A stretch of DNA of 57,224 bases from Quadrisphaera sp. RL12-1S. GTDB lineage: Bacteria > Actinomycetota > Actinomycetes > Actinomycetales > Quadrisphaeraceae. A program made the translations under genes and the position numbers. This document shows, piece after piece, positions 1 to 57,224 of the stretch (its first letter is position 1; the number at the start of each line of letters is the position of its first letter). The notes beneath the pieces are model-generated. The model did not search any database and was not told the DNA's origin. It saw only the letters and a list, made by a program, of their open reading frames with translations. The DNA is taken from contig NZ_JACNME010000020.1 in NCBI RefSeq assembly GCF_014270065.1, positions 1 to 57,224 on the forward strand. The letters run 5' to 3'.

Positions 1-64
1 CGAGCAGCGTCCACAGTTCGTCGCTGATCGAGTCCATGGCGGGGGAAGGCGCCTTGGACGGCAT
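1..64 (-). CDS. Transposase N-terminus, cut by the window edge
   Basis: The minus strand from 64 opens with ATG and reads 21 codons to the edge (MPSKAPSPAMDSISDELWTL). An acidic start of the type SDELW is typical of IS5-family transposases, which begin with a helix of the form SDELWELIEPLLP. An internal Met at residue 10 is an alternative start. Only the N-terminus is visible, so neither the catalytic residues nor the integrity of the gene can be judged. It lies head to head with the IS3 remnant that follows, so this end of the window is an insertion-sequence cluster. Confidence 0.45.
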   Translation of the reverse strand, partial: MPSKAPSPAMDSISDELWTLL

Positions 65-125
65 GCCTCAGCAGGTTGCTCCGAGCCCCACAAGATCGCT
101 ACCGGACATCTGCAACGTCTTCTAA

Positions 126-599
126 GCCGAGGTCGATGAAGGTCTACGTCCGGGCACCACCACCGACGAAGCGCAACGGATCGCCAAGCTCGAGCTGAAG
201 CTGGGGCTGTGGACTCAGGCGCACGCCGGCCGCGATGTCGCCGGCGTCGTGGCGCGCTCGGACAAGGGCGCCCAGTACGTCGCGATTCGCTACATCCAGC
301 GCCTGACCGAGGCCAGCGCCGACGCGTCGGTCGGGTCCACCGGCGACTCGTATGACAACGCCCTGGCTGAGGCGTTCAACTCGCTGTTCAAGGCCGAGCT
401 GGTCCGTCACCGGGGCCCGTGGAAGGGAACCGACGACCTGGAGATCGCGGTGGCGGAGTACGTCGACTGCGTCAACCAGCGACGTCTACACGGCGAACTG
501 GGCCTGGTCCCGCCGGTGAAGTTCGAGGCCAATTACTACGCCAGCACCGCTGGCATCCGCGTTCCGGCTACCGTCGAGGCGTTAGTTTCGAGTCTCTGA
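126..599 (+). pseudogene. IS3-family transposase, internally deleted OrfA/OrfB remnant
   Basis: Read in one frame from 126 (just after a TAA at 123-125), the sequence first resembles the end of an IS3 OrfA helix-turn-helix (motif RPGTTTDEAQRIAKLE, about residues 10-25). It then jumps directly into the C-terminal part of the OrfB integrase core. The second catalytic Asp (SDKGAQY) and the Glu helix (DNALAEAFNS) are present, followed by the usual RRLHGELGLVPPV motif. The first catalytic Asp and about 200 residues between the two parts are missing, so the enzyme cannot be active. The join is in frame, so this is a deletion derivative and not a simple truncation. A translation start could be GTG 249, but the remnant clearly extends upstream. 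It ends with a short palindrome (592-606) overlapping the stop codon. Confidence 0.75.
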
Positions 600-941
600 C
601 AGAGACAGACCGTAGCCCGGCGGCGTCAGCGACTGGCCGCCGTACCCGGCGTGGGACTGCACCAGCCCTATGGGGTCGGCAGCCCGGGCTGGCCGGGCTG
701 CTGCTGGCCGGAAACGGCCGGCGGGCGGTCGAAGGCGTCGTCGTTGCTCATGTGCTCCGACTCGCACGCCGCGACCTACACGGCCGACGGCTCCTCCCCC
801 ACGGTAGAGCTCAGGTGGCGCGCAGCGGCCCGCGCTGAGCCGCTCGTCGTCACCCTCCGTCACCTCCGCCGGGGGACGGGCGATGCGCCAGCGGCAGGGA
901 GCGTCATCGCTCCACCTCGAGCCGTCGGGCAGGGTGGCGCC
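600..941. other. Gene-free stretch after the IS remnant
   Basis: I see no convincing gene in these 340 bases. Long frames cross them on both strands, but none has a protein-like composition or a recognisable motif. The segment probably consists of flanking debris of the IS element plus the leader of the gene that starts at 942. Confidence 0.4.
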
Positions 942-1580
942 GTGCCTGCGAAGCGCTCCCACCGCCCGGCTCCGAGGCGCCGCCGCACCGCGCCGGTGCG
1001 CCCTTCCTCGCTGGTCACCCCGCTGGAGAAGTTCACGTCCTTGCACGACGAGGTGCAGACCTGGCTGGTCGAGACGGCACCTGACCTGGGCGCCGACGAG
1101 CTGCAGTCGATCCACCGGGACATGGCCCTCACCGTCAGGCTGGCCCAGGAGGCCGCGGGGCTGACCCGCCTCGGTGCGTGGACCATCGAGCACGTCCAGG
1201 CCCTGGTCGCGGCGGCCTCCCACGTGGAGGGGCGGCTCATCGAGGACGCCGGTGGCGCTGGCGCCGCCGGCGTCGACCCCGCGGTCGCTGACCTCACCGA
1301 GCGCGTCGTCGCCGCGCTGGGCCCGCTCGCGGCGTTCCTCGTGAGCACCGACCGCTGGAGCGGCAGACAGGAAGACCTCGACGACGTGCACGCCCTGCTC
1401 GACCACCTCTCCCCCGCGACCGCGCAGGCACGGGCGCTCGCCGAGGTGCTCGACCGCCCCGACGACCCCGCCGCGCAGGCCGCCGAGGCCGCAGCGCTCA
1501 CGGAACGGCCTGCATCGTGGGTGGAGGAAGTCCTCACCCGAGCGCTCGACGAGATCAGGATCCCCCCCCCGTTCCGTTAG
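942..1580 (+). CDS. Unrecognised helical, acidic protein
   Basis: I do not recognise this family. The 212-residue product has a basic N-terminal tail (residues 1-20, rich in Arg and Pro) followed by an acidic, alanine-rich, apparently all-helical body; a typical piece is TPLEKFTSLHDEVQTWLVE near residues 25-45. There is no signal peptide or membrane segment. GTG 942 was chosen because the weakly purine-rich AGGGTGG precedes it and protein-like sequence starts there; GTG 996 is an alternative. It converges with the minus-strand locus that ends at 1599, leaving only 18 bases between the stops. A run of ten C just before the stop (about 1560-1569) is a potential frameshift or sequencing-error site, so the exact C-terminus is uncertain. 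Confidence 0.5.
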   Translation: MPAKRSHRPAPRRRRTAPVRPSSLVTPLEKFTSLHDEVQTWLVETAPDLGADELQSIHRDMALTVRLAQEAAGLTRLGAWTIEHVQALVAAASHVEGRLIEDAGGAGAAGVDPAVADLTERVVAALGPLAAFLVSTDRWSGRQEDLDDVHALLDHLSPATAQARALAEVLDRPDDPAAQAAEAAALTERPASWVEEVLTRALDEIRIPPPFR

Positions 1581-1598
1581 CACGGAACCGGGCTGTAC

Positions 1599-2105
1599 TC
1601 ATGGCTGTCGCGCCTCCGTCGTGTCGCTGCCGCCCGCGGTGCTGCGGGGTTCGCTGGTCAGGTCCGCCGAGGCCACAACGCGGCGCAGCCCGTCAACGAC
1701 ATCGGCGGGGGCTCCCCCACCGACGGTGCCGACGCAAGTGAGGGTGGTCCCGCCATCTCGGGGCACCAGCAGCCGGTAGACGGTGACCTGCGCGCCGCCC
1801 TCAGCACCTCGATGGGCCACCTCGAGCACCTGCTCCTCGCGACCGTCTGCGGTGTCCCGACGCCCCTCGAACGCCGTGGTCGCCTCCAGCAGGCCCGCAG
1901 CCCCCAGGCGCAGCGCGTCCCAGGCGGCATCTGCCGAGTCGGCGGTGTCGAGCGCCACCTGCACGCTCGGGGCCATGACGCCGTCTGCCGGCTCCGGGCC
2001 GACCACGAGGAGCACGAAGCCGGAGGCCTGCAGCTCCCCCCACGTCGGCGGGACGTCGGCGGTGACCACCAGCGGCGTCCCCGTGATCATGCGGGTGAGT
2101 CTCAT
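1599..2105 (-). CDS. LpqN/Mog1-like protein, possible type VII secretion accessory factor
   Basis: The 168-residue product is soluble, with an alpha/beta pattern: a strand-rich first half (GFVLLVVGPEPADGVMAPSV), a central helix (DAAWDALRLGAAGLL) and a strand pair ending in a helical DVVDGLRRVVASADL segment. This layout resembles the Mog1p/PsbP-like fold of LpqN-type proteins, which in mycobacteria are linked to ESX loci. The match is by pattern and context, not by a diagnostic motif. ATG 2105 overlaps the stop of the WXG100-like gene upstream by four bases (ATGA), so the two are translationally coupled. A role as chaperone or immunity partner of that protein is an inference. It is the last gene of the long minus-strand locus. 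Confidence 0.45.
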   Translation of the reverse strand: MRLTRMITGTPLVVTADVPPTWGELQASGFVLLVVGPEPADGVMAPSVQVALDTADSADAAWDALRLGAAGLLEATTAFEGRRDTADGREEQVLEVAHRGAEGGAQVTVYRLLVPRDGGTTLTCVGTVGGGAPADVVDGLRRVVASADLTSEPRSTAGGSDTTEARQP

Positions 2106-3265
2106 CGGATCCCCTTCCAGAAACGTGCTGCGCCCTCGGCGACGTCGTCGGCGAGCTCGGTCGGATCCACGCTGACGTCGACAGCGCCACCAGCGCCCAG
2201 CCCGATCGCCGCTCCCACGTTGGCCCTGAACCCGACCTTGTGCGCCGTGAGCGACAGGCCCGCGTCGGCCTGGGCCCCGGCACCAGCGTGCCCCTGCACC
2301 TGGGCGTCCACCGTCAGGGGGCCGAACTTGGTGCCCAGCCCGGCGGTGACCGTGGCCATGACGCCGGCCTCGGCCTTGGCGTTGAGGTCGGCCCCCTTCG
2401 GTCCCACCTGCACCTTCCCGCCGGCGTCGGCGTAGGCCTTGAGCTCACCGGCCACCCGGGCGTGGGCGTTGACCGCGTCGGTGCCGACACGACCGGCGGC
2501 GGACGCGCTCACGGCCGCTACCACCCCGACGCCTGCGGCGGCCGCGAGACCGTCTGAGGAGAGCTTCGCTGAGGCGTCAGCGGTGACCGAGGCCTCTGCT
2601 AGGGCCGCGGCGTCGTACTGGAACAGGCCGTCGGCCGTGGCTCCGTGGTGAGAGGCCTCGACGTGCCCCTCCACGCCGGTGTGCGCCTCGCCCAGCCCGA
2701 GCTGCGGGCTGAGGTGCACGGCCTCCACCAGGGTGTCGACGTCTCCCTGCCAGTGCAGGAACTCCGACAGCAGGTGCGGATCACGTGCCAGCTCGGTCAG
2801 CAGCGCGCGGGTGGTGTTCGAGGCGCCGTCCAGGCGCTCCAGCACGGTGAAGAGACCCGGGGGGAAGAACCGGTCGGAGTAGGCGAGGTCTGGTCGCTCG
2901 ACAACGCCGCGCAGCAGAGGACCGAGGACCGAACGGCCAGCTGCGCCCAGGAGGAGGCCGTCTCCAAAACCCCCTCCTGCGCCCGTGCTGCCGCCGGAGG
3001 AGCTGGCGCGCTCCTGCTCGTCGGCGTTGCGCCGCAGCGTGCGGGCCGCCTCCTCCAGCAGGCCGACGGCGGATCGGAGCGCCACGAGGTCCGTGCCGTT
3101 GAAGCGGCGCCGGTAGTCGTCGGCGCGCTGCCCGGTCCACGGGGCCGCCGCCAGCGACGCCCGGACCCCCTCCCCCAGGGTCCGGACGCGCTGGGCGCCC
3201 AGGTCCAGCTGGCGGGCGAGGTCGCGCAGCTGCGCGACATCAGCTCCGGTCAGGTTCCCTGCCAC
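2102..3265 (-). CDS. Large WXG100-like protein, candidate type VII secretion substrate or effector
   Basis: The 387-residue product starts with a helical hairpin of WXG100/LXG type. Helix 1 is around residues 5-35, the turn motif is WTGQRADDYRRRF near residues 43-55, and a second helix contains LLEEAARTLRRNADEQ. A flexible Ser/Gly linker near residues 90-105 leads to a helical middle part and then a long Ala/Gly-rich C-terminal half (about residues 215-370) of alternating short segments, as in the pre-toxin regions of polymorphic toxins. No known toxin motif is visible at the C-terminus. GTG 3265 follows a good GGGAGGGG site. The gene lies 58 bases behind the small WXG100 gene and overlaps the LpqN-like gene by four bases, as expected for a secreted protein with a partner and a chaperone. 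Confidence 0.6.
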   Translation of the reverse strand: MAGNLTGADVAQLRDLARQLDLGAQRVRTLGEGVRASLAAAPWTGQRADDYRRRFNGTDLVALRSAVGLLEEAARTLRRNADEQERASSSGGSTGAGGGFGDGLLLGAAGRSVLGPLLRGVVERPDLAYSDRFFPPGLFTVLERLDGASNTTRALLTELARDPHLLSEFLHWQGDVDTLVEAVHLSPQLGLGEAHTGVEGHVEASHHGATADGLFQYDAAALAEASVTADASAKLSSDGLAAAAGVGVVAAVSASAAGRVGTDAVNAHARVAGELKAYADAGGKVQVGPKGADLNAKAEAGVMATVTAGLGTKFGPLTVDAQVQGHAGAGAQADAGLSLTAHKVGFRANVGAAIGLGAGGAVDVSVDPTELADDVAEGAARFWKGIR

Positions 3266-3323
3266 GCCCCGCCCCTCCCCTCGTCACGCTGCGCGGTGTT
3301 CTGCGGTGTGCTGGCCGGCCGCC

Positions 3324-3590
3324 TCAGCGGCCCGAGACGTCGCGCTGCTCGCGGGCGTTGCGGGAGGCGGCCTGGCTGGCCTGGTTCAGGCCGTCGACCA
3401 CGCGCTGCAGCGCGGTGCGGTGGGTGCCGTTCCACTCGTTGAGGAACTGCTGCTGGTCGTTGCCGACCCACTCGGCGCTCTGCAGCAGGCTGGAGAGCTT
3501 GGCGGACAGCTGCTGGATCTGCTGACCGGCGTCGCTCAGCTGACGCGCGACACCCTCGACCTGCTCCACGTTCATGCCGACCATCGCCAT
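3324..3590 (-). CDS. WXG100 (EsxA/CFP-10-like) protein
   Basis: An 88-residue all-helical protein with the signature turn EWVGND at about residues 46-51 between two amphipathic helices. This is the size and layout of secreted WXG100 proteins, which form helical-hairpin dimers and leave the cell through the EccC/EssC ATPase. ATG 3590 is preceded by AAGGAGG at ideal spacing; a Met at residue 3 or 6 is less likely. Its position between the EccC/RDD-FHA genes and the larger WXG100-like gene marks this stretch as a type VII secretion module. The C-terminal tail (ASRNAREQRDVSGR) has no obvious YxxxD/E export signal, so export may depend on the larger partner. Confidence 0.85.
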   Translation of the reverse strand: MAMVGMNVEQVEGVARQLSDAGQQIQQLSAKLSSLLQSAEWVGNDQQQFLNEWNGTHRTALQRVVDGLNQASQAASRNAREQRDVSGR

Positions 3591-3738
3591 GGCTGCCTCC
3601 TTCATCAGGCCCCGAGCGCTGTGCCCGGGGGCTCCTCCCCGGCTGTTCCGGGGTGGTGGGTGAACTCCACCGCAGCGGCGCTGCGGCGTCGATGGGGACA
3701 ACTCCCCGCCGTCGAGAAGAGCCCTGCGAGCAGCAGTT

Positions 3739-4974
3739 TCAGGTGCGCTGCACCGTGATGACCACGCCCCCGAGGGAGAGCTGGTCCCCGGTGCGCAGCT
3801 CGGTGCGGTCCTCCGGGACCAGCCGACGGGGCGGCTCGCCGGCCCGGACCAGCTGCGTGCCGTTCGTAGAGCCACGATCGACGGCCCACAGCGCCCCGCC
3901 CTCGGGGCGCAGCAGCAGGTGGGTCTTGGACACGAGCCGGTCTCCGTCGCGGACAGGCACCAGAGCGGCCGCGTCCTCCCCGCCTCGCGGCGCCGGGTCT
4001 CGCCCCAGCAGGGTGGCCTTGTCGACGACGACGGCGGTGCCGTCGGCGAGCACCACCCGCCAGCCTCCGACGGAGGGCGGGGTCGACGGGCGCCGCACGT
4101 AGCGCGTGACGTCCTCGTCGTCATCCTCGGCCTCAGGGGCTGTGGAGGTCGACGCAGCGGCGGCCGCCCCGCCTGCAGCCGGCGCGGACGGCGACGGCGG
4201 CGACGACGGCCCAGGTGGTGCCGGTGGCACCGGTGGCGCGGAGGAGCCGGGCACGCCGGTGATGAGCCCCGTGGTCGGCGGTGGCGGGGCTGGCGCAGGA
4301 GCGGGCGCACGATGCGGAGGTGGCGGCGCGAGCCGCGGGGCCGACGACGACTCGCTCGAAGCTCGCGGCGCGGGCGCCACCGGGGCAGCCGGGCCCGGGG
4401 CGCTGACCGGCACCGGACGGTCCAGCGGCTGGCCGAACGGCCGCGCCTGATCCGGCGCCGCGTCGGATGGGTCCGGCGGGCCGGAGACGGCCCGCTCGTC
4501 GACGACGATGCTGTCGAAGGCCTGGTCGTGCCACATGCGGCCGCCACGGCTGGGATCCCGCGCTACGAGGACGATCATGATGATCGTGGCGATGCCGAAC
4601 GTCAGGCCACCGATGAGCCCGAGGACGAACACCCGGCCGAAGGCCTGTCCCGTCGTGAGGTTCTCCCCGCTGCTGACGCGCGCGACACGCAGTCCCAGCA
4701 GCCTCTTGCCGGGGCTGGCACTGCGCGACTCCATGACGGCCAGGGCCACCGACCACGCCAGGCCGCCGAAGAGGTAGACGAAGATCACGATGACGCTGCC
4801 GGCGCCCGAGACGGCTCCCGCGCCCGCCTGCTCGCCCAGGGCGATCACGAGCAGCCCGAGGAAGAACACCACGAGCACCGCCACCACTCCGATGGCGGTG
4901 TTGATGAGGTAGGCGCCGATGCGGCGGTCCAGCGGGGCGGGAACCGGCTGTGGCGGGTGCAGACCGAACGACAT
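3739..4974 (-). CDS. RDD-family membrane protein with C-terminal FHA domain
   Basis: The 411-residue product has an RDD-type membrane part (about residues 15-150; segments TAIGVVAVLVVFFLGLLVIA, VIVIFVYLFGGLAWSVALAV and FVLGLIGGLTFGIATIIMIV), a ~150-residue Pro/Ala/Ser linker and a C-terminal FHA domain (about residues 310-411). The FHA domain shows GRDP, a SKTHL loop and STNGTQL, the residues that bind phosphothreonine. The FHA domain should face the cytoplasm and read out the Ser/Thr kinase encoded in the same locus. ATG 4974 overlaps the stop of the EccC gene by one base (TGATG). The long linker is the least conserved part. It may recruit phosphorylated EccC or regulate the channel; that role is inferred. 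Confidence 0.8.
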   Translation of the reverse strand: MSFGLHPPQPVPAPLDRRIGAYLINTAIGVVAVLVVFFLGLLVIALGEQAGAGAVSGAGSVIVIFVYLFGGLAWSVALAVMESRSASPGKRLLGLRVARVSSGENLTTGQAFGRVFVLGLIGGLTFGIATIIMIVLVARDPSRGGRMWHDQAFDSIVVDERAVSGPPDPSDAAPDQARPFGQPLDRPVPVSAPGPAAPVAPAPRASSESSSAPRLAPPPPHRAPAPAPAPPPPTTGLITGVPGSSAPPVPPAPPGPSSPPSPSAPAAGGAAAAASTSTAPEAEDDDEDVTRYVRRPSTPPSVGGWRVVLADGTAVVVDKATLLGRDPAPRGGEDAAALVPVRDGDRLVSKTHLLLRPEGGALWAVDRGSTNGTQLVRAGEPPRRLVPEDRTELRTGDQLSLGGVVITVQRT

Positions 4975-7900
4975 CACGACACCTCCGGGAGAGCGACCTG
5001 CACCCGCACGGCAGCGCCGCGGGAGACGAGCAGCCCGCGCCCGGGCGGGAACTCCGCCCGGGCCACGCGGGGGAAGGCGGTGCGGAAGACGGCGTCGCCG
5101 TCCACCTGGTCCGGCTGCAGCACCACGCCGCGCCGCCCGGCGCGCACGGCGGTCAGCAGCGGGCCCCACTGGGTCAGTGCGCTGGTCTCGCCGTCCACCA
5201 GCAGCGTGTGGCCGCCGCGGAGGCAGGCAGCGACGAGGTCCACCAGGGCGGTCTCAGCCAGACCGCCGACGTGCAGCGGAGCGTCCTCGACCACCACGAG
5301 GTGCGGGGCGGGTGCGTTGCCAGGGCGGCCCAGCTCGTCGAGCACTCGGCGGGCGGCCTCGTCCACCGCTTCGGGGCCTACGGCGCGGGAGGTCCACGCG
5401 AGCAGACCGGTCAGCGACGACGGGTCTGCGCTGAGCAGGTGCGTGCGCACCTGCGGGCACCAGCGCTGCACGCTGCGCGCCAGGGAGGCCAGTGCGGTGG
5501 TGCGTCCGCTGGCGGGCGGTCCCGCCACGACGAACACCCCGCGCGGGTCGAAGCCCACGGGCGCGAGCCCGTCGTCCTCCACGCCCAGCACCGGCAGGCC
5601 GCCCACCGCCACGGGCAGGTCGGCCAGCGGCACCCGCTCGGGCAAGCGTCCCACCGGCTCAGCCACCGCACCGGGGCGGCGCGCCACGCTCGTGGCCAAC
5701 GCACGCAGGGCCTCGCTCTGGTGGCGCACGCTGCGCGAGCCCCCGAGAACCGCCACCTGCACCTCGCGCCCGTCCAGTACGCCGCGACCGGGCGGTGAGG
5801 CGGCACCGAGCACGTCCTTGGGCACGTCGACGAGGGCGTAGTCGTCCTCGGAGGCCAGGCGCAGCACCAGGCGGCGCTGCACGGACGAGGCCAGCGCCGG
5901 TGGGATGCCACCGGGTCGGTCGTTGCTCACCGCCAGGTGCACGCCCACCGCCCGCCCGTCGCTGGCCACCTGCAGCAGCGCGGTGAACCACGGCGCGCCG
6001 CGGCCCACCTCGTAGGCCTCGCGGAACGCGCCCAGCCCGTCGAGGAGCACCAGCACGCGCGGTTCCTCGGGGGCTCCGGCCAGCTCGCGGTACTCGGTGA
6101 TGGTGGAGGCGCGCGCTGCCGCGTACCGCCGACCCCGCTCCTCCACCAGGGCGCGCAGGCGCGCCAGGAGGCGCACCACGCGCTCGCCGTCGTCCCCGGA
6201 GACCACCGACCCCACGTGCGGCAGCCCCTCCAGGATCGCCAGGCCACCCCCGGCGAAGTCGAGGGCGTGCACGTGCACCGGCCCGCCGCGCGGGGTGATG
6301 GCCGCCGCCACCGCCAGCGTGCGCAGCGCGGTGCTCTTGCCGGAGCCGCCCGTGCCCAGCACCAACAGGTTGCCCTCGGAGTCGGGGTGGAAGGCCACCG
6401 GCAGCTGCCGCTGGTGGTCGGGGTCGTCGGCCATGCCTAGCACCAGCTCGCGGTCGTGGCGCTGACGCAGGTCCGCCAGGTCGTACCCGTCACCCAGCGG
6501 CTCCAGCCAGGGGCGGCGCGGTGTCGGCAGCTCGGCCAGCTGCGCGGCCGTCTGCAGTGCGCCCACCAGGCGCGTGACATCGGTGGGGCCGTCGTCGTCG
6601 TCAGCGGTCGAGGAGGACGCCGACGGCCAGGGCCGCCCCCCGGCGCCCAGCCCCTCCACCGAGACCTCCGCGGCCGCGGGGCGCCCGCTGCCCGAGCGGC
6701 CACCGGCGTAGGCCGCCTGGAAGGGCGTGAGGCTGGTGGGCCCGCTGCGGGCCAGGGCGCGGCCTGGCACCGACGGGTCGATCTCGGCGGCGGCGGGGTC
6801 GCCCACCACGTCGTCGGAGTCTTCGGCGTCGGCCAGGCGCAGGGCGATCCGCAGCGCCGTGTTGGCCCGCAGGCTGCCGGTGATGACGCCGGCGGGGCGC
6901 TGCGTGGCCAGCACCAGGTGCAAGCCGAGGGAGCGGCCGCGCTGGGCGACGTCGACCACGCCGTCGACGAACTCCGGCACCTCCCCCGCCAGCGCCGCGA
7001 ACTCGTCCACCACGATCACCAGGCTCGTTGGGGTGGCGGGGTCGCCGCTGCGCTCCATGGTCAGCAGGTCCTTGTGACCACCGGCCGCCAGCACGCGCTC
7101 GCGGTGGCGCAGCTCGGCGCGCAGCGACGTCAGCGCCCGCCGCACGAGGTGCGGGGTGAGGTCGGTGACCAGTCCCACCGCGTGCGGCAGCTCGGTGCAC
7201 GCACCGAACGCCGAGCCGCCCTTGTAGTCCACGAAGAGGAACGTCAGCCGCTGCGGGGAGTGCCCCGCGGCCAGGGCCAGCACCCACGACTGGAGGAACT
7301 CGCTCTTGCCCGACCCGGTGGTGCCGCCCACCAGCGCGTGCGGCCCGTGCAGGCGCAGGTCCAGCACGAACGGCTCCAGCGCAGTGAGCCCGACCGCGGC
7401 GCGCAGCCCGTCACCGCGCGCCTCGCCCCACCGCTCGAGCGCGGCCTGCGGGTCGAGCGCGGCCGCACCGCCGAGCAGGTCGAGCAGCGCGGTGGAGCGG
7501 GGCAGGTCGCTGCCGTCATCGATGCGGGCGCCGGAGTCGACCACGGGCGCCAACCGGCGCGCGAAGGCCTCCGCGACCTCCGCCGTCACCGTCTCGCAGG
7601 CCACCGGGTCCACCCGGGTGCCGGTGCGCGGCAGCTGCGCGGAGGCACTGCCGTCAGGGCGCACGGCGACCACCGCCCGGCACGCCGACGGCAGCGCCTC
7701 CACCTCGGCGGCGCACCACAGGACGACGATGCCCACCGCCGACCCGCTCTCGGCCAGCTGCACCAGACGGCTGCGCTCGACAGGCGAGTCGCGGCCGACC
7801 ACGAGCAGCACCGCGGGCAGCGGGCCGTGGTGCTCGTCGGGCTGCTGGACGGACTGCCGAGGACGGGCGGCGCCCGGCTCAGCAGCGCCGGCGCGCAGCT

Positions 7901-9395
7901 CCACCAGCTGCTCCAGGCGAGCTACGAGCGCGGCTCCGTCAGCGGCCCCGGCCGCGAGGTGGGCGGCGGTGGACCCGCCGAGCGGCGAGGCCGCCGAGCT
8001 GGTGTGCGGCAGCCAGCGCAGCCAGCTCCAGGCGGCAGCGCCGGCCGCACCGGTGGTGGCGGTCACCACCACCTCGGCCGGGGAGTGCAGCGCGACGAGC
8101 TGCACCACGAGGGCGCGGGCGGTGCCGTCGGCGTGCTCGCCGCGCCCGGCGACGCCCACCACGCCCGCCGGCGCATGGGCGGTGCTGTCCGCGGCGGTGA
8201 GCAGGGGCACCACCACGGGCACGCCGGTGAGGGTGGCGCGGCGCTCGACCAGCTCGGCCACGGCCCGCAGGTGTTCGGGACGGCCGCGCACCCCGGAGGA
8301 GACCGCCACGTGGTGGCGTGCGGGCGCAGCACCCAGGCCCAACCGCAGGGCCAGGAAGCGCGCGGAGTCGGGACGTCGGCACCACAGCAGCGGCTGGAGC
8401 CGGTAGGCCGCGGCCACCGCGTCCGCCGTGGAGGGCGCCTCGGCCAGCCGGTCCTGGCGCTCCTGCTCCTGCAGGTGGCCGAGTTGCTCGTCGAGGGCCG
8501 CCAGCGCGGCGGTGAACGCAGCCGCCTCCTGCCGCTCCTGGCGGCGGCCCGCAAGGCGCTGGTCGAGCCAGACCGCCACCGCGAGCACGGGGCTGAGCAG
8601 CACGAACACGAGCGAGAGCAGGGAGCCGGTCACCACCAGCAGCACCACGCCGGCCACCAGAGGGGCGAGCATCGCGAGCAGCGGCAGCGGGTAGGGCTGC
8701 ACAGCACCGGGGGGCTCGGGCGGCTCCAGCGCGGCACCCGTCGGGGGCTTCTCGGACACCGGCGACCTCACGAAGGCGACGGAGGTGCTGCCGTCCTCGC
8801 GAGCACCCGAGCGTGGCAGCAGCCGCACCGACAGCTGCGTCTCGCCGACCACCACGACATCGGAGGGGCTCAGGACGGCGCGCCCCACGGGCCCTCCGCC
8901 CACAGCGGTGCCGTTGGCGGAGCCCAGGTCCACCACCTCGGCCACCTCGCCCACCACGAGGCGGGCGTGCCGCTTGGAGGCGAGCGGGTCGTCCACCACC
9001 ACGTCGCAGCGCGGGTCGCGCCCGATCACGGCGGTGCCGGCGGGCAGCTCCACCTGCCGGCCCGCGTGCGGGCCGGTGAGCACGGTGAGCACCGCGGCGG
9101 TGGGCCCGCGGTCAGCCCGGGGGTCGGCCCAGGACCGGCCGGCGGTGGTGGCCGAGACGGTGGCCCCGGAGGCCAAGGGGGCCTCGGCGAGAGGCTGAGA
9201 CGGGTCGAGCACGAGGTCGGGCAGACCCCCGTCGGCGTGGCGGCGCAGCGTGAGGCTGCTCGTAGCGGCGGGACTGCTGGGGCCACCCGCGTCGAGGGCT
9301 GCTGCGACGTCGTGCACGGTAGCCACCACGTCGGCCGCCACGAGCACGTCCTGCGGCGCGCCGCCACGGTCCACCCAGGTCAGCTTGAGCCTCAC
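4974..9395 (-). CDS. eccC: EccC/EssC-type type VII secretion ATPase with N-terminal FHA domain
   Basis: A 1473-residue FtsK/SpoIIIE-family motor. Order: a ubiquitin-like or degenerate FHA N-terminus (1-95), an FHA domain (about 115-210; IGRDPRCD, SKRHARL, SANGT), two membrane helices (about 235-275), then three ATPase modules. Module 1 has Walker A GTTGSGKS near 690, FVDYKGGSAF and Walker B VIVVDEFAAL. Module 2 has GTGGSGKS near 1014 but a Walker B without Glu (LVLLDGLGAF). Module 3 has GPPASGRTT near 1295, with Arg in place of the Walker Lys. Only module 1 looks fully catalytic, as in known EccC/EssC. It drives export of WXG100 proteins. GTG 9395 follows GGAG. The FHA at the N-terminus recalls firmicute EssC more than mycobacterial EccC. 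Confidence 0.9.
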   Translation of the reverse strand: MRLKLTWVDRGGAPQDVLVAADVVATVHDVAAALDAGGPSSPAATSSLTLRRHADGGLPDLVLDPSQPLAEAPLASGATVSATTAGRSWADPRADRGPTAAVLTVLTGPHAGRQVELPAGTAVIGRDPRCDVVVDDPLASKRHARLVVGEVAEVVDLGSANGTAVGGGPVGRAVLSPSDVVVVGETQLSVRLLPRSGAREDGSTSVAFVRSPVSEKPPTGAALEPPEPPGAVQPYPLPLLAMLAPLVAGVVLLVVTGSLLSLVFVLLSPVLAVAVWLDQRLAGRRQERQEAAAFTAALAALDEQLGHLQEQERQDRLAEAPSTADAVAAAYRLQPLLWCRRPDSARFLALRLGLGAAPARHHVAVSSGVRGRPEHLRAVAELVERRATLTGVPVVVPLLTAADSTAHAPAGVVGVAGRGEHADGTARALVVQLVALHSPAEVVVTATTGAAGAAAWSWLRWLPHTSSAASPLGGSTAAHLAAGAADGAALVARLEQLVELRAGAAEPGAARPRQSVQQPDEHHGPLPAVLLVVGRDSPVERSRLVQLAESGSAVGIVVLWCAAEVEALPSACRAVVAVRPDGSASAQLPRTGTRVDPVACETVTAEVAEAFARRLAPVVDSGARIDDGSDLPRSTALLDLLGGAAALDPQAALERWGEARGDGLRAAVGLTALEPFVLDLRLHGPHALVGGTTGSGKSEFLQSWVLALAAGHSPQRLTFLFVDYKGGSAFGACTELPHAVGLVTDLTPHLVRRALTSLRAELRHRERVLAAGGHKDLLTMERSGDPATPTSLVIVVDEFAALAGEVPEFVDGVVDVAQRGRSLGLHLVLATQRPAGVITGSLRANTALRIALRLADAEDSDDVVGDPAAAEIDPSVPGRALARSGPTSLTPFQAAYAGGRSGSGRPAAAEVSVEGLGAGGRPWPSASSSTADDDDGPTDVTRLVGALQTAAQLAELPTPRRPWLEPLGDGYDLADLRQRHDRELVLGMADDPDHQRQLPVAFHPDSEGNLLVLGTGGSGKSTALRTLAVAAAITPRGGPVHVHALDFAGGGLAILEGLPHVGSVVSGDDGERVVRLLARLRALVEERGRRYAAARASTITEYRELAGAPEEPRVLVLLDGLGAFREAYEVGRGAPWFTALLQVASDGRAVGVHLAVSNDRPGGIPPALASSVQRRLVLRLASEDDYALVDVPKDVLGAASPPGRGVLDGREVQVAVLGGSRSVRHQSEALRALATSVARRPGAVAEPVGRLPERVPLADLPVAVGGLPVLGVEDDGLAPVGFDPRGVFVVAGPPASGRTTALASLARSVQRWCPQVRTHLLSADPSSLTGLLAWTSRAVGPEAVDEAARRVLDELGRPGNAPAPHLVVVEDAPLHVGGLAETALVDLVAACLRGGHTLLVDGETSALTQWGPLLTAVRAGRRGVVLQPDQVDGDAVFRTAFPRVARAEFPPGRGLLVSRGAAVRVQVALPEVS

Positions 9396-9414
9396 CTCAG
9401 CTCCACCGGTCCCC

Positions 9415-11673
9415 TCACCGCCGGCGCCACAGGCTGCGGGGCGTCACGCGCGCCCACAGGCGGCGGCGCCGGCTGGTGCCGGCGCGCAGGTGCCCGAGCA
9501 GTTCATCGAGCTCCGACCAGGTGCCGGTGACCTCCGGCTCGCTGGGCTGCCTCGGGGCGAACGCCCCGGCGTCCACGCGCTCGGCCAGGGCGGTGGCGGC
9601 GGCACGCTGCTCGGGCGGCAGCACCGCGGCCGCCTCGCGGCGGGTCGCCCGGACCGGTGGTGCCGCGCCGAGGTCGCGTGCGGTGTCCACCAGCTCTTCC
9701 CAGGCACCCACCATCCGCTGCGCGCCGTCGCCGCGGGTGCGGCGGCGGCGCTGGCGCAGCGCCTTGGTCAGCACCAGGCCGCCCGACAGCAGCACCACGA
9801 GGAGCACGGGCGCGCCCCCGGCGGCGATGCTCCCCCACGGGAGGCCACCGGCGCTGCGGTCGCGGTCGGGCTGGTCGGTGTCGGTGGAGCGCGCCTGCGG
9901 CTGCTGCGGCTGGGGAGCCGGCTCCTGCTGGGGCTGCACCTGCGGCTCAGGCACCGAGCGCGGCCGGGCGGACTGCGGCTGCGGCACGCGGCTCGGGTCG
10001 GGTGTCGCGTCGACCGCCACCCACCCCACGCCCTGCACGTCCACCTCGGTCCAGGCGCGCACGTCACCGCCGGTCACCGTCACCGCACCACCACCGCCCC
10101 CTCGTCCGCCGGCGGCCTGCGGCGCGAAACCCATGACCACCCGCGACGACAGGCCGACCTGCCGGGCCGCGAGCGCCATGAGGGCCGCGTACTGCTCGTC
10201 GTCGCCGATCATCTGGTCCGACGCCAGCATCGAGGCGAGCCGGCCAGCGCCGTGGCCGGCGCGCGAGGCGGCGTCTCCCTCCAGACCGTGGCTGAAGAAG
10301 CCCTGCTGGAGCGCCGTTGCGAGGCCCTGCGCGCGCTGCGCCGCCGAACCGTCGCCGGCGTGCTCGGCGGCGAAGGCCCCCACGCCGGTGGGCACGGTGG
10401 CCGGGGCGGGCAGCGCGGTGGTGGCCGCAGGCGCGGTGGCGGCGCGCGGGTCGGCCAGCAGCTGGGTGAGGGTGATGGCGGTCACCGGCTCGGCCCGGAC
10501 GGTGTACCCGTCGCCCGGGGCCAGGCCGGCCGACGTCACGGCGACCTGGGCGGCGGAGTCGTAGTGCAGCCCCTGCTGGAGGGCGGCGGCGCGGGGACCG
10601 GTGAAGCGCACATCGGTGACGTCACCGGTGGTGGGCAGCCAGACGCCGGAGTAGCCGCGGTCGACCACGCCCAGCCGCACGGTCGCGCCCGAGGGCGCCT
10701 CCCCCGCCAGCGGCACCCAGCGCCCCGACCCCGGCGACGGCGCGGACCCGGCGACGTCCCACACCGTGCCGTCGTAGGCGTCCATGACCGCCAGCCGCAG
10801 CCGCGCGCCCTGCGGCAGCCCGGTGACCTCGAAGACCGTCTGGTCGCGCAGGTCCTTGACGTAGTGGCGGTAGGCCGCCAGCGGGCTGGGGTAGGAGGCC
10901 GGGTCGAACGGCGGGGTGAGGGCGTCACGCAGCACGAGGCGCGGGGTGCTCGCGCCGACCGCCGGAGCCGCGAGCACCCCGCCCACCGCGCCGAGGGCGA
11001 GCAGCGCCGCAGCACCGACCGGGCGTCTCCACGACCGCGCGGCAGGGGCGGCCGGGGTGCCGGCGGGTGACGAGCTGCGGTCGCGCCGCCAGGAGGCCCA
11101 CGCCAGCGACCCGACCACCAGCGCCGCACCGCGCAGCGCCGGCGCGAGCGGCTGGTCAGTGCCAAGCAGCGCCGTGACCACCAGCACCGCGGGCGCGGGC
11201 AGCAGCGCCACCCACCAGGCGCGGCGCTGCTGCACCCCCGCGGTCACCACGGCCCCGGCCACCAGTGCCACCACGAGGGGCGCCACGAGCACCGCGCCGC
11301 TGCCCGCCCCGGGTTGCACGGGCGCGGGCAGAGTGAGCAGCTCCTTCCAGCTGCGCAGCGCACCAGCGAGCACCGCCACCGTGCTGGACGGCGTGGGCAG
11401 CACCCCGGCGAGCGCCCGGCCCGGCACCGCTGCGGCCGGTCCTGCGACCAGCAGGACGACGACGGCGGCGGCGCTGGTCAGCAGCACCGGCCAGCGCCAG
11501 CGCACCGCGGCGAGGCCCAGGGCGGCGCCGAGCGCCGCGCCGGCGGCCACCACCGCCACCCAGCGCAGGCCGTCGAGCACGCCGACCCAGCCGAGGCTGG
11601 CCACGCCGACCAGCCCCAGGACGGCGGCGACGTCTGCGACCAGGCGCAGCGCCGGGTGGGGCTGCACGCTCAC
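9415..11673 (-). CDS. Membrane transglutaminase-fold protein lacking catalytic Cys and His (TgpA-like)
   Basis: A 752-residue protein with five or six N-terminal membrane helices, a periplasmic region, a transglutaminase-like domain (about residues 440-565), a Pro/Gln-rich linker, a further membrane helix and a cytoplasmic DUF4129-like tail. This is the usual TgpA layout. At the nucleophile position the sequence is IGDDEQYAALMALA (about residue 490), with Asp where family members carry Cys. The normal HAW motif reads RAW (about 540); the Asp motif DATPD (about 555) remains. It is therefore predicted to be a pseudo-enzyme that may bind rather than cross-link. GTG 11673 overlaps the DUF58 stop by four bases (GTGA). 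The MoxR-DUF58-transglutaminase order is conserved widely and corresponds to the last part of the Bifidobacterium PFNA cluster. Confidence 0.85.
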   Translation of the reverse strand: MSVQPHPALRLVADVAAVLGLVGVASLGWVGVLDGLRWVAVVAAGAALGAALGLAAVRWRWPVLLTSAAAVVVLLVAGPAAAVPGRALAGVLPTPSSTVAVLAGALRSWKELLTLPAPVQPGAGSGAVLVAPLVVALVAGAVVTAGVQQRRAWWVALLPAPAVLVVTALLGTDQPLAPALRGAALVVGSLAWASWRRDRSSSPAGTPAAPAARSWRRPVGAAALLALGAVGGVLAAPAVGASTPRLVLRDALTPPFDPASYPSPLAAYRHYVKDLRDQTVFEVTGLPQGARLRLAVMDAYDGTVWDVAGSAPSPGSGRWVPLAGEAPSGATVRLGVVDRGYSGVWLPTTGDVTDVRFTGPRAAALQQGLHYDSAAQVAVTSAGLAPGDGYTVRAEPVTAITLTQLLADPRAATAPAATTALPAPATVPTGVGAFAAEHAGDGSAAQRAQGLATALQQGFFSHGLEGDAASRAGHGAGRLASMLASDQMIGDDEQYAALMALAARQVGLSSRVVMGFAPQAAGGRGGGGGAVTVTGGDVRAWTEVDVQGVGWVAVDATPDPSRVPQPQSARPRSVPEPQVQPQQEPAPQPQQPQARSTDTDQPDRDRSAGGLPWGSIAAGGAPVLLVVLLSGGLVLTKALRQRRRRTRGDGAQRMVGAWEELVDTARDLGAAPPVRATRREAAAVLPPEQRAAATALAERVDAGAFAPRQPSEPEVTGTWSELDELLGHLRAGTSRRRRLWARVTPRSLWRRR

Positions 11674-12917
11674 AGGGACGCCGCCCGGGCTGCCCGAGGC
11701 AGAGCCAAGAGGTCCGTCAGGCCCACGACCGCCAGGCGCCCGCTGGCGCTGACCCCGGCGAGGGCTGACGGCTGCTGCGCGGGGATCCGTGCGCCTTCGC
11801 CGCCGAGCGCACGCACCACGACCACCGGAACGTCGACCGGAAGCGCCCGGGCGCCCCGCTGCACCTGCGCCAGCGCTCCGTGGGCGCCGGTCAGCACCAC
11901 GGTCCCGCTCGCGCCGGACCGGCGGGCGGCGTCGCGCAGCAGCACCGCGACACCACCCGCGTCGTCGTCGGCCTTCTGGGAGCGGTGGGCGAGGGCGTTG
12001 TCGTCGAGGGCCGGCAGGTCCGCGAGGGAGTCGAGGAGGGCGCGCGGGGTGGCGGTCGGCAGCGGCCCCCGCGTGGTGAGCACAGTGGTGCGCTGCTCGG
12101 AGCGCATCGCTGAGAGCGCCCACGAGCCCGCCGCGCTGATGGCCAGCTCCAGCTCCGCCGCGCTGGCGTAGTCCGCCGGGGCCGTGGAGAGGACGACGAC
12201 GACGTGCGCGCGGCGCGACTCGTCGTACTGGCGCACCACCAGCTCGCCCGTGCGCGCCGACGTGCGCCAGTGCACGTGGCGGCGGTCGTCGCCGGGCACG
12301 TACTGGCGCAGGGCGTGGAAGGCGATGTCACTGGAGGTGAGGGAGCCGCTGGCCGCGCCGTCGAGGTCGGGGCTGCGCCCGGTGGCGGGCAGGTCGAGGC
12401 GCACCGTGCGCGGGTGCACGCGCACGCTCTGCGGGGCAGTCCAGCGGACAGTGCGCCGCAGCAGGCCGAGCGGATCGCCGCGCACCGAGCTCACCGGGCC
12501 CACCACCACCACGCCGCGGCGGTCTGTGGGCAGCAGGAAGCCCTCCTCGTGCACCTGGCCGGGTGCCAGCGAAGGCAGGGGGAAGCTGGCCGTCAGGTCA
12601 CCGACGGGCAGGTCGATGCGCGCGGGCAGCAGCCGGTGGCGGGCGGCGCACGTGATCCGCAGCTCGCCGATCGCCCGCTCGCCGACCACGACGCGGTCGG
12701 CGTGGACGACCACCTCGACGCGGTAGTCGGAGCGGCCGAGCGTGAAGAGCCCGGCGACGACGAGCACGGCCGCGCCGGCCAACGCCCCGGCGCGCAGCTC
12801 CACCCAGCCGGTCGGGCCAGCGGCCGCAGTGAGGACCGCGGTGGCGGCGAGCAGGGCCCAGCCGGCAGCGCTGGGGACGCGCAGGGCCCGGCGGGCCAGC
12901 CGCTGCAGCGCGCTCAT
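11670..12917 (-). CDS. DUF58 family protein (MoxR-associated)
   Basis: The 415-residue product has two N-terminal membrane helices (about 15-60), a beta-rich segment and the DUF58 core with the hallmark SDIAFHALRQYVPGDDRRHV followed by HWRTSARTGELVVRQYDE, close to a von Willebrand A-like fold. DUF58 proteins are partners of MoxR AAA ATPases and are thought to help fold or metallate envelope complexes. The stop overlaps the transglutaminase-fold start by four bases and the start (ATG 12917) lies 7 bases after the MoxR stop, so the three are co-translated. The exact activity is unknown in this family. Confidence 0.85.
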   Translation of the reverse strand: MSALQRLARRALRVPSAAGWALLAATAVLTAAAGPTGWVELRAGALAGAAVLVVAGLFTLGRSDYRVEVVVHADRVVVGERAIGELRITCAARHRLLPARIDLPVGDLTASFPLPSLAPGQVHEEGFLLPTDRRGVVVVGPVSSVRGDPLGLLRRTVRWTAPQSVRVHPRTVRLDLPATGRSPDLDGAASGSLTSSDIAFHALRQYVPGDDRRHVHWRTSARTGELVVRQYDESRRAHVVVVLSTAPADYASAAELELAISAAGSWALSAMRSEQRTTVLTTRGPLPTATPRALLDSLADLPALDDNALAHRSQKADDDAGGVAVLLRDAARRSGASGTVVLTGAHGALAQVQRGARALPVDVPVVVVRALGGEGARIPAQQPSALAGVSASGRLAVVGLTDLLALPRAARAASL

Positions 12918-12924
12918 CGGGCGG

Positions 12925-13908
12925 TCACTGGACCGATGGGGCCGGGTCGCGGCGGGCCACGGGCGGCGCCTCGGCAGCGAGCACCCCGCTGAGGACCTGC
13001 TCGGCGGTGGCGCCGGAGAACTCGGCGTCGGCGTCGAGCAGCACGCGGTGGGCCAGGACCGGCTCGGCGAGGGCCTTGACGTCGTCAGGGACCACGTAGT
13101 CGCGCCCGTGGCTGGCGGCCCACGTGCGCACCACCCGCACCAGCGCCAGGGCACCGCGGACGCTGACGCCGAGCCGGACTCCGGGCGCGACGCGGGTGGC
13201 CTCCACCAGACGGGTCACGTAGTCGAGCAGGGCCGGGTCGACGTCCACCTGCGAGGCCAGCTCGCTCATCTGCACCACAGCGCTGGGGGTGATGAGTGGC
13301 TCCACCACCACCGGGGTTCGGCCGCGCCCGGCCGAGGCCGCGAGGATCGCCACCGTGCTGGAGCGGTCGGGGTAGCCCAGGCTCGTGCGCAGCAGGAACC
13401 GGTCCAGCTGGGCCTCGGGGAGCTTGTACGTGCCGGCCTGCTCGACGGGGTTCTGCGTGGCGATCACCATGAACGGCTCGCCCACCTCGTGGCTGGTGCG
13501 GTCGACCGTGACGCGCCCCTCCTCCATGACCTCCAGCAGCGCCGCTTGCGTCTTGGGGCTGGCGCGGTTGATCTCGTCGGCCAGGACGACCGAGGCGAAG
13601 ACCGGTCCGCGGTGGAAGTCGAAGTCCTTCGTGCGCTGGTCGTAGATGGACACGCCCGTGACGTCGCTGGGCAGCAGGTCGGGGGTGAACTGGATCCGCT
13701 GGTGCGTGCCCTGCACGGTCTGCGCGAGCGCCCGGGCCAGGCTGGTCTTGCCCGTGCCGGGGACGTCCTCGAGGAGCAGGTGGCCCTGGGAGAGCAGGCA
13801 GGCGACCGCCAGCCGCACCACCTGCGTGCGCCCGACCACCACCTTCTCGACGTTGGCCACCAGCTGGTCGAAGGTCTGCGCGAACCACTGCGCCTGCTCC
13901 GGCGTCAT
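12925..13908 (-). CDS. MoxR-family AAA+ ATPase
   Basis: A 327-residue AAA+ protein of normal MoxR length. Walker A is VPGTGKTSLA (GTGKT at residues 51-55), Walker B VVLADEINRASPKTQ (DE 111-112), with sensor 1 IATQNP and the MoxR-typical LPEAQLDRFL. It is cytoplasmic and acts as a chaperone, probably for the DUF58 and transglutaminase-fold proteins that follow. ATG 13908 is preceded by AGGAGGGG. It is the first gene after a 420-base intergenic region and so may begin a separate transcript that also includes the secretion genes. It corresponds to the AAA-ATPase gene of the PFNA cluster. Confidence 0.92.
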   Translation of the reverse strand: MTPEQAQWFAQTFDQLVANVEKVVVGRTQVVRLAVACLLSQGHLLLEDVPGTGKTSLARALAQTVQGTHQRIQFTPDLLPSDVTGVSIYDQRTKDFDFHRGPVFASVVLADEINRASPKTQAALLEVMEEGRVTVDRTSHEVGEPFMVIATQNPVEQAGTYKLPEAQLDRFLLRTSLGYPDRSSTVAILAASAGRGRTPVVVEPLITPSAVVQMSELASQVDVDPALLDYVTRLVEATRVAPGVRLGVSVRGALALVRVVRTWAASHGRDYVVPDDVKALAEPVLAHRVLLDADAEFSGATAEQVLSGVLAAEAPPVARRDPAPSVQ

Positions 13909-14330
13909 CGCGCCCCTCCTGTGCTCGTGCTGCTCGTGCTGTTCACGCCGGGCCGCCCTCCACCCGTGACGACCAAAGACCTCCGCGCCACATCGACGCG
14001 GCGGCGGCACTCGCCCTGCAGACATCCGCCCATCGCCCCAGTTCCTGCCCCTTCGCGGGAGCCGCCGCCCCATCAGCGCCCGCGAAGGGGCGCGAACTCC
14101 CACGAAGGGGCGCCAGCTCCCGGTCGCTCACCGGTGAGCATTCGGCAGCGCGACGATCAAGGCCCTGAGCGCCACGTCCGGGGCACTTCCGACCGCCCAG
14201 GGCGCCGGATGCGCCCCTTCGGTGCGTAGATGGCCCCTTCGCGCCGCGATGTGCCCCATCAGGGTCGTTCATGGGGCCATCTGCGCATGCGAGCGCCGAG
14301 TGCTCATCCCTGCTGCTCACGACGTCGCCC
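13909..14330. repeat. Intergenic region with five CCCCTTCG/CGAAGGGG repeats and two inverted repeats
   Basis: No gene is visible. The octamer CCCCTTCG occurs at 14050-14057, 14214-14221 and 14234-14241, and its complement at 14083-14090 and 14103-14110. The first pair forms a perfect 13-bp inverted repeat (14047-14059 with 14079-14091, loop 19). A second 10-bp inverted repeat pairs 14228-14237 with 14273-14282. This is the only sizeable gap in the 24-kb locus. It should hold the terminator of the surface-protein gene and the promoter of the MoxR-to-secretion genes. Clustered palindromic octamers could be regulator sites or intergenic repeat elements; sequence alone does not decide. Confidence 0.6.
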
Positions 14331-17300
14331 TCACGGCGTCGCCCCTGGTGGCGGTGCAGCTGCTGGGGCCTGGCCGGGGCCGGTCCAGTTGCTCAGCAGG
14401 ATGCTGAGGTCGCGGACGTCGACGGTGCCGTCGCCGTCGAAGTCGCTGCGCTCCGCGCCGGTGCCCCAGTCCGCGTACACCGTGTCGATGTCGGCCTGGT
14501 TGACCTTGCCGTCACCGGTCGCGTCGCCCTTCATCGCCCGTGAGGCCGGTTTCACAGCGGGAGCAACCTTGACCGTGTTCGACGCGACTCCGTCCACAGC
14601 GACCTGACCGTTGCCGCTGTCCGTCGTCGAGCAGACACCACCGTCCCCCTGACCGTTCCCGGCGTCATAGCTGGAGGCGGTGCCATCCGCCTTGATGGTC
14701 ATGGCGTGGCCGCCGATGGTGGCGCCGTCGAGGATGCACTGGGCGTTCACCACGTCGCCGGGGGTGAAACCCGCCAGCTTCACCACGAAGGTGTTGCCGC
14801 TGCCCGCGCCCCGCACCATCAAGCTCAGGTCGACGGACTTCGCCACCCTCGGGGCGGGAGGGACGAACGGCTCCACCATCACGGTGTTGGACCGGACGCC
14901 GTCTGCGGTGGCGCTCGCCTGCGCCGCCTGCCCCTGCGGCTTCGCCGCGGTGCACCGCGCAGTCCCTGAGCCGTCAGCGCCCGTGGTCAGCGAGGCACCG
15001 TCGACGCGCTGGCCCCCCATGAGGCAGTCGACCGCCACGGTGCCGTTCGGCGCGAAACCCGTCACCGTGATCGTGTACGCAGCGCCGGCACCGTTGCCCC
15101 CGTTCGCCGTCGCCACGCTGAGAGAGACCGCCTTCGGCACCTCAGGGGTGGAAGGGGTGTCGATGTGGGGCTGGACCACCACCGCGTTGGACGACACACC
15201 ATCCACACGCGCGGTCGCCGTGCCCCCTGCTCGTGCACCGGCACACGACACGCCACCGGATGCGCTGCTGCCGGCATCCGCCGCTGCACCCGACGCATCG
15301 GTGGTGAGCACGCCGCTACCGACCTGCGCTCCGTCGAGGAGGCACTGGACGGCGTAGCGGGTGTTGGGCGTGAAACCTGTGATCGACACGTGGTAGGCGT
15401 TCGCGCTATCACTGTGCGGGTTGAAGATCACCAGCGAGACCTGGCGGTCGGCACTCGGCTTGGCGGGCGCAGCGGGGACGGTCACCGAGGTGGCGGTGCT
15501 CCAGCCGCTGCAGGCGTCACCGGCACACGCGCGCACCTCAACGGTGTGGGCGCCGGCCGCCAGGCCCTGCAGCGAGCCTGCGGCTCCGTCCAGGGCCGTC
15601 GGCCGACCGCCGTCGACGCGGGCCTCGTAGCGGGTGGGGGCGGTGCCGCCGGCCGCGGCCGTCGCGGTCACCGCGACCGTGCCGTCCGCCGATACCGTCG
15701 CAGCGGCCGCCGGCACGTCAGGGGCCACGGCGCCGGCTGCTCCAGCGGGGGCCTGGGTGGCGCCGCTCCAGTCGGACGTCCCGCTCGCGCTCACGGCGCG
15801 CACCCGGAAGGAGCCCCCGGCGCCGGTGGGCACCTGCACGGTCGTGCCGGCCGCCACCTGCACGGTGCGGGTGCTGCCGTCAGCGGCGGTGACCTCCACC
15901 TCGTAGCGCAGCACCGGGGAGCCGTTGTCGGTGGCAGGAGCGGTCCACGAGACGGTCGCCTGCCCGCCGGCCTGCTGCACCTGCGGCGCCGACGGCACCG
16001 ACGGCCGCCCCGCGGGCACCGCCGAGGCCGACCACCCGCTCCACTCCCCCGCCGCCCCGGACGCGGACACCCCGCGCACGCGCACCTGGTAGGCCTGCCC
16101 GTTGGTTAGCCCGCCCACGGCGGCCGACGTGCCGTTCACCGCGGGGGTGCCCCCGGCCGGTGAGACCTCCACGTCGTAGCGGGCCGCCGGTGGGCCGCCC
16201 GCGGCCTGCCACGCAGCGCTCAGCTGCTGGTCGCCCGGTGTCACCGACGGCGCGGCGGGCGCTGTCGGCGCCCCGCCCACGGTGATGGACGAGCTCGGGG
16301 CGCTGGGCGGTCCCGCGCCCACGGAGCTCTGCGCGGTGACGGTGAAGGCGTAGACCGTGCCGGCCACGAGCCCGGTGACGGTGCACGTGGTGGCCGGGCA
16401 CTGCTGCTGCAGCCCTTGACCTCGCACCACGTAGCCGGTGACGGGCGCGCTGGAGCTCGGCGCCTGCCAGGCGAGCACCGCGCTGTCGGCTCCCGTGCTC
16501 ACCACCTGCGGCGCGCCGGGCTGTCCGGGGGGCGAGGCGATGGTGAAGGTCAGCACTCCCTCCACCGTCCGCGTCGTGTCCCCTGGGGCGTCCGTGACCC
16601 GGTAGCGCACGGTCGCGGTGCCGGCGGTGCCCGCGGGGGTGACCACCACGCGGTCACCGGAGGTGGTCACGGCGAACCCGGCCTGTTCCGACGACGCTGA
16701 CACCAGGCTCAGGGACGCACCGGGGCCCCCGACGTCGTTGGCGAGCACGGGCACCGAGGTGGCAGTACCGGGCGGACCGGAGGCGGCATCGGCAACGGCC
16801 TGCACGAGCGGACCGGCCGCCGCGGTGACGGTGACGACCACCACGCCGGTGGCGCTCGAGGTGCCGTCGCTGGCACTGACCTGCACCGGCACCTGGCCCG
16901 CGGGGGTGCCCGCCGGCGCGGAGGCGCTCAGCACCGAGCCCTCGACCGACACCCGCAGGCCCCCCGGCGCACCGCCCGCCAGGGCGAAGCGCAGCCGGGA
17001 GGCGTCGGTGTCAGGGTCGGTGGCCAGGCGGCGCAGGTCCAGGGTCGCGGTCGGTCCGCCGGCGACGGCCTGCAGGGAGCCCCCGGCGAGGACAGGCGGC
17101 GCTCCACCGCCGGGGAGCACCGTGACGGGCAGCGACAGGCGGGCGGTGCGCGTGGCCGCGTCACCCGAGGGGCCGTCGGCCACGGTCACCGTCACCGCGC
17201 CCGGTCCGGGCTGCGTGGCGACGAAGGTCACCGCACCGTCCCCGTCGGTCGTCGCTGTGCCGCCGGCGGCCACCACGGGGGCGTCAGCGACCAGGCGCGG

Positions 17301-20300
17301 GGAGCGCCCGGGGGCGGTGACCACCGCGTCGGCCAGCGACAGCCGCACCGACTGCCCGGCAGTGACCTTGATCTCGGGTGCGCCGGAGCGCAGCGCGGGT
17401 GCCGCTGCGGCGGTCCCGGGCACCCACACCACGGCGCGGCCGACTCCGCCGTCGGCGTCGCGCACCTCGTAGGTGATGGCCTGCGGCGCGGACGCGGCGT
17501 GCACCCGCACGGACGTGCCGACCACCTCGGGGGCGTCCTTCGCGCCGTCGGCACCGGCCGCCCCTGCTGCGCCGGCGGGCAGCGACACCACCAGGGCCGA
17601 GTGCGGTCCGTCCAGGTCGACGTCGTTGTCGAGCACCGGCACGTCAACGGTGCCGGCCGCAGCGAGCTGCAGAACATCGACGCGGTCGTCGACGGCCACC
17701 GGCACCAGGTCCGGGGCATCGGGCGAGGCCGTGACGGTCACGGCGGCGCTGGCGGTGGCGCCGAACTGGTCCTGCACGGTGTAGCGGGTGCTGGTGGTGG
17801 ACGCCGTGCCCGCGGCTGTGGGCACCACCACCTGGTCGCCCTCCACGCGGGCGGGTGCCGTGGTGGATCCGGGCACCACGGACAGGCGGTCGCCGTCGGG
17901 GTCGCTGTCGTTGGCGAGCACAGGAACCGACGCCGTGCGGCCGCTGCGCACGGTGACGGCGTCGTCCACCGCGGCCGGTGGGCGGTCCGCGCCCCGGGCG
18001 ACCAGCGCCACCCGCACCGACACGGACGCCGAGGCGCCCAGCCTGTCGACCACGCCGAGCGTGAAGGCGTCGGTGCCGGTGGCCGACGGATCGGCCTGCA
18101 GGTCCACCCATCCGTCGCCGACGGCGCTGACGCGTCCGTGAGCGGGCGGCGTCTGCACCCCGACCAGGCGCACGGAGTCGCCGTCGGGGTCGGTGCCGTC
18201 GAGGGGGACGACGATGCGCGTCGTGGCCCCCGCCACCGCGCGGGCGACCACGGGCGGCACCACCGGTGCCCTGTTGCCGGTCGCGTCCACCGCGATCACC
18301 GTGAGCGTGACCTGGGCCGAGGCCTCAGCGCCCCGCGCGTCGCGCGCCGTGTAGGTGGCGGTGTACGTGCCCGGGGCGTCGGGCGCTCGCACGCGCAGCC
18401 GGTCGCCGCTGGCGAAGACCTGGGCGCCCGCGGCCGCCGGTTGCAGCGCGTCGTCGCCCACCACGAGGGACAGCGGACCGCCACCGCGGCTCTCGTCGTT
18501 GGCGAGCACCGGCACGCTCACGACGTCCCCCGCGCGCACCACGGCCGAGTCGGGTCGGGCCAGCGGCGCCTGGACCACCGGCGCCGGAGCCGGCACCACG
18601 GTGATGGTGCCCTCGTCCTGCTGCTGGCCGTCGGTCACGGTGTAGCGCAGCGTGGCCGGTCCGGTCAGCCCCTGCGGGGCGTGCACGCGCACCAGGTGCT
18701 GCTCCAGCACGTCGGCCACCAGGCCCGCCGCGGCGGCGTCTCCCGGGGCCGGTGTGACGGCCCCGGACACCGCGAGCACGTCGCCGTCGGGGTCCTCGTC
18801 GTTCGCCGTGACGTCCACCACCACCTCTCCGCCCGGGGGCAGCTGCGCCGTGTCGGCGACGGCCACCGGCGGCCGGTCGGCGCCGGCGGCCGCGAGCGCG
18901 TCGAGCCGGATGACGCCCTGCGCCTCGTGCGCCCCGTCGCTGACGCGGTAGGTGAGGTAGCTGGTGCCCTGGGCGCTGGGTGTGAGCACCGCGGTGCCGC
19001 CCAGTGCGTCCACCGTCACCGCCACCCCGGCGGTCGGGTCGACGCCGACCAGCCGCAGCGGGCGCCCACCGGCCTGGGAGTCGTTGGCCAGCGGGCTGAC
19101 CTGCACCGGGGCGTCGACGGTGGTGCTGACGTGGTCCGGTCGGGTCACCGGTACCGCCGCCCCCGCCGCCAGCACCTGCACCCGGAGGGTCCCGCTGGCG
19201 GGCTCGCGCCCGTCCGTCACGGTGACGGCGACGTCGACCGGGCCGGCCGGCTGCCCGGCTCCCGCGGTGAGGGTGAGCTGACCGCCCGGCGTCCACGAGG
19301 CGTCCAGCCCGGCGGGGGCCTGGGCGCCGGCCAGGCTGACGTCGTCGCCGTCGGGGTCGGTCCAGCCCGAGAGGGCGTCGACGGTGGTGCTGCTGCCCGC
19401 CTCGAGCTGCGCGACGGGCACCCGGTCCTGGTGGGGAGCGGCGTTCGCGTCCCACCCGTGCACCTGCACGCGGGCGGTGGCCTGCGCGGTGCCGCCGCGG
19501 CCGTCGTCGGCGGTGTACGCGACGGCGGCGTTGCCGGTGGCGTCCGCCGGCACGCTGACCTGGAGCGCTGCGCCGCCGCGCACTACCGACACCCGGGCCC
19601 CCGCTCCCAGGCCGCCCGGCGGGTCGATCGGGGAGGACGGGTCGACCGGCGAGGCGGTGAGCACGTCGCCGTCGGGGTCGACGTCGTTGTCGAGGACCGG
19701 GAGCACCGTGCTGCGGCCGGGGCGCACGCCGAAGTCGTCGTCCTGGGCCACGGGGGGCCTGTTCTGGGTGGACCTGTCGGCCTGCTGGTCGGTGGACTGC
19801 TGCTCGCCGGCCTCGTCGCTCTGCTGCTGGCCGTCCTCGCTGGGCGGGGCGAGGTCCTTCCAGTCGTCGACGGGCGCCATGTCGCCGGAGGGGTCCCACA
19901 CCGTGCCCTGCTGGGCATCGTTGAGGACGACGACGTCGCGGTTGGTGCGGAAGCGCAGCTGGCCCTCGGCCGGAGCGGGCTGCAGCGCGTGCGTGACGGG
20001 CTGCGAGGAGCCGCAGTAGCGGGCGTAGTGCGCGGCGGCTCCGTCCCAGGCGGCGTGCGCACAACCGCCCACCACGACCGGCTGTGCGGGCCTGCCGCTG
20101 CTCTGCTGCTGCTCGACCGCGGGGGCACCGCCGGCCAGCGGCACGCGGACGAGGGAGGTGCGCGTGGCGAGGACCACGTCGGAGGCGTCCGGCCCGGGCG
20201 CCTGCAGCTGCGTGGCGTCGTCGACGCCTTGCACCGCGGCGCCGCCGACCCCCAGGCCGCGCACCACCCCGTCCACGACGAGGCTGCCGCTGTCGCGGTC

Positions 20301-20996
20301 GAGCAGGACCGCGTGCGGGCCGACCGCTGTCAGCTGGAACCGCTGGGCACCATCGCGCGCGGCGCTGGCGAGCTGCGGGAGCTCGACCTCTTCGGCCTTC
20401 GTGTCTCCCGCCCCGCTGCCGCTCGCGGGCAGCGCCACCAGCTGGCTCTCGCTCGGGGAGAAGGCGTGGACGTCGTCGTCCAGACCCACCACGGCCAGCG
20501 CACCCCGACCGAGGTCGCGCACTGGCGCAGCGTCGGTGAAGGAGTCTGCCAGCGCGCCCACCGACCGCACCCACAGCTTCCCGGCGGTGCTGAGCACGGA
20601 CACCGTGCCGCGCCCCAGCGAGACAGCGGCGCCTTCCGGCAGCACAGCCGGGTCGCCCAGGCGCACGTACGCCGGGTCGAGCACCTGCACGGAGCTCCGG
20701 TCGCCCGCGGCGCTCAGCACGAGCACCGTGCCGGCGTCCTGGAGGACGTCGACCGCGGAGCTGCCGGAGCGGACCGCTCCGTCGAGCTCGCCGACCTGGC
20801 GGTTGAGCCGCCCGACCTGCTGCAACGCGGCGTTGGTGACCCACACCCCGCCGTCGTCCGCGTGCACCTGCAGCGAGGTGGCGCCCGGAGCCAGCACGGC
20901 CCCGGCGGCCACCACGCCGGCGACGGCCGACAGGGCCACGCCCGAGCCGGTGCGCCGGGCGCGGCGGCTGCGCCACAGGTCCGCGAGCCGGCTCAC
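14331..20996 (-). CDS. Giant cadherin-like/FN3 surface protein with C-terminal dockerin
   Basis: A 2221-residue protein. A membrane anchor or signal segment (18-40) is followed by a propeller-like region (about 45-370). About ten cadherin/Ig-like repeats (about 415-1490) carry DNDVDPDGD or ANDEDPDGD calcium-binding motifs. Four fibronectin type III domains follow (about 1490-1845), then three copies of a ~90-residue Cys-containing repeat (GFTPN/GFAPN...DGVxSN...V, about 1850-2140), a type I dockerin-like pair (GDATGDGKVNQADIDTVYAD and DFDGDGTVDVRDLSILLSNW, about 2155-2205) and a Pro/Ala tail. It is probably anchored in the membrane and extends through the wall. Position and FN3 domains match the FN3 gene of the Bifidobacterium PFNA cluster. 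GTG 20996 overlaps the upstream stop by four bases. Confidence 0.85.
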   Translation of the reverse strand: MSRLADLWRSRRARRTGSGVALSAVAGVVAAGAVLAPGATSLQVHADDGGVWVTNAALQQVGRLNRQVGELDGAVRSGSSAVDVLQDAGTVLVLSAAGDRSSVQVLDPAYVRLGDPAVLPEGAAVSLGRGTVSVLSTAGKLWVRSVGALADSFTDAAPVRDLGRGALAVVGLDDDVHAFSPSESQLVALPASGSGAGDTKAEEVELPQLASAARDGAQRFQLTAVGPHAVLLDRDSGSLVVDGVVRGLGVGGAAVQGVDDATQLQAPGPDASDVVLATRTSLVRVPLAGGAPAVEQQQSSGRPAQPVVVGGCAHAAWDGAAAHYARYCGSSQPVTHALQPAPAEGQLRFRTNRDVVVLNDAQQGTVWDPSGDMAPVDDWKDLAPPSEDGQQQSDEAGEQQSTDQQADRSTQNRPPVAQDDDFGVRPGRSTVLPVLDNDVDPDGDVLTASPVDPSSPIDPPGGLGAGARVSVVRGGAALQVSVPADATGNAAVAYTADDGRGGTAQATARVQVHGWDANAAPHQDRVPVAQLEAGSSTTVDALSGWTDPDGDDVSLAGAQAPAGLDASWTPGGQLTLTAGAGQPAGPVDVAVTVTDGREPASGTLRVQVLAAGAAVPVTRPDHVSTTVDAPVQVSPLANDSQAGGRPLRLVGVDPTAGVAVTVDALGGTAVLTPSAQGTSYLTYRVSDGAHEAQGVIRLDALAAAGADRPPVAVADTAQLPPGGEVVVDVTANDEDPDGDVLAVSGAVTPAPGDAAAAGLVADVLEQHLVRVHAPQGLTGPATLRYTVTDGQQQDEGTITVVPAPAPVVQAPLARPDSAVVRAGDVVSVPVLANDESRGGGPLSLVVGDDALQPAAAGAQVFASGDRLRVRAPDAPGTYTATYTARDARGAEASAQVTLTVIAVDATGNRAPVVPPVVARAVAGATTRIVVPLDGTDPDGDSVRLVGVQTPPAHGRVSAVGDGWVDLQADPSATGTDAFTLGVVDRLGASASVSVRVALVARGADRPPAAVDDAVTVRSGRTASVPVLANDSDPDGDRLSVVPGSTTAPARVEGDQVVVPTAAGTASTTSTRYTVQDQFGATASAAVTVTASPDAPDLVPVAVDDRVDVLQLAAAGTVDVPVLDNDVDLDGPHSALVVSLPAGAAGAAGADGAKDAPEVVGTSVRVHAASAPQAITYEVRDADGGVGRAVVWVPGTAAAAPALRSGAPEIKVTAGQSVRLSLADAVVTAPGRSPRLVADAPVVAAGGTATTDGDGAVTFVATQPGPGAVTVTVADGPSGDAATRTARLSLPVTVLPGGGAPPVLAGGSLQAVAGGPTATLDLRRLATDPDTDASRLRFALAGGAPGGLRVSVEGSVLSASAPAGTPAGQVPVQVSASDGTSSATGVVVVTVTAAAGPLVQAVADAASGPPGTATSVPVLANDVGGPGASLSLVSASSEQAGFAVTTSGDRVVVTPAGTAGTATVRYRVTDAPGDTTRTVEGVLTFTIASPPGQPGAPQVVSTGADSAVLAWQAPSSSAPVTGYVVRGQGLQQQCPATTCTVTGLVAGTVYAFTVTAQSSVGAGPPSAPSSSITVGGAPTAPAAPSVTPGDQQLSAAWQAAGGPPAARYDVEVSPAGGTPAVNGTSAAVGGLTNGQAYQVRVRGVSASGAAGEWSGWSASAVPAGRPSVPSAPQVQQAGGQATVSWTAPATDNGSPVLRYEVEVTAADGSTRTVQVAAGTTVQVPTGAGGSFRVRAVSASGTSDWSGATQAPAGAAGAVAPDVPAAAATVSADGTVAVTATAAAGGTAPTRYEARVDGGRPTALDGAAGSLQGLAAGAHTVEVRACAGDACSGWSTATSVTVPAAPAKPSADRQVSLVIFNPHSDSANAYHVSITGFTPNTRYAVQCLLDGAQVGSGVLTTDASGAAADAGSSASGGVSCAGARAGGTATARVDGVSSNAVVVQPHIDTPSTPEVPKAVSLSVATANGGNGAGAAYTITVTGFAPNGTVAVDCLMGGQRVDGASLTTGADGSGTARCTAAKPQGQAAQASATADGVRSNTVMVEPFVPPAPRVAKSVDLSLMVRGAGSGNTFVVKLAGFTPGDVVNAQCILDGATIGGHAMTIKADGTASSYDAGNGQGDGGVCSTTDSGNGQVAVDGVASNTVKVAPAVKPASRAMKGDATGDGKVNQADIDTVYADWGTGAERSDFDGDGTVDVRDLSILLSNWTGPGQAPAAAPPPGATP

Positions 20997-21787
20997 GAGG
21001 CACCGCCCTCGGTCGAGGGTCCGGTGGCGGTGGTCGTCGCGGTGGCGGAGGCGGCCGCCGCCCGGCGCGCCGCGGCGAGCAGAGGCAGGTCTTCCTCACC
21101 GACCAGGCGCGAGGCCACCGCGTGCTCCACGAGACGGGCCCTTCGGCCGCTGGCCAGCTTGCCGGGCCCGCCTCGCAGCCCGGTGACGCCGCTGCGGTCG
21201 AGCCTGTCGCAGACGTTGTCGAGCTTGCGGTTGAAGCGGGTGAGGCTCCAGCCCAGCCGGGCCGCGGCCTGCGCGTTGCTGGGGAGCACCGCGCCGACGG
21301 CGCCAGAGCGCCGCAGCGCCGGCTCGCACAGGGCCAGCACCAGCAGCCGCTGGCTCTCGGTGAGCACCACGGGACCCACGGTCGCCTCACCCGGCAGCAC
21401 CTCGGCGGCCAGCTCGGCGGCCCGGGTCGCGAGGCGCCCCGGCACGCGCACTGCCAGCTCGTAGGTGGTGGACCCGGCGGTGAAGAGCACCTTGGTGGTT
21501 CCCGGGGGCAGGGCCAGGCGCGCTCCCGACGCCAGCGAGCTGCGCACCAGGCCGGCGTCGTCGTGGACGGTCGCGGACAGCAAGCTGCCCTCGTTCGACA
21601 GCCACCAGGCGCCGTCCTCGTGGCGCAGCAGCAGGAAGCGCCGGTGGAGGTAGGGGTTGTCATCCACCGACAGGTCGGCGTCGCGCCCGATCCACAGGGA
21701 GCCGCCGCTCGGCACCACGTGCTCCTCACCGCAGAAGTCGACGACGGCGACCGCGCCCTCTGCGCGTGCCGCGCTCACGGGGCGCAT
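20993..21787 (-). CDS. FHA-like protein with C-terminal helix-turn-helix-like domain
   Basis: The product has 264 residues from ATG 21787. GTG 21778 would give the exact four-base GTGA overlap with the kinase stop that is usual in this locus and may be the real start. The N-terminal ~95 residues form a divergent FHA fold (SLWIGRDADLSVDDNPYLHR, with His but without the normal Ser-Arg pair). Residues about 130-225 are helical and contain LTESQRLLVLALCEPALRR and NAQAAARLGWSLTRFNRKLD, which look like a winged-helix or HTH module. It probably couples kinase signalling to DNA or to a partner of the surface protein. The HTH assignment is from pattern only. Confidence 0.65.
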   Translation of the reverse strand: MRPVSAARAEGAVAVVDFCGEEHVVPSGGSLWIGRDADLSVDDNPYLHRRFLLLRHEDGAWWLSNEGSLLSATVHDDAGLVRSSLASGARLALPPGTTKVLFTAGSTTYELAVRVPGRLATRAAELAAEVLPGEATVGPVVLTESQRLLVLALCEPALRRSGAVGAVLPSNAQAAARLGWSLTRFNRKLDNVCDRLDRSGVTGLRGGPGKLASGRRARLVEHAVASRLVGEEDLPLLAAARRAAAASATATTTATGPSTEGGAS

Positions 21788-23385
21788 CCCTTCACGGCGT
21801 CGTCGGAGGTGCGGCCATCACCGAGCACGGTCCGCACCTGCACGCACCGGGGACCGCCGGCCGGCAGCACCGTCGCGGAACCCGCGACCCGGTCCTCCCG
21901 GACCACGCCCCCGTCCGACAGCAGGCCCACCAGGTAGGCGGTGCTGGCGTCCGATCCTGGCGGAGCGGTCCAGCCGACCTGCACCGAGCCGTCAGCGGCA
22001 GGTACGAAGGTCAGTGCGGTCGGCGCCTCGACCTGCTCCACGAAGGTGGGGCCGAGGTCTTGCGCGGGAGCCGTCGGGTCTGCTGCTGGGCCCGAGGCTG
22101 TCGCGCCCGCACCGGTCAGCTGCACCACGAGCACCCCCGCTGCGGCCACCAGGCCGAGGCCGACGACCACCGCCGCCGCCGCCACGACCAGAGCAGTCCG
22201 CGATCGGCCGGGCGCAGGCGTGGGATCGGCCTCGAGCGACGGCCGAGCAGGTGGGCGCAGCACCGTGGCGGTGAGGCCAGCGGAACCGGTGTCGGGCGAG
22301 GGGTCCACCGCGTCGCCGAGCCGGTCAGCTGGACCGCTCGTCAGCTGGTCGGGCAGCTGCCCGGTGTGCGGACCCGTGGACGAGCTGGGGACCGCGGTGA
22401 TGACCGAGGAGCGGCGCACCGTCGGGTCGGCGGGGCGGGGCTCCAGGAGGCGGAGCGGACGCAGGCGGGTGGGCTCTCCCCCGCCGTCGTCGTGCACCAC
22501 CACCGGGGCGCCCGGAGACGGGGCCGGAGCCTGCGGCACCGGCGTCACGGGCAGCCCCAGCTCGGCCTGGACGGCCTGCAGCCCGAGCACCACCTCCTGC
22601 GCGCTGGCCTGGCGGCGGCGGGGGTCCTTGCTCAGCGCGCGGTCCAAGAGGCGCTCGAGCGACGGGGGCACGTCGCGGCGGCCGGTGCTCGGGCGGGGTG
22701 CGCTCTGGATGCGCGCGATGTGCGCCAGCTCGCTGCTGCCCTGCAAGGAGAAGGGGGACCTCCCTGTGAGCAGGGCGTGGAGGGTGGCGCCCAGCGACCA
22801 CACCTCGGTGCGCGCGTCGGCCGCACCGCCCTCGACGAACTGCTCAGGGGCCGCCCACGGAAGGGACAGGCCGGTGGGCAGCGCGCCCTCGGCCAGCGGG
22901 GCCGAGATGCCGAAGTCGGTGAGGCGCGGGTCTGCGCCCACCAGCAGCACGTTTGCGGGCTTGATGTCGCGGTGCAGCAGGCTCGCCTGGTGCACCGCGT
23001 GGACGGCGCTGCTCAGCTTCACAGCGACGTCGAGGACCTCCGGGACGGACATCTGGCCGCCACGGCAGCGGTCGCCCAGGGTGCCGCCGGAGCAGTACTC
23101 CATCACGAGGTAGGGACGGCCGTCAGCGGCCACGGCGACGGCGTGGATGGTGACCACGTAGGGGTGCTCGCCGAGCTGGGCGATGCGATCGGCCTCGTCG
23201 TCGAAGTGGGACGGGTCGGCGGAGCCGGTCTTCAGCACCTTCACCGCCACCGGGCGCGAGGGTCGGTGCTGCTGGTAGAGGTGGACGTCGGCGAAGCCAC
23301 CCGAGCGCAGGTGCTCGCGCCAGGTGTGGCCGGGGATCTCCGGGTGCGGGTCCACGGTGGCGGCGGCACCGCGGGCGGCGCTCAC
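21775..23385 (-). CDS. Transmembrane Ser/Thr protein kinase (Pkb2-like)
   Basis: A 536-residue Hanks-type kinase. The glycine loop is SGGFADV (28-34), catalytic Lys AVKVLK (K49), HRDIKPAN (D140, N145), DFG (D157-G159) and APEQF in the activation segment, so the domain is complete and should be active. A Pro-rich linker (about 285-390) leads to one membrane helix (about 395-423) and a ~110-residue extracellular domain with a single WTAPPG-containing FN3-like segment instead of PASTA repeats. It presumably phosphorylates the FHA-binding partners encoded around it and is countered by the PP2C. GTG 23385 overlaps the upstream stop by four bases. It corresponds to pkb2 of the PFNA cluster. Confidence 0.92.
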   Translation of the reverse strand: MSAARGAAATVDPHPEIPGHTWREHLRSGGFADVHLYQQHRPSRPVAVKVLKTGSADPSHFDDEADRIAQLGEHPYVVTIHAVAVAADGRPYLVMEYCSGGTLGDRCRGGQMSVPEVLDVAVKLSSAVHAVHQASLLHRDIKPANVLLVGADPRLTDFGISAPLAEGALPTGLSLPWAAPEQFVEGGAADARTEVWSLGATLHALLTGRSPFSLQGSSELAHIARIQSAPRPSTGRRDVPPSLERLLDRALSKDPRRRQASAQEVVLGLQAVQAELGLPVTPVPQAPAPSPGAPVVVHDDGGGEPTRLRPLRLLEPRPADPTVRRSSVITAVPSSSTGPHTGQLPDQLTSGPADRLGDAVDPSPDTGSAGLTATVLRPPARPSLEADPTPAPGRSRTALVVAAAAVVVGLGLVAAAGVLVVQLTGAGATASGPAADPTAPAQDLGPTFVEQVEAPTALTFVPAADGSVQVGWTAPPGSDASTAYLVGLLSDGGVVREDRVAGSATVLPAGGPRCVQVRTVLGDGRTSDDAVKGCAP

Positions 23386-24533
23386 AAGTCCTCCTGGACG
23401 GCGGTGATGGTGACTCCGTCGCCGATGTCGAGGACGGCGCCGACGGGCACCACCGCGCTCGTGCCCGCGGGCAGCGCCGTGGGCGGTGCCTGGCCGACCA
23501 GCACGAAGGTGCCGTTGGTCGAGTGGAGGTCGCGGGCCAGCAGGGCGCCGCGCTCGTCCACGCGCAGTTCCACGTGGGTGCGCGAGACGTCACCGGTGGG
23601 GCTGTCGACGGGTACGAGGTGCGGTACGTCGGTGCCCGGCACGCGGTCGGCGCGCGGTTCGCGACCGACGAGCACCCGGCCTCGCACCGCCACCTCCTGT
23701 CCGTCGGACAGGCGCAGGACCCACGGCCGGACCGGCGGCATGGTGCCCTGCGTCTCCTGCTCGGCCATGGCTGCTGCGCCGAGGCGCTGGTGCAGGGCGG
23801 CGACGCCGGCGGCGGTGACGGTCATCTGGTCGTGGTCGGGGTCCGATCCTGATCCCGGACCCGCCGCGGGGTCAGCTGCGGCCTCGTCGGCCGGTGGCGG
23901 CAGGGTCCGGTGGTCGGTCGGTTCGAACAGGTGGTCCCACGGACCGGGTGCCGCCGCCTGGCCCTGTTCCTGGTCCTGGGGCAGCGAGACCGGTGCGGTG
24001 CGTGCGGGCTCCGCGAGAGCGGGTGGTGGTGCGAGCGGTGGCGCGGCGTCGACGTCGTCGTGGGCCGGCTCGTCGGGCGCGCCGTGACCGACCTGAGCGG
24101 CCCAGCGCACGGTGGAGGCCATCACGGCGCCCGAGCGCAGCGGCAGCGACGGCCCGTCGAGGGCTTCCCCCTGGGTGGGCAGGTGGACCTCGTGGACGGC
24201 GTCGACGCGCTGCTCTGCCCAGGTGAGCACGCCGTCCCCGGTGAGCTCGACCGCGTGACCGGCCGCGGTGGCGCTGACCCGGGCCGGACCGCGGACCACC
24301 ACGGTCACCTGCTGGTCCTCGCGCCGCTCCAGCACCACGAAGTGCGGTGCCCGCGCCCAGCCGTCAGCCAGCAGCGCCTCGAGCAGACCGGTGAGGTCGG
24401 CGCCGGACACCACCGCCGGCCACAGGCGGTCCAACAGCTCGCGGGCGGCCAGCTCGGCGGTGGGCAGGACGGCCACGAGCGTCTGCCCGTCGAGCACCAC
24501 GAGCCAGGCGCCGCAGCGGTAGGTGGGGGTCAT
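23382..24533 (-). CDS. FHA domain protein of the kinase/phosphatase operon
   Basis: The 383-residue product has a unique N-terminal domain (1-145; strand-rich, with LVVLDGQTLVAVLPTAEL and PHFVVLERREDQQVTVVV), a Pro/Ala linker and a C-terminal FHA domain (about 270-380) with VGREPRAD, SRTHVEL and HSTNGTFVL, the intact phosphothreonine-binding set. It is cytoplasmic and is likely to bind the autophosphorylated kinase or another substrate. ATG 24533 and its own stop both show four-base overlaps with the neighbouring PP2C and kinase genes, so the three are tightly coupled. It corresponds to the FHA gene of the PFNA cluster, though the order differs. Confidence 0.85.
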   Translation of the reverse strand: MTPTYRCGAWLVVLDGQTLVAVLPTAELAARELLDRLWPAVVSGADLTGLLEALLADGWARAPHFVVLERREDQQVTVVVRGPARVSATAAGHAVELTGDGVLTWAEQRVDAVHEVHLPTQGEALDGPSLPLRSGAVMASTVRWAAQVGHGAPDEPAHDDVDAAPPLAPPPALAEPARTAPVSLPQDQEQGQAAAPGPWDHLFEPTDHRTLPPPADEAAADPAAGPGSGSDPDHDQMTVTAAGVAALHQRLGAAAMAEQETQGTMPPVRPWVLRLSDGQEVAVRGRVLVGREPRADRVPGTDVPHLVPVDSPTGDVSRTHVELRVDERGALLARDLHSTNGTFVLVGQAPPTALPAGTSAVVPVGAVLDIGDGVTITAVQEDL

Positions 24534-25330
24534 GAGCGCACCGCCGGGGCCGCAGCGGCTCGCGGTCGGGTGGAAGCGTCGAGGCCATCGAGGTCGTTGT
24601 CGTCCGCGGAGACGTCGACGACGACGGCGCTGGCGTCGTCGGGTCCGCTGCGCTGGGTCACAGCCCCCAGGAGGGCGGCCAGTGCGGCGTCGGGCTGCGC
24701 GTGCTCCCGGAGCAGCCGAGCGACCTCGACGTCGTCGACCACCGACGTGACACCGTCGGAGCAGAGCAGCAGCCGGTCGCCACCGGTCATCGGCACCAGC
24801 CAGCAGTCGGGGCCGGAGGCTCCCGGCGCGCCCAGCGCGCGGGTCACCACGTGCCGCTGGGCGTGGCGGCGCGCGTCCCCCGGAACCAGGTCCCCAGCGT
24901 CCACCAGCTCCTGCACCAAGGAGTGGTCGACGCTGACCTGCTCGAGCAGCCCGCCGGCGAGGCGGTACACGCGCGAGTCGCCGACGTTGAGCACCATCCA
25001 GTAGTCGCGGCCCCGGAGCTGCAGCGCCACCACGGCCGCCAGCGTGGTGCCCGGGCCCTCCTCGTCCCCGTCCCCGGCGAGAGCGCGCACCCGGTCGTCG
25101 GCGAGCCCCAGGCGCGAGAGCACATCGTCGGGGGTCAGGCTGTGGTGCTCGGCCTGCGCCGTGAGGGCCGCCAGCTCGGCGAGGGCCGACGAGCTGGCGG
25201 CGGCGCCGTCGGCGTGCCCTCCCATGCCGTCGGCGACCGCGAAGACCGGCCACGCAGCCAGCACGCCGTCTTCGTTGACAGAGCGCCGGCGGCCCGTCAC
25301 GGACCCGCAAGCGTGGTTGAGGCGTCGCAC
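24530..25330 (-). CDS. PP2C-family Ser/Thr protein phosphatase (PrpC/PstP-like)
   Basis: A 266-residue PPM phosphatase with all metal-binding motifs: RSVNEDG (D21), ADGMGGHADG (D34), GTTLAAVV, NVGDSRVYRL, DHSLVQELV, LCSDGVTSVV and GPDDASAVVVDV. It is soluble and should remove phosphates from kinase targets and from the kinase itself. GTG 25330 follows GAGGAG. It is the first gene of the minus-strand locus, so the promoter should lie in 25331-25480, where I see no clear -35/-10 pair. It corresponds to prpC of the PFNA cluster. Confidence 0.93.
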   Translation of the reverse strand: MRRLNHACGSVTGRRRSVNEDGVLAAWPVFAVADGMGGHADGAAASSSALAELAALTAQAEHHSLTPDDVLSRLGLADDRVRALAGDGDEEGPGTTLAAVVALQLRGRDYWMVLNVGDSRVYRLAGGLLEQVSVDHSLVQELVDAGDLVPGDARRHAQRHVVTRALGAPGASGPDCWLVPMTGGDRLLLCSDGVTSVVDDVEVARLLREHAQPDAALAALLGAVTQRSGPDDASAVVVDVSADDNDLDGLDASTRPRAAAAPAVRS

Positions 25331-25510
25331 GGTGCTCCTCTCGCGGCGCCCTGCCCGGGCTGGACTGCGGTGATGGCCAGGCAGCGGACGGACACTAGGC
25401 GGGGTTCGGTCTGCCCGACCAGGGGGTGTTTGTCCCTTCTAGGAGGACTGGCAAAGCCGTCCACCCTGGGGATCATGAGAACGCTAGACAGGGCTCCCCA
25501 CCTGCGTCGA

Positions 25511-25627
25511 TGGGGAGAACACCCCATGGCGGACCTCGCCGCGCCCCCGGCCGATGGCGTCAGGTGGGAGGGCGGTGGCCGGAGGCGACCCACAGCACCG
25601 AGGCCAGAACCCGCCTGTCCGGCTGGC
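25511..25627. repeat. Long direct repeat, copy A
   Basis: Aligning by eye, 25511-25627 matches 33008-33124 without gaps and with about eight differences in ~117 bases. The shared segment covers the 3' end of a LuxR-type regulator gene plus about 45 bases downstream. Both copies have the same internal join CCGGACAGGCGGGTTCTGG, so they descend from one already-deleted ancestor. Confidence 0.8.
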
Positions 25628-25630
25628 TCC
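25560..25630 (-). pseudogene. LuxR-type regulator 3' remnant, copy A (chimeric junction)
   Basis: The minus strand from about 25630 to the TGA at 25562-25560 reads RRVLASVLWVASGHRPPT, which matches the last residues of the intact regulator gene at 40852-41523 (NGRVLASVLWATSGRRPPV). Upstream it is joined, in a different frame, to a decayed paralogue of the 51.0-52.6 kb gene. Together with its downstream flank it belongs to a ~117-bp segment repeated at 33008-33124. Confidence 0.7.
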
Positions 25631-25985
25631 CACAGGCCGTACGCCAGCAGGTCGGTGAGGTAGTCGGCCTGCAGGGGCCAGCGGTCTCGCAGGTGCCCCT
25701 CCGTCGCGCGGAGCGGACCGAGGCGGGTGGCCGCGGCGCACACACGCGCCACGGTCACCCCGGCGAACAGGCGGGCCGGGACGTCGGGGGCGCCGGTGGC
25801 CGAGGTCTCGCGGCTGGCAGCCGCAGTCTCGGGGCGGGCCGCCGGGGCGGCGGCGCGAACTCGGCGAGGAGCAGACGGACGCCGGCGTCGAGCAGGGCCG
25901 TGGTCATCGGGTGCTCGGCCAGCCGCTGGCGGGCGGCCTCGGTGCGCCGGGTGGAGGTCGTCGGGTCCAAGATCCGGCGCAGCAC
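25628..25985 (-). pseudogene. Decayed paralogue of the N-terminal lobe of the 51007-52587 gene
   Basis: From GTG 25985 the minus strand reads LRRILDPTTSTRRTEAARQR and HPMTTALLDAGVRLLLAE, which matches the start of the 526-residue protein at 51007-52587 nearly residue for residue. It then runs out of frame and stops at 25755. In another frame (about 25800-25630) the homology resumes with VARVCAAATRLGPLRATEGH and RDRWPLQADYLTDLLAYGLW. One frameshift therefore separates the halves, and the homology ends abruptly at the LuxR remnant. The rest of the lobe and the whole second lobe are missing. Confidence 0.8.
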
Positions 25986-26091
25986 CCGATCATGGTGCGG
26001 GCCGGTCCTCCACGGCGGCGCGCCGAGACACGGCGGTGTTCCCGGAGAGGGGACGCCGACGCGGCCAGGGCAGCGGCAGGCCCCCGGGCGC

Positions 26092-27470
26092 TCAGTCGGT
26101 CAGCGCGGGCTCCGTCAGAGGCGGCGGGGGCACGCGGAACAGGCGCGTCCGCCACAGCAGCAGCACCAGACCGAGCACCATCCAGGCAGCGCCCAGCGTC
26201 AGCGCCGTCGCGTCCAGGCTGATGAACAGCAGCACGTTGACCGCCACCCCCAGCACCGGCAGCACGTAGCAGCCCACCACGTGGCCCGGCTCCGCTGCCG
26301 CGCACGAACCGCACCGCCACCAGCACCACCGAGGCGTTCACCGCCACGAACGCGACGAACGCGCCGAAGTTGATGACCGAGGCCGCCTGCGCCAGGTCGA
26401 TGAAGACCGCCGTGCACGCCAGCAGCGCCACGAGCAGCGTGTTCGCCACCGGCACCCCGGTCCGCACCGAGACCCGCCCGAAGAAGCCGCGCGGCAGCAC
26501 GCCGTCCCGGCCCATCGCGTACAGCAGCCGAGCGGCGCTCATCTGTTGCGTCACCCCGCACCCGAGCACGGCCACCAGGTACCCGGCCAGGAAGAACGCC
26601 TGGAAGGCCGGGCCACCGATGTACAGGGCGATCTCCGGGGAGGCCCCCACCACGTCCGCCAGCTGGGAGACGTCGGGGAAGAGCGACTGCATCGTGTACG
26701 TCACGCCTACGAAGAAGACGCTGGCCACCGCCACGATGATGAAGATGGCCCGCGGCAGGTCCCGGCGCGGCCGCTCGGCCTCCTCCGCGAGGGTGCTCAC
26801 GGCGTCGAAGCCCAGGAACGACAGCGCCAGGATCGCCGCGCCCGCCGCCAGGCCGCCGACCCCGACGTCCTGCCCGGCGCCGAAGGGCGCCAGCGTGAAC
26901 GCCTGCGCGCCCGGGCCGTCGAGCACGGCCTTCACGACCAGCACCACGAACGCCCCGGCCACCACCACCTGCACCGCCACGAGCAGCACGTTCACGCGCG
27001 CCGCCAGCTGCACCCCGGCGAGGTTCAGCGCCGTGCAGATGACGATCGTCGCGCCGATCCACACCCACGACGGCACGTCCGGGAACGCCGCGCCCATGTA
27101 CCGCCGACAGCAGCGCGTTGAGCATCGGCAGGAACAGGTACGCCAGCGTGGTCGCCCACCCGACCATGAAGCCCACGTGCGGGTGGATGGCCTCCTTGGC
27201 GTACGTGTACGCCGACCCCGCCGACGGGTAGTGCCGCACCATCCGCGCGTAGCTCAGCGCGGTGATGACAACGGCGACGACGACGAGCAGGTACGACGCC
27301 GGCACCCGGTTGCCCGAGGCGTCAGCGGCGATGCCGAAGGTGTCGAAGACGGCCAGCGGCGCCATGTAGGCCAGGCCGATGAACACGATGTGCCGCAGCG
27401 TCAGCCTGCGCCGCAGGCCGGAGCCGGTGACCGCGGCGTCGTCGTCGCGGGTCCTCGTGGTGGCGCTCAT
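26092..27470 (-). pseudogene. APC-family amino acid/polyamine permease with two frameshifts
   Basis: Three pieces in different frames make up one ~460-residue permease. Piece 1 (27470 to about 27102) has the N-terminus TLRHIVFIGLAYMAPLAVFD, SYARMVRHYPSAGSAYTYAK and GFMVGWATTLAYLFLP. Piece 2 (about 27101 to 26290) holds the middle helices, including SFLGFDAVSTLAEEAERPRR, typical of the APC superfamily. Piece 3 (about 26285 to 26092) holds the last two helices. The first shift looks like a single lost base after SAV (about 27101). ATG 27470 overlaps the amidohydrolase stop by four bases, suggesting a former catabolic operon. Sequencing error cannot be excluded, but two independent shifts beside other broken genes favour decay. 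Confidence 0.8.
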
Positions 27471-28290
27471 GCCGGCACCCCGTGCGTCTGATGCGCCGAG
27501 CAGTGCGAGACCGCGCCGTAGTGGCCGACACCCGGCTCCGCTCCCCCGCCCCCCGGGCCGCTGCTGCCGACGTCGTGGACGACCTCACCGCCGACCACCG
27601 TCAGCGCCGCCTGCTGCTCCAGCAGCGCCGCAGAGTCTTCGGCGTGGGCGTACAGGTCGTCGGACCAGACCACCAGGTCGGCCTTGGCGCCGACGCGCAG
27701 CACCCCGAGGTCGCCCTCGGCGTGCCAGGCCCACGCGCCCTCGGCGGTGTAGCCGCGCAGCGCCTGCTCCAGGGTGAGCCGCTCGTCGGGGGTCCAGGCG
27801 GCACTGCCGTCCAGGCCCGCCCGCGTCATGGCGGAGTACACGCCCACCAGCGGGTCCATCTCGCCCACCTGCCAGTCGCTCGACAGCGCCACGTGCGCCC
27901 CGGACGCTGCCAGGGAGCGCAGGCGCCAGGCGCGGTCCCAGCGGGCCTGGCCCACGTTCTCCATCCACGTGCCGGCCACCAGGTCCGGCGAGCAGTGCCG
28001 CGGCTGCATGGCGGCGACGACGCCGAGCGCGGCGAAGCGCGGCAGGTCGGCCGGACTGAGGCACTCCACGTGCACGATGCCGTGGCGCCGGTCGCGGGTG
28101 CCGTTGGTGCGCGCGGCCGCCTCGATGGCGTCCAGGGCCAGGCGCACCCCGCCGTCGCCGGTGGCGTGGGTGTGCGTCTGCAGGCCGAGGGCGTCCAGCG
28201 CAGTGACCGCCTCCTGCAGCACGCCGGGCGGGGCGGGCGGGGCGCCGCGGTGGCCGGGGCGGTCGGCGCACTCGAGGAGCCACCCCGGTA
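27467..28290 (-). pseudogene. YtcJ-like amidohydrolase, 5' half missing
   Basis: The minus strand from about 28290 to 27467 encodes the C-terminal ~270 residues of a metal-dependent amidohydrolase of the YtcJ/Amidohydro_3 type. It contains THTHATGDGGVRLALDAIEA, HGIVHVECLSPADLPRF, SSDWQVGEMDPLVGVYSAMT, the family-typical ALRGYTAEGAWA and GVLRVGAKADLVVWSDDL. The N-terminal half, with the first HxH metal site, is absent. Above about 28290 the frame stays open but no longer resembles the family, and only 145 bases separate it from the STAND gene on the other strand. Full-length members are about 530-560 residues. It was probably coupled to the permease gene downstream. Confidence 0.8.
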
Positions 28291-28435
28291 GGTGCCTGGC
28301 ATGGGCGCAGAAGGCGCACACGACACACGCGCCCACGGGCGTTGGCCGCGCAGCCCTCCGCCAAGGACGGCCCAGACCTGGGCCGCTGCACCCTGCTTTC
28401 TCCCCGGAGTCGCACACGCCTGGTAGAGAGGCGGC
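28291..28435. promoter_or_regulatory. Junction region and probable promoter of the STAND gene
   Basis: These 145 bases join the broken amidohydrolase to the STAND gene. No gene or long inverted repeat is visible. A GAGAGG ribosome-binding site (about 28426-28431) precedes GTG 28436. The promoter must lie here, but I see no convincing -10/-35 pair. Confidence 0.35.
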
Positions 28436-31400
28436 GTGCCCGCAGCCCTCCTGACACCCACGGAGAGGTACTGGCTCCCTCTCGATGCCACCCCGTCGAT
28501 GGACGAGAGGGGATGGCTGGCGCAGCCATCGCAAGCCCTGCCGTCCGCTGAGCCTTGGGCAGTTGTGCCCGCCCTTGCACCAGTGGCGGCTCCCTCGAGA
28601 TCAGCGCCCTTCACCCAGAGGTGCTCCGTGCTGCTCGGTCCCGCCGGCATGGGCAAGACGACGGCGATCCGCGATCGCTTGGTGCTCGCTCCTCATGGGG
28701 TGCCTTTAGCGCGCGTCGACCTCGAGCGACTGGGCCGAGAAGACCTCGAAGATCTCCTCCGCGAGGAACCCGAGGTGCGAACGTGGGAAGCCGGTGGCGG
28801 AGAGCTGTGCCTGGTCCTGGACTCCTTCGACGAGCCCCAGCACCGCCGCGAGGACTTCACGCAGGAGTTCGAGCGGCTGCTTCATCGGTGGCCCGTGGAC
28901 CGGTTGTGGCTCCGCGTGGCGTGCCGCAGCGCAGACTGGCCGACCTTCCTCACCGACTCGCTGGCGAGGGCATTTCCTCGGGGTGTCAGCACCTGGCAGT
29001 TGCTCCCGCTCACCCTCGACGCGATCCGCCAGGTCGCCGCGCGAGCGGGTGTGGACGACGGCGCCTTCATCACGGCGGTCGCGCAGCGCCGCGTGGGGGC
29101 GCTCGCAGCAGCACCGATGACGCTCAACCTGCTGCTGGCGGCCTTCAAGTCCTCCGGCGAGCTCCCTGGATCGACGTGGGACCTCTACCAGCAGGGGCTG
29201 CTCTCCTTCGCCGAGGAACGCTCGCCCCGTCGGCAGTACGCAGCGTCCAGAGACGACAGCCGCCCTACCGCCCGTAGATCCCTGGACATCGCGAGCCAGG
29301 TGGCGGCCGTCAACACCTTCGCGGGACTCCCGCGGCTGTGGACGTCCACGGAGTCGACGGCTCCGCACGGCACGCTCACGTCAGAACGGTTCCTCGACGG
29401 TGTGCACGGCTTGCCCGGTATCTCGGCGGTGAGCAGGAGTGAGCTGAGGCACGTCCTGCGGTCAGGGCTGTTCCACTCGCACGGCGACATCACCGGATGG
29501 ACCCACGCCACCGTGGGCGAGCACCTCGCGGCCGCTTGGGTCCGCGCGCTCGATGACGAGAGTGTCGCCGAGCTGCTGCTGGCCGGCGACGGCCGTCTGG
29601 CTCCCCAGACCTCTCGGATAGCAGCCTGGCTGGTGCTCGCCGACGCCCGTCGCTTCTCGTGGCTCGCAACGGCCGATCCGGCGGCGTTCGTCGGGCAGCT
29701 CGACATCCCGGACGCCGACGTGCGAGCAGCGGTCGCGGACGCCCTCTTCCAGCAGGTGGTCGCAGGCGATGCGCTACGACCGTGGTCCGCGGACTACCGC
29801 AACCTCGACCACCCGGGACTCAGCGCTCAGCTGGCTGGGTTCCTCGAGCACCCAGCCGTCGAGGCCCGGGTGCTCGCCGTCGACGTCGCACGGCAACTCC
29901 AGCCGCCGGGTCTCGGCGACCAGCTCGTGAAGATCGCTTTCGACCCAACAGAGCCGGTCCACCTGCGCGCCCGCGCCACACTTGCAGCCGGTGAGCGCAA
30001 CGATGCTGATGGTCTGGTCGAGGTGCTGGTCCGACCGCCTGACGAGGACGACTTCGGAGAGCTCGTCGGAGCGGGCATCCTCGCTTGCTGGCCCCGTCGG
30101 ATCTCTACACGTCAAGCCCTGCAGCACCTCAGTACGACACACCCCCGAGTCCACATCGGGGGGAACCTCGACACGGCCGCTCGTCACATCGCCGGCGGGC
30201 TGACCCAAGACGACATCGAGGCCTCGGCCGAGTTCCTCCTCGAGGCAGACCCCGGGCCGCAGGACGGGCACCTCGACGTCGTCGTCCCCGCAGCGTTCGT
30301 GCTGTGCGCCAACCACCTCGACGTCGGCCGCGCCGCCGTGGCATGCACGACCCTGCTGCTGAAGCGCCTCCGGGCGGGTCTGCCCGCCGTTCCAGCCGAA
30401 CCCGACGGCACCTTCCCCGCTCTCGCCGACCCTCGCAGGCTCGCGCTGTTCACCATCTGCGCCGCCGGGCCGAACGACCCGGTGCACATGCTCATGGTCC
30501 CTCCCTCGTTCGGAGGTCTGCTGGGACCAGAGGACCGCGCCTGGTTGCTTGACCAGGAGCACCAGGTACCGGTGAATGACCCTCGGGTGTTCGCCCGGTT
30601 CCACGTCCCAGACGACGCGGGCTCGCCTCGCCCTCCCGCGCTGACCCCACCCTCTGCGCCCCGCAGGACCGGGCTCACCGCGGAGAACCGCGCACTCCTC
30701 GAGGCAGCTCTTGACCAGTGCGAGGGAGGCCTGGTCGATGTTTTCCTCGACGTGTCCTGGCTCGTGTCGGGGCGAGACGTCGACCCGACCTCCCTGGGCT
30801 CGCATGCAGCCGACCTCTCCCAGCGCCCCCGCTGGCGCCTCCTCCCGAAAGTCCACCGCGAGCGCGTGCTTGACGCGGCCGAGCAGTACGTAGGGCTCGG
30901 CTCGTGTTCAGCGTCACCGCAGGACAGCACGGCCGAGCGTCGACACGGCGAGGAAGGAGTCCGAGCGCTCGTCACCCTGACCGCCCAACGACCCGACGCC
31001 CTCAACAGGGTGACCCCCGAGGCGTGGCGGCGGTGGGGAGAGCCGATCGTGCGCTGGTCGTGGGGTCCGTTCGGCATGAACCGCATCGAGAAGACTTCTC
31101 TGATCGAGCGAGCGATGCCTCATGCCCGGGACGTCATGGAGGACGCGCTGCTCGCGGCCGTGGCGGCGGCGTCAGTCATCGGCGAACAATCGTTCATCGA
31201 TGTCGAGGCCCGCTTGCTGTGGTCTGACGGGCTCGCGGACCGGCTCCTCGAGCGGCTGGCCCTCGGCCTCCCGCGCGTGACGCACATCGATGTCGCTCGC
31301 GTGCTGCTGACGCACGTGCCGCTCCTGGTGCGCCCAGTGCTCGCCACTCAGTGCGCCGAGGGGTCGCCTGACACGGCCGTGAGCTCCGCCATCGTCCTGC

Positions 31401-32488
31401 TGCGGTTCGACAGCCTCGCGTCCGATGAAACCATCAACTCGCTCATCACCGACCGACCTGATGTCCTCCGGCAGGCGGTGATCAGCATCGGTTCGCTCGG
31501 TCCCGACACAGCTCCCGAAGTGGAGCCCACCGTGGCCGCCAACCTCATCGTGTGGCTGATGGCCCAATCCGGTGCCACGAACGCCGGTCAACTGCCGCGG
31601 GCCTGGCGGCAGGACGACGTATTCAGCGAGTGGGCGGCTGCCCTCGCTGCAGCACTGCGTGCCGACGCGTCCGCTGACGCGGTCGCGGCCCTCGAACGCG
31701 TCGTGGTGACACTGCCAGACAGCGAGTACATGCGACACGAGCTCCTCTTGGCCAGGTCGGCGCACCGGACACGCACGTGGGTTCCGGTCGAGCCGAGAAC
31801 GCTGATGTCTCTGCCGCACACCCACTCGCTCCCCCTGCGGAGTGCCGCAGACCTGCGGAAGGCCACCGTCATGGCCCTTCGAGAGGTGCAGCAGCGACTC
31901 TCCGCTGGCGGGGCCCGCCTTCTGTGGGACACCTATGCAGGTCGCCCGAAGGAGGAGGAGCAGATCAGCGAGTACCTCGCCGACCGTCTCGAAGATCTGC
32001 TCAGCGCCAGGGGCGTCATCGTTCAGCCGGAGGCCCACCTGTTCCGAACTCGGGCAACCGGGATCGGGGACCGAGCTGACATCCGCCTCGACGCGACCGT
32101 CCAGGCAGGTGCCGACCAGCGCGAGACCGTGAGCGTGCTGGTCGAGGTCAAGGGCGCCTGGAACAGGGACCTGCTCAACGGCCTCCAGGATCAGCTTGCT
32201 GAGCGGTACCTCGGTCTTGTCCCGGGTGCGCACGGGGTCTACGTCGTGGTCTGGCCTGACCCCGACGACCCCATGTGGAAGCAGACGCCCAAGGAGGATC
32301 CGCGCAAGCGCACCGTGGCGCAGCAGGAGCGACTCGGCCTCGTCGATGAGCTTGCTCGCAAGGCCCAGGAGCTGTCTGACGCCGTACGCACCATCGAGGT
32401 GGTCACCCTCGACCTGTCGACGAGGCGGCCAGGTCGGCTGCTGCCACGATCAGCCAACGCCGCTGGGTCGAACCCTATGGCGACGTGA
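28436..32488 (+). CDS. STAND/NACHT-like NTPase with C-terminal PD-(D/E)XK-like nuclease; candidate defence protein
   Basis: A 1350-residue single-gene protein. Residues 60-170 form a P-loop NTPase: Walker A GPAGMGKT (68-75), Walker B LCLVLDSFDE (about 124-133) and sensor LRVACRSADWP, as in STAND/NACHT proteins. A winged-helix-like part follows (about 190-420), then ~700 residues of alpha-solenoid, HEAT-like helices. The C-terminal ~180 residues contain EYLADRLEDLLSARGVIV, ADIRLD (D1215) and VLVEVKGAW (E1237, K1239), the layout of a PD-(D/E)XK nuclease. There are no membrane segments. A sensor-switch-effector design of this kind suggests abortive infection or DNA degradation on phage sensing; that is inferred. 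I do not recognise it as a named system. GTG 28436 has a GAGAGG site. It is flanked by gene remnants and converges with a lipoprotein gene (14-base overlap). Confidence 0.8.
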   Translation: MPAALLTPTERYWLPLDATPSMDERGWLAQPSQALPSAEPWAVVPALAPVAAPSRSAPFTQRCSVLLGPAGMGKTTAIRDRLVLAPHGVPLARVDLERLGREDLEDLLREEPEVRTWEAGGGELCLVLDSFDEPQHRREDFTQEFERLLHRWPVDRLWLRVACRSADWPTFLTDSLARAFPRGVSTWQLLPLTLDAIRQVAARAGVDDGAFITAVAQRRVGALAAAPMTLNLLLAAFKSSGELPGSTWDLYQQGLLSFAEERSPRRQYAASRDDSRPTARRSLDIASQVAAVNTFAGLPRLWTSTESTAPHGTLTSERFLDGVHGLPGISAVSRSELRHVLRSGLFHSHGDITGWTHATVGEHLAAAWVRALDDESVAELLLAGDGRLAPQTSRIAAWLVLADARRFSWLATADPAAFVGQLDIPDADVRAAVADALFQQVVAGDALRPWSADYRNLDHPGLSAQLAGFLEHPAVEARVLAVDVARQLQPPGLGDQLVKIAFDPTEPVHLRARATLAAGERNDADGLVEVLVRPPDEDDFGELVGAGILACWPRRISTRQALQHLSTTHPRVHIGGNLDTAARHIAGGLTQDDIEASAEFLLEADPGPQDGHLDVVVPAAFVLCANHLDVGRAAVACTTLLLKRLRAGLPAVPAEPDGTFPALADPRRLALFTICAAGPNDPVHMLMVPPSFGGLLGPEDRAWLLDQEHQVPVNDPRVFARFHVPDDAGSPRPPALTPPSAPRRTGLTAENRALLEAALDQCEGGLVDVFLDVSWLVSGRDVDPTSLGSHAADLSQRPRWRLLPKVHRERVLDAAEQYVGLGSCSASPQDSTAERRHGEEGVRALVTLTAQRPDALNRVTPEAWRRWGEPIVRWSWGPFGMNRIEKTSLIERAMPHARDVMEDALLAAVAAASVIGEQSFIDVEARLLWSDGLADRLLERLALGLPRVTHIDVARVLLTHVPLLVRPVLATQCAEGSPDTAVSSAIVLLRFDSLASDETINSLITDRPDVLRQAVISIGSLGPDTAPEVEPTVAANLIVWLMAQSGATNAGQLPRAWRQDDVFSEWAAALAAALRADASADAVAALERVVVTLPDSEYMRHELLLARSAHRTRTWVPVEPRTLMSLPHTHSLPLRSAADLRKATVMALREVQQRLSAGGARLLWDTYAGRPKEEEQISEYLADRLEDLLSARGVIVQPEAHLFRTRATGIGDRADIRLDATVQAGADQRETVSVLVEVKGAWNRDLLNGLQDQLAERYLGLVPGAHGVYVVVWPDPDDPMWKQTPKEDPRKRTVAQQERLGLVDELARKAQELSDAVRTIEVVTLDLSTRRPGRLLPRSANAAGSNPMAT

Positions 32489-32867
32489 TGACGATGAACA
32501 GCGATGCCGGTGTTCCACCCGCGTCAAGTGCAAGCCGCTCATCGCCCTTTGTCCCGACCGCGCTGGCCGCCGACCGTGCCTCCACCTGCCACCCGTTGCT
32601 CGCGGCCAGGCCGACCGCCGTCACCAGCATGGCGTCCGGCGAGGCCCCCTCCCCAGTGGGAGGGTCCACGTGACCTTCGGCTGCGACCTGGAGAACAGCG
32701 TCGTGCCCTTCTGGCGGGGTCACCGCCCCCGGTCCCGTTGTGCCAGCGTTGGAGGGGGACACCATCGGGTCCTCGAAGATCGTCGGGGCACGGCCGGAGC
32801 AAGCCGTCGCTGCGGTGGTGATGAGCACGAGCGATGCGAGGACCGCACCTGCCATTCGACGCGTCAC
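32475..32867 (-). CDS. Small putative lipoprotein, function unknown
   Basis: The 130-residue product starts at GTG 32867 (or ATG 32855) with a short basic N-terminus and a hydrophobic stretch MAGAVLASLVLITTAATAC. The Cys at about residue 23 could be a lipobox (ATAC is a weak match). The rest is a small domain rich in Thr, Pro and Ala without a known motif; it ends in SLFIVITSP, which looks like a terminal beta strand. Its last 14 bases overlap the end of the STAND gene on the opposite strand. Whether it belongs functionally to that gene is unknown. Confidence 0.55.
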   Translation of the reverse strand: MTRRMAGAVLASLVLITTAATACSGRAPTIFEDPMVSPSNAGTTGPGAVTPPEGHDAVLQVAAEGHVDPPTGEGASPDAMLVTAVGLAASNGWQVEARSAASAVGTKGDERLALDAGGTPASLFIVITSP

Positions 32868-33007
32868 CGGTGCCTCGACGGCCTGTCCTAGGGGACGACG
32901 ACGTCGTACCCGGACGCCTTGGCCCTGATCCCGGCGAGTCCGATGCCCGTGACCGCGCCGCCGCTAGCGATGCCGTTGGCCGTGGCGGGGTACCGAGGGC
33001 TCACCGC

Positions 33008-33124
33008 TGGGGAGAACACACCATGGCGGATCTCGCCGCGCCCTCGGCCGATGGCGTCATAGGGGAGGGCGGCGGCCGGAGGCGACCCACAGCACCGAGG
33101 CCAGAACCCGCCTGTCCGGCCGGC
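33008..33124. repeat. Long direct repeat, copy B
   Basis: This is the second copy of the ~117-bp segment at 25511-25627, in the same orientation and 7.5 kb away. Here it is continuous with a longer LuxR-type remnant, so copy B looks closer to the ancestral arrangement and copy A derived. Confidence 0.8.
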
Positions 33125-33268
33125 GCGACCGGTCAGCGATCTGCTGATCAGACGACCTCTGCGCAGCCGGGTCGCGCCCCCGCCTCCCGCACTCTCAGCG
33201 CCTCCAACGCCCGCACGGACTCCTGGTGCGCCGCCACGTGCCGACGCAGGTCCAGACGCTGACGCCGC
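33057..33268 (-). pseudogene. LuxR-type response regulator remnant, copy B
   Basis: In one frame, about 33148 to the TGA at 33059-33057 reads SDQQIADRSRRPD followed by RRVLASVLWVASGRRPPL. Compared with the intact gene at 40852-41523 (SNQQIADRLRRPD ... GRVLASVLWATSGRRPPV), the recognition-helix segment between is deleted. In another frame, about 33260-33148 reads LDLRRHVAAHQESVRALEAL, matching DPDLRRQVAARAEREGALDAL of the intact protein. The remnant therefore has an internal deletion of about 30 residues, one frameshift and no receiver domain. Confidence 0.8.
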
Positions 33269-33669
33269 ACACCGACTTGTGGAGGCGGCGCTGACCCAGT
33301 GGTGATCGTGGTGGCGACGACGCCACCTCGACCGGGCGCGGCTCGGCAACTGCTCCAGCGGCGGCCAGGAGCTGCCGCTCTCAGGAACCACGACTGCAGC
33401 ACAGCGGTGCGGGCTCGTCCGCAGTGTCGTCCCCGGAAGCCACGGCACCTGGCACGTGGGGACTCTCCAGCAGCGCCGATCCGCCCGGTCCGATCGACAA
33501 GGAGGTGCTCACGGCCATCGACCTGGCCACCACGACCACGGCCCCGTTCATCTCGGCCCGCGAGGGGCTGGGCTTTCCGGCGTTCGAGCCGAAGCTGTCG
33601 CCATCGCCCTCTGATGGGGTCGCCGAGGTCTGCGTGCCGCAGCCCGCTACGGCCTGCACCCGGCAGCGG
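33269..33669. other. Gene-poor stretch between remnant and terminator
   Basis: Open frames exist on both strands (for example 33424-33786 plus and 33381-33659 minus), but neither has a convincing ribosome-binding site, domain or codon pattern that excludes the other. I cannot support a gene here. It may contain further degraded sequence of the scarred region. Confidence 0.4.
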
Positions 33670-33725
33670 AGGACGACGACGAGGCTCCGCTACCGATTGT
33701 GGGAGCGGAGCCTCGTCGTCGTCCT
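33670..33725 (-). terminator. Perfect 22-bp hairpin behind the lipoprotein gene
   Basis: Bases 33670-33691 and 33704-33725 are perfect inverted complements (22 bp) with a 12-base loop. The hairpin begins 3 bases after the stop of the minus-strand gene at 33728 and has no T-run. It is a strong factor-independent-type terminator, probably working in both directions, and marks the right-hand edge of the scarred region. Confidence 0.8.
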
Positions 33726-33727
33726 GG

Positions 33728-34636
33728 TCAATCGATGTGGGCCCAGTTCTCCCCGGGCAGCGGCAGCGTCGTGTCGTTGTCCATGAAGTCCCACGTCAGC
33801 ACGTTGTCGCCGTGCGGCGGTCTGGACTCCGGTGCGTCGAGCGGCGTGCAGTCCGGCTCACGGCCCGACGACGTCGCGTCGTAGTGCTCGTGCAAGTCCC
33901 AGGCCAGGTTGGTCCCTGAAGCGAGGTGCATGTTGGGCTCCGGGGTGAGGGCGCAGCGCACCCACCCGCCCTGGTAGCCCTGCCCCTGCGTCTGGCTGTA
34001 CACCCGCGCACCGGACGGAGTGAGCTCGAAGCCCATCCACTGCGGCCAGTACGACTCCGCGTTGCTCTCCCCCAGCACCGGTGCGGTGATCGCCTGCCCG
34101 ATCAGCTGCAGCTCCCCGTCGCGCAGCGCGTAGACGTACGCCTCCGCCACGTTGGCCGTGGACATCTCCAGTCCCGGCTCGAGCTGGGAGTAGGTGCCCG
34201 CGGCGTCGGTGATGACCACCGCGAGCGCCCGGGCCTCGCCGTCCACCACGGCGTAGGAGCTGCCGAGCAGCTTGGCCGAGGTCAGCGGCGTCTGCGCGTT
34301 GCGCTCGGCCACGGTGTAGTGGTCCTGCGTGCCGGACCAGCCGGTCCAGGGGAAGGGGTAGGAGACCCGGTCCCAGGCGACGGTGCGGAGCACGGCGAGC
34401 GGGTCAGCCGCGGGGGTGGCCGTCGGCGTGGGCTCGACGGTGCGCACGGGTGCGGCCGCGACCGAGTCCTCGCTGGGCGCCACCGATGAGGGTGCCGCCG
34501 GAACGGGCTCCTGAGACGCCGCGACGACGTCTCCCGGGTCGCAGCCCGCCAGCAGGGCCGCTGCCACCCCGGCGAGCAGGGGTGCTGCTGCCCGCCTCCC
34601 GTACCGGGGCCTGGCCCGCTTGCGGGGCGCCGTCAC
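33728..34636 (-). CDS. Secreted lipoprotein, function unknown
   Basis: The 302-residue product has a basic start, a hydrophobic segment LLAGVAAALLAGC with a good lipobox (LAGC, Cys about residue 27), a Ser/Pro/Ala-rich tether to about residue 75 and a ~225-residue beta-rich domain rich in Trp and Tyr (SYPFPWTGWSGTQDHYTVAE, ESYWPQWMGFELTPSGARVY). I do not recognise the domain. GTG 34636 overlaps the upstream stop by four bases, so it is the last gene of a three-gene secreted-protein operon. It should be anchored outside the membrane, near the cell-wall-binding protein encoded first. Confidence 0.75.
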   Translation of the reverse strand: MTAPRKRARPRYGRRAAAPLLAGVAAALLAGCDPGDVVAASQEPVPAAPSSVAPSEDSVAAAPVRTVEPTPTATPAADPLAVLRTVAWDRVSYPFPWTGWSGTQDHYTVAERNAQTPLTSAKLLGSSYAVVDGEARALAVVITDAAGTYSQLEPGLEMSTANVAEAYVYALRDGELQLIGQAITAPVLGESNAESYWPQWMGFELTPSGARVYSQTQGQGYQGGWVRCALTPEPNMHLASGTNLAWDLHEHYDATSSGREPDCTPLDAPESRPPHGDNVLTWDFMDNDTTLPLPGENWAHID

Positions 34637-35166
34637 GAGCCCATCCGGAAGGTGGCGCCGCCATCACCGTCGAACGTGATGGTGCCGCGGTAGCTGGCAC
34701 GACCCGAGTCCGAGTCGGTCGAGGGCTGGCGAGAGGGCGCGTAGGAGGGGGTGTACGTGTAGCTCACCGTTCCCTCGGCGGTGCCGGAGACGCGCACGCT
34801 GCCGTCGTCATCAACCTCGGTCGCCCAGCTCCTGCGGGTCTTCGGCGTGTACGTCCACCGGACGTCGCTGGCGGTGATCCAGTAGGCCGAGTAGCCCAGG
34901 GGACAGCCAGCAGGCTCCAAGACCGTCGACCGCTCACAACGGTCGAGCGAGGTCAGCACCGCCTTCTGCACGGCGGCATCACCCGCCTGGCTGATGCCCA
35001 CCCGCAGCGTGACGTCGCCCCGCTGCCCGCCTGCCAGCGTTCCGTTCCACGAGGAGACGCCGAGGTGGGCGGGCACCTGAGCCTTGACATTGGTGCGTCC
35101 GGGGAAGACCGGCACGCTGGTGGTGTCGTTGATGACCACCCCCCAGCTGGTTCCTCCCCGGGTCAC
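34633..35166 (-). CDS. Small beta-rich protein, function unknown
   Basis: A 177-residue product between two secreted proteins, with four-base overlaps on both sides (GTG 35166). The sequence is beta-strand rich (GDVTLRVGISQAGDAAV, SAYWITASDVRWTYTPKT, GTVSYTYTPSYAPS) with two Cys (CERSTVLEPAGC) that could form a disulfide, which fits an extracytoplasmic place. Yet no signal peptide is visible from this start. Possible reasons are a missed upstream start, an in-frame fusion or loss of the N-terminus. I do not recognise the family. Confidence 0.6.
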   Translation of the reverse strand: MTRGGTSWGVVINDTTSVPVFPGRTNVKAQVPAHLGVSSWNGTLAGGQRGDVTLRVGISQAGDAAVQKAVLTSLDRCERSTVLEPAGCPLGYSAYWITASDVRWTYTPKTRRSWATEVDDDGSVRVSGTAEGTVSYTYTPSYAPSRQPSTDSDSGRASYRGTITFDGDGGATFRMGS

Positions 35167-37931
35167 CGGCTGAGCAGCGCGCCCGCCCTGCCGTAGGCCC
35201 CCTCGGTGACCGCTGACGCGCCCCCGAAGACCAGCACCCGCTCGGCCTGGAGACGGCCGAGGGCGGAGGCCGTGGAGGTCGGAACGGCGTCGACGCCCGT
35301 GGCGGTCAGCAGCAGCGGACCACCGAGGGCCGCCATGGCCGCCGAGCCCGACAGCGCGTCCGGCCACGAGGTCCCACCGGCCAGCCCCACCGTGGCCACC
35401 GTGCTGGTGGCCGTGCTGGTGGCCGTGCTGGGGATCCCGGGTGCGGCTGCCCGCATCGCCGCGCTGAGCTGGGCGGAGGTCTCGAAGCGGTCGGCCCCGA
35501 CGACGGCGCGCTCGACAGCGCCGACGAGCCCCGCGGAGGCGGCGGCAGCCCTGGCCGGGCCGCCGATGGCGATGGCGCGGGTGCCGGTGGGGTCGTGCGC
35601 CGCGAGGTAGGCGGCGGTCACCGCGGGCATCGTGCCCCCGTCGGTCAGCAGCACCACCCCGCCGGTGGACTGGGCGTAGGCGGCCACCGAGACGCCGTCG
35701 GCGAAGTCACGGCCGGTGACCAGGTAGATGGGGCCGACGTCGCCGGCACGCCGTGTGGTCGCGTCGGCGACGGCGACGGCGGTCTCGAAGCGGTCCCCGC
35801 CGCTGAGGCGGACCACGGAGTCCCCGGCGACGAGGCCGTCGGTGGCCTGCTGCACCGCCGCGGACAGGGCCCGGTCCCCACCGAGCACGTACACCGTGCC
35901 CCCGGCCGCGACGAGCCGCTCGACCTGGGCGGCGGCCTGCTCGCTGAGCCGTCCGGCGTCGGTGAGCAGCAGCGGTCCGCCGACCTGCCCGGCCAGGCGG
36001 GCGCCGGGCAGCGCGTCGGCGTAGGAGGCCGCGGTGGCGATCACCACGTCGCGGCTGGTGCCGGTGGAGGGGGTGGCGAAGACCTCGGAGGCGATGTCGG
36101 CCGACGTGGCCACCCGGTCGGCGCCGGCGAAGCGCTGCGGGCCGGCCGGGAGGGCCACCACGGACGTCCGGGCGTCGGTGATGGTGACGTCGAGGGTCTT
36201 CACCGCGGCGGAGTGGGTGGAGGTGGCGGCGGCGGTGATGCTGACCGAGCAGGTGCCCGCCTTCAGCGCGGTGACCACTCCGGACGCGTCGACCGAGCAC
36301 ACCGCCGGCGAGGCGCTGCTGTAGCTCAGCCTCCCGCCGGCCACTCCCTGCCCCGTCGTCGACCCCGCCCCCGTGGCGACGGCGTTCAGCGCGAACGTGC
36401 GCGCCCCCAGCCCCACGACCAGCGGTGAGCCGGTGGACAGCTGCTGCGGGGGCAGGCCAGGACGCGCACCGCTGCTGGGCGGCGCTGGGAGCACGATGAT
36501 CGCCGTCGACTCGGTGTCGCGGCCCGCGGCCGTCGTCGCCGTGATGTCGAACGTCGTCGTCCCCGCCGCCGTGGGGGTGCCGCGCACCGCACCCGTGGTG
36601 GTGTCCAGCGCCAGGCCGGGCGGCAGCGAGCCGGCGGTGATGCTCCAGGTGACCGCCGAAGAACCGGCGGAGACGCCGACGGGCAGCGTGTACGGAAAAC
36701 CCACCGTGCCGGCCCTCGACATGGCGGGGAGGACGATGGTCGGCACCGTCCCCGACGGGACGGTCGCCTTCTCGATGAGGTTGTTGTTGTGGTCGGCGAT
36801 GTAGACGTCGCCGGTGGCGCTCGCCGCCACGTCGGACGGCCGGTCCAGCTGGGCGCTGGTGGGGTTGGCCGTCGACGCGGGGTGCACGGCCCCTCCCCCA
36901 GCCACCACGCTGATCGCACCCGCTGACGTGACCCGCGCGATGCGGCTGGAGCCGGTGACGGCGATGTAGACGTCGCCGTCCGGGGTCACCGACACCCCTC
37001 CGGGAGAGACCAGCTGGGCGCTGGTGGCGGTGCTGGCCGAGGCCAGCGCCGTGGAACCACCACCCGCGATGACGCTGATCCCGCCCGACGGAGTGACCTT
37101 CGCGACCCGACCGTCACCGGTAGCGGCGACGAAGACGTTGCCGGAGGAGTCCACCGCCACCCCTCCCGGGGAGGAGAGCCGGGCGCTGGTGGCCGTGCTG
37201 GCCGAGGCGAGCGCCGTGGAACCGCCTCCAGCGACGACGCTGATCCCACCCGACGGGGTCACCTTGACGACGCGACCGTCACCGGCGGTGGCGATGAAGA
37301 CGTTGCCGGCGGGGTCCACCGCCAGCCCGCTGGGGTCGTCCAGCTGGGCGCTCGTGGCGGCGGTCGCCGAGCCCACGGCGGTGGCGCCACCTCCCGCGAC
37401 CACGCTGATCCTCCCCGACGGGGTGACCTTGGCGACGACGTCGGCGGACTGCTCGGCGAAGTAGACGTTGCCGACGGAGTCCGCTGCCACGGCGGAGAGG
37501 CGGAACAGCTGGGCGTCGGTGGCGGCCGTGGCCGAGACCAGGGCCGTGAGGCCCCCGCCTGCGACGACGCTGATCGCCCCGCTGGGGGTGAGCCGGGCCA
37601 CGAGCCCGTCGTTGGAGCTGCCGATGTAGAGGTCGCCCGAGGAGCGCTCCAGCGCCACCGACTCGGGGAAGATGACGTCGGCGCCGGTGCCGGTGGTGGC
37701 CGTCGCCAAGGTCGAGGGACCACCACCGGCGACCACGGTGAACGAGGGGGTGTGGGGCACCGGCGCTGCTGCGGCGGGCCCGACACCGAGGAGTGCGCTC
37801 GTGACGCAGCTCAGCGCGACGGCCCCCGTCGAGCAGGCGAGCCGCAGCCGGCGCAGCCGGTCCAGCCGGTCCGCCGGGCTGACGGGCCCCGCCGAGGACG
37901 CACCGGACGCAGCAGGCGGGAGATCACGCAC
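35163..37931 (-). CDS. Secreted NHL-repeat protein with three cell-wall-binding repeats (CWB2)
   Basis: A 922-residue product from GTG 37931; GTG 37994 is an alternative 21 codons upstream. A signal segment (ACSTGAVALSCVTSALLGVG) ends near an AAAAPVPHT cleavage site. About six NHL-type propeller repeats (about 65-380; PSGGISVVAGGGS, VAVDSSGNVFVA) are followed by a putative Ig (He_PIG) domain, a small Ig-like domain and three CWB2 repeats (about 595-920; RFAGADRVATSADIA, RLSGGDRFETAVAVAD, VVGADRFETSAQLS). CWB2 domains hold proteins on the cell wall by binding secondary polymers. The propeller may bind carbohydrate or protein ligands. It is the first gene of the operon with the two secreted proteins that follow. 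Confidence 0.85.
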   Translation of the reverse strand: MRDLPPAASGASSAGPVSPADRLDRLRRLRLACSTGAVALSCVTSALLGVGPAAAAPVPHTPSFTVVAGGGPSTLATATTGTGADVIFPESVALERSSGDLYIGSSNDGLVARLTPSGAISVVAGGGLTALVSATAATDAQLFRLSAVAADSVGNVYFAEQSADVVAKVTPSGRISVVAGGGATAVGSATAATSAQLDDPSGLAVDPAGNVFIATAGDGRVVKVTPSGGISVVAGGGSTALASASTATSARLSSPGGVAVDSSGNVFVAATGDGRVAKVTPSGGISVIAGGGSTALASASTATSAQLVSPGGVSVTPDGDVYIAVTGSSRIARVTSAGAISVVAGGGAVHPASTANPTSAQLDRPSDVAASATGDVYIADHNNNLIEKATVPSGTVPTIVLPAMSRAGTVGFPYTLPVGVSAGSSAVTWSITAGSLPPGLALDTTTGAVRGTPTAAGTTTFDITATTAAGRDTESTAIIVLPAPPSSGARPGLPPQQLSTGSPLVVGLGARTFALNAVATGAGSTTGQGVAGGRLSYSSASPAVCSVDASGVVTALKAGTCSVSITAAATSTHSAAVKTLDVTITDARTSVVALPAGPQRFAGADRVATSADIASEVFATPSTGTSRDVVIATAASYADALPGARLAGQVGGPLLLTDAGRLSEQAAAQVERLVAAGGTVYVLGGDRALSAAVQQATDGLVAGDSVVRLSGGDRFETAVAVADATTRRAGDVGPIYLVTGRDFADGVSVAAYAQSTGGVVLLTDGGTMPAVTAAYLAAHDPTGTRAIAIGGPARAAAASAGLVGAVERAVVGADRFETSAQLSAAMRAAAPGIPSTATSTATSTVATVGLAGGTSWPDALSGSAAMAALGGPLLLTATGVDAVPTSTASALGRLQAERVLVFGGASAVTEGAYGRAGALLSR
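36846..37570 (-). repeat. 165-bp tandem repeats encoding NHL propeller blades
   Basis: Within the CWB2 protein gene the segments at about 37024, 37189 and 37354 repeat with a period of 165 bases (55 codons) and strong identity even at third positions. More diverged units lie on both sides. This points to recent unit duplication in the propeller, and the copy number may vary between strains. Confidence 0.7.
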
Positions 37932-38061
37932 CCGACCACCGTCGTCCCTCCGCGGGATGACGCCGGGGAGGCGCGCCGACCCGCAGCGCACCACTCACGA
38001 CGCGAAGGCCGCGACCCCCGGAGCGACCGGGCTGGGCCGCGGCGAGAGCACACCGACCACA

Positions 38062-38080
38062 GATGAGAACCACTATCATC
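38062..38080 (+). promoter_or_regulatory. Possible Fur/Zur-type operator before the cupin gene
   Basis: GATGAGAACCACTATCATC is an imperfect palindrome (6 of 9 paired positions) close in form to the actinobacterial Zur/Fur box TGAAAATGATTTTCA (about 10 of 15 positions). It is AT-rich against a very GC-rich background and ends 6 bases before GTG 38087. A site so close to the start would block translation initiation or a very short leader. Confidence 0.25.
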
Positions 38081-38086
38081 TGGCTG

Positions 38087-38506
38087 GTGACGGCACAGCT
38101 CTCGACCGACCAGTCCCCCGCGGCCCAGCACCTGGAGGACCAGCGCCGCAGCGCGGTCTTCGTCGCGGAGCGGCCCTGGGGCCAGTTCCAGCAGTTCGTG
38201 CTGAACCAGCACTGCACGGTCAAGCTCATCACCGTCGAGCCCGGCTGCCGCCTGTCCCTGCAGAAGCACGCCCTGCGCGACGAGCTGTGGCAGGTGCTCG
38301 ACGTCCCCCTGGACGTGCAGGTCGGCGAGCGGCGGTGGACGGCGCAGGTCGGAGAGCGCGTCTACACCCCCGCCGGGTCCCTGCACCGCCTGGGCAACTC
38401 CGGCACGCGGGCCGGCCGCATCCTCGAGGTGGCCTTCGGCCACTTCGAGGAGCAGGACATCGTGCGCCTGGAGGACGACTACGCCCGCCCGGAGACCGAC
38501 GCCTGA
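38087..38506 (+). CDS. Mannose-6-phosphate isomerase type II-like cupin
   Basis: A 139-residue single-domain cupin (147 from ATG 38063). Motifs: ERPWGQFQQFVLNQHCTVKL, VEPGCRLSLQKHALRDELW and VGERVYTPAGSLHRLGNSG, matching the C-terminal cupin of GDP-mannose pyrophosphorylase/phosphomannose isomerase enzymes. The metal-site residues are visible as Gln/His-Lys-His (SLQKHALRDELW) and the late His in SLHRL. As a free-standing domain it could isomerise a sugar phosphate or merely bind one. GTG 38087 was chosen because the family motif starts shortly after; the ribosome-binding site is poor for either start. It stands alone between divergent or convergent genes. Confidence 0.75.
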   Translation: MTAQLSTDQSPAAQHLEDQRRSAVFVAERPWGQFQQFVLNQHCTVKLITVEPGCRLSLQKHALRDELWQVLDVPLDVQVGERRWTAQVGERVYTPAGSLHRLGNSGTRAGRILEVAFGHFEEQDIVRLEDDYARPETDA

Positions 38507-38765
38507 CGGGAACCGTCGCCGCAGCCGCGCCGGAAGGGCCCGACGTCCGGCGGTACGCCGCCCGGGTCACCTCCAGCTGCACCCAGTGGATGGACATCGG
38601 CACCAGGCCGTCCTCATCCGTCAGCAGCTCGCCGTCCGGTGACACGCGCATCGCCTCCCACCCGACGCGGTGGCGCTCCAGGGCGCGGATCACGAAGCCA
38701 CCGGAGGGCCGCTCCCGGAGCAGGACGCCGTGGACACGTACGCGACCTGGCAGCGGTGGGCGCAC
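38229..38765 (-). CDS. Doubtful small protein or gene remnant antisense to the cupin gene
   Basis: The minus-strand frame from GTG 38765 has a clear high-GC third-position pattern for about the first 85 codons (GGFVIRALERHRVGWEAMRV, DGELLTDEDGLVPMSIHWVQ). It then runs into low-complexity Arg/Pro sequence antisense to the cupin gene. I interpret residues 1-85 as the real or former coding part, with the original stop lost, and the rest as read-through. No family is recognised. Confidence 0.35.
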   Translation of the reverse strand: MRPPLPGRVRVHGVLLRERPSGGFVIRALERHRVGWEAMRVSPDGELLTDEDGLVPMSIHWVQLEVTRAAYRRTSGPSGAAAATVPVRRRSPGGRSRPPGARCPAPRSGRRPPRGCGRPACRSCPGGAGTRRGCRRALRPAPSTAARRPARPGGRRAPATARRAGRASAGTGGSRARR

Positions 38766-38964
38766 ACCATCCGGCCGATGAGCTCCGGCTTTATCCCGGT
38801 CACGGGTCGACCCCCCCCACGACCTGGTCAGCGTCCAGAGCCGGTGTCACGCCACGTGGCGTGCTGCTCCGTCCGGGTGCTCTTCAACTTGCAGAGATCA
38901 TGCTCCTGTGCAGCGGCTTTGCACGGCCGTTCGACTGTCGGTGGTGCCCCCTAGCGTCCTTCCC

Positions 38965-40803
38965 ATGACCTGGATCGGCGCCGAGACGCCCCACGAGGGC
39001 TCCCTCGACACCGGTGGTGCGGGCGGCGGCGGCGCGTGGGAGTCCGAGCCGCTGCCGCCGGGCGCCCTCGGCGCCGAACCCCGTCCTGACACCGAGCAGG
39101 ACGACGACGGCGCCCTGCTCCCCGACCTGCCCCCGCTGCCGCTCGCGGGACCGCTGGCCGACGCCCTGGCCACCGCGCGGGCCGGTGCCGACGCCGCCGC
39201 CGAGGCCGCCTGGTACCTGGCGTCGGTGGGTCCCGAGCAGCGGGTGCAGGCGCTGCAGCAGACGTCCCGCGCGCGCGACGTGCTCGACGCCGCCCTGGTC
39301 CGCACCCTGGCCAGCTTCACCCCGGACGAGGTGCGCGCCCTGGGCGCGACGTCCCTGGTCGACCTGGTGCTCACGCACACCGGCGCCAGCCCGCAGCGCG
39401 CCGGTGCCGAAGTGCGGCTGGCGGGTGTGCTCACGGCCCCGGTCGTGCCGGTGACCGCCGGCGAGCCGGGGGACGGAACGCAGTCCGGGGCGGCGGACGG
39501 GGGGCCGTCCGCGGGGACCTCGCAGGTGGGGCTCGGGCGTGTCGGCGCCGTCCACGCCGAGGGGCGACTGTCCACGGACGTCGCCGCGCTGGCGCAGCGC
39601 ACGGTGGCCGACCTTCCCGCCAGCATCCGCCGCGAGCACGGCCCCGCCGCCGACGCCACCCTCGCCAGGGTGCTGCCCGACCTCACCCACGCCCAGGCGC
39701 GGCTGGCGTGCATCGCGCTCGCCCACCGGCTCGACCCGGACCGCGCCGACCGCGGCTTCGACCCGGACGACATCGACAAGCGGTACCTCACCTACACCGT
39801 CCACGAGGACGGGACCGTGGAGTTCCGGGGGCGCCTCGACCCGATCGCCGGAGCGGAGTTCAAGGCCGCCATCGACCACCTCTCCAAGCCCGAGCCCACC
39901 GTCCGCGCACCGCTCGCGCCGGAGCAGGACGCGCTGCCCGGGCTCGACGGCTCCGGTGACGGCGCCACGGCCGCCGCGGTGGACGACGACGACGACGCGG
40001 GCCGGCCGGCGAGCGACGACACGGGCCAGCAGCACAGCCAGGGCCGGGGCGGTGCGTCGGCCGGGGTGCCCGTCCGCGACCCTCGCACCGCACCCCAGCG
40101 GCGCGCCGACGCGCTGTCCCGGGTGGTCCGCGCCGGGCGCGCCAGCGACGAGACCCGCGGCGGAGAGCCCGCCCGCGTCATCGTCACCACCACCGACGCC
40201 GCGCTGCGCGGCGAGCCCGGCGCCGAGCCGGCGCACTGCGAGACCACCGGCCGCGCCCTCACCACCGCGCAGCTGCGGGTGCTGGCCTGCTCGGGGTCGC
40301 TGCAGGCCGTGCGGCTCTCGTGCGAGGGCGCCGACGCCACCGCGCTCTCCCTGGGACGGGCGGTGCGCCTGTTCTCCGCTGGTCAGCGCCGGGCGATGCT
40401 CGCACGCGACGGCGGGTGCGCGATCCCCGGCTGCACCGCCCCACCCGGGTGGCTCGAGGCCCACCACGTGCACGAGTGGGCGCACGGAGGCCCCACGGAC
40501 GTCTCCCAGGGCGTGCTGCTCTGCACGCGCCACCACGTGCTGGTGACCATCGGCGTCTGGGCGGTGCGGATGGTGGACGGCGTGCCGCACGTCAGACCAC
40601 CACGCAGCGTCGACCCCCTACGACGCTGGGTCATCAACCCGAGGCGCGGGCTGCGGGAGCGCACCTCCGCCACCCTGCAGCAGGTGCTGCTGGAACCCCC
40701 CGACCTGTGGTGCGACGACCCGCCGGACCCACCGCGGCCACCGCACCCACCGGGCGACGACACCCCCGACATCCCCTCGACGCACAGCACCTGCGGGTGC
40801 TGA
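38965..40803 (+). CDS. DUF222 protein with C-terminal HNH endonuclease motif
   Basis: A 612-residue protein of the abundant actinobacterial DUF222/13E12-type family. A helical DUF222 domain (about 60-420, with AHRLDPDRADRGFD and GRLDPIAGAEFKAAIDHL) is interrupted by an acidic Asp/Gly-rich insert (about 320-360). The HNH module follows (about 470-530: CAIPGC, WLEAHHVHEWAHGGPT, LLCTRHH), with all zinc-binding Cys and catalytic His present. These proteins resemble homing or mobile-intron nucleases and are repeated in many genomes; their role is not settled. The start was taken at ATG 38965; a 19-codon upstream extension from ATG 38908 lacks a ribosome-binding site. It converges with the response regulator gene. 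Confidence 0.85.
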   Translation: MTWIGAETPHEGSLDTGGAGGGGAWESEPLPPGALGAEPRPDTEQDDDGALLPDLPPLPLAGPLADALATARAGADAAAEAAWYLASVGPEQRVQALQQTSRARDVLDAALVRTLASFTPDEVRALGATSLVDLVLTHTGASPQRAGAEVRLAGVLTAPVVPVTAGEPGDGTQSGAADGGPSAGTSQVGLGRVGAVHAEGRLSTDVAALAQRTVADLPASIRREHGPAADATLARVLPDLTHAQARLACIALAHRLDPDRADRGFDPDDIDKRYLTYTVHEDGTVEFRGRLDPIAGAEFKAAIDHLSKPEPTVRAPLAPEQDALPGLDGSGDGATAAAVDDDDDAGRPASDDTGQQHSQGRGGASAGVPVRDPRTAPQRRADALSRVVRAGRASDETRGGEPARVIVTTTDAALRGEPGAEPAHCETTGRALTTAQLRVLACSGSLQAVRLSCEGADATALSLGRAVRLFSAGQRRAMLARDGGCAIPGCTAPPGWLEAHHVHEWAHGGPTDVSQGVLLCTRHHVLVTIGVWAVRMVDGVPHVRPPRSVDPLRRWVINPRRGLRERTSATLQQVLLEPPDLWCDDPPDPPRPPHPPGDDTPDIPSTHSTCGC

Positions 40804-40851
40804 GGCGGCACCCCGGCACGCCCTCGCCGGACCTCCCCCCGGTGCGCGACG

Positions 40852-41523
40852 TCAGACGGGAGGGCGTCGCCCGGAGGTCGCCCACAGCACCGACGCCAGC
40901 ACCCGACCGTTGTGGATGTCCACCCCCAGCTTCTGGTAGGCGTTCTTCAGGTACCCCTCCACCGTCCGGTCCGACAGCGCTCCCCCGTCCGGGCGGCGCA
41001 GCCGGTCGGCGATCTGCTGGTTGGACAGCCCCTGCGCGGCCAGGTCCAGCACCTCCGCCTCCCGCGCGCTCAACGCGTCCAACGCCCCCTCGCGCTCGGC
41101 GCGCGCCGCCACCTGCCGGCGCAGGTCCGGGTCCACGTACGAACCCCCGTTGGCCACCCCGTCCAGCACCGCCGCGAACGCCGAGATCCGCGCGATCGAC
41201 TTCTTCTGCACCAGCCCCACACCGTCACCACCCAGCCGCTGCGCCCGCTGGACGTCCTCGACCTCCATCTCGAAGGAGATCAGCATGATCCCGATCCCGG
41301 GGAACCGGGCCCGCAGCGCCTGCGCGGTCTCGAACCCCTCCAGCCGGTTCGGGGGGATCGCCTTGTCCAGCACCACCAGGTCCGGCGGGTCGACCTCGTC
41401 GATCCGCGCCAGCAGCTCCGCACCACTGGTCACCGCCAGCACCAGCTGGTGCCCGTACCGCTCCAGCGGCCCGCGGAACGCGGCCAGCGTGAACTCCGAG
41501 TCATCCACCACCGCGTAGCGCAC
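40852..41523 (-). CDS. NarL/FixJ-type response regulator
   Basis: A 223-residue response regulator. The receiver domain (1-125) has the acidic pair D7-D8, phospho-acceptor D53 (VVLDKAIPP) and Lys near 107. The LuxR-type HTH (about 150-215) shows LSAREAEVLDLAAQGLSNQQ and SDRTVEGYLKNAYQKLGV. GTG 41523 lies inside the end of the histidine kinase gene (23-base overlap), so the two are translationally coupled. It is the intact relative of the two remnants at 25.6 and 33.1 kb; the C-terminal tail RVLASVLWATSGRRPPV is the shared signature. The LDKAIPP loop, in place of the more common DIRMP type, suggests a subfamily-specific partner. Confidence 0.92.
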   Translation of the reverse strand: MRYAVVDDSEFTLAAFRGPLERYGHQLVLAVTSGAELLARIDEVDPPDLVVLDKAIPPNRLEGFETAQALRARFPGIGIMLISFEMEVEDVQRAQRLGGDGVGLVQKKSIARISAFAAVLDGVANGGSYVDPDLRRQVAARAEREGALDALSAREAEVLDLAAQGLSNQQIADRLRRPDGGALSDRTVEGYLKNAYQKLGVDIHNGRVLASVLWATSGRRPPV

Positions 41524-43330
41524 GGCTCTCCTCCACAGCTGCGACCTCCACCGGGAAGGTCATGATGATCCGCGTGCCCCGCCCCGGGGGTGAGTCGATC
41601 AGCACCGTGCCCCCCAGCTCGGCCAACCGGTCGTTCAACCCCTGGAAGCCGTGACCCCCGGCCCCGGCGGCCGCTCCCCCGCGGCCGTCGTCGTCGACGA
41701 CCACCGTCACCGCCCCCTCGCGGCAGGTGCAGCTGATCGCCGCAGAGGTGGCCCGGGCGTGCTTGATGGCGTTGGTCAGCGCCTCCGTGACGGCCAGGCG
41801 CAAGGTGGTCTCCTGCGGCCCGGTCAGGCCCGCCTGCGCCAGCTCGGCCAGGTCCACCCGCACCGGGAACGGCGCCTGCTCGGCCATGGCCAGCACGCTG
41901 GCGGCCAGCTCCACGTGCGACAGGCCCGCCGCGAACTCCCGCAGCTGCGCGGTGGCTTCCAGCACGTCGTCGCGCACCTGCTCCACCTCAGCGCCCAGGG
42001 AGGGCAGGCCCGCGTCCTCGCACCGCTCGGCGATGTCCCCCAGCCGGAACGCCAGGGAGAAGTAGCGCTGCTGGGCGCCGTCGTGCAGGTCTCGCCGGAT
42101 GCGCGCCCGCGTGCGGGCCTCCGCCGCGGTCACCGCCTCCCCCGCCGCCAGCGCCGCGCGCACCCGCGAGGCGTTCGCCTCCCGCTCCTGCGCGGCGATC
42201 AGCTCCGCGTGCAGCAGCAGCGCCAGCGGCGCGCTCAGCGCCGCAGCCGCCGTGTCCAGCAGCGGACCGTAGGCGCGCAGGCGGGCGTCCGCGGTGATCC
42301 ACGCGATGGTGGTGCCCTCGAACACCGGCCCGCCCTCCACCGCCGGGGCCGAGACCGCCGCCACCGTCCGCCCCGCGAACAGGTCGGCGCCCTGCCCCGG
42401 CCCGCCCGGGGACCCCTGCGGCACCCGACGCCGCAGCGGGTCCCACAGCACCACCCGCAGCGACCCGTCGAGGAACTCGTGCGCCAGCACCCCCTCCACC
42501 GCGGGCAGCGACAGCGACGGCACCGCCGCCAGGCGCCCCAGCAGCCGGCGCCGACGACCCCGCAGGTGCAGGTGGCTCACCAGCACCGCGGCGGGGAAGA
42601 GCAGCACCCCGGCGCTCTGCACGGTGAGGTCCTCCGCGAGGGCCGCGCCCTCGATGCCCGCCACGGCGGAGCCGGCCACCAGGCCCGACAGGGACGCCCC
42701 CACCACCGCGGGCAGCCGGACCAGCCTGTCGATCGACACGGCCACCACCAGCCGCGCGGCGCACAGCACCGTCACCCACCCGGCCAGCACGAGCGTGCCC
42801 AGGCCGAACGCCGCGTTGAGGCCCTCGGACAGGTCCCGGTCCGGGGTGAACAGCTCCGGCCACCACGCGTCCGGTGAGGTGCCCGTCCAGGAGGGCAGCG
42901 AGAACATCGACGTGGAGACGAACAGCGGACCGAGGACGACGACGGCGACCGCGGCCAGCGCCGCCCGGTGCCGGCGCCCGCCCGAGAGCAGCTGGGGGAA
43001 CCCCGTCACCACGTAGATCAGCAGGATCCACACGAAGCCGCTGTAGAGCCAGCCGACGTAGCTGAGCGGGCCCGAGCCCGTCACGGACGCCCAGCTCAGC
43101 GGCCACGTGGCGCCGCTGAGCGTGCAGGCCAGCCCAGGACCGGTGGAGCCGTGCGGCGAGGTGGCGATCCACCGCCCCGTGGCGACCAGGGCCGCGCCCG
43201 CCAGCACCGAGAGCAGGCAGCTGACCGGGCGTGCGAGGGCGTCGGCGGGCCACACCAGGGCGGTGGTGCCCAGGAGCAGTGCGCCCGCGAGCGCCGTCAC
43301 GGCGTCCGGGGAGCGCGCGGCGGCTCTCAC
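41501..43330 (-). CDS. Membrane sensor histidine kinase (HisKA_3 type)
   Basis: A 609-residue sensor with about eight N-terminal membrane helices (about 10-260), a GAF/PAS-like or linker region (about 270-390), the DHp box RRDLHDGAQQRYFSLAFRL (phospho-His about residue 414) and an HATPase_c domain with N-box TEALTNAIKHA, G1 VVDDDGRGG and G2 GHGFQGLNDRL. It should phosphorylate the regulator encoded directly after it. GTG 43330 was chosen because the frame upstream is low-complexity; the ribosome-binding site is weak. It lies divergent from the small membrane protein gene, with the 145-base gap holding both promoters. The signal is unknown. Confidence 0.9.
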   Translation of the reverse strand: MRAAARSPDAVTALAGALLLGTTALVWPADALARPVSCLLSVLAGAALVATGRWIATSPHGSTGPGLACTLSGATWPLSWASVTGSGPLSYVGWLYSGFVWILLIYVVTGFPQLLSGGRRHRAALAAVAVVVLGPLFVSTSMFSLPSWTGTSPDAWWPELFTPDRDLSEGLNAAFGLGTLVLAGWVTVLCAARLVVAVSIDRLVRLPAVVGASLSGLVAGSAVAGIEGAALAEDLTVQSAGVLLFPAAVLVSHLHLRGRRRRLLGRLAAVPSLSLPAVEGVLAHEFLDGSLRVVLWDPLRRRVPQGSPGGPGQGADLFAGRTVAAVSAPAVEGGPVFEGTTIAWITADARLRAYGPLLDTAAAALSAPLALLLHAELIAAQEREANASRVRAALAAGEAVTAAEARTRARIRRDLHDGAQQRYFSLAFRLGDIAERCEDAGLPSLGAEVEQVRDDVLEATAQLREFAAGLSHVELAASVLAMAEQAPFPVRVDLAELAQAGLTGPQETTLRLAVTEALTNAIKHARATSAAISCTCREGAVTVVVDDDGRGGAAAGAGGHGFQGLNDRLAELGGTVLIDSPPGRGTRIIMTFPVEVAAVEESRALRGGG

Positions 43331-43475
43331 CCCCGCATCATCGCGGCGATCACCGCGCAGCGGGAGGGGTGCGGTGGGCCCCCGGGTCCGCACGGTGACG
43401 GGGCGCCGGGGCCGGTGGGATGCTCGGTGGCACGGCCTCCGCACGCGCCACCGACGGTCGAGGGGAAGTGAGACG

Positions 43476-43922
43476 GTGTCGAGCGACGACGAGCCCGCGG
43501 CCGCTGCGCCGCTGCCGGTGGTGCGGGTGGACAGCAACCTGGGCTACGTCGCCTACGGTCCGGCCGCCGCGCCCGAGGGGATCGACCAGGCGTCCACGGT
43601 GCGGCCCGCGCCGCTGGGCCGCCGGGCGCTGGGTGCCCTCACCACCGCGCCGGGGGGTGCGCTGCACCTGCGGGTGTGGGCGGTGGTGCTGGCCTCCCTC
43701 GTGCTCCCGGGCAGCGGTCACTGGGCGCTGGGGCGGCGCACCGCGGGGGCGCTGGTCTTCGCCGTCGCCGTCGCCACGGCCGTGACCTCGGCCGCGCACG
43801 CGGCGCCCGCGCTGGTGGGGGTGCTGGGGTGGGCGGTGCTGGGGGTCGGGTCGGCGGCGCTGTCGGGGGTGGCGGCGCACCGGACCCGGCGGGTGGCGCG
43901 GCAGCTGCTCGAGCGTTCCTGA
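43476..43922 (+). CDS. Small membrane protein, TM2-like
   Basis: The 148-residue product has a ~65-residue cytoplasmic N-terminus followed by two to three membrane helices (VWAVVLASLVLPGSGHWALG, TAGALVFAVAVATAVTSAAH, APALVGVLGWAVLGVGSAAL) and a basic end. The motif LPGSGHWALGRRTAG resembles the PGxGxxxxGxxxxG core of TM2-type small membrane proteins. GTG 43476 has a GAGGGGAAG site 6-8 bases upstream. It is divergent from the histidine kinase and might feed into it. Function unknown. Confidence 0.7.
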   Translation: MSSDDEPAAAAPLPVVRVDSNLGYVAYGPAAAPEGIDQASTVRPAPLGRRALGALTTAPGGALHLRVWAVVLASLVLPGSGHWALGRRTAGALVFAVAVATAVTSAAHAAPALVGVLGWAVLGVGSAALSGVAAHRTRRVARQLLERS

Positions 43923-43926
43923 CGGC

Positions 43927-43957
43927 GACGCGGGCGGCCGACCCGCCGACCCGCGTC
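43927..43957. terminator. Hairpin between convergent genes
   Basis: GACGCGGG (43927-43934) pairs with CCCGCGTC (43950-43957). The inner bases also pair partly. It starts 5 bases after the stop of the plus-strand membrane protein and includes the minus-strand regulator's stop, so it probably terminates both genes. Confidence 0.5.
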
Positions 43958-44570
43958 AGCGCAGGTCGAGGCGCCGGGCGAGGTCTGCCAGATCCATCCG
44001 GGTCTGCGTGGGCAGGCCCTCCCTGGTGGCCTTCTCCCGCAGGCGCTTGAGGTAGGTCTTCACCGTCTCGATGCGCACGCCCATCTCGCGTGCCACGAGC
44101 TTGGCCGGCAGCCCCGTGGCGTACCAGCGGAGCACGTCCAGCTCGCGCACTGAGAACAGGGTGCGCAACCGGCGGACCTCCGCCAGGCGGTCGGTCACCA
44201 CCTCCGCCACGGCCAGCTGGCCGTCCGCGGCGCGCCGCACCACGCGGACCAGCTCCTCCACGGTCCCTCCCGCGGACGCCGCGCCCCGCGCGCCGGCGTC
44301 GAGCGCGGCCAGGACGGCGCCGGGCGGGTCGTCGTCGTCGACCAGCACCACCACGGTGCGCCCGTCCGCCACGCCGGCGCGCACGTGGTGCGCGGCCCCG
44401 GGCGTGCGGCCCACCACCAGCACGTCGGCGGCCTCCGGCACCCGGGTCAGCACCGTGCGCAGGCCGAGGGCCAGCACGGGACGGGCGTCGAGCACCGTGA
44501 CCCGGGACGGGGGCGGCCCGCCGCCGTCCTCCGCGTCCCGCGGGGTCAGCTGCTGGTCGCAGCGCTGCAC
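43956..44570 (-). CDS. LuxR-type regulator with receiver-like domain (paralogue 1)
   Basis: The 204-residue product has an N-terminal receiver-like fold (VTVLDARPVLALGLRTVL, VVVLVDDDDPPGAVLAAL, DAGARGAASAGGTVEELVRV) whose first acidic pocket is reduced to one Asp. A C-terminal LuxR HTH follows (about 130-190: LFSVRELDVLRWYATGLPAK, MGVRIETVKTYLKRLREKA). The tail RLDLADLARRLDL type is shared with two other genes here (45747-46355 and 48753-49343). GTG 44570 follows GAGGAGG. It may act without phosphorylation. It lies back to back with the Uma2 gene. Confidence 0.8.
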   Translation of the reverse strand: MQRCDQQLTPRDAEDGGGPPPSRVTVLDARPVLALGLRTVLTRVPEAADVLVVGRTPGAAHHVRAGVADGRTVVVLVDDDDPPGAVLAALDAGARGAASAGGTVEELVRVVRRAADGQLAVAEVVTDRLAEVRRLRTLFSVRELDVLRWYATGLPAKLVAREMGVRIETVKTYLKRLREKATREGLPTQTRMDLADLARRLDLR

Positions 44571-44828
44571 ACGTCCTCCTCGCCCCGGTGACCGACCCGG
44601 GTGGTCGGCCCCCCAGGCTGGCCGGGAGGGAGGCGGCGCGGCAGCGGGCTCGCCCGGGGGTCGGCCCACGGGCCAGCCCGCGGGTGCGGCCCGTCAGGCG
44701 GCGGCGAGCGACGGGGTGAGCGGTCGCCTGTGGACAACGAGAGCGGGCTGTCCGAGGGTTCTGCCATGGTCGACACCGACGACGCCGACACCGCGGCAGA
44801 CGTGGACCTGGACGAGCGAGGGACGCCG

Positions 44829-45356
44829 ATGAGCACGCTCTTCGTGGAGAACGACCCGGTCGTCGAGTCATGGCTCGCGCGCCGGCGCGAGCTCGGTCTA
44901 GACGGCAAGGACGAGGTCTGGGAGGGGGTGTACCACGTGGCACCGCACGAGCACGGGCGCAACGGCGAGACGGCGATGGCGCTGGCCGAGCACCTCAACG
45001 CCCGTGCCCGCTCCCGCGGGCTGCGACCGGGTGGCTCCTTCAACCTGGGCGACCCTGGCGACTTCCGCGTCCCCGACCTGGGCTTCCACCGCGGCGATGA
45101 GTCCCCGGCCCTGTACTACGCCTCGGCAGCCCTCGTCGTCGAGGTGCTCAGCCCCCACGACGAGACCTTCGCGAAGTCCAGCTTCTACGCCGCCCGCGGC
45201 GTGGACGAGCTCTGGGTGGTCGACCCGCTGACCCGCTCGGTGCGGATCTGGCAGCTCGACCCCACCGGCACCGAGTACGGCGAGACCGGCACCAGCGACC
45301 TGCTCGACCTGACGGCCGTCTCCGTGGCTGGGCAGCTGCACTGGCCCGAAGGCTGA
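44829..45356 (+). CDS. Uma2-family PD-(D/E)XK-like protein
   Basis: A 175-residue protein of the Uma2 (DUF820) family, common in cyanobacteria and actinobacteria and structurally a PD-(D/E)XK nuclease fold. Motifs: DEVWEGVYHV (E32), FRVPDLGF (D83), LVVEVLSPHDET (E105), K116 and GVDELWVVDPLTRSVRI. The putative active site is complete for the family. Biological function is not established. ATG 44829 has GCGAGGG upstream; ATG 44766 would add 21 acidic residues and also has a plausible site. It is divergent from a LuxR-type regulator gene. Confidence 0.85.
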   Translation: MSTLFVENDPVVESWLARRRELGLDGKDEVWEGVYHVAPHEHGRNGETAMALAEHLNARARSRGLRPGGSFNLGDPGDFRVPDLGFHRGDESPALYYASAALVVEVLSPHDETFAKSSFYAARGVDELWVVDPLTRSVRIWQLDPTGTEYGETGTSDLLDLTAVSVAGQLHWPEG

Positions 45357-45746
45357 GGGACTCGGGGCCCGCGGCTCCTGGCGAGGGCTGCCTGGAAGCC
45401 CGGGGCCGTGGCCGAGAAGTCGTCGGCGAACCACCAGCCCGACGTGGGCACCCGGCTGGGCGCCCGGAGCCTCGGTCGGCGCTCGCACCGCGGGTGCCGC
45501 CGCAGGTGGCTTCGGGGCCCCGGTCTGGCGGACCCGCACGACCCGGAGTGGACCGACGCCACCCTGGACGACGCCGCCACCGCGGCCTCCGAGACCGGAC
45601 GGGTCAGCGCCGCGGGGAGGCGTCGGCCAGGGTGCGCCCCTGCACCTGACCGCGGTCAGCTTCGGAGGCGACCGCGGTCAGGTACGGGGGCCGCTGCTGG
45701 GCCGTGACATCCGCAGGTGACCGCGGTCAGTTCCGCCCGGACGCCG
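45357..45746. repeat. Intergenic region with three TGACCGCGGTCA palindromes
   Basis: The 12-bp palindrome TGACCGCGGTCA occurs at 45647-45658 and 45718-45729, and with one change (CGACCGCGGTCA) at 45669-45680. The region lies between convergent stops (Uma2 and the next regulator). A plus-strand frame at 45408-45707 has poor composition and is not supported. The palindromes may be terminator hairpins, REP-like repeats or binding sites of a dimeric regulator. Confidence 0.65.
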
Positions 45747-46355
45747 TCACAGGAGGTCGAGCCGGCGGGCGAGGGCCGCCAGGTCCAGCCGGGACCCGGT
45801 GGGGAGGCCCTCCGGCTCGGCCTTCTCGCGCAGGCGCTTGATGTACGTCTTCACGGTCTCCAGCCCGACCTTCATCCGCCGCGCCACCGACTTCGCCGGC
45901 AGGCCCGTCGAGTACAGCCGCAGCACCTGCAGCTCCCGCGGGGTGAACAGCGCCCGCAGCCGCCGCACCTCCGCCAGGCGCTCGGCCACCGCGGCGGCCA
46001 CCCGCACCTGCCCGCCGCACGCCCCGGCCACCACGTGCAGCAGCTCGGCCACCGACCCGCCCGACAGCGCCACGCCCCGGGCTCCGGCCTCCAGGGCGGC
46101 GGTCACCTCGCCGGGGCGCTCGACGTCGTCGACCAGCACCACCACGGCGCGGCCGCGCTCGGCGCCAGCCCGCACCGACTCCAGCGCGTGGGGCGTGCGG
46201 CCCACCACCAGCAGCCCCTCGGCGGTGGACGGGGCCGCAGCGAGGGCGGCGCGCAGGCCGAGCACCACCAGTGGGCGCTCGTCCAGCACCGCCAGCACCG
46301 CCGGTACTGGCGTCTCGCGCGGTCGGGGCCACGCACCGTCGTCCTCGAGCATCAC
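45747..46355 (-). CDS. LuxR-type regulator with receiver-like domain (paralogue 2)
   Basis: The 202-residue product, paralogous to the genes at 43956-44570 and 48753-49343, has a receiver-like N-terminus (VLAVLDERPLVVLGLRAALA, VVVLVDDVERPGEVTAALEA) and the LuxR HTH LFTPRELQVLRLYSTGLPAK, MKVGLETVKTYIKRLREKA. It starts at GTG 46355 or ATG 46352, both within reach of GGGGAGG. The regulator is divergent from the HTH-DUF2690 gene, 216 bases away, which is its most likely target besides itself. Confidence 0.8.
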   Translation of the reverse strand: MMLEDDGAWPRPRETPVPAVLAVLDERPLVVLGLRAALAAAPSTAEGLLVVGRTPHALESVRAGAERGRAVVVLVDDVERPGEVTAALEAGARGVALSGGSVAELLHVVAGACGGQVRVAAAVAERLAEVRRLRALFTPRELQVLRLYSTGLPAKSVARRMKVGLETVKTYIKRLREKAEPEGLPTGSRLDLAALARRLDLL

Positions 46356-46571
46356 AGCCGGTCGCCTCCCCGCTCACGGCACACCGCCCCCGGGCACCGC
46401 AGCGGGCGGTGGGCGGGTGTCAGCCGCGGCCGTCCACCGGTCCCCACTGAGGGGTACCGCGGTCACGCCGTCGTTGCGTGATCGGGCCGCTGACCTGCAC
46501 CGTAGGCAGCCGCGAGATTGATGCGCGCGCCCAGCCGGCACGCAGAACCAATCGATCAACAGGGAGGCGAC

Positions 46572-47576
46572 GTGGTCGGACGGCCCGAGCGGGAGCTGCG
46601 CGAGGACGGCACCCCCCTGACGGCCCTGGCCATCGCCCTGAGGGACCTGCGCCGGTCCGCCGGCAGCCCCAGCTACCGCGAGATGGGCCAGCGGGTGCAC
46701 CGCTCCCCCACCACGCTGTCGGAGGCGGCCGGTGGGGAGCGCCACCCCACCTGGGACACCCTGCACGCCTACGTCACCGCCTGCGGCGGTGACCCCGAGG
46801 CGTGGCGCGAGCGCTGGGAGGGCGCCGCCCGGCGTGGGACGGCCAAGCCCGTGCCGGCACCGGACCCCGAGCCGGTGGAGCCGGTCGAGCCGGTCGAGCC
46901 GGTCGAGCCGGTCGAGCCGGTCGAGCCGGCGGGGACCACGACGACGACGGCGGGGCCCGCGGGACGGCGGCGCTGGCTGTGGCCCGCGGTGGCCGCGGCG
47001 TGCCTGGTGGTCGGGGCGGGGACGGGGTTCGCGCTGAGCGCGGGGGCGGACGGCGGCGGGTCGTCGTCGTCGCTCGCCTCCACCGGGGCCGGGGGCCTGG
47101 GCGCGGGGCAGGGGCAGGGCCAGGGCCAGGGCCTGGGCGCGCTGGCACCCCCGACCGGGACGGCGGCGCCGTCGCTGGCGGTCGCCGACGGCAGCGACCC
47201 CCAGGACACCGGCTGCGCCCGCCTGCCCGGGGTGGAGACCCTCGACAACACCGAGGTCCAGCAGAACGGCATGACCGTGGGGCTGGCGCAGCTGAAGTAC
47301 TCCCCCGGCTGCGGCGCCTCCTGGCCGCGCTTCGAGCCGTTCCCCGGCGCGAGCCTGGCCCCGGGGACCGTGGTGCACGTCGACATCGTCAGACCGGCCA
47401 CCGGGGACGCAGCGTTCCAGTTCTCCGCGCCCTCGGTGGACGGGCAGCCGACGTTCGGCAACCTCGCGGTGAGCACCTCCGCGTGCGTCTACGCCTCGGT
47501 GAGCCTGGAGACCGCCGCCGGGCGGACACCGGCCTCGACCACCCACTGCTTCAGGGGCAAGACCTTCGTGCAGTGA
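46572..47576 (+). CDS. XRE-type HTH membrane protein with extracellular DUF2690
   Basis: The 334-residue product has an N-terminal helix-turn-helix (about 15-75: PSYREMGQRVHRSPTTLSEA, HPTWDTLHAYVTACGGD). A PVEPVEP repeat linker (about 97-120), one membrane helix (WLWPAVAAACLVVGAGTGFA) and Gly/Gln-rich stretches lead to a C-terminal DUF2690 domain (about 210-330) with TGCARLPGVE, VGLAQLKYSPGCGASWPRF and two further Cys. The layout is that of a membrane-bound transcription factor that couples an outside domain to DNA. GTG 46572 follows GGGAGG. The 9-bp repeat (46869-46931) may vary in copy number. Confidence 0.85.
   Translation: MVGRPERELREDGTPLTALAIALRDLRRSAGSPSYREMGQRVHRSPTTLSEAAGGERHPTWDTLHAYVTACGGDPEAWRERWEGAARRGTAKPVPAPDPEPVEPVEPVEPVEPVEPVEPAGTTTTTAGPAGRRRWLWPAVAAACLVVGAGTGFALSAGADGGGSSSSLASTGAGGLGAGQGQGQGQGLGALAPPTGTAAPSLAVADGSDPQDTGCARLPGVETLDNTEVQQNGMTVGLAQLKYSPGCGASWPRFEPFPGASLAPGTVVHVDIVRPATGDAAFQFSAPSVDGQPTFGNLAVSTSACVYASVSLETAAGRTPASTTHCFRGKTFVQ
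46869..46931 (+). repeat. 9-bp in-frame tandem repeat (GAGCCGGTC)
   Basis: Seven copies of a 9-base unit (GAGCCGGTG once, GAGCCGGTC five times, then GAGCCGGCG) encode the Glu-Pro-Val linker of the HTH-DUF2690 protein. The copies are nearly identical, so length changes by slippage are likely. Confidence 0.85.
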
Positions 47577-47589
47577 GCTCGCCGCTAGC

Positions 47590-47628
47590 GCTGGGACCGC
47601 TGGGACCGCCGGGACCGCCGGGACCGCC
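47590..47628 (+). repeat. 9-bp tandem repeat in the intergenic region (GGGACCGCC)
   Basis: Four to five copies of GGGACCGCT/GGGACCGCC lie between the HTH-DUF2690 gene and the endonuclease/exonuclease/phosphatase gene. No coding role is apparent. Confidence 0.6.
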
Positions 47629-47680
47629 GAACGGGGCAGCGTCCAGCGTCCGCCCAGGTGGCTCCCACACGATCACCGCC

Positions 47681-48679
47681 GTGCGGAGACCGGTGACCTG
47701 GGCGTGGACCTGCTCGGCCGTGCTCGTGGCCTGCGCGGCGGTCCTGTTCGCGGCGCCGCTGGCCGGGTTCGAGCGGTGGCCCGTCATCGCAGCGGCGCTG
47801 CCCGCGCGCGCAGCGCTGGGGGTGCTGTTCGCGGTGGCCCTCGTCGTCGTCGCGGTGCTGCTGGCCCGGCGCACCTGGCGGCCGCGGGTGGGCGTGCCGG
47901 TGGCCGTGGCGCTCGCCGTGGCCAGCGCGCTGCTCCTGCCGGTGGTGCTGGCGCGCGGGGTGGTGGACGAGCCGGTGGCGGCGCCGGCCCCGGGGCAGCT
48001 GCGGGTGCTCGAGTGGAACACCAACACCGACCTGACCAGCCCGGACGTCGTGGCGCGGCTGGCGGCGGCGCAGCGGGCCGACGTCGTCATCCTGCCCGAG
48101 GTGGCCCTGCGCTCCGGCAGCGCGTACCGGCGCGCCTTCACCGCGGCGGGCGTCTCCCTCATGCGCGTCAACCGGCACTCCTCCACCACGCAGGTGGCCG
48201 TGTGGATGGCGCCGCGGCTGGCGCGGCACTACTCGTCGGTGCCGGGGCCGGACCCGGTGAAGACCGTGGAACTGACGACCACCACGCCGGGGCTGCCGAC
48301 GCTGCTGGCGCTGCACGCGCCGTGGCCGGTGGGCGAGCGGCTGGCGGGGTGGGACGAGGACGTCGACTGGGTGGCCTCGCAGTGCGCGGCCGGGGCCGCC
48401 GCCGGCAGGCCCGTGCTGGTGGCGGGCGACTTCAACGCCAGCACGGACGACTTCGGCGGCCCGTCGCTGGGCGGCTGCACCGACGCGGCGACGCTGCGGC
48501 ACAGCGCCGGGGTGGGCACCTGGTCGACCCACGTGCCGACGCTGCTGGCCATGCCCATCGACCACGTGCTCCTCACGCCGTCAGCGGGCGCCGTCACCAG
48601 CTTCACGGTGCTGACCAGCGAGGACGGGTCGGGCACCCGGCACCGCCCGACGATGGCGGTCATCACGCCCGGGCCCTGA
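47681..48679 (+). CDS. Membrane-anchored endonuclease/exonuclease/phosphatase-family protein
   Basis: The 332-residue product has three N-terminal membrane helices (about 5-100) and an EEP domain with a full set of conserved residues: LEWNTNTDL (Asn), VVILPEVAL (Glu), LVAGDFNAS (Asp, Asn), MPIDHVLL (Asp-His) and SGTRHRPTM (His). The domain should lie outside the membrane, as in actinobacterial proteins that may act on extracellular DNA, RNA or phospho-compounds. The substrate cannot be told from sequence. GTG 47681 was chosen; the ribosome-binding site is weak and GTG 47693 is possible. It is in the same direction as the HTH-DUF2690 gene, 104 bases behind. Confidence 0.85.
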   Translation: MRRPVTWAWTCSAVLVACAAVLFAAPLAGFERWPVIAAALPARAALGVLFAVALVVVAVLLARRTWRPRVGVPVAVALAVASALLLPVVLARGVVDEPVAAPAPGQLRVLEWNTNTDLTSPDVVARLAAAQRADVVILPEVALRSGSAYRRAFTAAGVSLMRVNRHSSTTQVAVWMAPRLARHYSSVPGPDPVKTVELTTTTPGLPTLLALHAPWPVGERLAGWDEDVDWVASQCAAGAAAGRPVLVAGDFNASTDDFGGPSLGGCTDAATLRHSAGVGTWSTHVPTLLAMPIDHVLLTPSAGAVTSFTVLTSEDGSGTRHRPTMAVITPGP

Positions 48680-48687
48680 CGGCCGGC

Positions 48688-48744
48688 GGTGCGCACAACG
48701 CCCATGATCACGGGCGGTGGTGCGCACAACGCCCATGATCACGG
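48688..48744. repeat. Two 26-bp direct copies of a CCCATGATCAC-type element
   Basis: The segment from GGTGCGCACAAC to CCATGATCACGG occurs at 48688-48713 and 48719-48744 (period 31). Its core CGCCCATGATCAC is found again at 50956-50968, also between gene ends. The core holds the palindrome TGATCA. It lies between convergent genes, so it may stop transcription or be a dispersed intergenic repeat of this genome. Confidence 0.7.
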
Positions 48745-48752
48745 TGGGGTGG

Positions 48753-49343
48753 TCAGAGGAGGTCGAGGCGGCGGGCGAGGTCCACGAGCTCCAGGCGGGT
48801 GGTGGTGGCGATGCTCAGCGGCTCGGCCTTGGCGCGCAGCCGCTTCACGTACGTCTTCACCGTCTCCAGGCCCACGCCCATCCGCCGCGCCACCGACTTC
48901 GCCGGGATCCCCGTGGCGTACAGGGCCAGCACCTCCAGCTCGCGCGCGGTGAACACCGACCGCAGCTGCCGCAGCTGCTCGAGCCGCTCGGCCACCGACG
49001 CCGCCACGGCCACCCGGCCGCGGACGGCGCACCGCACCACGTGCGTCAGCTCGGCCACCGTCCCGCTGCCCACCGCCACGCCGCGGGCGCCAGCGTCCAG
49101 CGCGGCGGCGGCCAGGCCCGGGCTGTCGGCGTCGTCCAGCACGACCACCACGTGCTGGCCGCGGGCCACGGCGGCGACCACGGCGTCCAGCGCGCCGGGC
49201 ACCTGGCCGACCACCACCACACCGGCGGAGTCGGGCACGTCGGCCAGCGCGGTCTCGAGGCCCAGCGCCACGAGCGGGCGGTCGTCCAGCACCGTGGCGG
49301 TGCTGCGCCGCAGCAGCACCACCGCCTCGTTCGCGCGGTCCAC
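48753..49343 (-). CDS. LuxR-type regulator with receiver-like domain (paralogue 3)
   Basis: The 196-residue product is the third member of the trio. It has a receiver-like N-terminus (STATVLDDRPLVALGLETAL, VVVVLDDADSPGLAAAALDA) and the HTH VFTARELEVLALYATGIPAK, MGVGLETVKTYVKRLRAKA. The start VLDDRP keeps one more acidic residue than paralogue 1. GTG 49343 follows GGGGGGAG. It lies in the same direction as, and 129 bases after, the HTH/P-loop protein gene, so the two might be co-transcribed. Confidence 0.8.
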   Translation of the reverse strand: MDRANEAVVLLRRSTATVLDDRPLVALGLETALADVPDSAGVVVVGQVPGALDAVVAAVARGQHVVVVLDDADSPGLAAAALDAGARGVAVGSGTVAELTHVVRCAVRGRVAVAASVAERLEQLRQLRSVFTARELEVLALYATGIPAKSVARRMGVGLETVKTYVKRLRAKAEPLSIATTTRLELVDLARRLDLL

Positions 49344-49472
49344 GAGCTCCCCCCTCGCCCCCAGGGCGACCGGCCCGCACGGCTGCGGGTCGGCTGATCA
49401 CCAGGACGGTGCCACCGGCACCCGCGCCGGTCCACGCGGGACGAGGGGACTGACCGCCAGCCCGGCTGGCGG

Positions 49473-50933
49473 TCAGGGCGTCGCTCGCCGGGCCAGCTCC
49501 TGGCGCAGCGCGCGGTAGGTGCGGTGGTGCAGCGCCAGCAGGTCGTCCGAGGGCGTGGAGCCCCGGGCGGCGCGGGTGCGGGCCAGCCGCGCCAGGGCCG
49601 CGACGTCGACCGCCACCTCCACCACCTCCACCGACGCCGCGCCGCCCGCGGTGGGCGCGGTGGGCGCGGTGGCACGGCGGACCTCGGCGACGGCGGCGGC
49701 CGTGGCGTCGCGGTTGAGCGTCCACTTGGACCGGCCGCGGCCGTCGTCGCGCTCCACCTGGGAGTCGGCGTCGTGCGGGAAGTGGTCCGCCAGGAACTCC
49801 CCCAGCTCCGCGCCGGCGCGCAGGTGCACGAGCAGCACGCGGCTGCCGGCGCACTTGGCGTGCAGGTCGTGCGCGAGGTCGTGCGCGGACTGCGCCGGCC
49901 CGTGCGCCACGACGTGCCCGTGCCAGCGGCTGCCGCGCAGCGCGGCGGTGCCCACCCACAGCGCCTGCCGGGCGTGCAGGAACCGCTGCCGCTCGCTGGG
50001 CGGGAAGCTGCGCCCGTACACCCGCTGCGCCTCCAGCGCCGTGCTGAGGAAGCCGAGCCCCGCGTCCCGGGCCAGCCACGCCCCCACCGTGTCGGGCCCG
50101 CTGCCCCGCGCCCCGACGACGACGACGAGGTCGTGCCGCCCGCGCAGGCCCGCCAGCTCCGCCCGCTCCGGCCAGCGCGGCGGGTGCCCGGCGTGCAGCA
50201 GCGGCACCCAGAACCACAGCTGGGCGGCGTACCGGTCCTGGCACCGGGCCAGCTCCAGCGGCCGGTCCTCCACCAGCGCCGGGGCCAGGCGCATCGCCGT
50301 GGCGTACGCCTCGGTGAGGTCCTGCTGGCACTCGACGGCGCGGCGGCGCTCGTCCGGTGCCGGTCTCACGGGACGCAGCCAGCCCGTGCGGGCCGCGGCG
50401 GGGTCGGCGGTGATGCCGACGTACTGGCGCAGCGGCTCGGGCCCGGGCGGCGCGCCGTCGCCGTCGTCGTCGCCGGGGGTCCAGGTGCGGGTCCAGCAGA
50501 ACGCGTCGTGACCCAGCTCGAGCGCGCGGGCCAGCACGCCCTGAGCGCCGGCGCTCAGCTCGCCGGCGGGACTGTGGAGCAGCTCCAGCGCGCGAGCGGC
50601 GGAGCCGATGCCGTCCCTCGCGGTGGCCACCTGGTGGGCGTCGAGCCAGCCGAGGTCGTCGTAGAGGAGCGCCTCGTCGATCTCGAGCAGGCGGGCGATC
50701 TGCGAGACGCGCTCGCGCGGCGGCTCCGTGGTGCCGCGCATCCACGTGCGCAGGGTCGACACCCCGACGTGGCGGGACGGGTCGTCCGGGTCGGTGAGGG
50801 CCGCCGCGAGGTCCGCGCGGCGCAGGCCCATCGCCGCCAGCGACCGGGCCACACGCTGCGCCCACGGCGCGTCCGTGGCGTGGGGTCCACGGGGGGCGTC
50901 CGCACCGCCGGGGTGCCGCTCCGTCGTGGCCAC
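49473..50933 (-). CDS. HTH protein with degenerate P-loop domain, function unknown
   Basis: The 486-residue product starts with a helix-turn-helix of XRE type (about 25-95: WAQRVARSLAAMGLRRADLA, VGVSTLRTWMRGTTEPPRER, ARLLEIDEALLYDDLGWLD). A helical middle part leads to a segment DLVVVVGARGSGPDTVGAWL (about 265-285) that has the form of a P-loop with Pro in place of the nucleotide-binding Lys, followed by a Rossmann-like half with HVVAHGPAQSAHDLAHDL and SRVLLVHLRAGAELGEF. It may be a regulator with a dead kinase-like or nucleoside-kinase-like domain. GTG 50933 is the first in-frame start and lacks a clear ribosome-binding site. Confidence 0.65.
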   Translation of the reverse strand: MATTERHPGGADAPRGPHATDAPWAQRVARSLAAMGLRRADLAAALTDPDDPSRHVGVSTLRTWMRGTTEPPRERVSQIARLLEIDEALLYDDLGWLDAHQVATARDGIGSAARALELLHSPAGELSAGAQGVLARALELGHDAFCWTRTWTPGDDDGDGAPPGPEPLRQYVGITADPAAARTGWLRPVRPAPDERRRAVECQQDLTEAYATAMRLAPALVEDRPLELARCQDRYAAQLWFWVPLLHAGHPPRWPERAELAGLRGRHDLVVVVGARGSGPDTVGAWLARDAGLGFLSTALEAQRVYGRSFPPSERQRFLHARQALWVGTAALRGSRWHGHVVAHGPAQSAHDLAHDLHAKCAGSRVLLVHLRAGAELGEFLADHFPHDADSQVERDDGRGRSKWTLNRDATAAAVAEVRRATAPTAPTAGGAASVEVVEVAVDVAALARLARTRAARGSTPSDDLLALHHRTYRALRQELARRATP

Positions 50934-51006
50934 AGCGGATGCTAGATCGGCGCGGCGCCCATGATCACGCAGTCGGGCGTGCCCCGTCGGAGGGACGAGG
51001 GGCGGG

Positions 51007-52587
51007 TCAGGCCAGCTGGGAGTCCAGGAAGGCCCGCGACGCGCGCGCTATGGCCGGCTGGTCCGCGCGGACGCCGTCGTCCCCGGTGGCCAGCGACCGC
51101 GTGATCTCCCCGTGCGCGATGGCGAGGGCCGCCCGCGCGAAGGTGCTGGGCACCACCCCGTCCGCCAGGCGAGCGCCGGTGCCCTCCAGCACGCTGCGCG
51201 TGTGCGCGAGGATCGCGGCGTCCGCCTCCGCGTGCTGCTGGGCGAAGTCGTCGACGATGCTCGTCCGCGCCGCCATCGTGGTGAGCAGCAGCCGCAGCCG
51301 GAAGTCCGGGCTCCCCTCCGACTGGCGCAGCCGTCGGTGCACCGCGGCGGCGTCCCGGTCGGCCGCGGCGGCGGCGTCCTCCCCGGGCCGCAGCTGCGGG
51401 CCGCGGCTCAGCAGACCGGCGCGGAAGAGCGCCCAGCCCACGAGGTCGTCCACGTAGTGCTCCTGCAGCGCCCACCGGTCCCGCAGCTGAGCGGCGGTGG
51501 CCGCGTGGCCCTCAGCGCGCGCCTGCTCCACCACGCGCGCGGCTGACAGGGACGAGAAGAAGCGGGGCTCGGAGACCGACGCGGCCACACCGAACTCCTC
51601 CCCCAGCACCGCCAGGCCGCCCTCGAGCAGCTGCGCGGTGATGCCGTCCTCGGCGAGGCGCCGCCGCGTGACGGCGGTGCTGCGGGTGCCGGTGACGGGG
51701 TCCACCAGGCGCAGCAGGACCTCGGCCGGACCGGTGCGCGGCACGGGTGAGACCGGCACCGTCGGGTCCACCGGGCGAGCACCGCCCGCGCCCCCGCCGT
51801 CGTCGTCGAGGGGCTCCGTCCAGACGCCCACCAGCCCGGTGAAGCCCAGCTGGAAGGCGTCCACGGCCTGGTCGCGGGCCAGTGCGCTCTCGCCGAGCGC
51901 GGTGAAGCGCAGGCTGACCCCCTCCCCCAGGCTGCCCACGGCACGGGCCAGGTCACCGGCCCCCACACCGGGGCGCAGCCGCAGGCCCAGCCCCAGCAGC
52001 AGCGGGGCGAGCACGCCGTGCCAGGCGCTGTCGTACACCGCGTAGTTGCGCTGCTGCACGGCTCGCAGCCACGGGCGCGACGCCGTGAGCGCGCACGAGA
52101 GCACCTCCACCCGGGACGTCACCGGGGCCCGCAGCGAGTACAGGTTGGTCTGCGCGAGGTGCCCGGCCACCTCCCACGCGGTCGCGCCGGCGGGCATCTC
52201 CGCGTGGAGCGCCTGCGCCTGCTGCACGGCCCCCGCGAAGTGGTGCTCGAACCACAGGGCGTGGCTGAGGAGGTCGTCGACGAAGTCGTCCTGGCGGGGC
52301 CACCTGTCGCGCAGGTGCGCCGCGGTCACCCGCAGCGGTCCGACGCGGGTGGCCGCGGCGCACACGCGCGACGCCGACAGGCACCCGAAGAACAGCGCCG
52401 GCGGGACCCGGTCCGCCCCGGGCCGGGGGGCGTCGGTGACGGGGGTGCGGGGCTCCAGCTCGGCCAGCAGCAGGCTGACCCCGGCGTCGAGCAGGGCGGT
52501 GGTCATGGGGTGCGCGACGAGGCGCTCGCGGGCCTGCAGGGTGCGCCGCGTGGACGTCTCCGGGTCCCTGAGGCGTCGCAGCAGCAC
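51007..52587 (-). CDS. Two-lobed protein of unknown family (internal duplication)
   Basis: The 526-residue, mostly helical product is made of two homologous lobes. Lobe 1 (1-270) has RRLRDPETSTRRTLQARERL, MTTALLDAGVSLLLAEL and HLRDRWPRQDDFVDDLLSHA. Lobe 2 (about 290-526) repeats the scheme with LRLVDPVTGTRSTAVTRRRL, ITAQLLEGGLAVLGEEF and QLRDRWALQEHYVDDLVGWA. The N-terminal part of each lobe resembles a TetR-type DNA-binding helix set, but I cannot confirm this. A decayed paralogue of lobe 1 lies at 25.6-26.0 kb, so the family is multicopy. GTG 52587 is used; the context before it is weak. Function unknown. Confidence 0.7.
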   Translation of the reverse strand: MLLRRLRDPETSTRRTLQARERLVAHPMTTALLDAGVSLLLAELEPRTPVTDAPRPGADRVPPALFFGCLSASRVCAAATRVGPLRVTAAHLRDRWPRQDDFVDDLLSHALWFEHHFAGAVQQAQALHAEMPAGATAWEVAGHLAQTNLYSLRAPVTSRVEVLSCALTASRPWLRAVQQRNYAVYDSAWHGVLAPLLLGLGLRLRPGVGAGDLARAVGSLGEGVSLRFTALGESALARDQAVDAFQLGFTGLVGVWTEPLDDDGGGAGGARPVDPTVPVSPVPRTGPAEVLLRLVDPVTGTRSTAVTRRRLAEDGITAQLLEGGLAVLGEEFGVAASVSEPRFFSSLSAARVVEQARAEGHAATAAQLRDRWALQEHYVDDLVGWALFRAGLLSRGPQLRPGEDAAAAADRDAAAVHRRLRQSEGSPDFRLRLLLTTMAARTSIVDDFAQQHAEADAAILAHTRSVLEGTGARLADGVVPSTFARAALAIAHGEITRSLATGDDGVRADQPAIARASRAFLDSQLA

Positions 52588-52620
52588 GCCGCCATGGTCG
52601 CGCGTCCCGCGGCCGCGCGG

Positions 52621-53661
52621 TCAGGGGGCGCTGGTGAGGGTCGCGCTGACCACGCCGGCCGGGACGGACGTCGCCTCGACGGGGCGCCAGACGGGGCGGT
52701 CGGACGTCCACTCCTGGCCCTGCCACACCACGCGCTCCACCCCCAGGCCCCGGTGCCCGTCGACGAGCCCCCGGGCCACCGCCCAGCCCAGCTGCACCTC
52801 GGCGGCGTCCGGCGCCTCGCCGCCACCGTCCCCACCGCCGTCGCCGCTGGTCACGGGCAGGAAGCAGGTGCGCCCCCCGTCGCGCGCGCAGGCGGAGACC
52901 GGGGTGCGGGTGCCGTAGGAGGCGTCCACCCAGCGGCGGGCGAACTCCGCGTTGGGCGCCACCCCGTCCGCGCCCAGCGGCCACGCCGGCAGCGGCTCGG
53001 CCGGGACGGACCCCGCCACCACCAGGCCCGGGGTGGCGGGGACGGTGAGCCGGTCGGCCAGGGCGGTGATGGCCTGCACGTACCCGTGGGTCTGCCCCTG
53101 CGAGAACGACGGCGGGGGCACCCCGCGGTAGCGCTGCACCGCCCCCGGCCCGGCGTTGTAGGCGGCGAGCATGAGGGAGACGGGGTCCCCGCGGTAGCCG
53201 CGGCCGGAGACCTGCTGGAGCAGGTAGCAGTCGTAGGAGGCCGCCGACGCCAGGGAGTCGGCGGGGTCGGTGATGACCGCGCCACCGCCGTTCGCGTCCA
53301 CGCCGTGCTCGGCCCAGGTGCCCGGCATGAACTGCCCGAGCCCGCGGGCGCCGACCGCGCTGACGGAGTCCGGGTCCCACCCGGACTCCTGCTGGACCTG
53401 CGCGGCGAGCACCGGCGCGGGCAGCTGCGGGCACAGGGTGAGGGCGTAGTCGAAGGCCTCGCGGTAGCGGTCCGGCACGCCCCCGGGCCCCACGGCCACC
53501 GACGACGAGGTCGGCGCCCGCCACCGGTCCCCGGCGTCGCGCCCGGCGGTGAGCACGACCACCACCACCGCGGCCACGAGCACCACCGCCACCACCGCGA
53601 CGGCGGCGACCACGGCGGCGGCCGCGGCGGCGAACCACCACAGCGCCCTGCGGCTGACCAC
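52621..53661 (-). CDS. Membrane-anchored lytic transglycosylase (SLT) of the conjugation module
   Basis: The 346-residue product has one N-terminal membrane helix (about 7-42, very Ala/Val-rich) and an SLT domain (about 60-190) with AQVQQESGWDPDSVSAVG (catalytic Glu), ARGLGQFMPGTW and MLAAYNAGPGAVQRYRG, all complete. A ~150-residue C-terminal domain with Cys pairs (SACARDGGRTCFLPV) follows. It cuts peptidoglycan locally so that the transfer channel can cross the wall. GTG 53661 lies 2 bases after the ATPase stop, so the genes are coupled. It corresponds in role to VirB1-type enzymes. Confidence 0.88.
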   Translation of the reverse strand: MVSRRALWWFAAAAAAVVAAVAVVAVVLVAAVVVVVLTAGRDAGDRWRAPTSSSVAVGPGGVPDRYREAFDYALTLCPQLPAPVLAAQVQQESGWDPDSVSAVGARGLGQFMPGTWAEHGVDANGGGAVITDPADSLASAASYDCYLLQQVSGRGYRGDPVSLMLAAYNAGPGAVQRYRGVPPPSFSQGQTHGYVQAITALADRLTVPATPGLVVAGSVPAEPLPAWPLGADGVAPNAEFARRWVDASYGTRTPVSACARDGGRTCFLPVTSGDGGGDGGGEAPDAAEVQLGWAVARGLVDGHRGLGVERVVWQGQEWTSDRPVWRPVEATSVPAGVVSATLTSAP

Positions 53662-53663
53662 CG

Positions 53664-55322
53664 CTAGCGCAGCCGCTGGGCGGTGTCGGTGAGCCGCCGC
53701 TCCACGCCGTAGAGGACGTGCTGGACGGCGCGCGCGGGCCGGCCGGGCACCTTCCACAGGGCCTGGTGGGCGCCGAGGGACTCCAGCGCCGCCACCTCCA
53801 CCTCGGAGAACCCCAGCTGGTCGCCGAAGACGCGGGCGTTGACGGGCTCCTGGCGGAAGGAGACGACGACGTCGGCGTCGTGCACGAACGACCGGCCGGA
53901 CTCCTGCGCGGCGAGCACGTCGGTGAGGTGCTGGGTGGCGCCGAGCAGCTCCACGCCCAGCGTGCGGGCCTTCTTCACCACCTCCTGCACCACCGCGCCC
54001 AGCTCGGGGACGCGGACGGCGTTCCACAGCTCGTCGACCACCACCACGCCCCACGCGCGGCCGGGCGCCGTCCACGTGGTGAGCATGAGCGCCGCCGACG
54101 CCGCCATGAGGACGGGGACGACGTCGGGATGGGTGGCCTGCACGCCGGACAGGTCCCAGACCACGACGTCGGCGTCGAGGTCGAGCTCGGGCGAGGTGGG
54201 CCCGTCCACGAAGCCGGCGAGGTCCCCGAAGACGAGGCGGTCCAGCAGCAGGCCCAGGTCGCGGCCCCAGGCGTGCAGCTCCCCCTCGGTGAGCGCGTCG
54301 GTGGTGGAGCCGGCGACGGGCTCGTCGGGGTCGGCCGGGGCCGCCAGCAGCGCCTGGCGCAGGTCCACCACGGTGGCCTGCCGCCCCGCGAGCGCGGGTG
54401 AGGCCAGCGTGCGGTCCAGCTGCACCCGCAGCGCGAACCCCTCGGCGGGGGTGAGGCGGCGCCCGGCGAGGAACTGCAGCACCGAGCGGACCAGGCCCTC
54501 GCGGCCTGCCCGCTCACCGCCGCCGTCACCGCCGCCACCGCCGCCGCCGTGCAGGCGGGCGTCGAGGAGGTTGAGGCGCAGGCGGCCGCCGGCGGCGAAG
54601 CGGTGCACCGCACCCCCGGCCTCCCGCCCGAGCGCGCAGAACTCCCCCTCGCTGACCCGGCGCCCGCCGTCGGCGGCGTCGACGTGGTTGACGGCGCGGG
54701 TGTCGTAGACCCACGCGCGGAAGCCGTGCTCGGCCACGGCGCGCACCAGGTAGCTCTTGAGCAGCGCGGACTTGCCGGCGAACTTCGACCCGAGCACCAG
54801 GGTGGACGAGCCCGACGTGCCGTGGTCGAACCAGGCGCGGCCGCTGTGGCGGACCGGCTCGCCGGTGTGGGCGTCGTACCCGACGAGCACGCCGCGCGGG
54901 GAGTCCCAGGCGGGGGCGTGGGCGTAGGGAAAGAGGGGCTGCAGGCCGTAGAGGTCGCTGCGGATCGGCGGGGCCGCGTAGTCGCCGAAGCCCAGCGCGG
55001 CGGCGGTGCGGCGGGCGCGGGGGTGCTCCTCGAGCGTGGGCCGCAGCGATGACCCGGACGCGACGGGCGGGCGGGGCCGGGTGCCGTCACCGGGCTCGCG
55101 GAGCCGGTAGGCGGCTGCCGCGGCGGCGCGGGCGACGCCGTCCCACGCGGTGTCGACCCCCCGCGCGACCGCGACCGCCGCCCGCGACGCTGCCGTGGCA
55201 CGGCGGCGCGCGTGGCGCGGGAGGGCCGGGATGCCCGCGACAGCGCCGCCGACGAGCTCCTCCCAGGGGAGCGGTTCCGGCGCGTCGGAGGATCGGCCCA
55301 CATCCGGTGACGGGTCGGTCAC
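53664..55322 (-). CDS. VirB4/FtsK-like conjugation ATPase
   Basis: The 552-residue product has Walker A LVLGSKFAGKSALLKSYL (GSKFAGKS about 176-183), Walker B GVVVVDELWNAVRVPEL (about 425) and a late ATQHLTDVLAA (sensor Gln) and FRQEP segment, typical of VirB4/TraC-type motors encoded next to SCO6880-family proteins in actinobacterial conjugative elements. It should energise DNA or pilus-like transfer. A Gly/Asp insert (about 255-275) is low-complexity. GTG 55322 was chosen as the first start after the SCO6880 stop; GTG about 55301 is possible. A 13-bp inverted repeat brackets the start. Confidence 0.85.
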   Translation of the reverse strand: MTDPSPDVGRSSDAPEPLPWEELVGGAVAGIPALPRHARRRATAASRAAVAVARGVDTAWDGVARAAAAAAYRLREPGDGTRPRPPVASGSSLRPTLEEHPRARRTAAALGFGDYAAPPIRSDLYGLQPLFPYAHAPAWDSPRGVLVGYDAHTGEPVRHSGRAWFDHGTSGSSTLVLGSKFAGKSALLKSYLVRAVAEHGFRAWVYDTRAVNHVDAADGGRRVSEGEFCALGREAGGAVHRFAAGGRLRLNLLDARLHGGGGGGGDGGGERAGREGLVRSVLQFLAGRRLTPAEGFALRVQLDRTLASPALAGRQATVVDLRQALLAAPADPDEPVAGSTTDALTEGELHAWGRDLGLLLDRLVFGDLAGFVDGPTSPELDLDADVVVWDLSGVQATHPDVVPVLMAASAALMLTTWTAPGRAWGVVVVDELWNAVRVPELGAVVQEVVKKARTLGVELLGATQHLTDVLAAQESGRSFVHDADVVVSFRQEPVNARVFGDQLGFSEVEVAALESLGAHQALWKVPGRPARAVQHVLYGVERRLTDTAQRLR

Positions 55323-55343
55323 TCCCAAGGGGCCGATCCTCCG
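55286..55343 (-). promoter_or_regulatory. 13-bp inverted repeat around the ATPase start codon
   Basis: CGGAGGATCGGCC (55286-55298) and GGCCGATCCTCCG (55331-55343) are perfect complements, with the GTG start at 55322 in the loop. In the minus-strand RNA this could fold and hide the start, or it may be a protein-binding site. Its upstream arm lies 50 bases after the SCO6880 stop. Confidence 0.5.
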
Positions 55344-55392
55344 AGCACCCGGAGAGCAGTCCCTCCCTGTGCGCTGGACGCGGACCGGAGCG

Positions 55393-56928
55393 TCAGAGGA
55401 CACGGGCCAGCCCCCGCCCGAGCAGCGTGCCGGCCACCACGGCCTGGTCCTGGCGCCGCGGCGCCACCGGGGCCACGTGCACGCCGCAGGCGCGGGCGGC
55501 CGCGACGAGCGCGTCGCCGTCGTCGTCGAGCTCGGCCAGGGAGGGGGCGTTGAGCACGAAGAACGCCGCGCCGTACCCGCCGTGCCACCCCCCGCCGGCG
55601 GCGGAGACGTTGAGCCGGCGCTCGTCGGCGGGCCGGTCGAGGGTGGCGCGCAGGTGCGAGGTCGACTCCCGGACCTGGCGGCGCAGCTCCTCCCCCTGGT
55701 CGTGGCGGTGGGCCTCGGCCAGCGTGGACACCCGGTCGCGCAGGTCGACGACGACGGCGACGACGTGCTCCAGCACCCGCCCGCGCACCGCGGCGCCCAG
55801 CGTGTGCAGCGGGACCAGGTCCACCGAGCTCTTCGCCTCGTCGCTGAAGCCCGTGACCTCGTAGCCGCGCAGGAACCCGTCCCCGTGGCGGCCCAGCACA
55901 CCGACGTGCGTGGGCCGCACGTCGAGGGAGGGGACCATGCGGGAGGGGTCGGTGGGCTCGGGGTCCCACAGGGACACGGACCTGTCCAGCAGACCGCGGT
56001 TGACCCCCGCCAGCAGCTGCGCGTCCAGCGGGCGGCGCACGGCCACCTCGGCGGCCTCCAGCAGCGGCACCGCGGCGCGCAGCCGGTCGGCCACCACCCG
56101 GGCGGCGGCCAGGTGGGGGTCGGACTCACCGCGGACGCGGGCCGCCCGGGCGGCGGCGCGCAGCGCCGGGCCGGAGGTGGCCCACAGGGTGAGGAAGTGG
56201 TCGTACCGGGGGTGGTCGGCGGCGTCCTCACGCGCGGCGTCGGCCACCTCCCGGAACGCCGGCGGCGCCGGGGCGGCTGGACCAGCTGTGCCATCGGCGT
56301 AGGAGCACACCGAGTACATCGCCACCCTGTCGAAGGAGTCCGACAGCTGTCCCAGCGCCCGCCCCAGCTCACCGCGCAGCCGGTCGTGGCGGAGCACGTC
56401 GGGCAGGCCGCCCCACGCGGCGTCCACCTGCACGCACACCCCGTAGTGCCCGCCCGCCGCCCCGGAGAGGGCGGTGGCGCCGGAGGCGGAGCTGGGCTGG
56501 AAGAAGACGCACACGTCGCCGTCCTCGTCCCCGAAGGGGACGTCGCGCCAGGTGATGGTGCCGAACGCCGCGGGCAGGCGGCCGGGGGCGTGCCGGCCCG
56601 CCTCCAGGCCCGCGAAGCCGCTGGCCGAGGAGTACCGCAGCTCCCCGGCGCGGCTCAGCCCCCGCCAGCGCACCACGTCGAGCAGGCGCTGGTGCAGCGG
56701 GCGCACCCCGAACGGCGCCGCGAACAGCGCGACGCCCACCACCGCCACCACCAGGCCGGTGAGCATGAGCTCGGGGCTGCGGGCCAGCACCCCCAGCGGC
56801 ACGCTGAGCACGAACACCCCGGCGAAGAACCACGGCAGCAGCGCCTCGCGGGCGGTGCGGCCGCGGGCGAACGCGGCGTAGGTCACCGACCGCTCGCCGA
56901 TCACGTGCTCATTGGCTGCGCGGGCCAC
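55393..56928 (-). CDS. SCO6880-family conjugation protein
   Basis: A 511-residue protein with two membrane helices near the N-terminus (EALLPWFFAGVFVLSVPLGV and ELMLTGLVVAVVGVALFAAP), a beta-rich domain (about 95-200) and a helical C-terminal part (LLDRSVSLWDPEPTDPSRMV, GFLRGYEVTGFSDEAKSSVD). The layout matches the SCO6880 family found directly before the VirB4-like ATPase in integrative conjugative elements and plasmids of actinomycetes. It is thought to be a channel or coupling-platform component; its exact role is unknown. GTG 56928 follows GAGGAGGAGG. Confidence 0.82.
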   Translation of the reverse strand: MARAANEHVIGERSVTYAAFARGRTAREALLPWFFAGVFVLSVPLGVLARSPELMLTGLVVAVVGVALFAAPFGVRPLHQRLLDVVRWRGLSRAGELRYSSASGFAGLEAGRHAPGRLPAAFGTITWRDVPFGDEDGDVCVFFQPSSASGATALSGAAGGHYGVCVQVDAAWGGLPDVLRHDRLRGELGRALGQLSDSFDRVAMYSVCSYADGTAGPAAPAPPAFREVADAAREDAADHPRYDHFLTLWATSGPALRAAARAARVRGESDPHLAAARVVADRLRAAVPLLEAAEVAVRRPLDAQLLAGVNRGLLDRSVSLWDPEPTDPSRMVPSLDVRPTHVGVLGRHGDGFLRGYEVTGFSDEAKSSVDLVPLHTLGAAVRGRVLEHVVAVVVDLRDRVSTLAEAHRHDQGEELRRQVRESTSHLRATLDRPADERRLNVSAAGGGWHGGYGAAFFVLNAPSLAELDDDGDALVAAARACGVHVAPVAPRRQDQAVVAGTLLGRGLARVL

Positions 56929-57224
56929 GGGTCCTCCTCCTCGACGACGGGGACGACGGCGACGACGGCGATGACGACGGGGACGCCGAGGTGGCGGAGG
57001 ACCCGCCCACCCGGCGGCCGCGGCGCTCGCGGGCGCGGTCCCCGTGGGTGCGGGCGGGGCTGGCGCCGTCCTCCCGGGCCCCGGGTCCGGTGCCGCCCGG
57101 ACCGGGACCGGCGCCGGGGGCGCGGCCCACCCAGTACAGGGGGTTGACCGGCGTGCGGCGGGCCTCGCGCTCGGCGCGCTGGGCCTCCCGGTCGCGGCGG
57201 CGCGCGTCCCAGCGGCCGCCCACG
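56909..57224 (-). CDS. Basic N-terminal-type protein of the conjugation module, runs off the window
   Basis: The frame ends at 56909 and overlaps the SCO6880 start by 20 bases. It is open to the window edge; GTG 57223 is the last visible start, so the gene may begin outside. The product is rich in Arg, Ser, Pro and Gly (RRRDREAQRAEREARRTPVN, PLYWVGRAP), with Ser/Pro repeats at the end and no membrane helix. Small variable proteins are often found at this position in such modules. I do not recognise it. Confidence 0.45.
   Translation of the reverse strand, partial: VGGRWDARRRDREAQRAEREARRTPVNPLYWVGRAPGAGPGPGGTGPGAREDGASPARTHGDRARERRGRRVGGSSATSASPSSSPSSPSSPSSRRRTRGPRSQ

What the first reader, a model, noticed from the sequence alone, without database searches (positions are those of the whole stretch)
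28436..32488. Candidate new defence system: STAND NTPase fused to solenoid and PD-(D/E)XK nuclease
One intact 1350-residue gene has a STAND-type NTPase at the N-terminus, a long HEAT-like middle and a nuclease-like C-terminus (D1215, E1237-x-K1239). In known Avs proteins the nuclease is N-terminal and the sensor C-terminal; here the order is reversed. It lies between broken genes in a region of rearrangement, a usual setting of defence genes.
Basis: partly seen in the sequence, partly recalled or inferred. Interest (0 to 1): 0.75.

Follow-up and report, generated by a model that had tools for sequence, protein, structure and literature searches.

The report
NLR-like defence protein with tail nuclease
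The window holds an intact gene for a bacterial immune-receptor-like protein that carries its DNA-cutting part at the tail end; it is a distant relative of two named anti-phage proteins, and its relatives show that the tail is exchanged as a unit, like a changeable weapon.

Summary

It is not a new kind. It is a deeply divergent relative of EruA and HyoA, named antiphage NACHT proteins by NCBIfam; the EruA model matches front and tail, and a true HyoA and an EruA-like protein share the layout. The 'reversed order' is a family property.

Closely related receptors carry unrelated tails, and in two pairs DNA identity resumes at or just behind the stop codon. This supports 'C-terminal module = exchangeable effector'. 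Defence by this very gene is inferred, not shown. Interest 0.5.

The parts
28436..32488 (+). whole gene, 1350 aa, GTG start; NACHT - solenoid - PD-(D/E)XK protein, EruA/HyoA-related
28436..28615 (+). residues 1-60: short N-terminal segment with conserved positions (R11, W13, G26, L28, P31), no effector domain recognised
28616..29551 (+). residues 61-372: NACHT-type STAND NTPase with winged-helix part (H357, E362); borders approximate
28637..28660 (+). Walker A, residues 68-75 (GPAGMGKT)
28805..28834 (+). Walker B, residues 124-133 (LCLVLDSFDE)
29603..31813 (+). residues 390-1126: HEAT-like all-helical solenoid, presumed sensor region (modelled to 1094)
31814..32485 (+). residues 1127-1350: C-terminal module, PD-(D/E)XK nuclease; its start is where other relatives switch to another tail
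32078..32080 (+). D1215, presumed catalytic acid
32144..32152 (+). E1237-x-K1239
32192..32209 (+). Q1253 ... Y1258, further invariant residues of the nuclease
27470..28291 (-). truncated amidohydrolase (C-terminal half only), left neighbour
25904..27470 (-). amino-acid permease with its matches in two frames
32475..32867 (-). small ORF (130 aa), no Pfam match, right neighbour overlapping the end of the gene
25508..25627 (+). left copy of a 120-bp direct repeat (93% identical)
33005..33124 (+). right copy of the 120-bp direct repeat

Best explanation
A single-gene, NLR-like anti-invader protein. Shown here (sequence and model): NACHT-type NTPase at the front, helical solenoid in the middle, PD-(D/E)XK nuclease with its catalytic residues at the tail, homology to EruA/HyoA. 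Inferred: the solenoid, with the NACHT winged-helix part, senses an invader component; ATP-dependent oligomerisation, as in NLRC4 or Avs, clusters the tails; the clustered nucleases become active and cut DNA (phage, host or both), stopping the infection. That the C-terminal position is the effector site is supported by relatives that exchange this module for a CHAT protease, a nucleosidase or a membrane-helix tail at the same boundary.
Against: No experiment on this gene or a near relative; the nearest relative found is 36% identical over residues 8-569, and the query sits on a long, unsure branch. I did not find the paper behind the names EruA/HyoA, so that they are antiphage rests on NCBIfam titles. 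The window is no obvious defence island: PADLOC hits nearby fall on an FtsK/SpoIIIE-FHA protein and a Ser/Thr kinase. Tail exchange was seen in 20 cyanobacterial rows and one Chloroflexi row, not in near kin of the query. Foldseek for the nuclease model is weak (best E 4e-3, none under 0.001). The control neighbours also hold some defence-type matches (Cas1, RT/DRT, a HEAT-PD-(D/E)XK model, caspase).
Confidence: 0.68

Rival explanations
1. The tail nuclease is itself the recognition part (it binds invading DNA) and the NACHT-solenoid part drives it, as in a restriction machine, rather than an NLR with an effector tail.
For: McrC, MspJI and restriction enzymes are among the fold matches of the tail; restriction-type models are among the neighbours' matches.
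Against: Other relatives carry CHAT, nucleosidase or membrane-helix tails in its place while the NACHT part stays up to 88% identical, which fits an effector better than a DNA-recognition part; the front resembles NLRC4/NLRP3.
Confidence: 0.12
2. It guards against plasmids or conjugation rather than phages, by the same switch.
For: Relatives are found on plasmids (9 records, 40); none in 50,697 phage records.
Against: EruA/HyoA are titled antiphage; plasmid carriage is also common for phage defence (own knowledge).
Confidence: 0.15
3. A STAND regulator or DNA-repair factor with a housekeeping role, not defence.
For: STAND proteins such as the regulator MalT exist outside immunity (a MalT-related structure, 8bob, is in the fold list).
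Against: Patchy distribution, no neighbour cluster with more than 7 members around the homologues, effector-type tails, neighbours with strong defence matches.
Confidence: 0.05

Closest known systems
EruA (NCBIfam NF058535, NACHT domain-containing antiphage protein)
   Same: homologous front (61-569) and tail (profile 1002-1318 of 1318), same order; an EruA-like Vibrio plasmid protein (777 bits, under the cut-off) has D..ExK..Q..Y at the tail
   Different: 186.9 bits against a cut-off of 1000
HyoA (NCBIfam NF058534)
   Same: same order; the K. pneumoniae plasmid protein in L161 scores 1422 bits (cut-off 1200) and has a C-terminal D..ExK..Q..Y; near-identical DNA in 3 of 5426 E. coli genomes
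   Different: query scores 100.7 bits; 19% identity to the L161 protein
Avs (antiviral STAND) proteins
   Same: STAND switch; Avs4 is the best Foldseek hit of the front
   Different: characterised antiviral STAND proteins usually have N-terminal effectors and a C-terminal sensor (PMC10907252, passages); here the nuclease is C-terminal
bacterial NACHT (bNACHT) proteins and animal NLRs (NLRC4, NLRP3)
   Different: no N-terminal effector recognised; the effector-type module sits behind the solenoid; bNACHT sequences were not compared one by one

Membership tests
EruA (NF058535) | score over the curated equivalog cut-off of 1000 bits | tested here: not met
   186.9 bits
EruA (NF058535) | homology over front and tail in the same order | tested here: met
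   profile 24-303 and 1002-1318 in the six-frame search; 24-517 in hmmscan
HyoA (NF058534) | score over the curated cut-off of 1200 bits | tested here: not met
   100.7 bits
NACHT clade of STAND NTPases | Walker A, hhhhDxxDE Walker B, conserved winged-helix histidine, NLR-like fold | tested here: met
NACHT clade of STAND NTPases | Pfam NACHT (PF05729) over its gathering score | tested here: not met
   13.3 bits against 26.7
PD-(D/E)XK nuclease superfamily | alpha-beta-beta-beta-alpha-beta core with D...(D/E)xK | tested here: met
   model pLDDT 88.4, invariant residues, VIA-align matches; Foldseek alone weak
PD-(D/E)XK nuclease superfamily | metal-dependent DNA cleavage | not testable with these tools
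   needs protein
Avs (AVAST) | effector N-terminal to the STAND NTPase, repeat sensor C-terminal | tested here: not met
   about 60 residues before the NTPase, nuclease at the C-terminus
Avs (AVAST) | match to PADLOC Avs models | tested here: not met
   only PDC-S68 at E 0.037 was listed
antiphage system | protection against phage | not testable with these tools
   needs a phage challenge

The most novel reading that the evidence does not exclude
The gene belongs to a very widespread NLR-like family (several bacterial phyla, a tail-less copy in an ANME archaeon, one viral contig) whose C-terminal effector is a recombining cassette: the receptor part is kept and the weapon (nuclease, CHAT protease, nucleosidase, membrane-helix, helical domain, short tail) is exchanged at a fixed boundary, in one locus leaving the displaced old tail behind, much as toxin tips are exchanged in Rhs/CDI proteins (comparison recalled). 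That would be an inverted, modular counterpart of Avs and of animal NLRs.
Probability: 0.6. Interest if true: 0.65.

Novelty: new member of a known kind. Interest (0 to 1): 0.5.

Why it matters
As a gene it adds a divergent, nuclease-armed branch to EruA/HyoA. The wider point: one receptor scaffold whose effector is exchanged at a sharp C-terminal boundary makes it testable how an NLR-like switch passes its signal to an effector on the far side of the solenoid, and offers natural chimeras (NACHT parts up to 88% identical with different tails) to test it.

Tried and rejected
Tried: Pfam on the whole protein and on the tail alone: nothing over a cut-off. The weak GTP cyclohydrolase match of the tail is taken as chance, because the tail model has a PD-(D/E)XK fold and motif. 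PADLOC: nothing better than E 0.037. Solved structures by sequence: only that cyclohydrolase at E 0.2. Genome contigs and viral contigs with the single protein: none; an alignment was needed. Phage records: none. Papers: searches for EruA/HyoA found no antiphage paper (one search lists an unrelated E. coli regulator of the same name); searches for NACHT proteins with C-terminal effectors gave no account of this layout in what I saw (listings; passages of four papers). The library is open-licence only; two searches returned nothing, perhaps for the wording.

Considered and rejected: that the tail exchange is a misreading of frame errors. Three pairs with the same tail align throughout (tail scores 910, 532, 945), the six differing pairs score 22-36; in two pairs DNA identity resumes at or just behind the stop codon. 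But one short-tailed row is probably such an error: the tail of L048 resembles the start of CHAT tails (scores 75, 70, 59 against 41 and 36 for two helical tails). Counted as it stands, 11 of the 22 pairs with cores at least 70% identical (of 2701 pairs, query not included) differ in tail class; without L048 it is 7 of 18. The pairs share rows and are not independent. Considered: that loci keep silent tail cassettes in general. A copy of the core end beside an old tail was found in L042 only; L081 gave a second core-end match, in a broken gene; 66 loci had over 1 kb downstream or a hit. A conserved partner gene: no neighbour cluster holds more than 7 members. Defence island in the window: PADLOC matches to mad8/SspH and PD-T4-6/mad6 are put down to FtsK/SpoIIIE, FHA and kinase domains.

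Rows dropped: 7 homologues with a missing or cut tail (L047, L058, L068, L076, L080, L081, L109) were left out of the tree; L115 had no ORF of 600 aa or more. A2 holds all 53 nuclease-tailed homologues; for A3 I gave 53 of 75 to limit its size. Tree: quick method, 30 of 72 inner branches open, query on a long branch. Neighbour test: 115 genes of 20 loci against 126 genes of 21 of 22 control regions (L146 gave none); genes of 1500 aa or more left out; L092 gave 2 and L111 5 neighbours. PADLOC counts families (280 against 44), which overlap; how many proteins or loci they come from was not shown.

Full report
What is there. The ORF at 28436-32488 (+) is 1350 codons long and uninterrupted, coding by composition, with lower GC (0.69) than the window (0.755). 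The nearest relative begins at about the same place (MESVERYW in L028 against TPTERYW in the query), so the GTG start is plausible.

Family. Pfam gives nothing over a cut-off and PADLOC nothing better than E 0.037. NCBIfam gives EruA at E 6.4e-55 and HyoA at 4.7e-29, both far under their equivalog cut-offs. In a six-frame search the EruA model matches both the front (24-303) and the tail (1002-1318 of 1318) of this gene. A K. pneumoniae plasmid protein is a HyoA over the cut-off (1422 bits) and a Vibrio campbellii plasmid protein is EruA-like (777 bits, cut-off 1000), both matched nearly end to end. Both show D..ExK..Q..Y near the C-terminus (in HyoA the ExK is shifted by a gap, so I read it by eye). 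So HyoA, EruA-like proteins and this protein share one layout.

Relatives. Full-length homologues: 4 of the 395 other genomes drawn from the phylum, with a fifth that holds only a 62-residue nuclease piece; none among 98 other genomes from the genus, family and order apart from a 42-residue piece; 9 plasmid records, 40 with a homologue as query, most of them partial. With alignment A1, 159 of 195 candidate stretches in genome contigs encode a relative and the best 80 were kept; their titles name Bacillota, cyanobacteria, Acidobacteria, Planctomycetota, Bacteroidales, Proteobacteria, Chloroflexi, a Nomurabacteria bin and an ANME-2 archaeon. Viral contigs gave 2 loci, one with a full-length homologue; phage records none. 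Of these 82 loci, 81 gave an ORF of 600 aa or more that matches.

The exchange. 21 homologues leave the alignment at residues 1124-1136 and go on with another tail; one more ends at 1045 and 6 are shorter. By record title 20 of the 21 are cyanobacterial and one (L051) is Chloroflexi. Tails fall into classes: CHAT (L042, L073, L101) and PNP_UDP_1 (L051), both over the Pfam cut-off; a class with a hydrophobic stretch (L049, L079, L094, L106; top 19-residue hydropathy 1.88-2.45 against at most 1.31 in the other 18 tails listed; the membrane reading is mine); a ~140-aa class of 9 rows linked by phmmer ('helical' is my reading); L046; short tails (L062, L066, L048, the last probably a cut CHAT tail). 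On a tree of residues 60-600 (75 rows, quick method) tail class needs 13 changes, the least possible being 6; well-supported branches alone force at least 6 for nuclease versus the rest. L064 (nuclease) and L056 (helical) have 88% identical NACHT parts; their DNA is 87% identical over nt 1-3663 of the L064 gene, without a match over the tail, and 86-87% identical again from the stop codon on. L079 (membrane type) and L108 (helical) behave alike (82% to nt 3578, resuming 22 nt behind the stop). L042 (CHAT) and L090 (helical) are 84% identical in the NACHT part. Downstream of the CHAT-tailed gene in L042 lies a copy of the core end fused to the last 28 or so residues of a helical tail and a stop: the displaced old tail. 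So the C-terminal module is exchanged as a unit, as I would expect of an effector; this carries over to the window protein by homology only.

Context. Left neighbours are a truncated amidohydrolase and a permease whose matches lie in two frames. A 120-bp direct repeat brackets permease, amidohydrolase and the gene; in the own genome the search found besides these only a 56-bp partial copy at 40850-40905, and none in 5 genus mates (40 of 182 candidates scored in the own genome). Two genus mates match the window only to the right of about 38855 in the stretches compared. This fits an acquired segment; how it came in is open. Relatives: up to three genes each side of 20 homologues (115 genes) match 280 PADLOC families at E <= 1e-10, among them Gabija A and B, Hma A, B and C, DrmD, class I pAgo and BrxH at E < 1e-90; several of these models may hit the same protein. 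126 genes from 21 control regions in the same genomes match 44 families, best E 7e-51, including RT/DRT, Cas1, caspase and a HEAT-PD-(D/E)XK model. I rely on the strong matches (the components of two systems, Gabija and Hma) rather than on the counts. HyoA in one E. coli record lies by helicase, SIR2 and antirestriction genes.

Literature. PMC10907252 (passages) gives the usual order: N-terminal effector, STAND, C-terminal sensor. PMC8195603 and PMC7159879 (passages) describe effector-associated domains and STAND fusions, among them GT4 or lectin-type domains in C-terminal position. PMC13092281 (section 5 whole, further passages) reports validated systems with NACHT and PD-(D/E)XK domains in E. 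coli under DS numbers; what I saw does not let me map any to this family. I did not find the primary source of EruA/HyoA.

Verdict. A sound observation and a sound functional guess, on a family that already has two named antiphage members. The fresh part is the exchange of the C-terminal module across the family.

Noticed in passing
L042:14522-14690: Displaced old tail: copy of the core end fused to the end of a helical tail, downstream of the gene that now has a CHAT tail; a footprint of effector exchange.
   Followed up: yes
window 25508-25627 and 33005-33124; partial at 40850-40905: 120-bp direct repeat (93%) bracketing the gene and the two damaged left neighbours; a partial copy lies behind a DUF222 gene.
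   Followed up: partly
window 3739-25310 (-): Gene run with FtsK/SpoIIIE+FHA, TgpA-like transglutaminase, MoxR-type ATPase, a 2221-aa Big_9/cadherin/fn3 protein, Ser/Thr kinase, RDD and FHA proteins; it trips PADLOC models (mad8, SspH, PD-T4-6) without looking like a defence system.
   Followed up: partly
window 43954-44499, 45745-46291, 48752-49296: Three diverged copies (71-76% DNA identity) of one stretch within 6 kb.
   Followed up: no
window 36749-37744: Internal repeats in a protein with NHL and CWB2 domains.
   Followed up: no
L049, L056, L064, L079, L094, L099, L108, just downstream of the gene: A pair of small genes (80-85 and 121-138 aa) recurs behind both nuclease-tailed (L064, L099) and other-tailed homologues; not identified.
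   Followed up: no
L062 and L066, last ~40 residues of the protein: Very short tails ending in a Gln/Asn/Gly-containing motif that reminds me of amyloid signalling motifs (recalled, untested).
   Followed up: no
L032:8829-9569 (+): A 246-aa ORF that matches only the nuclease part of this family (phmmer E 3.6e-6); possible free-standing version of the tail.
   Followed up: no
L114: One full-length homologue on a 59-kb IMG/VR viral contig, grouping with a Nomurabacteria protein.
   Followed up: no
L071:18759-20465 (+): A 569-aa ORF similar to the CHAT tails lies about 5 kb behind a homologue with a helical tail.
   Followed up: no
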